Of a DNA stretch of 64,000 nucleotides, positions 1 to 64,000 are shown piece after piece (position 1 is the first letter of the stretch; every line of letters starts with the position of its first letter). The notes under the pieces were generated by a model. It did no database searches. It saw nothing but the letters and a program-made list of their open reading frames with translations, and had not been told where the DNA came from. A program made the translations under genes and the position numbers. This DNA comes from Labia minor (lineage: Eukaryota > Arthropoda > Insecta > Dermaptera > Spongiphoridae): the NCBI GenBank assembly GCA_963082975.1, contig OY720346.1:45547296-45611295 (forward strand), read 5' to 3'.

Positions 1-713
1 AGGAATTGAATTGTTTGAATGTCATATTTTAATAAATGATTTATTGAACAAACACCACAATAACAATAACAACAACTATAACTAAATTAATAAAAGGGAA
101 ATCGAAACGTATCGTATCCTAATCAATGGTGGAATATGCAAATGTCAACAACAAAGATGATGATGATCATCATCATCATCAACAACAACATATAAACATC
201 ATTAAACAAAACCAGTTGAAAAGATGGAAAATATTAAAATATTAGTTTCTAAGGAAAGGAGCACATTATATGGAAATATCTATTTTTCTATTTTGTTTGA
301 AATAAAATATACAATTAATTATATTAAATAATATTAATATTAATTTTTAATAACAATTAAATATCTGTGAATGAGATCCATTAATTTATCAAATAAAATG
401 CATATAAAATAATTTATTATCTATTTTAATTTGTCATTTGATGTCTTATTTGATGAATAATTTAAGGTTCAATAAAGAAGTTTTAAAAAATGATCAAATT
501 TTCAAAGAATTTTGCTTTCATTTATATGAAACTTTCCATATATTATTATTATCATATTATTATTAGACCCAGGGGAGGAAGGTAGTAACTTGATACTCAT
601 GAAACTGTATATAAATATAGATAGATAGATAGATTATATATCTATCTTTGTACTTGATAATACTCCATAATATATAAATTTTATGAAAATTTGTGGCAAG
701 GCAGAAAGATATA
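1..713. other. AT-rich non-coding stretch
   Basis: No convincing gene. It holds trinucleotide runs at about 157-190, where GAT repeats meet ATC repeats to form a 22-bp perfect palindrome, and a short GATA run near 620-635. The reading frames here are short and low in complexity. Confidence 0.6.
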
Positions 714-1190
714 CGAGAGTAGAATAAGTCTGTGACTTTTTGAATTTCCCGTCTCTTAAATGTCAACACTGTCATGTCGGAATTTGAACCAGCTGAGTCT
801 TTTAGTTTTTGTTTGACATCCATTAATAGCAGACTAACTTGTAATTTGAGAAGAAAATGGAAAAAAGTGAATTTCTATAAGAATTCATAAATTTGGATAC
901 CAATTTCTCTCTCATCCGCCCTATTGTCCGGATTCTATTTCTTGTTACCAAACCTGCAGCAATGGCTCGGCGAAAGAGATTGTCTCCAACAATAAAATCA
1001 TCTTACAAACAAATCTACTTTGATGTCTTCTACAAATTTTATTTTTTGGAAGGGATAAAAAAAAATGGAGAAACGTTAGACGAAGTGTATAGAGCTCAAA
1101 GGAGACTACGTTGAAAAATATTGTAAAATAATTTTTTATCCAAAAAACTGTGTTTCATTCAAAAAGGTATGCACTAATTGACCTGCCCTC
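714..1190 (+). mobile_element. internally deleted mariner element (family M, copy 1)
   Basis: The right end reads, in reverse complement, GAGGGCAGGTCAATTAGTG, and the left end is a decayed version of it (AATAAGTCTGTGACTTTTTG). These match the ends of the copy at 63421-63886 and the lone end at 22851. The interior joins a transposase start (ATG at 857, MEK-type) to the transposase C-terminus. At about 1075-1125 one frame encodes the mariner C-terminal signature KCIELKGDYVEK. The catalytic core is deleted. A stop replaces the usual Trp in that stretch and an extra A shifts the frame. Mariner elements move by a DDE/D transposase and duplicate TA; the TA here is only partly preserved. A dead, MITE-like derivative. 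Confidence 0.85.
857..1130 (+). pseudogene. mariner transposase remnant (N-terminal few residues fused to C-terminus)
   Basis: The remnant starts at an ATG followed by Glu-Lys, as mariner transposases often do, and then runs directly into C-terminal sequence (SSYKQIYFDVFYKFYFLEGIKK). All three catalytic Asp positions are missing. After the GIKK segment an A-run indel shifts the frame. The end of the protein (KCIELKGDYVEK) is still readable in another frame, interrupted by one TAG. The same remnant, independently decayed, is at 63585-63820. It cannot encode an active enzyme. The family assignment rests on the C-terminal motif and the terminal repeats. Confidence 0.8.
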
Positions 1191-2064
1191 GTGTATATAT
1201 ATATATAATTTTTTCTAAAATGATAAGAGTAGATAAATTTAGGATATATGATTGTTGAGCACTTTAATTAAGTTGGTTTAAGCAATTAGAGTTTTTTTTA
1301 AATACTAAAATTTAAATGAAATTAGCAATTTTAAAATCACATAAAAAATAATAAATAAATAGAATCCGATTATATTCATTATAATACTAAAAAATCTCAC
1401 CATTTTCCCAACTCTATAATTTTTCTATTCTACGTAAAATTATTTATCTATTTTAAAATAAATATTATTAATATTATTATTTCTAAATGTTTCATATAAA
1501 ATTGACAAAATAAAAAGAAAAAAAAAATTGGAATTGATTCAATAAAATCTGTGTATGTACTTTTTATTTCCTCTATTGAATTTATGTGGGTTGTTTGATG
1601 AATGATAATGGTTATTGGCCAACTGATGGAGAAATGGCTGAGAGGTGCGTAGTGCCTATGGATGCCCCTGGGTGTATAGTTAGTCTCTGATCCAGTAGTA
1701 GTGGTGGGGCTGGAGGACATACAGCCTGAAGCACAAGGGCTCCCGTCTGTGTACACATTTAGTATGACCAATGTATATACATTAAGGAAATGCTGCTCAT
1801 GTGAAGCAGCGGCAGTAGCTATTAGTCCATGCAAATTTAATCACTCTATCAATAATAGACACTTTAATTAATATATATTGCACGATTAACGTAAATGGAG
1901 GGGCAATTTAATTAAATTATTCAATGGGTATTTAGACAAACATATCATAGTTTATAACAAAAAAAAAATAACCCAAAATTTCATGTAAATTTATAAATAA
2001 AAATATAAAATTTAATACATATATATTTAAAAAAAGCAAAATGTGCAGCATCGTACACGTGGCG
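1191..2064. other. AT-rich non-coding stretch
   Basis: Apart from a short less AT-rich patch at about 1620-1830, this is AT-rich sequence with homopolymer runs. I see no gene or repeat family in it. The open frame on the minus strand at 1448-1834 has no recognisable domain and ends in low-complexity sequence. Confidence 0.5.
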
Positions 2065-2208
2065 GAAGTGAAACTTCTTAGAATCTAGAGAATAAGAGAA
2101 ATTTTAGTTGAGAGTGTGAGTGAGAGAGAAATAGAGAAAAATAAAGGGATCATTTCGAAAGACATATAACAGTATAAAATTTTCGTAACAAATATTCGCT
2201 TTATTATT

Positions 2209-2837
2209 ACCGACCGACGATAGTAAGGGAGGTATTGTTTTCACACCAAATTTCACATGTGGAGATTTTTACATATCTCCACGAATCATGCATTTTCTAA
2301 ACAGAAAAAAGTATTTTTAGCATGATGTCTGTCCGTCCGTCTGTCCGTCCGTCCGTATAGATGTGTACAGCCTGAACGGCTCAACCGATTTTGATGAAAT
2401 TTGGTATATTTACTTAATGCATCAGTGGGATGAATTGATCAACTTTTGGTGCAATTCCGGAAACCGGAAGTGGTAGTATTAGCGATCGACGATAGGAAGG
2501 AAAGGGTTATTTTCACACCAAAGGAGATTTTTTTATATATCACCACGAATCATGCACTTTGTATTGGTTTTATCCTCGAGAAAAATCATATTTATTAGTT
2601 TTTTCTTGATTTAAAATTATATGACGTCATCCAGCCATTCATGACGTCACAGCCTGGTCTTGCATATATATTATAAATAAAATAAAATTAAAAATGTTTA
2701 TATTTATTATTTATTTATCCATATCTGTTTTTTATTACATTAATAGATATATGAAAATTATTTGAAATTGTTTCTGTAGCTGGAAATTAATTTATTTCAA
2801 ACCGTCGGTCGGTTCGGACCTGGCCACAGGTCAACTT
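2209..2837 (-). mobile_element. family-B interspersed repeat, copy 1 (HINE/DINE-like)
   Basis: The same sequence recurs at 47632-48247, and in part at 61750-62269 and 43281-43534. It begins with ACCGACCGACG and ends with CGTCGGTCGGT followed by a hairpin, GACCTG-GCCA-CAGGTC. The inverted repeats are therefore offset from the ends. It contains a CCGT-type microsatellite near 2325-2355 and two TGACGTCA octamers at 2622 and 2642. This layout (offset inverted repeats, a terminal hairpin, an internal microsatellite, no ORF) is that of non-autonomous Helentron derivatives. The copy sits within an ATT run inside the older Helentron remnant. Confidence 0.65.
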
Positions 2838-2851
2838 ATTATTATTATCTA

Positions 2852-3255
2852 CTCTATCATCATATCTACATTGCCTGTACTATTGTCGGTTGGTGCTTCA
2901 ATTGGTAATACTGATATTAATGGCTTGTGATAACTAAAATAAGATATATATATGTTCGTGATTCGATATTTTCTATATAACGTGTAAAAACAGCATCTAT
3001 TGTAGTTCCAGATTTTGTTGTTGATTCCTTGGGATCGTTATTTATAAGCAGACCAAATGTTTCTCGAAGAAAGTTGATCAACGGCAACGAATCATCAGAT
3101 CCAAAATTTACATTAAAATCTCCCCCGAGAATTAGACGGATTTTATCTTCGCCTCGTTCAAGTGCATTAGCACCTGTGTGGCTATAAACCAGTAGTGAAC
3201 GGTGTATGAAATAAATAATATCGTCTAAATTTTGGTCGTTATTTTTTTTCGGCAT
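2852..3255 (-). pseudogene. Helentron-type endonuclease domain remnant
   Basis: The minus-strand reading contains the block ILGGDFNVNF, followed by the pattern STTKSGTTIDAVFTRYIENI. This is characteristic of the endonuclease/exonuclease/phosphatase-like domain seen at the C-terminus of Helitron-superfamily proteins. GDFN supplies a conserved catalytic Asp-Asn pair. Just downstream, near 2945, a one-base shift moves the conserved YFSYHKP segment into another frame, and that frame ends at a stop near 2852-2854. The open frame continues upstream to 3546 but that part (His/Cys-rich, low complexity) has no recognisable homology. The usual large Rep/helicase body is missing, so this is a broken fragment, not a working gene. 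Confidence 0.65.
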
Positions 3256-3530
3256 AGTGAAATCTGTGGAGTAGAGAAAAGCAGTTTTAAATGCAATAAT
3301 AATTTTAAATTGATTTAGTAGTGTTAAAGTAATGTTGAGATTCGGATAAATAACGTGAATGGTCATCGACGCACATAACTGTAGGTGTTGGCGTGTGAAT
3401 CGCCGACCATGTTCACACACACAATTACATGCGTCGGTATGCGTGCACGCTGTATATTTGACTTGAGAATTTTCGTCAACGTACTCGTGCGCATGCGCGT
3501 CATGGACTTGCGCGTCATGAGTGGGGATTA

Positions 3531-3671
3531 GAACGAAAGACCGCACAAAAGGGAGACGCAGATAGCCTCTTTCTCAAGAACGAAAGACCTCACAAAAGGG
3601 AGACGCAGATAGCCTCTTTCTCAAGAACGAAAGACCGCACAAAAGGGAGACGCAGATAGCCTGTTTCTCAT
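3531..3671. repeat. 47-bp tandem repeat, three copies
   Basis: GAACGAAAGACCGCACAAAA recurs at 3531, 3578 and 3625, a constant 47-bp period. The copies differ at only a couple of bases. The array lies inside the Helentron remnant, between the endonuclease remnant and the outer inverted repeat. Confidence 0.9.
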
Positions 3672-3779
3672 TCTCACTCGTTATATCTTTTTTCTCACTT
3701 GCGTTACGAAAACTCAATTTTTCAATTCACTCTCCATTCTCAACCAAATGTTAGGACGCCGCTAAAGAAGTTTCACTTC

Positions 3780-4304
3780 AATAATAAAATTTATAATAAA
3801 CAAGAAGGAAATATATATTATTAATATTAGTTACATCTTTGGTAATAAAATTTGTTAAGTATCATTTTATATTTTTCAAAATTAAAATCTTTTCTATATC
3901 ATCTTCACAAAGATATATACATTTTAAATATAATTATTAAATGATTTCTTGAAAATGTATTAGTATAATTTAATTAATTAATTTTTATTTATTTATATTG
4001 TACTTTGATGTAAATTGTTTAATGTATTGTAGAATTTTATATAGTAAGTATTTAAATTATTCATGTTACTATCTTCAATAATTGTTTAGATTTTAGATGT
4101 ATCTATTCTACCGTAACTCATGCAACATGCAAATAATAGTCTTGACTCCCCTGGATCTTTTTGTATGCAGTGAAAAAAAAAATGTTTACTAGGTCAAAAC
4201 ATTTTGTTAGTTCTAATACAATTTATTAAAAAATCGTTTGCAACAGGTGTAAGATTACCTGTTGCAGATATATTTTTTGAAAAGCTCTGTGTTATAATTG
4301 CTGA

Positions 4305-4353
<49 letters not shown>

Positions 4354-6262
4354 TCTTCTTCTTATAATTAATTTAAATATTTGCTTGTTGTTTTAATTAT
4401 TAAGAAACAAATTTAGTATAAATAGTATTGTGTACAATGGATTATATACATCCAACATTTCCACCTTTGTCTCCCCTCTACTCCCCCGAGTATTCACTTT
4501 TAATGCACGACTCGTTTCGTTCCCTCCAGTTTGGACTTAAAAGGCATGTAATTAGAGATTGGATTATACAAAATTGGCGCCACACAAATGATGAGACATA
4601 TCTCATTACCGAGTGACATATATAAATGAGTAGAAAAACATACTAAAAAGAAGAAAAGATGGCTTATGCAATTATTCATTAAGTGGTGGTGAATGAAGAA
4701 GTCAGAAAGAGGGTGAATAACACAGAGCAAACACTTGAATTTTGACTCTCATCCCTTCTCATTTTCATCTGTTTACAATTAATTTACTTGACGAATTGGT
4801 ATGTCATTAAACTTTATTTTTAATTTTCAATAATAATAATAAATAAACAAACAAAAAACAAAATAATTAATCCGAAGGTTTAAATAGTTAAATATTTTTT
4901 TTTAAAAAAAAAATATTCTAATAATTTATATTACAATTAAAAAAAAATTCAATCTTTTCAATCCCCAAGCCAAAGTAAATAATAGTAATAATCATAATAA
5001 ATGATTTCAATTGAATTGATTTTAGAGTTTTTAGTTTGAAATTTCGTTTTTGAAATAAGAAAGATAAAAAAAACAAGAACTCATTATTTTTGTCAGATTT
5101 AGTAAAAGTTTTTTTTTCAATTGATTACTTCCTATTAATTAACTATTTCTTTGTAATATTTAAAATTATTTTTCCTATTTTGAATATTGAAAATAATTTA
5201 ATAAAATATAATTTTTCAAAGTTAATTTAAAAAATTTAAATTTTTTTTAACATTTAATATTTTATTCTACTTGTAATAATGAAGTCATTTTTGTTAAAAA
5301 AAAAACAAATAAATTTATGAGAAAAAAAGCCTAAATTTCAAATATAATTCAATAAAAAAAAATTTAATCTTTTCATCCCTAAGCCAGTAAATAATAGTAA
5401 TAATAATAAACAATTTTAATTGATAAAATGAATTGATTAAATACAATTAATGAGAATTCGTTGGGTCGCATTGGGATTGTTTCTGGAGTTGTTTGCATTC
5501 TCCCTTAGGAGAGGGTGTCGTCCACCCTGCGGCTTGTTTTTTAATATTTGATCTTCCTCAGTTGCAAACTACATCCCCTTCCCCACCTTATTTTTCTATA
5601 TTTTTTTTTTTTTGTTTTTTTCTTCTTCCTCTTTTCAACCAACCACACATAACGCAATCCCCATTCCTCTTCATTCGTTATGATCAACCTCTAAACAAAC
5701 TAAAAAAATAAATAAATAAAATAAATAATAATGTGCAAACAAAGCTTGGCCTTTAGCAAATATTCTAAGTTCATAAGAGCGTAAGATTGATATAGAAGAG
5801 GAGAGTGAGTGCAGAACAGAAAGAGAGAGACGCATACCCCTTTCACCTTGCAAATTTCCCCCACCAATTCGCCTACCCCTATTAGACCCTTTGTTATTTA
5901 AAATCCCACCCTTCTAACAATAATAACAACAACAACCTGTTTAATTTATTCGTAGTAAACCACTAGAAAGGGCCTTGAAAACCATATCATAACTTCCAGG
6001 CTGATGATTCTGAGACACCCCCGCTTGTTTCTTCCCTATTTAGGGTATTTTTCAAATGGATATTATAGAACATCTGGTACTTTTTTGGGGTGATGATATT
6101 GGAAGAAGGGATGGGAGAAAAGAGGTGCATTATCTCCAATGCAACTTGCCCTATAGGGCTGCAATTCAGCCAGGTGCTCTTCATCCTTCCCCTCCCAATT
6201 AAGACAAAACATTTTCATTTTTGTAGGTTTCCTATTCATGCAAATCAAATTAAATCCCGACT
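3780..6262. other. AT-rich stretch with TA microsatellite and a pyrimidine-rich patch
   Basis: A TA run lies at about 4311-4349. A less AT-rich, strongly pyrimidine-biased patch spans about 5480-5900. The short open frames here (for example 4428-4616 and 5493-5711) show no domain and are probably chance. No gene recognised. Confidence 0.5.
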
Positions 6263-6272
6263 ATATATATTA

Positions 6273-6541
6273 GGGGCAGCATGGCTGAGTGGGTAGAGTA
6301 CTAGACTTCTACACAGGAAGCCTGAGTTCGAATCCCAGCATAGAACTCAAGATTATATATTTATTTAATTAATTAATAAATTAATAAATATAAAAATCTA
6401 ATTCAATTTAACATCGGCTGCCCCACCGAAGAAGGCAAGGGGAAACCACTTCGGTCAAATTTTCCCATGAACACCCTATGACTCCTGTGGAGTTATTAGG
6501 GCCACGACACTTCCGCTAGGAAGTTATCGACAACGAAGAAG
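6273..6541 (+). mobile_element. tRNA-derived SINE (copy 1)
   Basis: The head has RNA polymerase III promoter boxes: an A-box TGGCTGAGTGGGTAG from 6282 and a B-box AGTTCGAATCC from 6325. A tRNA-unrelated body at about 6410-6541 contains AAGGCAAGGGGAAACCACTT. The 10-bp flanks ATATATATTA at 6263-6272 and 6542-6551 are identical and may be the target-site duplication, although they are low in complexity. An AT-rich segment (6346-6408) splits the head from CTGCCCC at 6418, which is complementary to the first seven bases GGGGCAG. SINEs have no protein and depend on a LINE reverse transcriptase. Confidence 0.8.
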
Positions 6542-6551
6542 ATATATATTA

Positions 6552-7668
6552 CAATTAATAAATAAAAATGGATTAATATAATGTCTCATGAATCGAGAAA
6601 AAATTAATCTTATAAATAAAAATAAAAATCATTTTTATTTTATTCTCGTTTATTTTGCTTATTTATTTATTATCTTTTATGAAGTTGAATTGATGTTTTG
6701 ATTAGTGGTTGGATTTTAATTAAAATTTGCAAACGTGGCAGACGGTCGGTCGGACATTGGACAACCAACATGGAGCACGAATGAGGAGGAGGATTAAGAT
6801 CTAAATGGACGTGGGTGGATAGCTGGGCATGAGAAATGGACGGAGGGGGGATGATGCGGACTTCTAATCAAGCCCAGACACGACAAAGGCTAGACGACCA
6901 CCAGAAAGAAGTATAATAGGAAGGGAAATAAAGAAAAAGGACTTTTATTATCAATAGTAGATTCAATTGAGAAGGAGGTGGTGGGAGGAGAACTCAATGC
7001 TTTGATATAAACATTCATAAGATATTATCTAGGGTGGGGATTTTATGAAAATAAATCCTTATTGAATGAATAATACTGATAATAAAACTTAATAATAATA
7101 ATGATATTGATTTTTTTTTCTTTTGGAAAAGTTGTATTGAATGAATGAGAGTAGGGAAAGTCTGACAAGCATCGATTCAAAATATAGTAAAGGGATCAAA
7201 ATACCAGTAGGCGAGCGCTAGTATATTTTTGAATGAAAAATTCCGAAAAAATAGATTCAAAATCTCTTCATATTTAACCCCACCCCCCTCAAAAAAAAAC
7301 AATAAAAAAATTCAAAACACTTATTGAAATTATCCAATCAATTATTATTTTTCATTTTGAATATATGTAATATATATTTATATCTCAAATCAAAATATAT
7401 TAAATAATAATGTTTTCAATTCATTTCAAACATTCAATTTTTATAGTAAATAATTGAAAAAAATTGAATTAGTAATTATTGTGAAAAAAAATTAAAACTA
7501 TTTTTATAATTAAGGTTGAATTGAATTATCATATGACAAAACTAATTGAATCATATAACACGATTTAAAGGAAAAAAAGAGGGTAATTGTACAGACCAGT
7601 TTCCATGTCATGGATTCGGATAAAAATTTACCAATTAATTCCAAAGAAACTTTCCTTATGCAATTTGC
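6552..7668. other. AT-rich stretch with one GC-richer island
   Basis: An island of higher GC at about 6725-6920 carries no long ORF and no recognised motif. The rest is AT-rich. No gene seen. Confidence 0.45.
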
Positions 7669-8004
7669 CCGGGTCACTTCCAGTTTGCGAGATAAAAATT
7701 ATTAAAATTTGCATATAGTTTCAATTTAGCTATTATATTTATAATTGTTTATTGATTCGGCCACAAGAGGGCTTCACTAATTTTCTAGGTTTTTTCAGCT
7801 CGGATTGGATATAGAAAAATTAAAAAATTAAATAATTTCCCTATATCCAAACCGTACCGAAAAAAATCGAAAATTAGTGATTAAGTGAATAATAAGTGTT
7901 TTAGTCAATAAAAAATTACTTAATGGCTGCACATTTCGACGTTCATAGCTAGCTAATTTGTCAAACTTTAATAATTTTTATTTCGTAAACTAGAAGCGAC
8001 CCGG
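7669..8004. mobile_element. MITE-like element with about 43-bp inverted ends and an inner palindrome
   Basis: The left end CCGGGTCACTTCCAGTTTGC is mirrored on the right as CCGGGTCGCTTCTAGTTTAC in reverse complement, and the match continues through a shared AAATAAAAATTATTAAA-type block. A second inverted repeat, CACTAATTTTC at 7772 and GAAAATTAGTG near 7885, lies in the middle, with further paired segments (GGATATAG / CTATATCC) between. The whole can fold as a nested hairpin. No ORF. The superfamily and the target duplication are unclear. Confidence 0.7.
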
Positions 8005-8317
8005 AAAAATTAATGTTCTACTTCCAGAGGAGAGAAAACAAAAAACAGAAAATTTCATAATAAAGAAGAAATAGAATAAAATTGCTCTTTATAGTATTTA
8101 ATCATTTGAAACTTGAAAAATACCATTCAATAATAATTATCAGTTATTATTTCTTAAAAGTTAAAAAGATAAAATAAATAAAAAAAGTAAGAATACAGGA
8201 TCTTGATTATCCTTTTAATCAATTTGTTAATAGATAGTAGTAATTTGCATATATGTACTTACTAATGTAAAATAAATATGACTTCAAGAATGCCCTAAGC
8301 ATATGTATGTATATATT

Positions 8318-9038
8318 TTGCAGTCAAAGCATTCATTTAGTAAATGTATACATTTACTAGCCAATGCATACATTTGCTAAAATCCGTAGTTAAAGTATTC
8401 ATTTTAACCGAAATGAACACATTTGCTAGTGGATGTATACATTCACGGACTGCTTCTAGTCAAAGTGGGAAGTGGGTTAAAAATGAACACATTTGCTAGT
8501 GGATGTATGCTTATGTTATAACTAGCTCTAATGCAATAATCATCGAGTCAATAATTAATTTAATTATTCGCATATTATTTTCTTTCTATGTTAGATGTTT
8601 TTGTATTTTTATGTTATAACTAGCTCTAGTGCAATAATCATCGAGTCAATAATTAATTTAATTATTCGCATATATTTTATTTAATATTATAACCTATTTT
8701 CATTGTTCAAACTTATAATTATTATGTGTTCTAATTTCAAACTAAAATTGTAACCATTTATATTCACTTTTATTTAATATAACCTATTTTCATTGTTCAA
8801 ACTTAATTATTGTGTGTTCTAATTTCAAATTAATCATCCCGATTCAACATTTATGTTTTATTTAAATTTTTATGTTGCACAGACGAGCGGCTAAATCTAG
8901 AACGGCGATCATGGTCCTGCGCTTGTCAAAAAAACTTGTTCCAACTAAATTTTATTTTGAAATTCATTAATTAACGCTTTGACTGCAGTTGGTTAGTAAA
9001 TGTATACATTGACTGTGGAATGTACACTTTGACTGCAA
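8318..9038. mobile_element. 721-bp element with TTGCAGTCAAAG inverted ends
   Basis: TTGCAGTCAAAG at 8318 is inverted exactly at 9027-9038, flanked on both sides by TATATA-rich DNA. Just inside the left end is a perfect 22-bp palindrome centred on GTATAC (8338-8359). The interior has two local duplications: a GTTATAACTAGCTCTA-type segment at about 8513 and 8611, and a TTTCATTGTTCAAACTTA segment at about 8697 and 8787. No ORF. It looks like a non-autonomous DNA element, but I do not recognise the family. Confidence 0.6.
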
Positions 9039-10719
9039 CATATATATATAGGTATAGAGAGAGCAAAATTTATTTATTACTATATATACTATATATATAT
9101 ATATATTGTTTAAAAATAATTTTAATAATAATAAATTAAATGAAACGAATAAGATGGTTTCCACGTCCTCCTAATTTATAAATTCGAGGGTTTAAAATTT
9201 TAAATTATAAAATAACTAAAAAATAAAAACGATTCTAGTATTGTTTTATAGTCTAGGAATAATTGTTTGCGGAAGTTCATCTATATATAAATTCTGTTAT
9301 GGAATTATTTTGGTTAAAATATCAATTAATCAATCATTTTTAGGGTGAAATTCATCAGTTAAATAATCAGACAGAGATAGAAAGATTAGTGATAGTGATT
9401 GGCGGAAGTCATTTTAACAGGGTGACTCGTATTGTAGAGAGCGCTCAGTTTTGCCATATGGCCTGATGCCTTTTACAAGTGTGTGTTTGTGTGTGTGTTT
9501 CTCATTCGTTTGCGGGGGTGGTTTGAACAATAGCATCAGAGGTGAATTATGACAAAAGCGTGAAAGGGTGGTGGGCCCTTACGGGATGAGTTCATCTGGG
9601 TGGAAGTCACCATGCAGAAAGCAGCCCACCCAACTCCCACCCTTATTTCAATGTCTATGTGTTATGTCTCCAACTGACATTTCAACTGAGAACTTTCCTC
9701 TTTCATGCTAAACTGGAGCTTTATGACGCTACTCCACAGTTTAAGGGAGATGGTTTAATCAAACGTTCCCCTTTTTTTGGGTGGGTGGTTGAAAAAAAAT
9801 TTAGTAAAAATATATCCACAGAGCAGCTTGTTTAAGGATTGTCATAATTATATGAAAAGAGAATAAGAGAGAGAGAGAGAGACAGGGAGAACAAAAAGGG
9901 AAAATTTAATTAGATAACTTGTAGCCTAAAAGGTTTTCTTCAAGGGAAAATTTTATTATTCATAAAAACCTTTCTAGTTCTCTTTTGATGGCTTTTAGGT
10001 AATTGAATGAGTCAACTGTTGGAAAAAATATAATCCTAACTTTTCATATATTCTCATTAGGTACGTCACTTGTGGAGAAAACAGAGAGAATCCTATATAA
10101 TGATATGATATTTAATATGGAAAATACTTTTCTTTATATTCCCCTACTACTACTAGACATTCTCTTGAAATTTCAGATTTTTTTAAAATTTTTCTTAATT
10201 CACACAAAAAATTAGCTAAATTGATAAATAAATTATAAATATTATATGTAGGTACATGCTATGTATATATTTAATATTATTATTTTCTTACATAATCATT
10301 ATCATATTTTGTTAAATTACCTAATTTATAAAATTAAATAGACAATACATTTATATATGCCATAAAATAATAAAAAATAAAATTGAATATATAGAAAATA
10401 ATATAGCATATAATTAATTTTAAAATTTAAAATAAATGTAGCAAAATTCGTAGAAAAATGAAATATTTTTAGCACCCTCCTTATTTTCCCAATATTGCTC
10501 CCTTTAATTAATAATTATTTCGGCAGATGCAAGACAATTATGCAGATTCTGACTTAAAAATTGAAAATTAACTCCTAACCGTGTTTTTCTCAATAGACAA
10601 CTTATTTTTTCCTAATGAAATTTTAAGATTTCTTGAGGGATGTTAAAAAGTAGTACCAGAGATAAAGAAAAAATTTTTCATTTGTTATATTCATTCATTT
10701 TGATATGAAATAATCATAT
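9039..10719. other. AT-rich stretch with a GC-richer island
   Basis: The island at about 9380-9790 includes GT-rich and C-rich blocks and has no open frame worth calling. A GA run sits at about 9869-9885. The remainder to 10719 is AT-rich filler. Confidence 0.45.
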
Positions 10720-10728
10720 AAAATGTAT
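10720..10728. repeat. 9-bp target-site duplication (left)
   Basis: AAAATGTAT here is identical to 17547-17555, immediately outside the two termini of the fold-back element. Confidence 0.9.
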
Positions 10729-11065
10729 ATGTGCGTGAAGTTAGCACCGCCATTTTATAATTCCAGAAAAAAGGCAATTGTGCTAGGTTGTGCTAAGTTT
10801 GTGCTACGTTGTGCCGCAAACGCCAGTCACCCATCTCAAAAAACAAACCGGAAAATCAAAAAAAACCGGTTTTTTTGCTGGCACCGCCATTTTGTTTTTC
10901 CAAAAAAACAAAAATTGTGCTGGATACTATCTTGGCTACTAAACATTGTGCCGCAAACAGAACTACTCTGGCTCTTTCCGTTTAGGAGAAAAAAAATATC
11001 CAAATTTAATATTATAAGACATAGTATTAAACCTCTTATAATTTTTTCAGAGAGAGAGATAAACA
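10729..11065 (+). repeat. left terminal inverted repeat, single-copy outer part
   Basis: It mirrors 17210-17546. It contains tandem GTGCTA-type motifs (GTTGTGCTA, TTTGTGCTA, GTTGTGCCG) at about 10778-10820. A motif CACCGCCATTTT occurs at about 10746 and again at about 10884. Both arms carry the same open frame (10723-11085 on the plus strand, mirrored on the minus strand at the other end). That frame reads through repeat sequence and has no domain, so I do not call it a gene. Confidence 0.85.
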
Positions 11066-13204
11066 AATTATGCGAGTTGTGCTAAGTTGTGCTGGTTGAA
11101 TACAACAAAGTATCATTCATTAATAAAATAAATGTTGCATAGCTTGCGAAAAAAATGGCAAAAAGTAAGATAGCAAAAACTGAAAATTTACATTTTTGAA
11201 TTTTCGAAAGTTGTGCTGAATTGTGCTAGTCGAGTACAACAACTTTCCCTAATGGCACAATTTCGTCAGATCAAAACTGTCCATGGTACAGCCCAAAATA
11301 GATTTTGGATTGCCCGCTAATCATTATTTCGATCTTTAATTGCATTTTAATCTCGAACTGTTAGAGAAATTCAAATTCTGCGAATTGTGCTGAGTTGTGC
11401 CGACCGAGTACTAAAAGGAACTGCTGATAGTTGTATCGAAAAGTGCGTAGCTTGCCAAAAAAATGGCAAAAAGTCACGTAGCAAAAAGTGAAATTTTACA
11501 TTTTTGAATTTTTGAAAGTTGTGCTGAATTGTGCTAGTCGAGTACAACAACTTTCCCTAATGACACAATTTCGTCAGATCAAAACTGTCCATGGTACAGC
11601 CCAAAATAGATTTTGGTTTGCCCCGTAATCATTATTTCGATCTTTAATTGCATTTTAATCTCGAACGAATACAGAAATCGAAATTCTGCGAGTTGTGCTA
11701 AGTTGTGCTGGTTGAATACAACAAAGTATCATTCATTAATAAAATAAAAATTGCGTAGCTTGCCAAAAAAATGGCAAAAAGTCACGTAGCAAAAAATGAA
11801 ATTTTACATTTGTGAATTTTCGAAAGTTGTGCTGAATTGTGCTAGTCGAGCACAACAACTTTCCCTAATGGCACAATTTCGTCAGATCAAAACTGTCCAT
11901 GGTACAGCCCAAAATAGATTTTGGATTGCCCGCTAATCATTATTTCGATCTTTAATTGCATTTTAATCTCGAACTGTTAGAGAAATTCAAATTCTGCGAA
12001 TTGTGCTGAGTTGTGCCGACCGAGTACTAAAAGGAACTGCTGATAGTTGTATCGAAATGTGCGTAGCTTGCCAAAAAAATGGCAAAAAGTCACGTAGCAA
12101 AAAATGAAATTTTACATTTTTGAATTTTCGAAAGTTGTGCTGAATTGTGCTAGTCGAGCACAACAACTTTCCCTAATGGCACAATTTCGTCAGATCAAAA
12201 CTGTCCATGGTACAGCCCAAAATAGATTTTGGCTTCTCCGATAATCATTATTTCGATCTTTAATTGCATTTTAATCTCGAACGAATACAGAAATCGAAAT
12301 TCTGCGAGTTGTGCTAAGTTGTGCTGGTTGAATACAACAAAGTATCATTCATTAATAAAATAAAAATTGCGTAGCTTGCCAAAAAAATGGCAAAAAGTCA
12401 CGTAGCAAAAACTGAAATTTTACATTTTTGAATTTTTGAAAGTTGTGCTGAATTGTGCTAGTCGAGTACAACAACTTTCCCTAATGACACAATTTCGTCA
12501 GATCAAAACTGTCCATGGTACAGCCCAAAATAGATTTTGGTTTGCCCCGTAATCATTATTTCGATCTTTAATTGCATTTTAATCTCGAACGAATACAGAA
12601 ATCGAAATTCTGCGAGTTGTGCTAAGTTGTGCTGGTTGAATACAACAAAGTATCATTCATTAATAAAATAAATGTTGCATAGCTTGCGAAAAAAATGGCA
12701 AAAAGTAAGATAGCAAAAACTGAAAATTTACATTTTTGAATTTTCGAAAGTTGTGCTGAATTGTGCTAGTCGAGTACAACAACTTTCCCTAATGGCACAA
12801 TTTCGTCAGATCAAAACTGTCCATGGTACAGCCCAAAATAGATTTTGGATTGCCCGCTAATCATTATTTCGATCTTTAATTGCATTTTAATCTCGAACTG
12901 TTAGAGAAATACAAATTCTGCGAATTGTGCTGAGTTGTGCCGACCGAGTACTAAAAGGAACTGCTGATAGTTGTATCGAAAAGTGCGTAGCTTGCCAAAA
13001 AAATGGCAAAAAGTCACGTAGCAAAAAGTGAAATTTTACATTTTTGAATTTTCGAAAGTTGTGCTGAATTGTGCTAGTCGAGCACAACAACTTTCCCTAA
13101 TGGCACAATTTCGTCAGAAAAAACTGTCCATGGTACAGCCCAAAATAGATTTTGGCTTCTCCGCTAATCATTATTTCGATCTTTAATTGCATGCATCTCG
13201 CGAA
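11066..13204 (+). repeat. left array of the 308-bp unit (7 units)
   Basis: The CCATGG of each unit occurs at 11281, 11589, 11897, 12205, 12513, 12821 and 13128, a 308-bp spacing that slips by one only in the last unit. Units come in three variants, told apart by the block after the AGATTTTGG motif (ATTGCCCGC, TTTGCCCCG, CTTCTCCG), in the order y-x-y-z-x-y-z. Two alternative linkers also occur, one with GGTTGAATACAAC and one with CCGACCGAGTAC. Every unit carries several TTGTGCT motifs in both orientations. Confidence 0.9.
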
Positions 13205-13587
13205 CTATATAATATAATTATATAAATTAAATATTTTTAAAACATAAAAATATGAATGATTTTATGTATTATTATTTTAATCAATTATGATTGAATTTGG
13301 GTTCCAAGCCAACCACTCAGGAATACAATAACTAATAGTTTATTGGAATTTAAGATGACGAATTTCCATATAATAAAGTGGTTCGAAAGATCATTTAATC
13401 ACCACTATACTAATCGACCAGAAACTAATAATATTCTATTGAAATAGTTTTAGAATCTAAATGTAATACTTCTGACATTATTATTATTTTATTGAGTTTT
13501 TACGTAAGTATACTTTATATTTATAAAATATAAACAAAAAATTTATATATATATGAATGGTTAATGGAGAGTGTTTATGGGCCTATC
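13205..13587. other. AT-rich central spacer of the fold-back element
   Basis: About 380 bp unrelated to the 308-bp unit, with no ORF. It would form the loop if the arms paired. It ends exactly where an internal copy of the element terminus begins. Confidence 0.7.
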
Positions 13588-13622
13588 ATGTGCGTGAAGC
13601 TAGCACCGCCATTTTATAATTA
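13588..13622 (+). repeat. internal copy of the fold-back terminus
   Basis: ATGTGCGTGAAGCTAGCACC and the following CGCCATTTTATAATTA repeat the left terminus at 10729 with one difference (C for T). The bases before it do not match the 9-bp duplication, so this end does not mark its own insertion. Confidence 0.85.
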
Positions 13623-13639
13623 CCCAAAAATTACAGTTT

Positions 13640-16600
13640 GGGAAAGTGTTGTGCTTGACTAGCACAACTCGGCACAACTTTCGAAAATTCAAAAATGAAA
13701 ATTTCAGTTTTTCCTACATTACTTTTTGCCATTTTTTTGGCAAGTTACGCACTTTTCGATACAACTATCAACAGTTCCATATAGTACTCCGTCGGAACAA
13801 CTTATCACAACTCGCAGAATTTATATTTCTGTAACGGTTCGAGATTAAAATGAAATTAAAGATCGAAATAATGATTACGGGGCAAACCAAAATCTATTTT
13901 GGGCTGTACCATGGACAGTTTTGATCTGACGAAATTGTGTCATTAGGGAAAGTTGTTGTACTCGACTAGCACAATTCAGCACAACTTTCGAAAATTCAAA
14001 AATGTAAAATTTCATTTTTTGCTACGTGACTTTTTGCCATTTTTTTGGCAAGCTACGCACATTTCGATACAACTATCAGCAGTTCCTTTTAGTACTCGGT
14101 CGGCACAACTCAGCACAATTCGCAGAATTTGAATTTCTCTAACAGTTCGAGATTAAAATGCAATTAAAGATCGAAATAATGATTACGGGGCAAACCAAAA
14201 TCTATTTTGGGCTGTACCATGGACAGTTTTGATCTGACGAAATTGTGTCATTAGGGAAAGTTGTTGTACTCGAATAGCACAATTCAGCACAACTTTCAAA
14301 AATTCAAAAATGTAAAATTTCAGTTTTTGCTACGTGACTTTTTGCCATTTTTTTGGCAAGCTACGCAATTTTTATTTTATTAATGAATGATACTTTGTTG
14401 TATTCAACCAGCACAACTTAGCACAACTCGCAGAATTTCGATTTCTGTATTCGTTCGAGATTAAAATGCAATTAAAGATCGAAATAATGATTAGCGGAGA
14501 AGCCAAAATCTATTTTGGGCTGTACCATGGACAGTTTTGATCTGACGAAATTGTGCCATTAGGGAAAGTTGTTGTGCTCGACTAGCACAATTCAGCACAA
14601 CTTTCGAAAATTCAAAAATGTAAAATTTCATTTTTTGCTACGTGACTTTTTGCCATTTTTTTGGCAAGCTACGCACTTTTCGATACAACTATCAGCAGTT
14701 CCTTTTAGTACTCGGTCGGCACAACTCAGCACAATTCGCAGAATTTGAATTTCTCTAACAGTTCGAGATTAAAATGCAATTAAAGATCGAAATAATGATT
14801 AGCGGGCAATCCAAAATCTATTTTGGGCTGTACCATGGACAGTTTTGATCTGACGAAATTGTGCCATTAGGGAAAGTTGTTGTACTCGACTAGCACAATT
14901 CAGCACAACTTTCGAAAATTCAAAAATGTAAATTTTCAGTTTTTGCTATCTTACTTTTTGCCATTTTTTTCGCAAGCTATGCAACATTTATTTTATTAAT
15001 GAATGATACTTTGTTGTATTCAACCAGCACAACTTAGCACAACTCGCAGAATTTCGATTTCTGTATTCGTTCGAGATTAAAATGCAATTAAAGATCGAAA
15101 TAATGATTAGCGGAGAAGCCAAAATCTATTTTGGGCTGTACCATGGACAGTTTTGATCTGACGAAATTGTGCCATTAGGGAAAGTTGTTGTGCTCGACTA
15201 GCACAATTCAGCACAACTTTCGAAAATTCAAAAATGTAAAATTTCATTTTTTGCTACGTGACTTTTTGCCATTTTTTTGGCAAGCTACGCACTTTTCGAT
15301 ACAACTATCAGCAGTTCCTTTTAGTACTCGCTCGGCACAACTCAGCACAATTCGCAGAATTTGAATTTCTCTAACAGTTCGAGATTAAAATGCAATTAAA
15401 GATCGAAATAATGATTACGGGGCAAACCAAAATCTATTTTGGGCTGTACCATGGACAGTTTTGATCTGACGAAATTGTGTCATTAGGGAAAGTTGTTGTA
15501 CTCGAATAGCACAATTCAGCACAACTTTCAAAAATTCAAAAATGTAAAATTTCAGTTTTTGCTACGTGACTTTTTGCCATTTTTTTGGCAAGCTACGCAA
15601 TTTTTATTTTATTAATGAATGATAATTTGTTGTATTCAACCAGCACAACTTAGCACAACTCGCAGAATTTCGATTTCTGTATTCGTTCGAGATTAAAATG
15701 CAATTAAAGATCGAAATAATGATTAGCGGAGAAGCCAAAATCTATTTTGGGCTGTACCATGGACAGTTTTGATCTGACGAAATTGTGCCATTAGGGAAAG
15801 TTGTTGTGCTCGACTAGCACAATTCAGCACAACTTTCGAAAATTCAAAAATGTAAAATTTCATTTTTTGCTACGTGACTTTTTGCCATTTTTTTGGCAAG
15901 CTACGCACTTTTCGATACAACTATCAGCAGTTCCTTTTAGTACTCGGTCGGCACAACTCAGCACAATTCGCAGAATTTGAATTTCTCTAACAGTTCGAGA
16001 TTAAAATGCAATTAAAGATCGAAATAATGATTAGCGGGCAATCCAAAATCTATTTTGGGCTGTACCATGGACAGTTTTGATCTGACGAAATTGTGCCATT
16101 AGGGAAAGTTGTTGTACTCGACTAGCACAATTCAGCACAACTTTCGAAAATTCAAAAATGTAAATTTTCAGTTTTTGCTATCTTACTTTTTGCCATTTTT
16201 TTCGCAAGCTATGCAACATTTATTTTATTAATGAATGATACTTTGTTGTATTCAACCAGCACAACTTAGCACAACTCGCAGAATTTCGATTTCTGTATTC
16301 GTTCGAGATTAAAATGCAATTAAAGATCGAAATAATGATTAGCGGAGAAGCCAAAATCTATTTTGGGCTGTACCATGGACAGTTTTGATCTGACGAAATT
16401 GTGCCATTAGGGAAAGTTGTTGTGCTCGACTAGCACAATTCAGCACAACTTTCGAAAATTCACAAATGTAAAATTTCATTTTTTGCTACGTGACTTTTTG
16501 CCATTTTTTTGGCAAGCTACGCAATTTTTATTTTATTAATGAATGATACTTTGTTGTATTCAACCAGCACAACTTAGCACAACTCGCAGAATTTCGATTT

Positions 16601-17209
16601 CTGTATTCGTTCGAGATTAAAATGCAATTAAAGATCGAAATAATGATTACGGGGCAAACCAAAATCTATTTTGGGCTGTACCATGGACAGTTTTGATCTG
16701 ACGAAATTGTGTCATTAGGGAAAGTTGTTGTACTCGACTAGCACAATTCAGCACAACTTTCAAAAATTCAAAAATGTAAAATTTCACTTTTTGCTACGTG
16801 ACTTTTTGCCATTTTTTTGGCAAGCTACGCACTTTTCGATACAACTATCAGCAGTTCCTTTTAGTACTCGGTCGGCACAACTCAGCACAATTCGCAGAAT
16901 TTGAATTTCTCTAACAGTTCGAGATTAAAATGCAATTAAAGATCGAAATAATGATTAGCGGGCAATCCAAAATCTATTTTGGGCTGTACCATGGACAGTT
17001 TTGATCTGACGAAATTGTGCCATTAGGGAAAGTTGTTGTACTCGACTAGCACAATTCAGCACAACTTTCGAAAATTCAAAAATGTAAATTTTCAGTTTTT
17101 GCTATCTTACTTTTTGCCATTTTTTTCGCAAGCTATGCAACATTTATTTTATTAATGAATGATACTTTGTTGTATTCAACCAGCACAACTTAGCACAACT
17201 CGCATAATT
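13640..17209 (-). repeat. right array of the 308-bp unit (11 units)
   Basis: The CCATGG of each unit lies at 13909, 14217, 14525, 14833, 15141, 15449, 15757, 16065, 16373, 16681 and 16989, exactly 308 bp apart. Read from the outer end inwards the variants are y-x-z-y-z-x-z-y-z-x-x. The array matches the left arm over its first two units and then diverges in order. The innermost unit (13.65-13.9 kb) is the most diverged. Confidence 0.9.
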
Positions 17210-17546
17210 TGTTTATCTCTCTCTCTGAAAAAATTATAAGAGGTTTAATACTATGTCTTATAATATTAAATTTGGATATTTTTTTTCTCCTAAACGGAAA
17301 GAGCCAGAGTAGTTCTGTTTGCGGCACAATGTTTAGTAGCCAAGATAGTATCCAGCACAATTTTTGTTTTTTTGGAAAAACAAAATGGCGGTGCCAGCAA
17401 AAAAACCGGTTTTTTTTGATTTTCCGGTTTGTTTTTTGAGATGGGTGACTGGCGTTTGCGGCACAACGTAGCACAAACTTAGCACAACCTAGCACAATTG
17501 CCTTTTTTCTGGAATTATAAAATGGCGGTGCTAACTTCACGCACAT
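17210..17546 (-). repeat. right terminal inverted repeat, single-copy outer part
   Basis: Reverse complement of 10729-11065, including the same GTGCTA motif cluster and the same chance open frame on the opposite strand. Confidence 0.85.
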
Positions 17547-17555
17547 AAAATGTAT
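17547..17555. repeat. 9-bp target-site duplication (right)
   Basis: AAAATGTAT, identical to 10720-10728. Confidence 0.9.
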
Positions 17556-18830
17556 TCTACTCTTTAAAAACAATATACATTTTATTTTTGTTTATGTCTA
17601 AAAAAATAAATTCTTAAATCTTTTAATTTTCACGATTACTGTAAGAACACATAAAATTTTTTAATGTTATAAGGGAATTTAAGTGATTGAGTAAATTCTT
17701 TCGAAATTATATTTTCAAAAAATTCAAACATTAATTAAATATTTAAAAACATTAAAGTTTCTGTCACACTTCTTTACTTCTTCCCCCTCTCTGTCCACCG
17801 TCTTTTTATAATTTCATTTCTTTGATCGTTCCACTTTCTATTAATTTATTAATTTCATTTATATCAAAAAACAATGTATATATATATATAATCGTTATTT
17901 TTCAATTTATTTGAAATTGTTTTATCAATTTTAATTCAATCAACCCTAATTCATTTCTGAATATTTTCAGTCTTCAATATTTACAAATGGACATGAATGA
18001 TCTTAACGCGCGATACCAAGACAGCATAAAAATTAAATATTTTTCTAACGAACATACTCCTTTTGTTTGTTTTCTTTTTTTATTGTCTTTTCCATTTATT
18101 AATAGATTAATTTTTCTTTTTACCAAAAAAAAAAACACTTTTGTTTTTATTTTAATAATAATCTAATATATTTTATTAATTATATAATGAAAATAACAAG
18201 AGAGAGAGAAAGTTATTGATTTGAAATTTATCAAATAGAGAAAACTATGGATGATTAATTAATGATGAAATATAAATGCATTAAATGTCGCGTTTCTTTG
18301 ATGACTTTGGTCTTTGACCAATTAAAATAATGGATTGACGAAGAGAGGCGGTTTATGGGAGGGTTGGATGGATGGTTAGTGAAAGATAGTGGGCAAGGGG
18401 TGAGTAGAGGGAAGGATATGCTAACATAAGCTACTAGAAGTATACTTATGTTTGAAGTGGACAAGGAAAGCAAAAGACTCAACCATTTGCATACACCATT
18501 ATTCGTAATAATACATAACAACAAATGAAATGTGTTTTATTTTATAGTTTTTCTGTTGTTTTTTTTTGGAGGGGAGGGTGAGGAAGAGTAATATATTATA
18601 CATTTGATTTATTTATTGATTTATTGAATAACAAAACCTGAACGTGTGAAAAAAAATTGAGAATATTTAACATTTGCTAGATATATTAGTTATAATTTCA
18701 TTTTATGAATTCTTTTCTTATTCTTTTATATATTATTAAATGTGTTCTCAGTGATTTCTATTTATTAAATACTTGATAATATTTATTAAAATTTAATAAA
18801 AATTAATATCAATTATATATATATAAATAA
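17556..18830. other. AT-rich non-coding stretch
   Basis: AT-rich filler. A slightly less AT-rich patch lies at 18280-18500. No domain-bearing ORF, RNA gene or repeat family recognised. Confidence 0.5.
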
Positions 18831-19430
18831 GCTGGAGTGTCTCCACTCGACTATCTCGCAATTTGAATTGGATTAAATAACATATATTATATTTAAATTA
18901 AATGTAATTAATTATAAACTATAAATTAAAATTAATAAATAATATTTATTAAACCAGCGCATGTTGGCTCTTTGTTGATGGCACCACGTCACGTGTTGGC
19001 GCGTGATTTGCAGTGTTAAAAAATTAATTCCAGTACTTTCAACGATTCAATCAAGTTGAATTTCTATATATAGTAGTTTTAAACAATTTTGAATCATGTG
19101 AAAAACTATCAAACATATATCTTTATTTTTACGGTCACTTTAGAAGAAAAAAAATCAAAACGTTGTAAGTAATGGCCCTCTTCCGGTTGAGCTACATTTC
19201 TCAAAATTTGATATAAAACTACGAATTTTGAATAATGCTCGTTGTATAAAATATCATTATTCTAGCTCAAACCTTTTTTTACGTAATCTTGTCTACCTAC
19301 ACACACACAGACATTTTTCTCAACCTTAGTGAAAATGACTCAGGGTCCTTCAAAACGTATAAAAACATCAAAATCTCACCATCGAAAATTTTCATGATCG
19401 CAATACTATCTCAGGCGAGATAGTAAAAAT
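18831..19430 (+). mobile_element. family-A interspersed repeat, copy 1 (HINE/DINE-like)
   Basis: The copy starts CTGGAGTGTCTCCACTC (a GAGTG-TCTC-CACTC hairpin). ACTATCTCGC at 18850-18859 is inverted by GCGAGATAGT at 19415-19424, and the copy ends AAAAAT. At the 3' end ACTATCTC pairs with GAGATAGT in a short hairpin. An AC microsatellite sits at about 19300. No ORF. Related copies lie at 32793-33188, 38177-38795 and 57635-58201. Offset inverted repeats, a 3' hairpin and an internal microsatellite are typical of Helentron-derived non-autonomous repeats. Confidence 0.7.
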
Positions 19431-22400
19431 CTAATTAATAATTCTACTATTTTTAAACGTCATATTTTTCGCATTAAAAAAAATATTATATTATTAATGA
19501 AAAACTATAACAAAAAAATTCTTTATACTATTTTAAACTAAAAAGATTTACTTAAAAAGATACTCTCCGCATGTAAGTAAAAATCGGATTTCTATGAATA
19601 ATGGCTGTCCGTATTATTCATTTGAGTTTATTTGCAATGATATTATACAAGAATATTTTGAAACTATTTTTAATAATATAAATCCATTCGAATTCATAAT
19701 ATTAATAATATTAATAATATACGTATATTAATATATTAATTTGTTACTATTAAAGAATCACTCGTTTATCTATGGCAAATGTTTAAAGTAAAGTAAAATT
19801 TTAATTAAAGTAAAATTTTCTCAATAGATTTCGCTTATACTGTATCAAACTGACGTCACCTGCTTTTGTCACGTGATAGCGTAGTCAGTTTTTAATATTA
19901 AGATTTAATTAATCATTATAATTACTACTTTTTTATAACTGTTCTTTTAAAACCAAATTAAAAGGATATGTTATATAATGTAATAATATAAATATTAAAC
20001 TACTTTATATTAGAGCAAAGTCATAAGGTTAACACAATAGTTAACTTTTTCAGTTAAAATTTCTAACCTAAAATCTCTATTTATTAATGGTAGGGAAGGA
20101 ATTGAATGAAGGATTATCATTATCACACGACTACGAATAAATACTTTATACTAATAGTAATGAAAAAATACTATTTTTAATTCTCTAAAACTATCATAAT
20201 TTTAAATATATTACTAAAAATTTATTTCAACAAATTCCCGATTTGACCTAAAGAAAGTTATCTATATAATGGTGTAATAATAAAGAAAGAAAATAGTAAT
20301 AAAAATAAATAAATATGTATATCTGAAACAAAACCGCATTCTAAAATTTGAAATTATTTTTATTAAATGTTAATTTTTTTATTTTTAATATATTTAAAAT
20401 TTAAAAATAAAACAAATGATTAAACACATATTTATTGTTAGTGTTCAAAAATTTTAGTTTGAAAATCAGTATTGACTAATATAGAAATTTACTATTAATA
20501 TTTTTCTTTTACATTTATGTCAGTTATCTTGTTAACATAAATAACACACTTGTAGATTTAAAATATTTATTTAAGAAAAAATAAATTTCATTAAAAATAA
20601 GTGAAGTTTCAATTAATTTTTAGTAATTGAATCAATATTTAAATAACATTTCTATATTTTGTATGTTTATGAAAATGTGTGCGAAGATGACAAGGGAGAA
20701 GGGAGAAAGGTCCAGCCAAAGTGAATCTTGGAGATAAAGGAGGGCGGATGAAGATCGATAAGAGCAGGCCTTGGTCCCAGGTGTGAACTGAGCTGCCGCA
20801 ACCGCAAACCAACCCCTTTTAGAACTCTATAATTTTCACAACTCCACCCCATTTGACATCCTCGCTCTGTCTCTTTCTATCTTCAAGAGAATCACGATGA
20901 AGGGAAACAGGGCGGGAGGGCAGAGAAAGGCTGGTTAGAGTAAAAATCTGGATCGAGCTACTCAGTTGACAACAAGGGCACAAAGTGTGAATTTTTAATT
21001 TCAATTTTAATTAAACATACATTATACTTTGTTAGAAAGACATGAAAAAGACTATAAAAGATTTTACAAGGTTGGTTTAGTAGGAGTGGCGAGGGATGAG
21101 AGAAATGATTCTGATAATTGAACAAAATTTATCATCAAAGATAAAAAATAAAAAAAAAAACAACGAAACATATTTATTTTATTATATAATATATATAAGC
21201 AAGAAATTCAATTAAAAGTGAGAGGAGGCATCAATCATATATATAAATATATTCTGAGTTAGATTTTATTTAAATTATGAATAAGGTGCCATAATTTATA
21301 ATAATATTGTAAAAACTGCTAAAAATAGGATTTGATATAGATACAATACATATTAGTTTAATATGGGAGGGAAAAGACTGATATTTTTTTTTATTGATAT
21401 TTGGAAAGAAAACCTTTAAATAAATTGAACTCTAAATTTTTCTAATAAGGAAATCCTAAATTAGCAAATATCTTATTATAAGTTTAATTTTATTTTAAAT
21501 AATCAGAATTAAAGAAATGTTGAATTATTATATTATAATTAATATTGTTATTTTGATTTAAAAAATATTATTTTAATTTTTATAATCGGATTTTAATAAA
21601 CTTAGATTTATAATAAACGCTTATATATAATAAATTATAACATATTTGTTACAATCACTTCTGGAATTTTATAATTTAGTATCTTATCATTATAATAAAT
21701 AGAAAATAAGAGAAAAAAAAAATTAAGAAAAAATAAAACTAAGATAATTATCAAAAATAAACATTGAAAGGATTTTATCAATTCAATTTAATCCAGGAAT
21801 TAAAAACTAAATCGGCAGACGATTCACACTTGAGATTAAGTCTTCTAATCATTTATATATATATATATTTATAGGTAAACTAAGAGAAAAAGAGAATGAG
21901 AGAGAGAGAGAGAGAAAATATATATCAATTAAATATGGTTCGAATCTCCGTTAAGAGCCTCTGAATAATCATTTTAATATTTGGTTTATTATCTTTCTAA
22001 TCTTAAGAGAGAGAAAAGGAGAGGGTGGAGAAGGGTACGGGGAGGGGATGAAGATTAATTTCCTTTTAATCTATATCCACTTGAAAATTTTAAATTAAAA
22101 ATATCTTTTTATGATAAGAAAGGATTAAAAAAAATCAAGTGATAATTAAACATATAATTACCTTGAAATATGAATACATCAAGTATGATATATAGATAAA
22201 AATATATTTTTTGCTGAAACTAATAGACAACATTAGTAACACATTTAGAAATTCAATATTATTACTAAAATCTCATTTATTTCAATTCTAAACCAATTCC
22301 ATACAATTCATATCTCTTCAAATTTAATTATATTGTTTTATTTATGAATTTTTCCCTTTTCACAATCTTTTGGATCTTTCTACATAAATAAACCATTTAA

Positions 22401-22850
22401 TAATCTCTTTTTTAGTATTCAATACAAAATTTTCAAATTTAATAATTAAAATTAAACTTAATAATTTAATAAAAATAAAGAATAATTTTAAATAAATATA
22501 ATACTCCTAGTTTTCGAAAATTTCTATAATATTTTTGAAACCCATCTTATAAATATGTCCTTTTATGGTATTTCTTTTATATGGGTCATAATTACGTATA
22601 TCAACTACTTACATTGTATATATAAGGATATAATTGTATTATTTTAATTAAAGTCATTTTATAAATGAAATAATTGAAACATCAAAAATATCTAAAAATA
22701 TATTTAAAATGAAATAAAATTCTAAAGAAGAATAAAATAAATAATTTTTAAATATAAATATATTAATTATTGAAATATGCTCTCTTATGACTTAAACAAA
22801 TTTTTAAAAATGAAATTATTCACATCACCCGAAAAAAGGTGATTTACATA
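19431..22850. other. AT-rich stretch with a GC-richer island at 20.67-20.99 kb
   Basis: The island (about 20665-20990) contains short overlapping minus-strand frames without a recognisable domain, and could be regulatory. TA runs lie at about 21860 and a GA run at about 21900. Otherwise AT-rich filler. Confidence 0.45.
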
Positions 22851-22880
22851 TGAGGGCAGGTCAATAAGTCCGTAACTTAG
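22851..22880 (+). mobile_element. lone terminal fragment of mariner family M
   Basis: TGAGGGCAGGTCAATAAGTC then CGTAACTT, preceded by TA, is the terminus of the family seen at 714-1190 and 63421-63886. The matching right end and the body are not found downstream, so it is a truncated or heavily decayed copy. Confidence 0.7.
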
Positions 22881-24044
22881 ATATCTATTTAAATAATTTG
22901 AAAGGTAACATATAAGATTGGCATATTGAAGATCGAAATGTTATTATAACAGAGTAAACATGAAAAAAAGTAGATAGAAGAAGAATTGGATGCTAGAAGA
23001 AAGAAAAGATAAAAGACAGACGTTTGAGCTAGACATGAATATCTGAGATTAAAAAATATCTTGGAAATGTAAAATTATGAATGACATTTTAAGAAGGGAA
23101 ATCAATTTATTAATAAACCTTTAGACATTAAGTTTATTTTTTTTTTTTTGTCGCTTTAATTAAAACTACAGTAATTCGTCCAACGAACCCTTAACATAAA
23201 AGACACAATAAGATATTAAGAAAATTAATATTTTATGCTAAATATCCTTTACTTAAAAAGACTTTTAATTGAAATTACTACCTTCTGGGTTAAGAAAAAG
23301 ATAAAAAAAAATTCTAAATAAGAACTAATATACTTATAATCTTGTAATCTTTTATAATAATGATTTTTCTAGCTTTACTTTATTTTATGTATCGTTTATG
23401 CAAAACATTCATTAAAACAATTAAATTTATCTATTTTTTTAATGAAATTGTTTATAAAAAGTATATTCATTCAAATAATCAATATAAAATTTTAAGCTTA
23501 ATAACTTATTGAGTATGTATTATTAATATTTTAATAAATTGTTTTATTGAATACATTTTTGAAGTATGATATATATATTAAATTATTATAAAGTGTATAT
23601 TAATTTAATGAATTAATCAAATTATAATAGAATTAATTTATCATTTATTATTATTAGTTTCTAATATTATTTTATTTTAATTATTTTCTAAAGTTGACAA
23701 ATAAGAATATTTTTACTAAAATTAGGGATTTAAAGAATGTAACGTCTAATCGTTTTTATAAAAAATTATATTAATGTTTGATTTCCTCAGCTTTTCTATG
23801 TCACATCACAATACCTTTCAGATATCCCTATACTAAGCCATCTCCATCCAACTTTTATTTATCCTAATACCCTCTCAAATCAGATTTTATATTATCTTTT
23901 CAATCCATTTTTAAGCCATTAGTATTAAAATTTCATTAAAAACATTTTTATACAAATTTTTATATATAGTAGAATATTGGCAAATGTTTTTATCCAAATC
24001 ATGATGATAATATATTTTTAAAAATATACATATATATTCAAAGT

Positions 24045-24079
<35 letters not shown>

Positions 24080-24644
24080 TTGTGAGTATGGAGGCATGGC
24101 GTGCGTACGTGTGTAAAGTGAGCTCCTGAATTAACTCTTACTTTTGTGGGATATACGGATGATTTATTGTTGAAAGTTATATAGAATAGATGATCAAGAC
24201 CTGTATCATTAATTGAACAATAAAATGTACCTGAAAAGGATACAAGGATTGAAAAATCATTGATATGAACATCTGCATTTCAAGCAATTATTCTATTCAT
24301 ATGTTTGTTCAACGAGCATTTATTTTAAGTATATTAATTTGGAATGATGGAAGATACGAATGTAAATAGATAAGTATATTTTTATATCTTTTGAATTTTG
24401 ATTAAAAATAATTCTTTTGAAATTGAAATTTGTCACTACGAACATATGTTGAATATAAACACTTTGCTTCACTTCTCTATGAATAAATTGGTGAATATTT
24501 TTTAGAAAACTAAATAATATCTTATAAAATATATAAGGGTTGTATATATTTATATTCTTATAAAAAGTGGAGAATAAATAAATAAATGATGCATATTCTG
24601 ATAAAAACAAAATTACTTTGGAAAATATTTAAAAGTTCTATATG
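22881..24644. other. AT-rich non-coding stretch
   Basis: AT-rich filler with a TA run at about 24045-24076. The open frame at 24320-24610 is low in complexity and shows no domain. Confidence 0.5.
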
Positions 24645-25115
24645 TGTAATATTATAAATAAAATATAAATATAGATATAAATAAAATTAAAATAAGATAA
24701 AATCCTGTTACTTAATACTTATATTAAAAATACACTATATATTCTTTGAAATGTATTTAAAAGTACTATATGAATAATATTATAAATGAAATATAAATAT
24801 AAATATAAATAAAATTAAAATAAAATAAAATAAAATAAAATCCTGTTACTTACTACTTATATTAAAAATACACTATATACTCTTTGAAAAATGTTTAAAG
24901 TTCTATATGTATAATATTATAAGTAAAATATAAATATAAATATAAATAAAATAAAATAAAATCCTGTTACTTACTACTTATATTAAAAATACACTATATA
25001 CTCTTTGAAAAATATTTAAAAGTTCTATGTGTATAATATTATAAGAAAAATATAAATATAAATATAAATAAAATAAAATCCTGTTACTCACTACTTATAT
25101 TATATTAAAAATACA
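24645..25115 (+). repeat. tandem array of about 120-138-bp units upstream of the LINE
   Basis: CCTGTTACT begins at 24704, 24842, 24963 and 25080, that is at 138, 121 and 117 bp. Each unit runs through ACTTATATTAAAAATACAC and then an AAATA-rich stretch that varies in length. The last unit is cut off where the LINE leader begins. It may be the LINE's 5' promoter array or the target into which the LINE inserted. Confidence 0.75.
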
Positions 25116-25170
25116 CACACGCTCGACTGTTTCTTTTCTTTTCTTGTGTAAACATCTTGCATAAAAAGTG

Positions 25171-26799
25171 ATGGAAAAAAATCTTTTAAATCAAGCAATG
25201 GACAATAAACAAAATGGGAAAACTACCCCAGGTGGCAGACCAGATACAAATCTGGAAAATCCACCCTCTTTGGAGGCAGGCCTCATGGATTCTGGGGGAG
25301 GCCAGCTATTGCTTGTGGAAAAGGATGGTTTTAAAAAGAGTAGTAAAACTTCTAGATCTCCACCTCTTACAGTTAAGTCACTAACTGACAATAAAACGCA
25401 AAAAGCTGATTATTTGTCAAATATAAAAGAAGTTGAAATTGAAAACAAAAAATATTATAATGAATGGCAAAAAGAATTAAAAGAAAAATTAGCCCTTCAA
25501 GAAATTTTAAATAACATGCAACAAAAGATTAAGGACTTGGAAAATAAAATTCTGATTGATGAAAATAAAGCATCATCATCAAATCAGACAATAAATGAAC
25601 TAGTCTATGTTACTGATGAAGAAGAGCTTGAAAGAGAAACTAACTGGACTATTAAATCTAATAGAGAAAAAAAAAGAAGAAGGGAAGCTTCTACTAGTCC
25701 GGTGCTTTATCCTAATAATATAAACAACACAAAAACTATGCAAAATAAAGCAAAGCAAAATGCGAATAAATTACTTAATAATAATAACAAAACAACAAAA
25801 GATGATAGAGATTTAGGAAATCTTCAACTTAAACCTCCACCAATATATGTAAAAGAACAAAGTAATCATGCACACATAACAAATATAATTAAAAATTCTA
25901 TAGGGACACATACATTCCTAGCTAAAACTCTCAGTAATGGAGATCTCAAATTTAACCTAGAAACGAGTGAAGCATATCGAATCATGATTGATATTTTAAA
26001 AAATAATTCCATACCACACCATACTTATGAAAATAAAAGTAATCGTCCTATAAGAGTTATGGTCAAAGGACTTCACCATAGCTGGAAACCCGATGAAATT
26101 AAGAATAATTTAAAAGGTAGAGGATTTGATATTGAACAAGTAACACCAAAATTATCATGGAAGGAAAAAAAGCCTTTAAACATGTTTACTCTGACTTTTA
26201 ATAACTCAGAAAAAATAGAAAATATTCACAAAATAAACAATATTCTCTACACTAAAGTAGAAATTCACCCAATGCGTGGATCAAAATTAGTTCCACAATG
26301 CAAAAGGTGTCAAAAATTTGGTCATACTCAAAATTATTGCTTTGAAGGACCGAGATGCGTAAAATGTGGAAAAGAGCACCTAACAATTGAATGCCAAAAA
26401 CCAAAAGAAGTTAAGGCAGAATGTGTTAACTGCGGTGGTGAACACCCTGCAAACTATCGTGGGTGCCAAATAGCGAAAAAAGCTCAAGAATTACGAGCTA
26501 AACAAAGAAAATTGAATGCTCAAAGGCAAAAAATTGACCCTATTGTGAAACAAAAGCCCCAACAACAGGCGAATTCTGAAAATCTAAAAGTGAATGAGAA
26601 TGTATTATCATCTCACACTAGAAATACTGAAAGTTATTCAGATGTAGTTAAGAAAGATGCTAGTGTAAATGAAATGCTTCAAGAACTCTTAAAAAAAATG
26701 AATAAAATTGAAACATTTCAAAGTGAAATAAAATCTTCAATCGCTGTAATTAACAGACGAGTAGAAGCACTAGAAAATAAATTAACAAGCAAAATATGA
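25171..26799 (+). CDS. LINE ORF1 protein (gag-like, zinc-knuckle RNA-binding)
   Basis: 542 residues from the ATG at 25171; the in-frame GTG just before it is not a plausible eukaryotic start. A Lys/Glu-rich coiled-coil segment covers about residues 82-130, and a basic patch (KKRRREAS) lies near 167-174. A PRE_C2HC-type domain covers about 290-360. Three zinc knuckles follow: C377/C380/H385/C390, C396/C399/H403/C408 and C418/C421/H425/C432. A second predicted helix lies at 500-540. ORF1 proteins of the Jockey clade bind the element's RNA and form the retrotransposition particle. The stop overlaps the ORF2 start as ATGA, which suggests coupled reinitiation. The codons are AT-biased like the surroundings. 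No break is seen. Confidence 0.9.
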   Translation: MEKNLLNQAMDNKQNGKTTPGGRPDTNLENPPSLEAGLMDSGGGQLLLVEKDGFKKSSKTSRSPPLTVKSLTDNKTQKADYLSNIKEVEIENKKYYNEWQKELKEKLALQEILNNMQQKIKDLENKILIDENKASSSNQTINELVYVTDEEELERETNWTIKSNREKKRRREASTSPVLYPNNINNTKTMQNKAKQNANKLLNNNNKTTKDDRDLGNLQLKPPPIYVKEQSNHAHITNIIKNSIGTHTFLAKTLSNGDLKFNLETSEAYRIMIDILKNNSIPHHTYENKSNRPIRVMVKGLHHSWKPDEIKNNLKGRGFDIEQVTPKLSWKEKKPLNMFTLTFNNSEKIENIHKINNILYTKVEIHPMRGSKLVPQCKRCQKFGHTQNYCFEGPRCVKCGKEHLTIECQKPKEVKAECVNCGGEHPANYRGCQIAKKAQELRAKQRKLNAQRQKIDPIVKQKPQQQANSENLKVNENVLSSHTRNTESYSDVVKKDASVNEMLQELLKKMNKIETFQSEIKSSIAVINRRVEALENKLTSKI

Positions 26800-29462
26800 A
26801 AAATTTAACCATTATGTGTTGGAATGCCAATGGGCTCATTAGTAAAAAAGATGAATTAGAAGTTACCTTAAATTTAAACAATATTGATGTGTGTCTTATA
26901 TCAGAAACACACGGAACTAGAGAAACAGTATGCAAGATTCGGGGATATAAATTCTATCACGCAATCCACCCGAGTAATAAGGCAAGAGGTGGAAGCGGCA
27001 TACTAATAAGAGAATCAATCCAACACTATTTAGAAGATAAAATAGAAACAGATAAAGCACAAATTGCTGCTGTTAACATAAAAAGTCATAATCATCCCAT
27101 CACAGTAGCAAGTATCTACTGTCCCCCACGCTATAAATTAACACATATAGAATATAAAAATATTTTTGACCAACTCGGCGTTCGCTTTATTCTTGGTGGA
27201 GACTTCAATGCCAAGCATACACATTGGGGGTCACGCCTAATTTCAGACAAAGGAAGGGAACTGTACAAAGCGATAAGCAATAAAAAATGTGTTGTGATAT
27301 CAACGGCAAAACCAACATATTGGCCGTCAGACCCAAGAAAAATCCCGGACTTAATTGATTTCTTCATTACAAGAAATATATCCTCAAATTATGCCACTGT
27401 AGATGAGTGCAATGAGCTAAGTTCTGATCATATGCCAATAATACTGACACTTAGCGACTCTATTATCAAAAAATCTTTCAATCCCACACTCACCAACAAA
27501 CGCACTGATTGGGAAAGTTTTAAAATTGACTTAGCTCGAAGAATGCATCTTAATCGTCAAATGATATCTTCTAACCAAATTGATCAAGAACTCGAACAAC
27601 TAGTATTAGATATACAAACGGCGGCATGGAATAATACTCCAAAAATATATAAAAAGTTACAAGGTGTAAATTACCCTCGCGAAATCGTTAACCTTGTTAG
27701 GGAAAAAAGAAAAGCACGAAATAGATGGCAAAGAACAAGGGCGCCTTTGGATAAAACCAGATGGAATCAATTAAGTACTAAACTTAGAAATGAAATAAAA
27801 CAAATAAAAAATGAATCAATCAATAGATATATTAGTGAGTTAACCTATACTAAAGATTCGGAATATTCTCTCTGGAGAGCCATGAAATCTATTAAGAGAC
27901 CTATTATTCAGGCACCACCTATTAAAGATTTAAATAATACATGGGCCAAAGATAATCAAAAAAAAGCTGATGTATTTGCTGAATATTTGCAAGATATATT
28001 CACCCCTAATCCACCGATGAAAAATGATACACCTCTTGAACAAATTGTAATATCCCTAGAAGAAGAGGAAATTCCTAAAATAACAATAAGGGAAATACAA
28101 AAAATTATTAAAGACGAAATCAATCCAAAAAAGGCCCCTGGATACGATCTTATCACAGGGCAAGTACTTAAAAACCTACCACGCAAAGCTGTTGTAAAGA
28201 TAAGTCAAATAATAAACGCGGCCCTAAAACTTAGGTATGTGCCACAGATATGGAAGATTGCTGAGGTAATCATGATTCTAAAACCGGGAAAGTCTGGTGA
28301 TGACTGTGCGTCATACAGACCAATATCGCTCCTTCCGATCTTGTCTAAGCTGTTTGAGAAAATCTTACTTAGAAGACTCATTCCAATTATAAATGAAAAA
28401 AATTTAATTCCGGACCATCAGTTTGGTTTTCGAAAACAGCATTCCACAATTGATCAAGTACATAGATTAGTACATAACATCGAACAAGCTTTAGAAGAAA
28501 AGAAAATATGTTCAGCCATCTTCCTCGACGTAACTAAAGCTTTCGATAAAGTCTGGCACGAAGGGCTAAAATATAAGCTCTACAAAGCGCTTCCTGTTAG
28601 ATATGCTGAGGTGCTTGATTCGTATATTACTGACAGGTGCTTCAGGGTGAGACAGGAGGATGCTTACTCTGAGTTGAGACCAATACAGGCTGGAGTTCCG
28701 CAGGGAAGTGTCTTAGGACCACTATTATACTTACTATATACAGCCGACCTGCCTGAAATTGAATATAATATAACGGCAACGTTTGCAGATGACACTGCAA
28801 TTTTAGCCATCGGAAAGACGATAAATGAGTCAACTACAAAGTTAAATCATTCCATCTCCAAAATACAAAAATGGACAACACGCTGGAGAATTAAACTAAA
28901 TGAGACAAAATCAGTTCACGTTAACTTTACTAATCGCAAATTTGACCATGTACCAATCTTTCTCAACAATAAGATCATTCCCTATGCCAATGAAGCTAAA
29001 TATCTGGGAATGACCTTAGATACTAAGCTACGATGGAAAGCACATGTTAAAAAAAAAAGAGAAGAAATAAATCTTAAACTTAGAAGAATGTATTGGTTAA
29101 TGGGAAGAGATTCAGTCTTGCCAATTGAAAACAAATTGATGCTCTACAAGCAGGTCCTAAAACCAGTCTGGACCTATGGTAGCCAGCTTTGGGGTACGGC
29201 TGCAAAGAGCAATGTACAAATAATACAAAGGCTTCAAAATAAAATACTCAGGACAATTGTTAATGCTCCCTGGTATATACGCAACGATGAATTACATCAG
29301 GATCTTGGAATAGAGACGGTTCAACAAGAAATTCGGAAATTCGCAGCAGCTCACCACCAAAGACTGCAAATGCACGTAAACGCCGAGGCCCTCCGTCTTC
29401 TCGATGTGGCAGATCAAAATAGAAGATTACGAAGGATTAAACCTCAAGACCTTATTAATTAA
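26796..29462 (+). CDS. LINE ORF2 protein (apurinic-type endonuclease plus reverse transcriptase)
   Basis: 888 residues, a normal length for Jockey-clade ORF2. The N-terminal endonuclease nicks the target DNA. Its motifs are WNANG (9-13), E37 in ISETHG, GGDFNAKHTHW (134-144), DLIDFF (185-190) and SSDHMP (209-214). The reverse transcriptase carries LKPGK (495-499), YRPISLL (507-513), GFRKQHS (544-550), LDVTKAFD with catalytic D578 (577-584), GVPQGSVLGPLLY (633-645) and FADD with the paired Asp (663-666). A thumb region (YLGMTLD, near 736) follows, and then a basic C-terminus. All key residues are present. Target-primed reverse transcription at a nicked chromosomal site is the known mechanism for this family. 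Translation probably follows ORF1 through the ATGA overlap. Confidence 0.95.
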   Translation: MKNLTIMCWNANGLISKKDELEVTLNLNNIDVCLISETHGTRETVCKIRGYKFYHAIHPSNKARGGSGILIRESIQHYLEDKIETDKAQIAAVNIKSHNHPITVASIYCPPRYKLTHIEYKNIFDQLGVRFILGGDFNAKHTHWGSRLISDKGRELYKAISNKKCVVISTAKPTYWPSDPRKIPDLIDFFITRNISSNYATVDECNELSSDHMPIILTLSDSIIKKSFNPTLTNKRTDWESFKIDLARRMHLNRQMISSNQIDQELEQLVLDIQTAAWNNTPKIYKKLQGVNYPREIVNLVREKRKARNRWQRTRAPLDKTRWNQLSTKLRNEIKQIKNESINRYISELTYTKDSEYSLWRAMKSIKRPIIQAPPIKDLNNTWAKDNQKKADVFAEYLQDIFTPNPPMKNDTPLEQIVISLEEEEIPKITIREIQKIIKDEINPKKAPGYDLITGQVLKNLPRKAVVKISQIINAALKLRYVPQIWKIAEVIMILKPGKSGDDCASYRPISLLPILSKLFEKILLRRLIPIINEKNLIPDHQFGFRKQHSTIDQVHRLVHNIEQALEEKKICSAIFLDVTKAFDKVWHEGLKYKLYKALPVRYAEVLDSYITDRCFRVRQEDAYSELRPIQAGVPQGSVLGPLLYLLYTADLPEIEYNITATFADDTAILAIGKTINESTTKLNHSISKIQKWTTRWRIKLNETKSVHVNFTNRKFDHVPIFLNNKIIPYANEAKYLGMTLDTKLRWKAHVKKKREEINLKLRRMYWLMGRDSVLPIENKLMLYKQVLKPVWTYGSQLWGTAAKSNVQIIQRLQNKILRTIVNAPWYIRNDELHQDLGIETVQQEIRKFAAAHHQRLQMHVNAEALRLLDVADQNRRLRRIKPQDLIN

Positions 29463-29639
29463 ATAGAGATCTATTATCATTACAGTATTAGATTAATGTG
29501 AAAAAAAGGAAGAACGGCTCACGTTTGCATGTTCTTTATGGATTTTAAAAATTAACTTTATTATTATATATATTATATAAATTATCTCAATATCACTTAT
29601 AAGTATGTGTACTGGATTGTGATTTTAAAGTTAAATAAT

Positions 29640-29672
<33 letters not shown>

Positions 29673-29676
29673 TATA
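29640..29676 (+). repeat. LINE poly(A) tail followed by TA run
   Basis: Seventeen A residues and then about ten TA dinucleotides end the LINE copy. Confidence 0.8.
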
Positions 29677-29860
29677 ACTTGTCATTTCTTATATATAAAA
29701 GTTATAGATGAAAAGTTAAGAAAAAAAACTGTGAAAAGTAGTATTATGATAATATAACTTACATAAGATAAGTCTTACATTAAAAAAGAAAACTTTTGCC
29801 ATATTTTAAATATATTTATCTAATATAAAATAATAAATAATATTAAATAAAGTTATTTAC

Positions 29861-30047
29861 CTAAGGCGTCGTCAATGAGTTGACGGATGGCTCCATTGCG
29901 TGAATAAAAGAGACCCCCTCTTTCCCCAGCCAACGCTTCGATAGCTGTTTCGGGGACAGGCCGCTTGCTACGGGAGGGGTTCGAGAGCGAGGGGCCAATG
30001 TCACTTAGTCTGATTACACGAAGGTTCCTGCCCACAAAACTCTCTGA
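29861..30047 (-). CDS. candidate host exon, function unknown
   Basis: A 187-base open stretch on the minus strand, clearly richer in GC than its surroundings. It begins after an in-frame TAG and ends at a good splice donor, G|GTAAAT (29855-29861), leaving phase 1. Possible acceptors (CCTAG|, GTCAG|) lie at the 5' edge, and a stronger pyrimidine-rich one (CTCTCCCTATAG) lies further upstream, near 30080, but would read into the stop. The peptide includes SNPSRSKRPVPETAIEAL and GAIRQLIDDALG. It has no Met start, so it would be an internal exon. I do not recognise the protein. It could equally be a GC-rich non-coding conserved block. No partner exon was identified nearby. Confidence 0.35.
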
Positions 30048-30059
30048 CTAGGCCTCTAT

Positions 30060-31490
30060 CCTTTTAAACGAATAAAGCTATAGGGAGAGAAATCGGTACT
30101 CGGCCAATGTCTGTCTGTCCGTCTCTCGCTACGCCTGGGGAATGGATGGCAGGCAACCAGTTCAACATCCAATACTACTTTATTAAGAAAAAAAGAGAAA
30201 AAAATCTATTATTATTACTCTCCACTACTACTACTACTACTACTATTGCTATCAGCACTTACAAATTCTTATAGTGATTATTAGAATTGTGTGTGTGTGT
30301 GTGTGTATTAAAAAAATTAAAATAAAAAAAAATTACATACCTACTTGTATTGTAAACCTAAACAATTTGATCAATCATCAATTGAAATTATAAAATTATT
30401 TTTCCTATTAAAGAAGTTTTTGGTAAAATTTAAATTTATTACTTTAGTGAAAAAAATTAGTCTTATATATGGAAATCTATACAGATGATCTATTTTATTC
30501 AACAGAATAAAAATCAAATAATTAGAAAGACATCATTATCTTTTTAAAAAATTAAAATTAAATCTTGCAGAAATTATCATTTAACTCAAAATAGGTAAAT
30601 GTAAATTTGGTTGAACGATGGTTGGAGAAAGGTTATTACTACCATAAATACCAAATTTTATATTTAAATGACCGTAATGTATATATATATATATATATAT
30701 GAGAAGTTATTTTTGAGCTATTTTCACGTTTAATTCTGAGATTTAAGTCTAGATATTTCGGCGCCCATTTTCAAAAGAGTATATTAAGAGGGATTTTTTG
30801 GAGAACTGACACTGTTCGTCAAAGAAATTTGAATTTCTACCTTTTGGTACTGTTTTGAAGAAAGCTTAGAGAAAAATTTTAGGAATCTGGGTCTTAATCT
30901 CTTTAACTAAAAATTAAATTTGGTCAATAGTTGAATTGAATAGATGGGAAATTTTTGGCTTACTGTGATTTAAAGTGCTGAACAAACCTCAGCACTAACA
31001 TTACAACTGACATTATCAAATTGGAATTCATGTGATTTATTTTTTAATTATTTCATTCTTCCCCCTCCCTACAATTGTGTTAACCTAAATAGTTTTGAGT
31101 GTAGAGGAGGAGGGATGTTTATCAACGTGTGTCGCCTACCGGCTGTTAAATATCAAGGGATCAAGGATTCACGATAATCACTGGACTTCCTGTCCTTTAA
31201 AGGGTGACCCATGTTAAAATTCAAGTGCGCTGGGTGGAGAGGGGGAGTAGGGGAAGAAGGAAATGATGCACGCGTCAAAGAGGTCAACACAAGTGAACAA
31301 CTAGGGAGAGAGAAGGCCCTTGAATTGTATACCTGGCTGATGCACACTATCAATAAACACGGCAACAGCTAATTTCCTTAATGGACAAACAACCAAACAA
31401 ATTCATTAAAGAAAAATAAATCTGACTCGCTTATCTACAATATATATTTATGGTATTATCGAATTATGAAGTTCTAAGATAATGTTTTTT
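30060..31490. other. mixed stretch with TACT repeats, GT run and a GC-richer island
   Basis: An ACT run at about 30222-30246, a GT run at about 30290-30306 and a TA run at about 30680-30700 are present. A GC-richer island spans about 31085-31360 and lacks a convincing ORF. No gene recognised. Confidence 0.45.
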
Positions 31491-32290
31491 TATCTTTCGA
31501 CAATAATTTTGATGAAATGAGACCCTTTACTGCACAATTATAGGCGTGAAACCTTAAGTTCCATCTCTTCTTGAGGTAATCAGTTTTTCTTGGATATCTA
31601 TAATTAAATTTGCCGAGCCTCGTAATATAAATCATATGATATACATATACATATATATACGTAAAATATCAAGTCCTCCACGTAACTAATTACATACATT
31701 TTTTTTTAAATGAATTTCGATTTCTTCTCAAATTGTTTAACACATAGATATTTCATACTAGATTAAATCAATTTGTTACCCTGTTTGAAACATATTCGAA
31801 TTTCAAGTGTTTCTATCTGAATTTTATCCTTTCTTCGAGACAAATCTGAATTCTTTATATATTCAAACTAGCTGCTCCGAGCGCCTTCCATGCGCTCTTC
31901 ACACCTAGACGGGGGCTCCGCCCCCTGTACCCCCGAGTGATACATGGCATTTGGTTGAAAGTCTGTATGTAAAAGGTTTTCATCCATTTTGTTTCAATCA
32001 GTATAAGTAGATAAGACATATATTTGTTTTCTTGGAAAATATATTTTAATTTAATCAACAACAAATTTTCCTAGTATAATAAGTAAGATTTATTGACTAC
32101 AAAACAATAACACAGACAGACACACAGACATTGCCTTTTATATATATAGATTAAAACCTTCCCTGGGATGCCCACAACAATCCCTGAAAGTTTCACCGTA
32201 ATCGGACGGGTAGTTTTTGAGTATTTGACAGACACACAGACAGACACACTGACACACACACAGACATTGCCTTTTATATATATAAATTAA
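31491..32290 (-). mobile_element. decayed LINE fragment with GC-rich 3' end (copy 1)
   Basis: The segment 31868-32030 (CTAGCTGCTCCGAGCGC, then GGGGGCTCCGCCCCC) is shared with 53208 and 59507. The stretch 31497-31640 resembles the reverse-transcriptase part of the third copy (for example TATCTATAATTAAATTTGCC against TATCTGTAATTGCAATTGCC). Following it are two copies of a GACATTGCCTTTTATATATA unit at about 32128 and 32268. The coding capacity is destroyed. Confidence 0.55.
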
Positions 32291-32792
32291 AATTTGAAAA
32301 ATTTATTCTAGATTTGAATCAAATTTGATACGCGTACATTACTTGAATTTAATAATTAAATTTTAATTTTTTAAATTTAAATTTTATCAAAAATATTATA
32401 TTTAAGATTCTTAAATATATTGATTACCTATAAATTCAAAAAAATGTCTTCTATATTTATAGCAACCAATGATGGCGAACTTTTTGAGATCGATGTGTGA
32501 AAATTTCGAAAAACGAAATATAACTTTCGTGGCGTGTAACATGTCACAAAAGTAAAGAATAAAAACAATTAAATATAAATAATTTTTGTATTTATATACA
32601 TGCACGTCTGGTTTTGGAATTAAATTATTAATTATTATTATCGTAAGTAATAATATTTGAATTATGAAATTTTTTATTTTTGAAGAAATACAATTACGAT
32701 AGCTCGCATGTCATAAGTACGCCATCACTGATAGTTACAAATGTATGTACTTATATAAAAAACAGAATCACACAAATAAATCTTATAACTTT
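32291..32792. other. AT-rich non-coding stretch
   Basis: AT-rich sequence without recognised features. Confidence 0.45.
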
Positions 32793-33188
32793 ATAAAAAT
32801 TAATTCTGGTACTTTCAGCGATTCAATCAAGCTGAAATTCTATATATAGCAGTTTTATACAATTTTAATCATGTGAAAAACTATCAAATATATATCTTTA
32901 TTTTTACGGCCAGTTTAGAGAAAAAAAAATTAAAACGTTGTAGGTAATAACCCTCTTCCGGATGAGCTACATTTCTCAAAAGTCGATAGAAAACTAGGAA
33001 TTTTGAATAATGCCCATGTACCAAATTTCATCATTCTAGCTCAAACCTTTTTTACGTAATCTTGTTTACCTACACACACACACACAGACATTTTTCTCAA
33101 GCTTAGTGAAAATGACTCAGGGCCCTTCAAAATATATAAAATCATCAAAATCTCGACATTGAAATTTTTCTGGCGAGATAGTAAAAAT
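32793..33188 (+). mobile_element. family-A interspersed repeat, copy 2 (5'-truncated)
   Basis: It matches copy 1 from the TTAATTCTGGTACTTTCAGC segment to the shared end GGCGAGATAGTAAAAAT, with an AC run near 33072. The 5' hairpin end is missing. About 30 bp beyond the end (TCTAATTAATAATTCTA) is also shared with copy 1, so the two may descend from one longer parent. Confidence 0.65.
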
Positions 33189-33418
33189 CTAATTAATAAT
33201 TCTAAAATTTTTAATAAGTCATAATGATTTTAAATCTTATATCCAATATATATATTTACCTATATAATAAAAACTAACAATTTACCCTATTGTTAAAAAA
33301 TAATAAATATATTCTAAAAACATAATTTTATTTTAATTGAACTTTTCTAAAAATAGCTTTTTTGTTACTCTTTGATCAATATTTTCTATTGTAATATTAT
33401 TTTCGTTGAGGTATATAT

Positions 33419-33459
<41 letters not shown>

Positions 33460-34796
33460 TTGCTTTTAATTTATACTCTGAAGGATGGGGATTGAGGCTA
33501 CTGGTTGATTGTTGTTGTTGTTGTTGTTGGTTGATTGTGTCTCCAATGGCTGTTAATTACAATGGCTCCTCCCCTTTGTCATTATCATGGAATGTATTAT
33601 GCACGGGATATGCGTAGTCGACACGCGTTGCACTCGAAAGTCCAGCTGCAATTTGTGATAAATGTTACACGTCCCCTGCCCCCACTCTTCCTTTACTTAA
33701 GCACAAATCACAGAGAATTGAACAATCCAACAACCACATTTCGGCATTTGGACACTTTACTCGTTTCCGGTGTGATCAATCAATCAGATTTTTCATATTT
33801 TACTATCAGTTTTCATATAAAATGCTGAAATAATTTGGTTGAAAAAATAACCAAATAAATGAATAAATATTAAATAAAATTGAATTTAATAAATTTGTGA
33901 TTCTCAATTTAAAAAATAAATTCTGAAATTTTCCAAAATTTATTATTATTAACTTTATATTTTCTAAATATTTCATGAATATTATTAATAATAATATTAA
34001 TATAATAGTGAGTATAGTAGTAGTCAACTTTACACACTAAAACCTTGAACTAAATTTTTACTTAATATATACCCACTAATCAAACCAATTGTAGTAAATT
34101 CGACAATTAATTAATATATTATCATTGGGAATAATTGTGCCAAACTTCGTTTAATTGGAAAATTTGAGTACGAATTACCATTCAAACCGACAAATTAATT
34201 AATAAAGTATGATAAAAGAGTGGGCCCTGTTCTATTTGAGTGACCACACTTGAATTGATGATCAGATTTGACACGGTTAGAGAGAGTTGTGAATTATTAG
34301 AAATTAGAACCACAATATTTAAACAAAATTTTTTATTAATTATTATTAAAAATTAAATTCAAATAAATGAGAACAAGATATTTAGATATACCTTTACTTA
34401 AAAGACTTTCTTAATGACCTATCTATATTTAAAAAGAGAAAAAGTGTAACGACTGATAAGAGAAAAGACAAATATTTAATTTATTTGATTCCAGCTGGTA
34501 GCGCATTTGTTAAATCCAACATTTCCCATGAGTTTGGTCCTTGAAATAGAATAGAACAAACCCATAACAGAGTTTTAAGAAAGTTCATTTTTTATATAAT
34601 TTTATTAGTATAATTGAATAATACTAATTTTTATATTAATACATTGCTTTTGGAGGCGAAAAATTTTATTTTTCGGACATATATTATATATGTTTTGATT
34701 TTCTCCGAAAATAATACTCCTAATAAAAAAAAATTTGCTAAAACAAATACATTCAATGATAATTGTATTATCATTATTAAAGTAATAATAATAAAT
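33189..34796. other. AT-rich stretch with a GC-richer island at 33.48-33.79 kb
   Basis: A TA run at about 33414-33454 and a TTG run at about 33513-33530 precede an island with mixed-sequence short frames (33480-33790). That island could be regulatory or exonic, but no domain is visible. The rest is AT-rich. Confidence 0.45.
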
Positions 34797-35208
34797 ATGG
34801 TAATTGTTCCGTTGAGTCCCATAATTTTTATTAATTAAACTAAGAGACTTCATGCAAAAAGTCATAAGAAAAAGTTGTTTAGAATCATACACAAGGAATC
34901 CGTCAAGGTAAGTTTTATAAATTTTAGTTTCATTGTAATTAGTTTTTTATTTTTAATTTTAATTGTTAAAACATTAAGATCAAAGAATTTTCGGTGGGTG
35001 CAAGGTGGTGGGTATCTTCCTTTTAGAGGAAATTGAATTATATAGCAACTTGTATTCTTTCTCGACGTTGGATTTCATCAACGACTTGCAACTTATCCCG
35101 ACGTTGAATCCCGACAACAACCTTCGGTGGGGGCAAGGTGGGGGGTATCTCTGTTTAGATGAGATTATATTTTTGCAAGTTGGATAAACAACATTGTATA
35201 TATATATG

Positions 35209-35256
<48 letters not shown>

Positions 35257-35556
35257 ATTATATGAAAATTAAATTTCCTCTAAAAGGAATATACCCACCA
35301 CCTTGCCCCCACCGAAAAGTCGTTGTTGGAATTCAACGTTGAGATAAGATACAAGTTGTTGATATAATCCAAATTTTGAATTTGATTCTCGCTCCCCTCA
35401 AAATTATTCCGTTGACTCCCGCAGCTAGGTGGGTTCATGAAACTTACCTTGACGGATTCCTTGTATGATTCTAAACAACTTTTTCTTATGACTTTTTGCA
35501 TGAAGTCTCTTAGTTTAATTAATAAAAATTATGGGACTCAACGGAACAATTACCAT
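34797..35556. mobile_element. 760-bp element with about 118-bp near-perfect inverted ends
   Basis: ATGGTAATTGTTCCGTTGAG at 34797 and the following about 118 bp are mirrored at 35440-35556; the only clear difference is an AC dinucleotide near 34890. A second inverted block (GCAAGGTGGTGGGTATCTTC-type at about 35003, mirrored near 35285-35310) sits inside. A TA run at about 35208-35252 forms the centre. AAAT flanks both ends, which may be chance. No transposase. It can fold over nearly its whole length. Confidence 0.7.
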
Positions 35557-35696
35557 AAATATATATATATAGATAGATAGATAGATATATAATTATATTA
35601 ATAATTATGTATTATATAATAAAACATTTTAAATGTCTTTTAAAAAATATTTAATATTTTTCATATAGTGAAAAAATAAACAAAAAGAAAAAAATT

Positions 35697-35711
35697 TAAT
35701 AAAAAATTGAT
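35697..35711. repeat. 15-bp target-site duplication of SINE 2 (left)
   Basis: TAATAAAAAATTGAT, identical to 35983-35997. Confidence 0.85.
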
Positions 35712-35982
35712 AAAAAAAAACATCCCCTACACAAGGACAGCGCCTAACAAGTCAGTTATATTAATTAGATGTCCTATGGTCAGTAGATCTCAACCTTTAT
35801 CTTGATTTTCTTGATCGGAGGCGCTACTTTTTATCAAGTTCCCAATTGTGATCCCGGAGGCTGTGTTGACTTCATCCCATAGACCCCAACTAGAGAAAAT
35901 CCCTTGTCAGTTCCGGGACTTGAACCCAGAACCACGAGAATGTGAGCTAACACTGTTAACCAACATACAACGAGGCGTCTCA
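35712..35982 (-). mobile_element. tRNA-derived SINE (copy 2, different family)
   Basis: Read on the minus strand it starts TGAGACGCCTCG and carries an A-box-like TGTTGGTTAACAGTG and a B-box GGTTCAAGTCC (35916-35926). The T-arm is CTGGG-TTCAAGT-CCCGG and the anticodon loop ATTCTCG is compatible with a tRNA-Arg(TCT) ancestor. A tRNA-unrelated body of about 190 bp ends in nine T. The perfect 15-bp duplication on both sides shows a LINE-dependent insertion that has hardly aged. Confidence 0.85.
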
Positions 35983-35997
35983 TAATAAAAAATTGAT
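35983..35997. repeat. 15-bp target-site duplication of SINE 2 (right)
   Basis: TAATAAAAAATTGAT, identical to 35697-35711. Confidence 0.85.
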
Positions 35998-37734
35998 TAA
36001 TCAAATTTTTTGTAAATAAATTTTTTATTTACTATATTAAAAAGATAACCAAGGAATAGTCAAAACAACTCAAAACTTTAGGGCGTAATTTTTTTTAGTG
36101 GTCTAATTTTAGGTGGCTTCTTCTTTTGCATTTGACTCATTTGAATTTAAAAAAATATTCTTAATAATATACTTATAATTAATTTCTAATGTTTGTTTTG
36201 ATACTGTCATTGTTTAAAAGTTCCCCTTCTATCTATGAGAATGTCAAATGATTGAAGTAGTACTTTTGCTCTGACGACACAACCTCCCAATTGAGATTAT
36301 TAAATATATTCATGAATAAATATTGAATTCCTTATAATAATTATTACATTTTGGCTCTTTAAGATAACAAAGGTACAAGGATATAATTATTTTATAAATT
36401 TATCTTCTTTATTAAATATTTTTAATTTAACTTTTATTTTAAAGATATACTATATATATTCCATTCATTTATAAAATTTTCTTGATTAAAGTGAGTGAGT
36501 TTTATATATATTAGTATATATATATATATATATATAAAATCTATTTGAAATTTATTATTAATAAATAAATTTTATTATTTTGCTTTCACCGTATGATGAT
36601 GTATTATCCTCCTCGATTGATTGTTCTATGGTTGTGGAGTGAGGAGGTGGTGCGGGTTGAATTGACTTTCATTGTGCTATGTTCTGTATTAAGCATTAAT
36701 GGGGAAGGTATATTTATGCTTTGTGCTGTCTACAAGAAGGGTGGGGGAGTGCTTGTCGCATGTTGTACGCAAAGCGTTGACATGTTTGCATAAAGCATAC
36801 ACACACACACTCACAGGCATCTAATACTTGTCTGCTCGAGGGATGTTTTTCTCTATGTGAACGAGAAGAAGGGAATGAGTGGGGTCAAAAAAAAAACATT
36901 CGAAAAATTAATCCGTCGTTTCTCATTCTCTCACTTTGTCTCAATATACGAATTATATATCAATTATTTTATAAATTATGTATTATAATTATTATTTGAA
37001 CTTTTTAAAAACTTTATACAACTGATAAAATTTATTTGAAATTGTATTTTTAATTAAATCATAATGATAATAAAAAAAAAAGAAATTAAATCTGAAGTCA
37101 TTGATGAGATACATATGAAACTTTAATTTTTCAGTATTTGTTTATTTTACTGACGATAAAAGTATAATAATTGATTGAATACTTTTTAATTTTTTTGAAT
37201 GATTATTTTAGAGTGAATTGATTTTATCAACGGTCTTGAGACTAAACGAAAACAATTGACAATCAATTATCGTAGCATTTAAAGATATTTCATAGCACTC
37301 TTAATAAATATTTTATTTTTAATTTTAATTTGGATCAGTAATCGAGGAACTTTTTGAATCACATTCAGAAAAACAAAAAAAATCTAATAAGTAAATATAT
37401 CTTATTTATTATTTTTGTAATTAATTATAATTTATATGAAAACTAAGTAAATAAAAAAAGAAGCCCTTTGATGAATTTTTGAATGTGATTTTTTTCACGA
37501 ATGCCTAAAGTCCTATGACCCAAAATGGCAAGGTAAAGGGTTTAACTGAATGCTTTTAAAAAAATATTTTATTTTAGGGTGTTCCAAAATTAACACAAGA
37601 TTTAAATTAAATATAAATATTAAATATATAAAATATTTAAATTTTTATTTAACCGCCAAACTTACATTATTTTCAAAATATTTTTCAATAATGAAAACAT
37701 TTTGTTGTATCGTATTTTCACTAACCCTAAACTA
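35998..37734. other. AT-rich stretch with a GC-richer island at 36.59-36.92 kb
   Basis: The open frame at 36593-36793 lies in the island but shows no domain or splice context that I can defend. Flanking sequence is AT-rich with a TA run near 36515. Confidence 0.4.
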
Positions 37735-38031
37735 GAGTGATTCCCAAAGTGGGCGCTGGAGCGATCCAGGGGGGCGGTGATGGCCACAGGTGCATTTAAG
37801 GAAAATTTCTTGTATATTACTTTTCTATTCTGAGATCAATAAATAGATACACAAATTCAATGTTTCTAATTTACACCTTTATTTATAATATCTTGCAAAT
37901 AGGTACATTTATCTTTCTGTTTAATTGTTATTAAAATTTAAAAAAAGTTAATTTCCAAAGGGGCGCTTAGTAAATTTTTTTCTGGAAAGGGGGCGCTTGG
38001 TCAAATATATATAAGTTTGGAAACCACTGTA
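37735..38031. mobile_element. hAT-like MITE fragment
   Basis: The left end AGTGATTCCCAAAGTGGG and the right end, AGTGGTTTCCAAACTT in reverse complement, are hAT-type termini. The interior has the repeated GGGGCGCTTGGT / GGGGCGCTTAGT motif. No ORF. I could not establish the 8-bp duplication. Confidence 0.6.
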
Positions 38032-38098
38032 CTTACTAATATCTTTCAGCAAAAATAACCGCAAATTCAAATCTTGTACTAATTTTGAGACACCCTGT

Positions 38099-38150
38099 AT
38101 ATATATATATATATATATATATAGGATATATATATATATATATATATTAT
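38099..38150. repeat. TA microsatellite
   Basis: Two TA runs separated by GGA. Confidence 0.8.
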
Positions 38151-38176
38151 CTTTAAAATATCGTTAATATAAATAA

Positions 38177-38795
38177 GCTGGAGTGTCTCCACTTGACTAT
38201 CTCGCAATTTGAATTGGATTAAATAACATAATATATTATATTTAAATTAAATTTAATTAATTATAAATTATAAATAATAAATATTAAACCAGTGCATGTT
38301 TGGTTTTTTATTGATGGCACCATGGCACGTGTTGGCGCGTGAGATTTGCAGTGTTAAAAAATTAATTCTGGTACTTTCAGCGATTCAATCAAGCTGAAAT
38401 TCTATATATAGCAGTTTTATACAATTATTAATCATGTGAAAAATTATCAAATGTATATCTTTATTTTTACGGTCACTTTAGAGGAAAAAAAATCAAAACG
38501 TTGTAGGTAATGACCCTCTTCCGGTTGAGCTACATTTCTCAAAAGTTGATAGAAAACTATGAATTTTGAATAATGCTCATGTACCAAATTGCATCATTCT
38601 AGCTCAAACCGTTTTTGCGTAATCTTGTCTACATACATACACACACACACACATACATACACACATACACACAGAAATTTTTCTCAACCTTAGTGAAAAT
38701 GATTCAGGAACCTTCAAAACGTATAAAAACATCAAAATCTCAACATCGAAAATTTTCGTGATCGCAATTACTATCTCTGGCGAGATAGTAAAAAT
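38177..38795 (+). mobile_element. family-A interspersed repeat, copy 3
   Basis: Full-length relative of 18831-19430. It has the hairpin start (CTGGAGTGTCTCCACT), the CTATCTCGC inverted repeat, an AC microsatellite near 38640 and the 3' hairpin ACTATCTC-TGGC-GAGATAGT followed by AAAAAT. Downstream flanks differ from copies 1 and 4, which fixes the right boundary near AAAAAT. Confidence 0.7.
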
Positions 38796-39884
38796 TGTTT
38801 AATATGTAAATATATGTGATTACTATTCAAAATACATGTTCTCTTTAGTTTAGATAAATACTAGTTAATTAACTTTATTTTATTTATCACTAATAATGTA
38901 TTTTGTGTTAAAAGAATTAATTTTGCATAAGTTACATTAGTAATTTTATTAAAAAAAAGGATTTGTCTTCTTATTTTTTACCATATAAATTAGATTCTTT
39001 GAACGAATATCTATTCAAGATGATGAACCCCACCCCATGGACTCACAAAAACCGTTACGATTCACAAAATCAACTTCTTACATAAAAATCGTTGACTGTT
39101 TTTATGTTGCTTGGTGACATTAGAAATATTTCGAAAGTCCGTGTTCCTTTAATTTGACATGATGTTTTGATTAGAGAGAATCAAATGATTGAATTTTAGA
39201 AGAAAACAAATATTTTCTTGTTAGCAATTAAATGAATGGAAATGTGTTTTTATAGGAGGGGGTGATTGATTGGAAATTAGTCTTTGGTTTGTTTCACATC
39301 ACGAGTTGGTGGTATGGATGAATCACAGACAGATGATGATGGGGGATTGTCTTTTCGATTGGGAAGACTTGCGAGTGCCAATTGCTGATCCATTCCGGCT
39401 CCGGCTGCTGCTCTTCTTTGGCTTCTGGAAAGGAGTGGGGCGGTGAAGGAAGGAGGGAAGGTCGCGTGGGCAGCAGCTGGTAGTCGCGTGCCATTTGTTC
39501 ATGGCTTCCCGTTGCCACTCACAATCGGGATTATTTCCTAAATGATACATCACCACACCGGAATTAAAATCTTCAATAACAACTAATAAAGGACATATTA
39601 ACGAAAATATATATACAGTGAAAAATATAAAAGAAAAAAAAATTTAATATAACAAACTAAAAAAATAATAATTTCTAATAAATTATGATTAAATATGCAA
39701 CATTATTACCGTTCGACCTTTTAAAAATTATTGATATACAATTTTTTAATTATTTATTACAATTATTAAATGGATTTTCTAAAAATTTATTTTCTAAAGT
39801 GGTACAAATTAATTAAGATAACTCGATTGTTCAAGATAAAAACAATATTTAAATTTTCTTGATAAAATATTAAATATATATATT

Positions 39885-39937
<53 letters not shown>

Positions 39938-42900
39938 TATCTTATTATGCTAGCTAAAATTGTATATATATATATAGCCATGGGTTCTCAAAAACTGCTC
40001 TAACGATTTTTTTCAAATTCACACTAGATATAGTATTTATAAAGAAAAATTGATTTTTATTGATCACACATCTCAGGAAAAATACATCTTAATTATTTAT
40101 TTCTTAATTTAAAATTATATATGGAGACGTCAAAAATGGCATCCATATTGAAATTTGACTCCCGCCTTTTTTTAAAGGTTATTGTATTAATATTTTTTTA
40201 TATTTAAAATATTTTAAAATTTTTAATTTAATTTCGAAATAAAATTAAAAATATATAATAATAATATTTTATAATTATAAATTACGATATATATTTATCA
40301 TTCTTCCAATAAAAAAAAATATTCATTCACTTAGAAACATACCTAATAATACATATTTATGTATTATTGAGGACACCAAGTTCCATTCATTTTATTCAGA
40401 TTGATGCATTGATGCAACATTTAATAATTGTAATAAATAATTAAAGAATTGTATTTCAGCTCGGTGTCCCAAGTATTAATATTACCAGCCAAACCCAATA
40501 ATAATGAATTATTTTTTTTAACTTAAGTACCGAGCCGTAATGATCAAAAATCAACGTTCGAATAACTAATTATTAAATATTAACTAATAATTTAGAATAA
40601 ATAAACGACAAAATATATGAAACAATTTCAAATAATTTAAAAAAACATAAATTTCAAAAAAATAGTCATAAAACATACAGCCCTTAAACGTAGGTATTAA
40701 TGAAACAGAACAAAACAGAAAAGTATGGCCTGTGGATTTTACATAATATATATTTCCTAATTTGATTACAAAATATTATTATAATTATCTATTGTGTGAA
40801 TTTCAAAAAAATCTTTAGATATCTTTAATATCTCAAAAATATACAATTATACAATTTTTGCTAGTATAATAAGATAAGATACATATATATAGTATGTTTG
40901 AATATTTCATAAAAATAAATTTAGATTAATATTTTTTTGTGATTTTATTGGATTATTTTTATTATGCATTTTTCATCTTTATAGTCCTATATACTTGACT
41001 TTAACTTGGTGCCAATATTGAACTAGAAAGTTCTTGACCGCAACATCCACTACTCTCCCAAACCTCTGTTATGCCCAATTAATTCCTTTCATCTTCCAAT
41101 TACTTGAATTTAGTAATATATTGTAAGTACTGAATACAATTTATCTTAAAATATTACTTTTAAATAAAATCTTCTCGTTAATTACCTTATATTTTACTTA
41201 AATTAACTTTTAATTATTAAACATAAAAAATATCAGCTATATTTTATTTTTAAAATAATGAAAAATTACGTTAAAATATTTGTTTTTAGAGAATTGTCAA
41301 CGCAAATAAAGATGCTTAGTATTGAAGATTTTTATATTAATTAGTAACAATATTTAAATAGATTTTATGAATTCATATCCATATCTGTTTTTATTGCATT
41401 AATACATACATTTAAATTATTTGAAATTGTTTCAGATCGTTTATTAGTTTTTTTCTTAATTTAAAATAGGAAATTTAAATTACGTCATCAACTTCGTCAG
41501 GCAGCGCTTCCATAAATATAAAATATATTATATTAAATCAAATTACTAAATATATATTGTTATATCAGCAGACGATACTTTTCTATCTTTCAGAGCATTA
41601 ATACAGCCGTATATGTTTTATGACTATTTTAAATTATTTTAACGGTGGCTCGGTGAACCAGTTATTAATATTGTCAGTCAAATCCGATAATAAGGAATAA
41701 TTTTTTTAATGAGCGAGCAGTGGCTCGGTGAACCAGGTACTACTTTCTTAAAATGGAACACACGTGCATTTTTTTCTGTATTTTAGAATGGAACTTTTTA
41801 TAATCTTTTGAGTTAATATTCTCTGCTCTGCATTCATTTATTGTTTGATTGAATGTTATAAAATTTGATTTTTTTAAATGGACATTGGACCCTATACGGA
41901 AGGCACAAGTGCGATGTGTCTGATTCAAAGGGTGACGATGGATGATGGATGATGGATGATGCCATGGAACCAACGACGTTCACTCGATCAAACATCCAAT
42001 TATCTAAATTGTAAAATTCTTTTGTAGGTCTTTTTTCTTTTTACTTTTTACATATTTCATTGAGTTGGCTTCCTCATCCTCCACCACACCACACTATTTA
42101 CTCTCCCATCTCTCTCCTCCTCCTCCTCCCTGGCCCTAAAGGGCGTGCACTTGGGCATTTCGGCACCCTGCAAAATCTTTCCAACAGATGCATACGCACG
42201 TGACTAGAAAATTTCCCAACAGGATATGGACAATGTGAAAAACTACCCTGAAACGACGCCCGGTCGCGTGTCTTCTATGGGCAGATGAAGGCAGGGCTGT
42301 TCTCTTCTCCATCCCTTCAATACTCTATCAGAGAGATATTCTTCCGATATCAAAATATAATTAGATCTTTTTTTCTTTTCCGAAGTGCTCTTAAATCCTG
42401 GGAATGAATGAACCGCGATTATTATTCTAGAACAATATTTTTTTCCTATCAGAGATATGATTTACTTCTATGGAAGAGAAAATAACATTAACTTTCATTT
42501 AACTATAGTGAGGAGGGATGAGTAAAGTGTGTGAGAGAGAGAGGGGGAAGGCAAAAGGTTAGAATACTATGACCGGGTGCTTGAGTTGATTCAATTGAGC
42601 CGAGTGGTTCTGATTTATTTCCCAACAAAGTCCGTTAAGTAAGAAAATGCTTTAAAAAAATAAAATCAAAAAACAATTTGAAATCGACCTGTTGATATGT
42701 GCACTTCACGAACTCTTTTGGAAGAAAAAAAATAAATAAATTTTAAGAATGATTAAATTAATATTAATTCCTCAGTTAAATCCCAATTTTGTTTAAATAA
42801 TTATTATTAAATATATTAAAAGTTGCCCACAGGCCATCAGCGGTCCTCGTACCTAGCCAGGGGCGTAACTCTTTAAAATAAATTATAAATATGTATGCAA

Positions 42901-43280
42901 AACAACATATAATCAATAATTAAAATATGTTTTTGATGCATCAGAATTTGGGGGGAATGTCGTGTTTCAGATTTTTCTACCATCGTGTTGTCCCAATATT
43001 GATCAAATTTTTAAACAATTATTGAAATCAATTAATATTTTATTAAAAATTTTAAAAAAGAAAATTAAATAAATTCTTATTTTAAAATTTTTAATACAAA
43101 TGAATTAAAATGTTAATACTATTAATTAAAAACTTACAACATTTTTACAACTTGAATTAAAATGACTAAATTATATTATCTTGGTTTTTATTTTTAGTTT
43201 AATTATTCAATTATTTATTACTACAATATTTTAAAGTGAAAAATTTCCGACAATGAATATAAAATTAATACTTTGTAAAT
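38796..43280. other. AT-rich stretch with islands and small repeat fragments
   Basis: GC-richer islands lie at about 39290-39560 and 42050-42330. The former has two overlapping minus-strand frames ending near 39294-39323, with a GTGAGT donor-like site, but no known domain. TA runs lie at 39904-39935. A decayed family-B-like fragment lies at about 41360-41500. Small elements are listed separately. Confidence 0.4.
41025..41090 (-). mobile_element. small LINE C-terminal fragment
   Basis: GAAAGTTCTTGACCGCAACA and the following sequence align with the decayed LINE copies at 53440 and 59745 (the AxKNF-type C-terminal stretch on the minus strand). Confidence 0.5.
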
Positions 43281-43534
43281 TACCACTTCCGCTTTCTGGA
43301 TATACACCAAAAGTTGATGAATACTGAAGCATTAAGTAAATATATCAAATTTAATCAAAATCCGTTGAGCCGTTCAAGATATTCACACAATGGACAGACG
43401 GGTGGACGGACAGACATCATGCTAAAAATACTTTTTTCGGTTAACAAAATGGATGATTCGTGGAGATATGTAAAAATCTCAAAATGTGAGATTTGGTGTG
43501 AAAACAATACCTTTTCTTCCTATCGTCGATCGAT
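43281..43534 (-). mobile_element. family-B repeat, copy 4 (truncated)
   Basis: It runs from CACTTCCGCTTTCTGGA through the AAATCCGTTGAGCCGTTC core and the ACGGACAGACATCATGC stretch to the end CTATCGTCGATCGATAAAAA, a mutated form of the CGTCGGTCGGT inverted repeat. Confidence 0.7.
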
Positions 43535-43994
43535 AAAAATGTCTCTTAAATAGCAATAATAATTTTAATAATAATTTTAATTCACCTCATCTAAATTGTC
43601 AAGAACAATTTTGACATTTGATGATTTCTCTCTTTTCACCCTCTCTGTTTCTTTACGATCCCACCCGTTCACATTGACCTTTTATATTTTAGAAACATTA
43701 AAATAAGTTACTATGCATATTAATAGAGAAATCTTTTCATAAAATGAATTCTCATCCTATTTTACTTTGCGATGATCAATAAATGAAACCGAAAGTTTTT
43801 TTTAATAGTTTTCCATCTGGGAATTGTAGGAATGTCAAGAAAATGTCAGCAATTAAGAGAGTGAGGATAAAGGAGAGAAAGCAAAGCAAGTGTAAATGCT
43901 TTTATTTTAATAAATATTACAAATATAACATAATGCATATTATCATATTTGCAACGACGATAGTAAGGTATATATTGTATATAATAAAATAACG

Positions 43995-44045
43995 CTTGGA
44001 GGAATGTAGTTACTGGGACCAAGAACTTTCGAGTCAGAGAAATAT
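43995..44045 (+). mobile_element. tiny LINE C-terminal fragment
   Basis: The plus strand encodes AWRNVVTGTKNFRVR, matching the C-terminal pattern of the decayed LINE copies on the other strand at 53.4 and 59.8 kb. Confidence 0.5.
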
Positions 44046-45305
44046 ATAAATAGATAAAATAAAACACAATTCACATTTATTTTTTATTTAAAAATAAATT
44101 TCATTTATAAATATGCATATTTAATATATTTGTATTTCTGTATAATATGAAAAATTTGCTTAATAAAATATTAAATAAATTAACTAAAATAAATATTAAA
44201 AATTCAAATAATTCTAAAATAAAAGATTTTTTAAAATTTTTAGTTTATAAAAGAAAATCAATTGGAATGAAGTGAATTGTGTCATGATTCAACATTTCAA
44301 TTCATCCCTTTTTACTCAAAGCGTAAATAAACAAACTTGATTATCATATATTTTTTTATTTTTTAAAATTAAAAAATATTGGTTGTAGTAAAAAGTAAAT
44401 TATTATTATTATTATGAAATTAATAAAAAATTATATAAAATAAAATAAACAAATTACCTATAAATAAATGATTCATTGAGATAAAATTTAGAAATAAAAT
44501 AACTACTGTTATATATATATATTATATTTATTATCATTAAATAAAAGAGTGTATTCTGAATAAAATAAGAGTGGTTTGATAGAAGTCAAGAAAATTAAAA
44601 ACTATGTTAGAGGAGAAAAACAAAATAAATAACAAAATCAAGATCAAACATAATTTTAAAGAAAATTAAAATTATAGAAATTTTTACATTGAATAGCTGC
44701 CAAATCAAGTTATTTTAAAAGCAAAGCATTATTGAAAATTAGCTAAAAAAAATTAGCTACTAAAAAGCTATTTTTAGAAGTATAAATTTATAAATTTTAT
44801 TCGTTGGTTAAAAAGTAAATAACAAAAAAATAGGGATGAGATACATATAAATTGAATGAAATTTTCATCAAAGATAGAGAAACAAACAGAATCATTTTTT
44901 GAAAATCCTTGCGAAAAGATGCCTACTTCCCAAGGATAAACTGGTGATTATCTTTTAGAGTTCTAAAAAAATATATATTTTATTTTCTTTCCTAAAGGAT
45001 TAAATCATGAAAACAAAAACGTAAAAAAATTAACTAAATTTAAATAAAAATATGTATAAAGATTATAGTAGATTTTATATTTTATTCTTGGAATACATTA
45101 CAATCAAATTATTCTCGATGGATATGGATGAAATATAACCAACAAAAACTTGAAAAATAGGTTATGTTAAAAGATCCTAAATGAATCATAAAAAACATTT
45201 GTTCATAAAAAATAATAAAAATTGATTTCTAAATCAAAACGCTACAACTCTATTTAAATTATTTAATATTTTAAAAATTATTTGAGAAACCAAAAAGAAA
45301 ATGGT

Positions 45306-45390
45306 ATGCTTCGACGAGATTTGATCCGAAGCTACGAAGATTTAAGATTCTAAGCAATCAGCATGCAATAAGATAAATTTATACTCTGCT
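45306..45390 (-). mobile_element. possible degenerate tRNA-derived SINE head
   Basis: On the minus strand TTAGCAGAGTAT resembles an A-box and CGGATCAAATCTCG a mutated B-box, about 61 bp apart. GCTTCG and CGAAGC pair around the latter. No duplication or body was identified. Confidence 0.3.
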
Positions 45391-46178
45391 AATTCTTATA
45401 CCTTATAAGATAATTTTTTCCCCATATAAAATTAAAACTAATTAATTAAATTTAATTAATGAGTCAATATTTAATATAACTGTATTAATATCAAGTATCA
45501 TCAACTATAAGTTTAAACAAATTTTCTTGTGAAATTTATAAATGGTCAATGAATATTCGTTTTAATTTCCTTCTGTGTTCATTCTCAATTATTACACTTT
45601 TTCAATTCTCCCTCATTCCTCACCTCCCCCAACATCTCCTTATCTTTCTTCTCCTCCAAATGCAACTAAACAAATTGTTTGCTGTTTGTTCATTGGATTG
45701 AAAGGAACGTGATCGGATCAAGTCAATCCGGATTCAACAGCCCAATTCCAAATACTCGTTTATATGGAACGTTAAAACTTTCTTTTTTTTTGTAGCCAGG
45801 GAATAAAATCGACCAATGATCCTCCAAGCTAATAAACTGTATTTATAGCTTTAACTATTGGCGTGACACACAGCGAATTGGAATTTTTTCCGATATATCA
45901 GCACATTTTTATCATTTACAGGCTGATATAACTGATAAACCATTTTGATAGGAAGAGATAAACATTATGTTCTTGATTAGAACGAATAAAAATATCTTTT
46001 CAGATTATAATACATAATAATAAAATAATAATATTGATGATAATAATTATTATGTATAGGAAAAAAAAAATTAACATGGTTGACTTGCTTCTGCTATAAT
46101 ATATCGAATGGATTTATAATCTTTTATTAGAATAAAACGGATCTTAATATAAATTTCAGTTTTTACCACTATTAAAGC

Positions 46179-46305
46179 TAGGGTTGCCAACCCTATAAAG
46201 TTCCAAAAAAGGACACCCTTAAAAAATGAGGCACATTTACTTAGGGCAGTCAATAGTATTTCAAAAAGGTCTGTCCTTTCCAAAAAAGGCCAGTCGGCAA
46301 CCCTA
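46179..46305. mobile_element. 127-bp hAT MITE
   Basis: The inverted ends TAGGGTTGCC and GGCAACCCTA are exact. The flanking octamers ATTAAAGC (46171-46178) and ATTAAATC (46306-46313) match at 7 of 8 bases, the duplication length of hAT elements. The interior has AAAAAAGGACA and its partner TGTCCTTTCC, so it folds. No ORF. Confidence 0.8.
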
Positions 46306-46945
46306 ATTAAATCAATCATTTTAAAATGTATTTAATGGAGATAGAAGAAGATAAAAATTGGATGAATAAAGAATAAAGATATTTGAAGTAATGTGGATTT
46401 TGCAGTTCACATATATTTTATTTAAAAATATTTAGACCTTATAATAGATATTTGGCATTTTATATTCTAAAGTTATTTATATACAAAATTATAAATATAT
46501 AAAGATATGATAATTAAAGGGGTAGAATATATATAAAAATATATATATAAAAAATAAATTTAAATGGTTAAAGAAAATGTGTACGATATTATGTTATGAT
46601 TGAATTCACTTAAAAACATTTGAGGGAGTCGAAATTGAATTCTGTACTGATCTTCCGGTTTTTAAGTCACATACACACACATACACAATATAAAAACATA
46701 CACACTCATATAGAGAGGGAGAGAGATAGAAGCCGATAAACACAGACAAGGTCGAACAAATCGTGCGCATCCCCTGCCTCCCTTTCATCTCCCTCTTTGG
46801 ATGAGCAAGAGAGAGAGAGAGAGTTCCACCCCAATGCCGAGAGAGCATCCCCGTGGGTTTAATCAACGGGAGAGACATCGTCCTCTGGCTTTATTATCAG
46901 CTCAAACTGCCTGGGTTTTTACACGTTCTCTCTTATCCCTATTCT

Positions 46946-47003
<58 letters not shown>

Positions 47004-47631
47004 TATGTGAATGTGTAAAAGTGTTAGTGTCTTCGCAATTTTACATTGGCAACATCGTCCAGATGGAAGAAAACACTGAAACGATCTCTTTCTTTCTCTC
47101 TCTTTCTCTCTTCCTCTCACTCACTCAGACATACAGGCATACCCACATTTCTCCATTTTCTTATTCTTTCGCGATCGAGAAGAGAAATACATATACAATT
47201 TTTTATTCCACCATTTCTATTAAAATTTAAAAAAAAAATTTTTTATTTATTAATTAATTAGTATTTAAATTAAATTACAAAATTTTAAACGTATGTATGT
47301 ATAGATATGTTTTAGATAATTATTACTTCTATTTTCTAGCATTTAATAATTAAATAATTAACTACGTACATATAATATTATATGAATATGAATATTTGTA
47401 AATGTATATTATATGTTAGTATATATTTTGTTTTATCTAAAAGAAAAAAAAATAATGTAAAAAAAGACCTATTATAGAAGATAACACTGTTTATATTTAT
47501 TTCCGGTGTTTTGGTAGGCAAAATGCGAACGTTACTGAAATAATGAAAATGATATGTATTTTCTCAAAACTGGGACTGATTATAAAATTTTTAACACCCA
47601 ATTAATCAACACTACCAATGCCCATGTTTTT
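46306..47631. other. AT-rich stretch with a GC-richer island and microsatellites
   Basis: The island at about 46610-46920 includes AC and GA runs. A TA run spans about 46949-47000, followed by a CT-rich patch to about 47130. The open frame at 46853-47230 reads through the TA repeat and is not credible. Confidence 0.45.
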
Positions 47632-48247
47632 ACCGACCGACGATAGTAAGGTAGGTATTGTTTTCACACCAAATTTCACATGTGGAGATTTTTACATTTC
47701 TCCAAGATTCATGCATTTTCTTATCAGAAAAAAGTATTTTTAGCCGTCCGTCCGTATAGATGTGTACAGCCTGAACGACTCAACCGATTTTGATGAAATT
47801 TGGTATATTTACTTAATGCATCAGTGGGATGAATTGATCAACTTTTGGTGCAAATCCGGAAACCGGAAGTGGTAGTATTAGCGATCGACGATAGGAAGGG
47901 AAGGGTTATTTTCACACCAAATTTTTCACATGAGGAGATTTTTTACATATCACCATGAATCATGCCCTTTGTATTGGTTTTATCCTCGAGAAAAATCATA
48001 TTTATTAGTTTTTTCTTGATTTAAAATTATATGACGTCATCCAGCCATTCATGACGTCACAGCCTTGTTTTGCATATATATTATAAATAAAATAAAATTA
48101 AAAATGTTTATATTTATTATTTATGTATCCATATCTGTTTTTTATTAAATTAATAGATATATTAAAATTATTTGAAATTATTTCTGTAGCTGGAAATTAA
48201 TTTACTTCAAACCGTCGGTCGGTTCGGACCTGGCCACAGGTCAACTT
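47632..48247 (-). mobile_element. family-B interspersed repeat, copy 2
   Basis: Nearly identical to 2209-2837 across its length, with the same outer boundaries: ACCGACCGACG at one side and the GACCTG-GCCA-CAGGTC hairpin plus AACTT at the other. Paired TGACGTCA octamers at 48032 and 48052. The flanks differ from copy 1, which fixes both boundaries. Confidence 0.75.
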
Positions 48248-51200
48248 TTTTTCAGAAACTAATCAGATTTTACAATCATACGCTTCAAGATAGATAGCCC
48301 TGCTGGATTTTTGCCTATCAGTGTGTGACGTCACCGCATTCTCTCCCATATAATTTTATTTTATAGAAAAGATTAAATTAATATTTAAATTAAACGTAAA
48401 ATATAAGTGACAATATAAAAGTTGTACATTATTAAATATATATTAAAATTAAATAGAAAATAACAGATCAATGTCTTGACCATACCTGTGGAAAAAAGGT
48501 TTTTTAAAAAAAGTAGTTTTTTAATAATAAATAATTTTTTGTATAGTCTGTTCACAAAATCAAAATCTGAACAAAAATCATTTCTAACCTTACTGCAAAA
48601 ATGATTTTATTAAGGGCAGGTCATTTTCATTTGTCATTTTCATAATTTTCTCCTTTTATATCGATTACAAAATATTCTAAAAAGTTAAAAATATAACAAC
48701 TCTAGATTTTGAATAACATCGTCAAAGTCCATTCTAACTTTGTGAACGAGTGGGAATTTATTTATTTTAAAAATCACACACACACACAGTTTCTTTATTT
48801 CTCTAGTAATATAATAAATATTATGAGAGTGTCGAAATAAATAATTTATTTGAATGTCTATAGATTAAGTGATAGTCTGCAAATGAGAATAGTTAAAATA
48901 TGGATATGATGTTTGTGTCTTTGTCTTTTTTTATAATTGAATTGCGTGTGAGGATGTCTCAGCCGTTTAGCAAAGCAATCCGTCTACGAGGAGAGAGCGT
49001 GGGACTAAAAAACAAAAAAAAAAAGAAACCTCGAGGGACGGACCAAGTCTCTTGTCATGGTCCTCCCATCTATCCTTAGGGATTTACACACGCCCTACCA
49101 CCACAACACCATTCACTTGTAGCCTGTTTCACTGATTCACTTAGCATTAAAGAAATTGAACGAGTGGGAAAAAATCAAAACAAACATTGGGGACAAAACC
49201 GTTTCTTTTAAATCTGCCAACAGGGCAGCACTTATTTACTGAAATACTCGAACAAATAAAAGAATATTATATATATGTATTATTCTCTCGCAATTTCGCC
49301 AAATTAATCACTATATTTTCTATTCATTTCTTCATTGGTCATTCATCTTAGGGTTTCTTAATAGGCTTCTATGTAAACAAACTTTGAACTAGACTTTCTA
49401 CATCAATTCGATTGTATGTTATTATTAAATGTTTGGGGATGCATAGATATCATGCAATTTCTTGTAATTTTAATTTAGTTTTATTAAATATACATTAATT
49501 ATGCTACGTTTGATAATATTAACATAAAGATTTATGAATAAAGAGTCCAAAAGTGTTGAGCAGCTAATAAAAGATTTGAATATTATTTGGATATTTTTTT
49601 TTTATATAAATTCAATTTTTATTTAATCTATCATTTCTCTCAGCAGTTTTTATTAGGCCATTTGTAATAATAAATTATATATTTTTGTCTTGATTACTTC
49701 CAAAATTGTGTTTCAAAATTTTAAAAACCTGTTTTGGTATTTGCCGATAGATTGGATAGGTTTTTACATGCTTGAGTTTCGATTTTTACCTTTTAATATT
49801 AAAGAATTAAAATATACTCAAAAAGCTTTTATTGACTTTTATGTTTGATAAAGTACCAAACCAAAATTAAAAAAACTATTGTGTGAAATTAAAAAAACAG
49901 TTTATTTATTTTAAACCTTGTCATATCACTTGTCAAAATGTTCATTGAGAAAATGGCTTAAGTGTAAATTTGATTATCAAAAATACAATTAAATATTTTA
50001 ATGAAAATAACAACCAACAAAATATTTATATCTTTATTTGTTGATAATCATTGGAATTTTAATGTTTTTTTAAATTTTCAAGCTTCTCAATCATTTCTAA
50101 GCCTATTTGCGGAGATAACATAGTCACAAGTAAGAAATAGATTAATATTATTAAAAAATGTCAAAAATAAATAAATAAATAAATAAACCTCTTTAAATTC
50201 TTTAATTATTTTGAATATCAAAGTATTTAAAAAGAAGAGAAAGAATAAATAATATCTAATTTAAAAAAAATAATATTCATTATATATATTTAATATTTTA
50301 AAAATTTAAAATTAAATAATATTTATAGCAAAAGTATTAGAGATGACATATTATTAAATTTTTCAGATAATAAACCTTTATTTTCAGGGTTAGAGAATGA
50401 GTATTTCTTAATGACTAATTTGACATTTAAATGACTTTTCATTCATTTTTTAGTTCAGAATCCGGACAAAAATTGATTGCAATATCATTCAAAAAAATAA
50501 TCCCTTAAAATTTTGGATTTCTAAAATATCTGTAATATTATTGTCTGTCTCAATTGTTTTAAATTCTAAATTTGTTTTAAATATATTGTATATGTTATAT
50601 TCTTAATTATAGTTTATGATGATCTTTAGAATTTCAATAAGTAAATAAAATTAATTATTATTTGCTTATAATAGTTATTTGCATGAAGGACCATTGAAAT
50701 TAAATTATATATTTATCTAGTGTTAGACAGGGGTGGTTGTGTGTTATGCATCCAAACTGCACCAGTATAAAGTTTAAACTCGTCCAATAATACACGACCA
50801 TCCCGGGATGCAAAACATCAATTTTCCCCGAGACATAAAATATTCATCGTGTGTCCTATGGGGCTTTGCATTTGGCGTAGTGGGATGGCAGTGAAAGAGG
50901 GGGAGGATGAATGGTGGATTTTCAGTGCGAGCCCACAGGGCGCGACGGACGAATGGGCGGTCTATTGGGGTGGGGGTGGGGGAGGGAGGATTGAACTCGC
51001 TCTCTCTCACTCATTTGACGGTGGATCCCAGGATGAAGCTCGGCATTGAGTAATTACTCGTGCATAATGCAACCCGTTCGCTCCCCCCTCCACCCCACCG
51101 ACAACTATACCACTTCACTCGCACCACCAGCTCTAACTCAATATTAACTCAATATATCCCCACCCTTGCAATTTATTTATATTAAAACTAATAAATAATT

Positions 51201-51267
51201 TTAGTTACAAATTTTCCTATTATAAACGTTTAAAATATAATATTTTTATATAAGAATAAATATATAA
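48248..51267. other. AT-rich stretch with islands at 48.95-49.24 and 50.71-51.13 kb
   Basis: Both islands lack a convincing ORF. The second has a G-rich run near 50975 and overlapping frames on both strands, and could be a promoter or other regulatory segment. The rest is AT-rich. Confidence 0.4.
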
Positions 51268-51269
51268 TA

Positions 51270-51732
51270 GTTTGTTCAATAAGTTCGCGGAACAGAAATG
51301 AAGAAACCAATTTTTATTTGTAAAAATTTATTTATTTTTAAATGTAGGTTCCCTCTACTTCAATATACTTATTCCAACGGTTTTCTAATTTATGGATCCC
51401 TTAACTGTAGTGGTTTTCCGGCAGCTCTGCAAAATATCCCAAAACCTCTTCGTTTGAAGAAAATCGTTTTCCACGGAGATATTGATTGAGGTGTTGGAAA
51501 AGCCAGAAGTCGGTTGGATCTAAATCTGGCGAATAATCTGGATGTTGCAACAATGGTTTTTGCGGCACCCATTTTGCACATAGTTTTTTGAAACCCAAAT
51601 TAATCATATATAGCTCACTGTGCCCAATGAAATGCCTAAAGCCTCTGTTAAATCTCTTTCAGTCAATTCCCGGTCTTCCAATACCGATGATATTGACGAA
51701 TAGATGACGCTTCGGGAACTTATTGAACAACC
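51270..51732 (-). mobile_element. internally deleted mariner element (second family)
   Basis: The inverted ends contain TTGTTCAATAAGTTC, each bordered by TA (51268-51269 and 51733-51734). On the minus strand an N-terminal helix-turn-helix-like piece (LTERDLTEALGISLGTVSYI) is joined by a deletion to KLCAKWVP and then to the C-terminal YSPDLDPTDFWLF block, which holds the third catalytic Asp. The first two catalytic Asp are lost. A stop follows HYS, and the remaining C-terminus reads on to LENRWNKYIEVEGTYI. Non-autonomous and dead. Confidence 0.85.
51401..51607 (-). pseudogene. mariner transposase C-terminal remnant
   Basis: A 68-codon open frame containing the mariner block HPDYSPDLDPTDFWLF, in which the last Asp of the DD34D triad is kept. 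The segment between KWVP and LLQHPD is shorter than in full-length transposases, so it spans a deletion. A premature stop follows HYS, and another 20 or so conserved residues remain after it. The N-terminal DNA-binding part is out of frame upstream. It is part of the deletion derivative at 51270-51732 and cannot encode an active enzyme. Confidence 0.8.
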
Positions 51733-51734
51733 TA

Positions 51735-53207
51735 GTATTAAAATACAAAACACAGATTGCATGGAAAATGAATTTATAGAACGAAAGCATATTCAAATTG
51801 ATTAAAAATAGATATATTTGTGGTATTAAATCCAAATAAATAAAGAATTATATTTAAAATACTTATTTTTCAATATGTCTAAGGGATAAAAAGAACATTG
51901 GAGTGAATAAGAGGATGAGGAGATATGAAAGAGGGGAAGACTCAAAGAATAGATGGGAAAATAGAAATAATATTTTAAAAAAGTTGACTTAATTGAATAG
52001 TATGATCTATAGGCTTGGTGATTTTTTCCACTGCCTCTATTCTTTTTATTATGATGGTTTATCTCTCTCTCTCTCTCTCTCATAGATACACACACACTTA
52101 TGTTTAGACCAGCACGTAAGGCCATTTGGTATTCAGGCGAGTGAGTCGCGCCTTTTCTCATGGGGGTTGCAGACGATGTCAAGTTTTAAGAGAAGAACAT
52201 TAATCAAATTTCCAGCCCTCGAACTTATGAACTCATTCATAAAATTAACAAACATTGATAAACAGACTTGGAATATAAAACAATGTGCTAAAATAAAAGG
52301 GCATAAATTAGAAGTTAAAAAAAATAAATAAAATATACAACTATATTTATTTCCTCAAGGGAATGTCAAATTAAAACATACCAGAATAAAATCTCTGAGA
52401 TATTTTCAACTTCATTCATTTTGTGTCTTTTTGATTTATTAATAAAATAAAAATAATTTTATTTTACTTTCCTTTATATATATAAATTCATAAAGAATTT
52501 ATTATTATTTGTTATTAGGGTTATTATTATTATTATTAGTAACATATTAGTAAGGTACAAATACTTAGGAATTTATATTAAATTAATTTATAGAAAATAT
52601 TTAATTTTAATTAAATAAAAGTAAGTGGATAAAAAACTATTAATGAATAAATTAAATAAATTTAAATCCAATAGAGAAAATAATATATTTTTAAATTGAG
52701 TTATATAATTAGAATAATTATATTAATTATTTTAAAAAAACTTAACATTTGTTTTAGATGTCTCTAAGAATCTAAGCCTATTTATTTATTTTGTTTACAC
52801 ACATCACATATATTATTATATTTTTATTTTATTATTTATTTTTAATTTTATAAACTTAATGAAGTTATAACTTTCATCGTCAAGTTCAGTACTTCAACAT
52901 GTTACGACTCATCTATGATCTCAAACTTAATAATAATTATATACAATATATTTATATTTATATTAAACATTGTTCTAAGAATTTTTGTTTTGTTTTACAT
53001 TTTTTTGCTAAAAATCAACGAGCAAAATATACATTTTAATAAAGAATATTATTTACACGATGTTAAAAAAATAAAAATTACTTAATTTCATTAATTAAAG
53101 TAATTTTTTAATCTGATTTTACTAATAACTTAAAATTTTTAATTATAAGTTTTATTAATATTCTGTAATTGTCGGAAACAAAGATAGTTAATCGTATTAA
53201 CTATATA
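51735..53207. other. AT-rich stretch
   Basis: A CT run and a less AT-rich patch lie at 52060-52200. Otherwise AT-rich. No gene seen. Confidence 0.5.
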
Positions 53208-54190
53208 CTAGCTGCTCCGAGCGCTCTTCACACCTAGACGGGGGCTCCGCCCCCTGTACCCCTGAGTGATACATAGTATTTGGTTGAAAGTCTGTATGTA
53301 AAAGGTTTTCATCCATTTTGTTTCAATCAGTATAAGTAGATAAGACATGTATTTGTTTTCTTGTAAAATATATTTTAATTTAATCAGTAAATTAATTATA
53401 TATTATTATTGTATATCTAACTCTGTGACTCTACAGTTTTCGAAAGTTCTTAGCCGCAGCATCCACATTTCTCTAAGCGTCCCTATCCTGAGCTCCAACC
53501 AAATCCTACCCTGTCCCATCTCTCCCATGTCCCTTCCTTCATTGTCCACCCACCTTCGTCCTTGGTCTTCCACCGGATGTTTCCCAATCGGTTTCTCCCA
53601 ATTTCTAGTTTCTCCAATTCCAACCACGTCCCCTTCCCATCCCAGCCTTCTTGATTTTATAATCTTAACTATATCTGGACATTATTTCTCGTTATGCCAT
53701 CTCCGCCATCCCCCTGTGACCTCATCTTCCTTTGGCCTATAAATGCTGCGAACAATATTAATCTCACAAATACTCTAAATCTACTCTCGTCTCCCAGAGT
53801 CATCGATAGGGTGACCAAACGTCCCGTCTTTAGGTGCTCTGTCCCAAAAATGTCTTCGGGACACCCTACTGTCCCGTTTTTTCAATATTTAGGACATTTC
53901 GTAATTTTTTTTTCAAAATTTGTTCAATTTAGTTCTAAAAAAAAGGTATACCGTTTGTCCCGGTTTGGTGTTTTCGAAATATGGTCACCCTAGTCATCAA
54001 TCAAGATGAAAAATAATTGTTTTATATATTTTAATTTTGATCCTCTTTGATGAGATAAGCCCCTTTACTGCATAATAACAGGCGTTACTCAATTACAACG
54101 TCGATTTAAATTCTTCTCGAATATTATTATCCTTCGTGATTCGAAATCTTAAGTATTTAAATATTTATACTTTTTCAAATTCTACATTTT
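53208..54190 (-). mobile_element. decayed LINE fragment with GC-rich 3' end (copy 2), interrupted by a hAT MITE
   Basis: On the minus strand the 3' end carries the GGGGGCTCCGCCCCC hairpin and finishes GCAGCTAG. Upstream is a frameshifted C-terminal domain (HPVEDQGRRWVDN, then an RD-WRN-AAAKNF-type pattern) of an endonuclease/reverse-transcriptase LINE. Homology to the third copy resumes beyond the inserted hAT MITE (GATGAGATAAGCCCCTTTAC). The clade is uncertain; RTE-like is my best guess. Confidence 0.6.
53807..53992. mobile_element. 186-bp hAT MITE nested in a LINE remnant
   Basis: The inverted ends are TAGGGTGACCA and TGGTCACCCTA. The flanking octamers GTCATCGA (53799-53806) and GTCATCAA (53993-54000) match 7 of 8. 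The interior repeats a CCCGTTT/CCCGGTTT-type motif and GGGACA/TGTCCC pairs. The uninterrupted target is visible in the homologous LINE copy near 59905. Confidence 0.85.
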
Positions 54191-55589
54191 GTATGTTAAT
54201 TGTATGTGTGTCGTATCCGTATCATAATTCTTGAATTTTAATGTTTAATTACATTTCGGTTGATTTTCCCCCAATTTCTCTAATCATATGTCTCCTCTTC
54301 CAGTCCAATTCATTTACCTATCAATGTTGCATAAGGAATTTAAATTTCTTAATTTGGCAAGAACACTCCATTTTTTAAAATTTTAAATAGAGGGAGAGAG
54401 AGAGGTTCTAATTATATATATATCTGTTTCTATGACAGCAAAAAAGTAAACAAATTACATACATTCAAATACTCTCCTTTATATATATTTCTGGAAAATG
54501 GAACACCCGCAGCTCAGCTCAGGAGTTACCTAAGAATCTAATTTCTTTTTTATTTTTCATCATTTGAGGTACCCTTCGCCTCAGAAAAATTTGGTTACCT
54601 TACTCCTTGTATTTTAGGCTCTGGAGTTTTTTTGCGTACAGACGGACACTGTCGTATTAAATATATAGATTTTACTATATATATTTTGAATGTACATATC
54701 TCTATTACTTTAACTTTTAACAGGTATATATTATATATTTCTCAACTCCATTACTGAAAAATTTATTAGAAAAAAAGATTTAGAAAAGTATCTCATTGGA
54801 AGAAGAAATTAAGAATGCAAAAAAATATAATATAAAAACTTATATTATTAGGAGATAATGAAATTGGATGGAATTGACTCTATATACCAGATTCGAATGT
54901 AGGAGTGTCTTATAAGTAAGATGTCGATGTTACACCACCCAAAAACTTTGAAGTTGCAACCATAGAAATAGTTAAATAATTTACTTTTTAAGTGAAACTA
55001 ATAAATATGATTCTTATAAAATAAATTATAATATAATCATTGAATGAATGTTATATACTTAGTTGATATAAAATTACGTTATTACTTTCTCAATATTGTT
55101 TTCTTTTTTTTTAATTAAAAATTAATTGAATTTTCTTTTGAGAATAAAATATCGAGATACAAATAAATACAATATTACACATTTCATATATATAGAAATT
55201 TATATGCCTGGGTTCAGATTTTTGATTGAATACAGGTTTTTTTATTGAAACTGTGTGTTTGATTAATTTTTCGTTTTTTTTTTAATAGAATAGAATATGA
55301 TCTGTAAAAGAAAGCAGAACGTTTGGCACGGATCCTGGTGTGGTAGTGAGTGGAATGGAGAAAATGGGTAGGGGTGGACATGACTGCGGGGTTGATTTAT
55401 TTATTTACAGTCTCAAAGTTTTTTCTTTATCTTTCTCTATACCCCAAACCTCTATTCCTCATCCTCTCTTTTTCTCTTTCTCTTTTTTTTTCTATGTGTG
55501 TTTGTGTGATTAAATATGCACCTCTCAATAAAATCGTTCTGGTTTAAAACCTTCCCTCTCATTCTTTTTTCTCCTTCACTTTCTCTCTT

Positions 55590-55642
<53 letters not shown>

Positions 55643-57634
55643 TTTGAGTTTGAAACCTCGAAAAGGTCATCCTTTTTGGGGAGAGATGGGATGTGTGTGT
55701 GTGTGTTTCCTATCTAGCAGGGGTGAACAAGTGATTTAATTGCCCCGGGGAGCTTCCTCTTCCCTATGGACCATCATCCTCTCTCTTTCACTCTCTTCCC
55801 ACCCCTTTCTCCCCAACTAACCTGATTAGCTTTCAAGGATCAAATTCAATAAACGCCCGGGACCTATTCGTGCAATTTATATCTTGGTTGTTACTCGAGA
55901 CATCCCCAGTCAGTAAAATTCTATTTTATAAACATAAAGCAAACTTTGAACTTGGTTTTTCGTGAAGAGAGAAAGAATGTGAAAAAGTGAGATTTCAGTG
56001 TAGGGAAGCCGATTGAACAGGCAAATGAAATTATACAATTTCTTCTATTATTCTTTTTTTTTTATTTGTATTATAAAAACAAATTAACTAGTTTCCCTTA
56101 CTTGTTTCTTAAATGATAATTAAATGAGACATAAATCGATTGTTTTGCTTATCGCCTGCCAAAAAATTACATTAAAATTATCTCAAATTTTTAAGAAATC
56201 TTTTTAAAAAATAAAACAAAATGTGAAAATAATATGATGATCTCTTTTAAAATACGTAGTTGATTATTTCAAGGTTATACTTATATATAATTAAACAAAT
56301 ATAACAATAAATAAACAAATAAATTTATAAATGCCATTGACATTTACAATACAGATATAAGTTAAACATCAAAAAATTGATCATTGGCATATTTTTAAAT
56401 TCAAATTTTAAATGAAATCAAAAAATTGAACACTCTTTTTAATTTTTTCCCATTCAAAAAACCTATATAATCAAAAACATTTGTTCAATTAGATTCATTA
56501 TCATTTTTTTTAATTAATTTTTTCATATTTCTATTTCATAAATAAAAATGAATTAAGAAGTTAATTATGCTTTTTTTAATAATTTATATTTGCACACAAG
56601 GTTCTGTCGTTGATTGTCAAATTCTTCCCACATTCAAGTGTCTACCTAGATTTGCTTCACTCTTGCCAACCACGTGTTCCGCAATCTCAACCTTTATATT
56701 CAATTTACATTTGACTGATATTTGAATTGAAATTTAAACAAATTCAAAAATTATTTTTTAAAATTTATTTGAGAACAAAATAATATTACAAGAAAGAATT
56801 TATAAAAATAATAATGAAAATGAAATATTTAAATAAATTTATTTGTTTATCTTTTCTTTTTTCTTCAATTTTATAACAATTTTCTAATTTCAGCATTTCG
56901 ATTTTTTAATTGTAAGTCAAAATAACTTAAATAAATGGTGAAATGAAAAAAACACTTTGGTTAGTTATGCAGGATCTTACCACACACAATACCGAGTAAG
57001 AAGACTACAATTTATACTAAACGTGTATATAAAATTTATATTTATAATTTTTTGCAAATTCATGAGGGTTGTGAAGGCTGAAAAGAAAGGGTGGGGAATG
57101 GTTGCATGCACCGTTTGCAATATTTTCCCAGTTGCAATGACACCAACACATATACATTAATATATATACCCAAATGACCACCAAATGCAATATTTATGAG
57201 CAATACCAATTAAATTCACCCTAGGACAACGTTTTTAATGAATATTTGTGTTTGTTCTGAATTTATTATACATAATTTTTTTCTACTCTGATTTCGTATT
57301 TTTTAATTTTATTTATTTATTTTTGGGGAAAGAGAACATTTAGTCCTTTATCATTAATGATAATAGTTTGTATGAAAAACTGTCAATATAGGTTAACATT
57401 TTATCTGATAATAATAAAAAAAATCTTTAAATCCACATATAAATGATTTTAGTAATTTAATTAATTTTTTTATATTTATAATAAAAAAAAGTCCTTCATA
57501 TTAGAATAAAACAAATGTCCATTTATCCATATAAATAGTTAGAATAATAAAATCAAGAAGGTTAATATGAGGAGGATATTTAATAGGATAGGATAGGATG
57601 AAGTTTGGTATAATGTTTATTTATTGGAATTAAT
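54191..57634. other. AT-rich stretch with island and microsatellites
   Basis: A GC-richer island lies at about 55320-55890 and includes a CT run then a TA run (55586-55639) and a GT run near 55693. At 54424-54490 lies a segment shared with 61279-61368. No gene recognised. Confidence 0.4.
54424..54490 (+). repeat. dispersed repeat segment shared with 61279-61368
   Basis: TTTCTATGACAGCAAAA, then AGTAAACAAATTACATACAT and ACTCTCCTTTATATATAT, occur at both places. The second has an expanded CATA run. Confidence 0.7.
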
Positions 57635-58201
57635 CTGGAGTGTCTCCACTCGACTATCTCGCAATTTGAGAATTGGATTAAATAACATAATATATTATAT
57701 TTAAATTAAATGTAATTAATTATAAATTATAAATTAAAATTAATAAATAATATTATTTAAACCAGCGCATGTTTGGCTCTTTGTTGATGGCACCACGTCA
57801 CGTGTTTGCTCATGATTTGCAGTGTTAATCAGTGTTTTGCAGTGTGATTCAAACAAGCTGAAATTCTATATATAGGGGTTTTACACAATTTTTAATCATG
57901 TGAAAAACTATCAAACATATATCTTTATTTTTATGGTCACTTTAGAGGAAAAAAAACAAAACGTTGTAGGAAATGACTCTCTTCCAGTTGAGCTACATTT
58001 CTCAAAAGTTGATAAAAAACTACGAATTTTGAATAATGCCCGTGTAGAAAATATCATTATTCTAGCTCAAACCTTTTTTACGTAATCTTATCTACATACA
58101 CACACAGAGACATTTTTCTCAACCTTAGTGAAAATGACTCAGGGACCTTCAAAACGAATAAAAACATCAAAATCTCGACATCGAGGCGAGATAGTAAAAA
58201 T
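57635..58201 (+). mobile_element. family-A interspersed repeat, copy 4
   Basis: It has the same start (CTGGAGTGTCTCCACTC, ACTATCTCGC) and end (GGCGAGATAGTAAAAAT) as copy 1, but the left half of the 3' hairpin is deleted. Flanks differ from the other copies. Confidence 0.7.
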
Positions 58202-58274
58202 AATTGGAAAATGAGTAGAGCAGATTAAGAATGCGGTGACGAGTTTTGAGAAAAAAGAATTTGTATTGAATGGA

Positions 58275-58275
<1 letters not shown>

Positions 58276-58328
<53 letters not shown>
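58276..58328. repeat. CA microsatellite
   Basis: An uninterrupted run of about 26 CA units. Confidence 0.9.
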
Positions 58329-58331
<3 letters not shown>

Positions 58332-59506
58332 ATCGAGACATTTGAAGGAAGAATTTTGTTGTGGCATTCACAACAACTTCGAGCTTAATAATAGATAGAA
58401 ATTAGAAATGTCTATATTTATTTTTAATTCCATCATTTTTTTGTAAATAAATAAATAAAAAAATACTAGTCACATTTATAATAGTTTTAAAATAATAATT
58501 TTGTAGTTTTTTCATTTTATATTTTTCTGACAAGTTAAATGAAAATTGTATTTAATTAATTGCTTTAATTTTTCTGTATAGTTTTAAATTTATTTATTTT
58601 CTAATGAAAAACTAGTTTTCCGATATGCAATAACAGGTAATAATATTATAAATATAATACCAAAGAAATCTTTATAAAATATTATAATATATAATTTATT
58701 AGATATTAGATTTATAATTTATTATTTTTAACTTTTTTTTAAAATAACTATTCAAAATACATATTATTTTATTAGTTAAATTATTAATATTATTATTATT
58801 ATATATATCTTTGACTCGTATAAACTAATTTACTTGCACATTTATTTATTTTTATTTTATCACGTTAAAATAATATTTTAAATTTTTGTAAACGTTTTGG
58901 AATTTCACTACTACACTCATGAATTAAATGATTCTTTTTTTTTAATGATGTATTTTAATTTTATTATTTAATTGAATTAATTAATTTATTATTATTAATT
59001 TTAAACCTGAATGAAAAGTTTTATAGTTTTTAGTATAATTTAAAAACAGGAATATTTTCTCTGTTAATTAACTTTTATGAAATAATTACTGATTAGGATG
59101 ATTACCTCTCTAATAGTTTCTGTTTAATTTTTCGCTAATATCGTTTCGTTAATGGGTCAACAGTGTTTCCTTCCGCAGCTCGTTGCGAAGAGAGTCCACC
59201 AACAAAACCACAAATTAGTACCATACTAATTTATTTATAATATATTCAAATAAATTTAACGTTTTAAATTTTGGCTTTTAATGCAGTGTTTTTCAAACTT
59301 TTTTATTTTCATATTGTTTTAGACACCTTAAAAAAATGTTAAGTTATAAAAACATTCTTAATAAATTTTTACATGTTATTAACTTAAAATGAAAAGATTT
59401 ACATTTGTAGTTATATACAATATGTTTTAGCAAAAAATAACTTCAATTAATAATAAATAAGAAAAAAAAAATGTGTATCATCTTTATATTATGTTTATAA
59501 TTTATA
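58329..59506. other. AT-rich non-coding stretch
   Basis: Low-complexity AT-rich DNA with a slightly GC-richer patch near 59155-59205. No gene seen. Confidence 0.5.
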
Positions 59507-60330
59507 CTAGCTGCTCAGAGCTCCTTCGTCGCTCTTCACATCTAGACGGGGGCTCCGCCCCTGTACCCCCGAGTGGTACATAGTATTTGGTTGAAAGTAG
59601 TAAAATGTTTTCATCCATTTTGTTTCAATCAATGTATAACATAAAACATTCATTTCTTATTGTGTGATTATTTAAAATATATTTTAATTTAATCAGTAAA
59701 TTAATTATATATATTTTTATTGAATATGTTATAACTATCTACTCGAAAGTTCTTGGCAGCTACAACCAAATTTCTCCAAGTGTTCTTATCCTGAGCCTCT
59801 GTTCCATCTTTCTTACGTCATTCCCTGGTGTCCTCATCTTTGGCCCATAAATGCTGGGAAGAATCCTATTCTCAAATACTCTGAATCCACTCTCATCTCC
59901 TAAGATCATAGACCATGTCTCACACCCATATAATACAACAGACAAAATAATTGTTTTATATATTTTAATTTTCATTCCCTTTTATAATAATTTTGATGAG
60001 ATAAGCCTCTTTACTGAATGATAACAGGCGTTTCCCGATTGCAACTTCGATTTAAATTCTTCTCAAATATTCGTGATTACATTCAATTTTTCTACATATT
60101 CAAATTCTACATTTTGTATGTTAATACTGCTCCTGTTTGTTTCTAAATATATTTATTTATCATTATTAATTTCAAACCTCATCTCTTTTCCTACCTCGAT
60201 TAATTTTTCCTCGCTATCTGTAATTGCAATTGCCGAATCTCCTATTATATTTAAGTCGTCTGGGTCACCTAATATTTTACAATTGATTTCCGCATCTTAC
60301 TCTTTCTTTACTACCTTCAAGATATATTTT
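59507..60330 (-). mobile_element. decayed LINE fragment with GC-rich 3' end (copy 3)
   Basis: Minus strand, from 60.33 kb downward. A DDLNIIGDSAIAITDSEEKL-like stretch corresponds to reverse-transcriptase motif C with its paired Asp, although the first is in an altered context. Then comes IYKTIILSVVLYGCETWS (59920-59975), the thumb signature of endonuclease/reverse-transcriptase LINEs, with RVFENRILPSIYGPK after it. A deletion and frameshift lead to a C-terminal AQDKNTWRNLVVAAKNF-type stretch. The 3' end has the GGGGGCTCCGCCCC hairpin and GCAGCTAG. Broken throughout. Confidence 0.7.
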
Positions 60331-61278
60331 AAGATCAAAATTTGAAAAAGTTTATCCGGATCTATTGAGTCATGCGTAGGTTTTACTAAAGTCTACAAAT
60401 AATTAGTGAACAGAGATATTGAATTCGCGGTTTTTTTAATATCTGTCATAATGAAAATATCTTAATTAATGTTGATCGATTTGGCATGAACCCGCAATGA
60501 TATCGTCTAATATTTCCTCCGCCTATAGTTTATAAGTATTGTATATGTTATAATAGAGTATAATATTTCTTGATCATTTCATTTTGATATTTTAATTTCA
60601 TTGCTTGATTTTTATTGAATATTTTTAATTATAATAAAATTTTAGAAAATGCAAAGTTAGAGACTTGAGACAATTTATAAAAATTAACGGTATAAAAGTG
60701 TATTGATAAAACTAAAGATAAACTAACATTCATTAATAGTATTAATTTAAATTAATGGATTTATTTGATTTTTTATTATTAAGTTCATTTATTAATTTTT
60801 TTAGATCATAGTTAATTCCCTCCCTTAAAATAAAAGAAGTATTCAAATATAGAAAGAATAAATACAAAATAATTAAAGTTAAATATGATTTAAATATTTT
60901 ATTATATTAATTAAAATGAGAACTTTTAGAATAAATTATTTAATTGAAATGATATTTGAATATTAGAATTTAAAATAAAAAGTTAAATATTATAATAATT
61001 CTTTGATTGCTAGTTATATACATTGTGTAAAATGAGTCCGCCAGTCAGTGGGCCACGCCTGGCTCTTGAATGAACAACACGGAGAACTATATAAACTTAA
61101 AAAAATTAAATTCTGCGGTTATTGATTAGAATTAGATATTAATAAAATCTATAGCCTATGTTACCATAGAGATATATAAGAATATTGTGATGTAATTTCA
61201 TAGAAATCGTTTCTTATTTTTTGATGTTCATAATTCTAAATTACCAGTAAAGTGTCGGTTAAGTAGGAAATTTCTTTT
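60331..61278. other. AT-rich non-coding stretch
   Basis: AT-rich. A short less AT-rich patch at about 61030-61085. No gene recognised. Confidence 0.45.
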
Positions 61279-61573
61279 CTGTTTGTTTCTATGACAGCAA
61301 AAAGTAAACAAATTACATACATACATACATACATACATACAAACACTCTCCTTTATATATATAGATTTAATTATAATTATAATTTATTTTTGTTGAACTA
61401 TGAACTATTTTTAATTTTTGGTTTAAGAGAAGATTTTAGGCAAAAATTTTTGACTCCTTATTCCAAGAATACCAATCATATTCCCCTTTTTTAAATTTTT
61501 ATTATCCATCTTAGATCTTGTTCCCAAATATAACAAGTAATAAGCGGGAGTGTCCTCCCCTAGACTTTCCCGC
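61279..61573 (+). repeat. dispersed repeat segment and a family-A-like end
   Basis: 61279-61368 is shared with 54424-54490, with a CATA expansion at 61310-61342. At 61544-61573, GCGGGAGTGTCCTCCCCTAG then ACTTTCCCGC parallels the family-A start (GCTGGAGTGTCTCCACTCGA then CTATCTCGC), suggesting a related subfamily. Confidence 0.5.
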
Positions 61574-61684
61574 ATATAAATAGGTATAAAGAGTTGTGAA
61601 TGAATATTTAAAATGTGTAAACTTAGTATTGATAAAGAGCCAGTTCGTATTAGTTTATTGGTGTCAAATTTGATATTTGGTAAC

Positions 61685-61688
<4 letters not shown>

Positions 61689-61720
<32 letters not shown>
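61689..61720. repeat. TA microsatellite
   Basis: Uninterrupted TA run. Confidence 0.8.
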
Positions 61721-61723
<3 letters not shown>

Positions 61724-61749
61724 AAAGTGCTACTTCCGGTTAACTGATA

Positions 61750-62269
61750 TTTTAAATGTAAAAAAAACAGATACGGATATAATATAAATATTTTTAATTT
61801 TATTTTATTTATAATATATAAGGGCTGGCTGTGACGTCATGAAGTGCTGGGTGACGTCATATAATTTTAAATTAAGAAAAAACTAATGAAGATGATTTTT
61901 CTCGAGGATAAAACCAATACAAAGTGCATAACACGTGGAGATATGTCCTCACGTGAAATTTGATATGACAATAACCCTTCACTTCCTCTCTTCGATCGGC
62001 AATACTAGCACTTCTGGTTTCTGGATTTGCACCAAAAGTTGATTAATTCATCCTACTGATGTATTAAGTAAATATACCAAATTTCATCAAAATCCGTTGA
62101 GCCTTTTCAGGCTGTACACATCTATACGGACGGACGGACGGACAGACATCATGCTAAAAATACTTTTTTCTGTTAAGAAAATGCATGATTCGTGGAGATA
62201 TGTACCTAAAAATATCCATAGGTGAAATTTGGTGTGAAAACAATACCTCCCTTACTATCGTCGGTCGGT
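61750..62269 (-). mobile_element. family-B repeat, copy 3 (one end missing)
   Basis: Homologous to 2209-2837 from the AAACAGATACGGATA region through the paired TGACGTCA octamers (61832 and 61852) and the GGACGGACGGACAGACATC microsatellite to the end CTATCGTCGGTCGGT. The hairpin end is missing. Confidence 0.7.
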
Positions 62270-62585
62270 AAAAAAGAAACGCTACTTGTATAGGTAAAAT
62301 GTCACTTCCGGTAGTCAGATCATGATGAAATTTGGTATCTAAATTTTTTTCATATTTTTAAATCTATATACAAAATATGAAGCAAATATCTCGAAGCAAA
62401 CTGGTACTTTACTTGAAAGGTAAACGCAACCAGTGTAGGTAAAGTACCACTTCCGGTTAACCGATTTTGACGAAATTTTGATAGAAATCTACAAACTGTG
62501 AATAATATCGGTGTACCAAATTTCGAAGTCCTACCTTGATTAGTTTTTGAGTAAATTTGCTTACAGACATTACATACTTGCTTAA
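62270..62585. repeat. ACTTCCGGT-type dispersed repeat, two half-units
   Basis: GTCACTTCCGGTAGTCAGAT at about 62303 and CCACTTCCGGTTAACCGATT at about 62448 head two diverged units that continue with a GAAATTT and ACCAAATTTCGAAGT pattern. They resemble the core of families A and B but are not the same copies. Confidence 0.45.
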
Positions 62586-63420
62586 TTTAAGCTCGTGTGC
62601 CTCTTAATCAATTGGAGTGTTCGATAAGCTACTTTACTAGTCGAGCAGGATAACGTAAATTCGTTCGGAAGGGGAAGGGTTAGGATATTTACAAAGGCCG
62701 TCTGCGGTACGATTATTGTCGGCCAAGCAAAAGATGCCATCACTTATTCATAGGGTTTTCTATACGCCCGATAGGACATTAAAAGAAGGGAAATGGGGTA
62801 AGAAGGGAGGGGGAGGGTGTTAAGGGCTTAGCGAATCCATTTAGTCGGATTGTCGCACGTTCATACCCTTCGTTTGTATCTGTTAGCCAAGTGTAAGGGT
62901 GGATTTGGGTGGATGATAGTGGAAGGGAAAATCGCACCATTTGGCCTGATCACCACAGTAGCAGCCCCTTCTCTCGACTTGCTCCATTAGGCGGCCACAC
63001 ACACACACATATATACACACATAGCTCTTACTACTAAAGGCAATGAATTCACTTGAAAGTGACTTTCTGATCCTATTCTATTTGCAGACCCCCTTCTTTC
63101 CGACAGATGACCGCGTCTTTGCTTAACTGTGGTTAATTAATGATCCCAGGAAAGAAAAACAAACGGGCTTTTATGGATATTAACTTTTTTAAATTGTTAG
63201 CAATGAAGCACTAATGAATCATTTGTGTAGCATCATTCCATTTATTCACAGGGAAAATAAAAAAACAACTTTTGACTAACTTTTTAATTTATTTATAATG
63301 ATTATGGAGGGTATGAGGGAGATAGAGAAAACGGTCGTTAGTCAAAAACACATTTCAATCTAAAATTTTTATATAGATTATATTTATCTAATTATAAAAA
63401 CATTAAATTGTATATATATA
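62586..63420. other. GC-richer island and AT-rich remainder
   Basis: The island at about 62640-63140 has no usable ORF and a short AC run near 63000. Possibly regulatory. The rest is AT-rich up to the mariner copy. Confidence 0.4.
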
Positions 63421-63886
63421 AGGGTAGGTCAATTAGTCCGTGACTTTTTGAATTTTCTATTAAATGAAATAGCAACACTGCTCCTGTCAGCAGGCAGCTG
63501 ACTCCCGTGGAAATTTGAACCAGCTGGGTCTTTTAGTTTTTGTTTGACATCCATTAATAGCAGTCTACAATGATTTGACAAGAAAATGGAAAAAAATGAA
63601 TTTCTTTCATTCATTCATTCTCTCAATTCCGTATTTAGCCCTGAGTAACTATTTCTTGTTTTCAAACCTGAGGAAATGGCTCGACTGAAAATTATTTGAC
63701 TCCAATGATGAAATCATCTCACAAACAAATCTATTTTGATGCCCTCAACAAATCTTATTTTTTCGCAGGGATAAAAAAATTGGAGAAACGTTGGAGTTCA
63801 AAGGAAACTAAATTGAAAAATAAAATAATTTTTTATCCAAAAACCTGTGTTTCATTCAAAAAGTCAAGGATTTATTGAACTGCCCT
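63421..63886 (+). mobile_element. internally deleted mariner element (family M, copy 2)
   Basis: The left end AGGGTAGGTCAATTAGTCCG and the right end, GAGGGCAGTTCAATAAATCC in reverse complement, lie in TATA-rich flanks. It has the same internal deletion as the copy at 714-1190, with an ATG-GAA-AAA start near 63585, the C-terminal SSHKQIYFDALNKSYFFAGIKK near 63717 and a LEKRW stretch after it. The shared breakpoint suggests that both were copied from one non-autonomous parent. Confidence 0.85.
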
Positions 63887-64000
63887 CATATATATTGAAT
63901 CTAAAAAATTTAAAATTCACTTTTTAGGGCTATTTTTAAGATGTAAAACCATCTATCTTTTAATTAGTTGCTCAAGGACAGCCCTGGCCAACCCAAATGA
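63887..64000. other. AT-rich end of window
   Basis: No feature seen. Confidence 0.4.

What the first reader, a model, noticed from the sequence alone, without database searches (positions are those of the whole stretch)
10720..17555. 6.8-kb fold-back transposon with arrayed arms and a perfect 9-bp duplication
Termini are exact inverted copies, AAAATGTAT lies on both sides, and both arms are built from a 308-bp unit in opposite orientation. This matches the plan of Drosophila Foldback elements (tandem-repeat arms, 9-bp duplication, Mutator-like). The unit is far longer than the short repeats described there, and the palindrome is very large. The intact duplication argues for a single insertion of the whole 6.8 kb. 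It may be an undescribed Foldback family.
Basis: partly seen in the sequence, partly recalled or inferred. Interest (0 to 1): 0.92.

Follow-up and report, generated by a model that had tools for sequence, protein, structure and literature searches.

The report
Young insect foldback transposon family
The 6.8-kb palindrome is one of many recently inserted copies of a non-coding "foldback" jumping gene in an insect genome, with long repeat arms whose length differs from copy to copy; it is a new family of a known kind and not an artefact.

Summary
The element is 10729-17546 (6818 bp), flanked by a perfect 9-bp duplication. It has 336-bp end domains, oppositely oriented arrays of 308-bp units (7 and 11 counted) and a 395-bp non-coding centre. 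It is a dispersed family in a 604-Mb insect genome: the 20-bp terminus occurs 159 + 162 times (control 0 + 2). Of 32 copies with both ends read, 31 have a perfect 9-bp duplication. One copy sits in another repeat whose four window copies show the empty site. So it is a transposon, not a satellite or misjoin.

Best description: a non-autonomous foldback-type DNA transposon, probably moved in trans by a Mutator/Rehavkus-like transposase. No transposase with these ends was found; the superfamily rests on duplication length and structure.

Two features bear on mechanism. A doublet, TTGTGCT-N3-TTGTGCT, occurs in every unit of this copy and in its ends, always pointing inward; one of the two per unit is the most conserved stretch of the unit, so it is a candidate transposase-binding site. 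Thirteen near-identical copies have 3 centre sequences but 11 lengths, and this copy's outer left arm carries right-arm alleles (arm-to-arm conversion). Tetris and Galileo are close structural precedents.

The parts
10720..10728 (.). left target-site duplication AAAATGTAT
   Evidence: identical to 17547-17555
10729..11064 (+). left end domain (336 bp) starting ATGTGCGTGAAGTTAGCACC, with four TTGTGC repeats 10-11 bp apart starting at 10778, 10788, 10799 and 10809
   Evidence: no difference from the right end domain
11065..13192 (+). left array of 308-bp units (6.9 copies), two inward-pointing TTGTGCT-N3-TTGTGCT doublets per unit
13193..13587 (.). unique non-coding centre; shorter than in another class of copies that has about 430 bp more
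13588..13621 (+). internal copy of the terminus (97% over 34 bp), on the right-arm side only
   Evidence: 97% over 34 bp measured in L029 and L030
13640..17210 (-). right array of 308-bp units (11.6 copies), inverted relative to the left
17211..17546 (-). right end domain (336 bp), inverted copy of the left one, sharing a base at end position 236 that no other copy of the 27 compared has
17547..17555 (.). right target-site duplication AAAATGTAT

Best explanation
It is a young copy of a non-autonomous, foldback-type terminal-inverted-repeat DNA transposon family in an insect. A transposase made elsewhere cuts at the ATGTGCGTGAAG ends and inserts with a 9-bp staggered cut (the duplication length is shown; the enzyme is inferred, most likely Mutator/Rehavkus-like). 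The 308-bp arrays most likely act as arrays of transposase-binding sites, each unit holding two TTGTGCT doublets with a 10-bp step that also occur in the end domain (motif, orientation and conservation shown; binding inferred). Array length changes by whole units, independently in the two arms, while centres and ends stay nearly identical, and the arms can copy sequence from one another (both shown by comparison of copies; the step at which this happens, transposition-linked gap repair or replication of the palindrome, is inferred).
For: Perfect 9-bp duplications in 31 of 32 copies with both ends read: 21 of 21, 2 of 2 scored, 5 of 6 (the sixth has 8 of 9 bases) and 3 of 3. The 23 duplications compared are all different. 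Joined flanks of copy L024 align across the insertion point, with a single target copy, to 4 of 4 copies of another repeat in the window. Terminus 159 + 162 versus 0 + 2 for the control. Among the 100 perfect termini that one search listed, 41 convergent pairs span 660-8510 bp. The 100 unit hits that one search listed (of 608) all lie inside elements with paired termini (compared by eye). 41 doublets in the window, all inside the element and all pointing inward, expected 0.02. The doublet at unit positions 145-164 is the most conserved 20-bp stretch among 98 distinct units: mean variability 0.0015 against 0.057 overall. In 13 copies with a nearly identical centre: 3 centre sequences over 455 bp and 11 element lengths. 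At positions 710 and 760 from the end, 7 of 13 left arms carry A,C and 10 of 13 right arms carry G,G, but the left arms of the window copy and of L011 carry G,G. Over 27 copies the two ends of one element are more alike than in 10000 of 10000 random re-pairings.
Against: No copy read encodes a transposase, and no transposase locus looked at carries these termini. The terminus begins ATG, whereas most arthropod MULE termini begin with G/C bases (PMC13359780, passage). 18 of the 100 listed perfect termini have no perfect partner within 12 kb. Copies were chosen among the best matches, so intact ones are over-represented. Unit counts rely on the assembly. The second half of the other doublet of the unit is not unusually conserved (variability 0.044), and related units are not independent data. 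Private changes shared by both ends (14 columns in 4 copies, 10 of them in the old copy L052) are matched by 12 found in one end only, in 6 copies. The two left arms with right-arm alleles may share one ancestral event.
Confidence: 0.85

Rival explanations
1. The element is moved by a transposase of another superfamily (for example Merlin/IS1595 or P-like), and the 9-bp duplication only resembles Mutator.
For: 56 IS1595-type (Merlin-like) matches exist in the genome. Galileo shows that foldback structure occurs outside Mutator (PMC3573991, passages). The termini begin ATG.
Against: The duplication is 9 bp in every copy scored, as in Rehavkus and several Mutator groups (PMC6446971 table). For the 54 IS1595 matches on contigs with listed termini, the nearest lies 260 kb from one; but only 100 of 321 termini were listed, none on C9 or C10, so this is weak.
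Confidence: 0.25
2. A satellite array or palindromic segmental duplication, not a transposon.
For: Long tandem 308-bp units with higher-order patterns.
Against: Fixed outer boundaries with perfect duplications in 31 of 32 copies scored. The 100 listed of 608 unit matches all lie inside elements with paired termini. Empty sites exist for one copy.
Confidence: 0.02
3. Assembly artefact at this locus (false palindrome or wrong number of units).
For: Large inverted arrays are hard to assemble, and the reads are not available here.
Against: The same anatomy recurs at 31 other loci with different flanks, 30 of them with perfect duplications. The number of units per arm at a given locus is not independently verified.
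Confidence: 0.03

Closest known systems
Tetris (Drosophila virilis foldback element, PMC4079207)
   Same: Non-coding middle; inverted arms made of an outer flanking domain plus tandem units (~220 bp) of variable number; 8-10 bp duplications; no autonomous copy found; units share a stretch with the flanking domain.
   Different: 308-bp units, 1-12 counted per arm here (Tetris TIRs up to 1735 bp); duplications 9 bp in every copy scored; 31 copies with perfect duplications read here (Tetris: three structurally complete); no free array of the unit among the 100 listed of 608 matches. No sequence comparison was made (no Tetris sequence at hand).
Galileo (P superfamily, PMC3573991, PMC3688188)
   Same: Long internally repetitive inverted ends; independent change in repeat number in the two arms (~210-bp units in subfamily F); internal units carry secondary transposase-binding sites in Galileo G.
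   Different: 7-bp duplications and a P-type transposase with THAP sites; arms up to about 1.26 kb. Here 9-bp duplications and a TTGTGCT doublet.
Tm1 (Meloidogyne, Phantom-type MULE, PMC3169594)
   Same: Composite foldback-like ends of variable length; duplications most often 9 bp; non-autonomous copies.
   Different: ~14-bp repeat motif, asymmetric 7-bp terminal motifs, and a transposase-encoding copy is known.
Rehavkus (MULE-related, PMC6446971)
   Same: 9-bp duplications in arthropods; a minisatellite next to a terminal repeat.
   Different: Encodes a transposase with a PHD finger; the minisatellite is described only before the 3' end.
Drosophila FB/NOF (recalled)
   Same: Inverted arms of tandem repeats, 9-bp duplication (recalled).
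   Different: Short repeat units in FB (recalled); no sequence relationship tested.

Membership tests
Foldback-type (structural class) | long inverted arms built of tandem repeats | tested here: met
Foldback-type (structural class) | target-site duplication at dispersed insertions | tested here: met
   31 of 32 perfect; empty sites for one copy
Mutator superfamily | 8-11 bp duplication | tested here: met
   9 bp; range from PMC6446971
Mutator superfamily | MULE transposase in an element with the same termini | tested here: inconclusive
   17 MULE matches; 15 looked at, 10 of them only 1.5 kb either side; none carries these ends
Mutator superfamily | G/C bases at the very termini in most arthropod members | tested here: not met
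   termini start ATG; statement from PMC13359780; a tendency rather than a strict criterion
Rehavkus | 9-bp duplication | tested here: met
   Rehavkus value from PMC6446971
Rehavkus | transposase with PHD finger | not tested
   no coding capacity in the copies read; no Rehavkus model searched
Drosophila FB/NOF | sequence homology of termini or NOF transposase | not testable with these tools
   no FB sequence in the collections used
P superfamily (Galileo) | 7-bp (Galileo, PMC3573991) or 8-bp (P element, recalled) duplication | tested here: not met
   9 bp in all copies scored
Merlin | IS1595-type transposase with the same termini | tested here: inconclusive
   56 matches, none cut out; nearest of the 54 measured is 260 kb from a listed terminus; listing incomplete

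The most novel reading that the evidence does not exclude
The arrays are adjustable transposase-binding arms that are rebuilt at, or close to, every jump. Whole-unit gains and losses and arm-to-arm copying through the fold-back intermediate outpace point mutation, so this family would record the repair tract of each transposition in its arms and would be a natural assay of hairpin or gap repair at transposons.
Probability: 0.3. Interest if true: 0.65.

Novelty: new member of a known kind. Interest (0 to 1): 0.45.

Why it matters
Foldback families are often known from few intact copies (three for Tetris, PMC4079207). Here 31 copies with perfect duplications were read, 13 of them with a nearly identical centre, so that array growth, loss and arm-to-arm conversion can be compared copy by copy. 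The conserved doublet gives a concrete candidate site for the idea, shown so far for Galileo (PMC3688188), that internal repeats of long inverted ends bind transposase.

Tried and rejected
Search for an autonomous copy: PF10551 gave 17 matches. I looked at 15: 12 cut out 1.5 kb either side, two of those re-fetched at 9.9 kb, and three others at 6.6-6.7 kb. None has these termini (up to 6 mismatches; one search shows only five chance-like hits with 7 mismatches), and the end domain and unit gave no match (weak AT-rich matches of the centre only). The two not looked at are C5:7600070 and C5:68183930. PF12762 gave 56 matches, none cut out. Copies with a long or interrupted centre carry insertions and no transposase that I could recognise: L044-L046 an insert of about 600 bp, L031 about 1.9 kb (its left end was not reached), L055 a retrotransposon. 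Satellite and artefact readings were rejected (see rivals). One search appeared to show that left and right arms never share exact units; the finer comparison shows shared outer tracts, so I dropped that reading. In one search the unit-letter strings mix both orientations beyond the centre; I did not use them. One search used only units whose alignment to one query unit ran from position 75 or before to 300 or beyond (227 units, 98 distinct, from 30 loci), so partial and very divergent units are left out. Boundaries of the MULE-Ulp1 family could not be defined.

Literature: listings of 6 searches and passages of PMC4079207 (plus one section), PMC3169594, PMC3573991, PMC3688188, PMC13359780 and PMC6446971 were seen; no whole paper was read. 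No repeat database was searched (none available), so I make no claim that the family is unpublished beyond those listings.

Full report
What is there. The element runs from 10729 to 17546 and is flanked on both sides by AAAATGTAT (10720-10728 and 17547-17555). From outside inwards each arm has a 336-bp end domain beginning ATGTGCGTGAAGTTAGCACC, then an array of 308-bp units (about 6.9 on the left, 11.6 on the right). Between the arrays lies a 395-bp AT-rich centre. On the right-arm side only there is another copy of the terminus, at 13588. No stop-to-stop frame of 150 codons or more lies within it, and no Rfam family reaches its threshold in the window.

The genome. The window lies in an unnamed assembly of 604 Mb. 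It is most likely an insect: 83 matches to PF02949 (7tm_6, insect odorant receptors; that the family is insect-specific is recalled), with 0 of 14 control genomes matching. The controls that matched are prokaryotes, so this control is weak.

It is a family of insertions. The 20-bp terminus with up to 3 mismatches occurs 159 + 162 times, against 0 + 2 for the pattern read backwards. Only 100 of these sites were listed, all perfect, none of them on C9 or C10. Of the 100, 82 form 41 convergent pairs spanning 660-8510 bp and 18 have no perfect partner within 12 kb. I read both ends of 32 copies (window, L009-L030, L049-L057). 31 have a perfect 9-bp duplication and the remaining one matches at 8 of 9 bases. 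Four further copies (L031, L044, L045, L046) were fetched with only one outer end and are not scored. The 23 duplications compared are all different, and I see no strong target motif in their base counts. Copies were picked among the best matches and among perfect termini, so the share of intact ones in the genome may be lower. I joined the flanks of 23 copies, keeping one target copy. Those of L024 fall inside another repeat family of which the window holds four copies, and all four align across the insertion point with a single target copy, at 83-88% identity. L023 also crosses its junction, at 74% identity to one window stretch; none of the other joined flanks, apart from the window's own, gave a match that crosses the junction. 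This is direct evidence for insertion of a whole element.

Classes and age. One class of copies has a centre about 430 bp longer (L029, L030; L056, L057). The window belongs to a class with a shortened centre: twelve copies, the window among them, are identical over the 517 bp searched, and a thirteenth is nearly so. Six copies (L049-L054) show no match to the centre beyond terminus-like stretches; five of them have perfect duplications.

Arms. In the 21 copies the number of units, counted by a conserved anchor, is 2-10 on the left and 1-12 on the right, and the two sides vary independently: L009 has 7 and 1, L024 has 2 and 8. Among the 13 copies with the nearly identical centre there are 3 distinct centre sequences (over 455 bp) but 11 element lengths. 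All 13 left and all 13 right arms differ, although that count includes single-base differences over longer sequence. Whole-unit change thus appears faster than point mutation. Unit numbers depend on the assembly and were not checked with reads.

Exchange between arms. At positions 710 and 760 from the ends, 7 of 13 left arms carry A and C (3 carry A and A, 1 G and A), while 10 of 13 right arms carry G and G (2 carry G and A, 1 G and C). The left arms of the window copy and of L011 instead carry G and G, and in the window the two arms are identical for the first 1196 bp. The window copy also has a T at position 236 in both ends that none of the other 26 copies has. Over 27 copies the two ends of one element are more alike than in 10000 of 10000 random re-pairings: 0.78 differences within an element, 2.41 between elements. 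Part of this comes from L052, an old divergent copy that holds 10 of the 14 shared private columns. Against it, 12 private changes in six copies sit in one end only, so homogenisation is partial. The window copy and L011 may have inherited a single event.

A candidate binding array. TTGTGCT-N3-TTGTGCT (one mismatch allowed) occurs 41 times in the window, all inside the element: 16 on the left, all forward, and 25 on the right, all reverse. The shuffled expectation is 0.02. In this copy each unit has two doublets and each end domain has more, in which four TTGTGC follow at 10-11 bp steps. Across 98 distinct units the doublet at positions 145-164 is the most conserved 20-bp stretch (mean variability 0.0015 against 0.057). 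The second half of the other doublet is near average (0.044), because it alternates between T and C at its last base. Galileo sets a precedent: internal repeats of its long ends bind its transposase (PMC3688188, passages). Binding here is inferred.

Which transposase. None was found. The Mutator domain PF10551 has 17 matches. Twelve of them are one family by DNA similarity, which includes a 1137-codon open frame with Mutator, ZSWIM-type and Ulp1-type protease domain matches. None of the 15 loci looked at carries the termini of this element, but ten were seen only 1.5 kb either side and two matches were not looked at. IS1595/Merlin-type matches number 56; the nearest of the 54 that could be measured is 260 kb from a listed terminus. 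9-bp duplications favour Mutator or Rehavkus (PMC6446971, passages). The ATG start of the termini is untypical for arthropod Mutator elements (PMC13359780, passages). I put Mutator/Rehavkus at about two in three.

Comparison. The anatomy is that of Tetris of Drosophila virilis (outer domain, ~220-bp tandem units, non-coding middle, 8-10 bp duplications, no autonomous copy; PMC4079207, passages and one section), and it shares with Galileo the independent unit-number change of the two arms (PMC3573991, passages). Differences are larger units and arrays, 9-bp duplications throughout and many fresh copies. I therefore class it as a new member of a known kind. The claim of a Foldback (FB) family in the strict sense is not established.

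Noticed in passing
window 25165-29462 (+): Two-ORF non-LTR retrotransposon with long open frames: a 544-aa frame with a sub-threshold PRE_C2HC match and an 893-aa frame with endonuclease and reverse transcriptase domains.
   Followed up: partly
L047 2988-6398 (-): 1137-codon open frame with matches to the Mutator transposase domain, a ZSWIM1-3 RNaseH-like domain and a C-terminal Ulp1-type (C48) protease domain; DNA relatives at 11 other fetched loci.
   Followed up: partly
window 18821-19440, 32791-33170, 38167-38814, 57628-58184: Four copies of one interspersed repeat; they served as empty sites for copy L024.
   Followed up: partly
window 13588-13621 and the same place in L029, L030, L045: Extra copy of the terminus at the inner edge of one arm only, preceded by GGGCCTATC; it may be a relic of a composite origin of the element.
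   Followed up: no
G000 C1:46440786, C4:5379456, C5:25309059; C5:15595097, C5:47927110; C4:31946354, C4:58985454: Different sites carry pairs of termini at exactly equal distance (5021 bp three times, 4825 twice, 5436 twice), so in some lineages arm length may be stable over several jumps.
   Followed up: no
L044, L045, L046: An insertion of about 600-615 bp sits at the same place in the centre of three copies, with a 3-bp overlap at its borders; this suggests a sub-lineage that carried a nested element.
   Followed up: no
L055 1242-5375: An apparent LTR retrotransposon (893-codon frame on the minus strand, the same short frame repeated at both ends) is nested in the centre of this copy.
   Followed up: no
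window 24616-25116: 121-bp tandem repeat array just upstream of the non-LTR retrotransposon.
   Followed up: no
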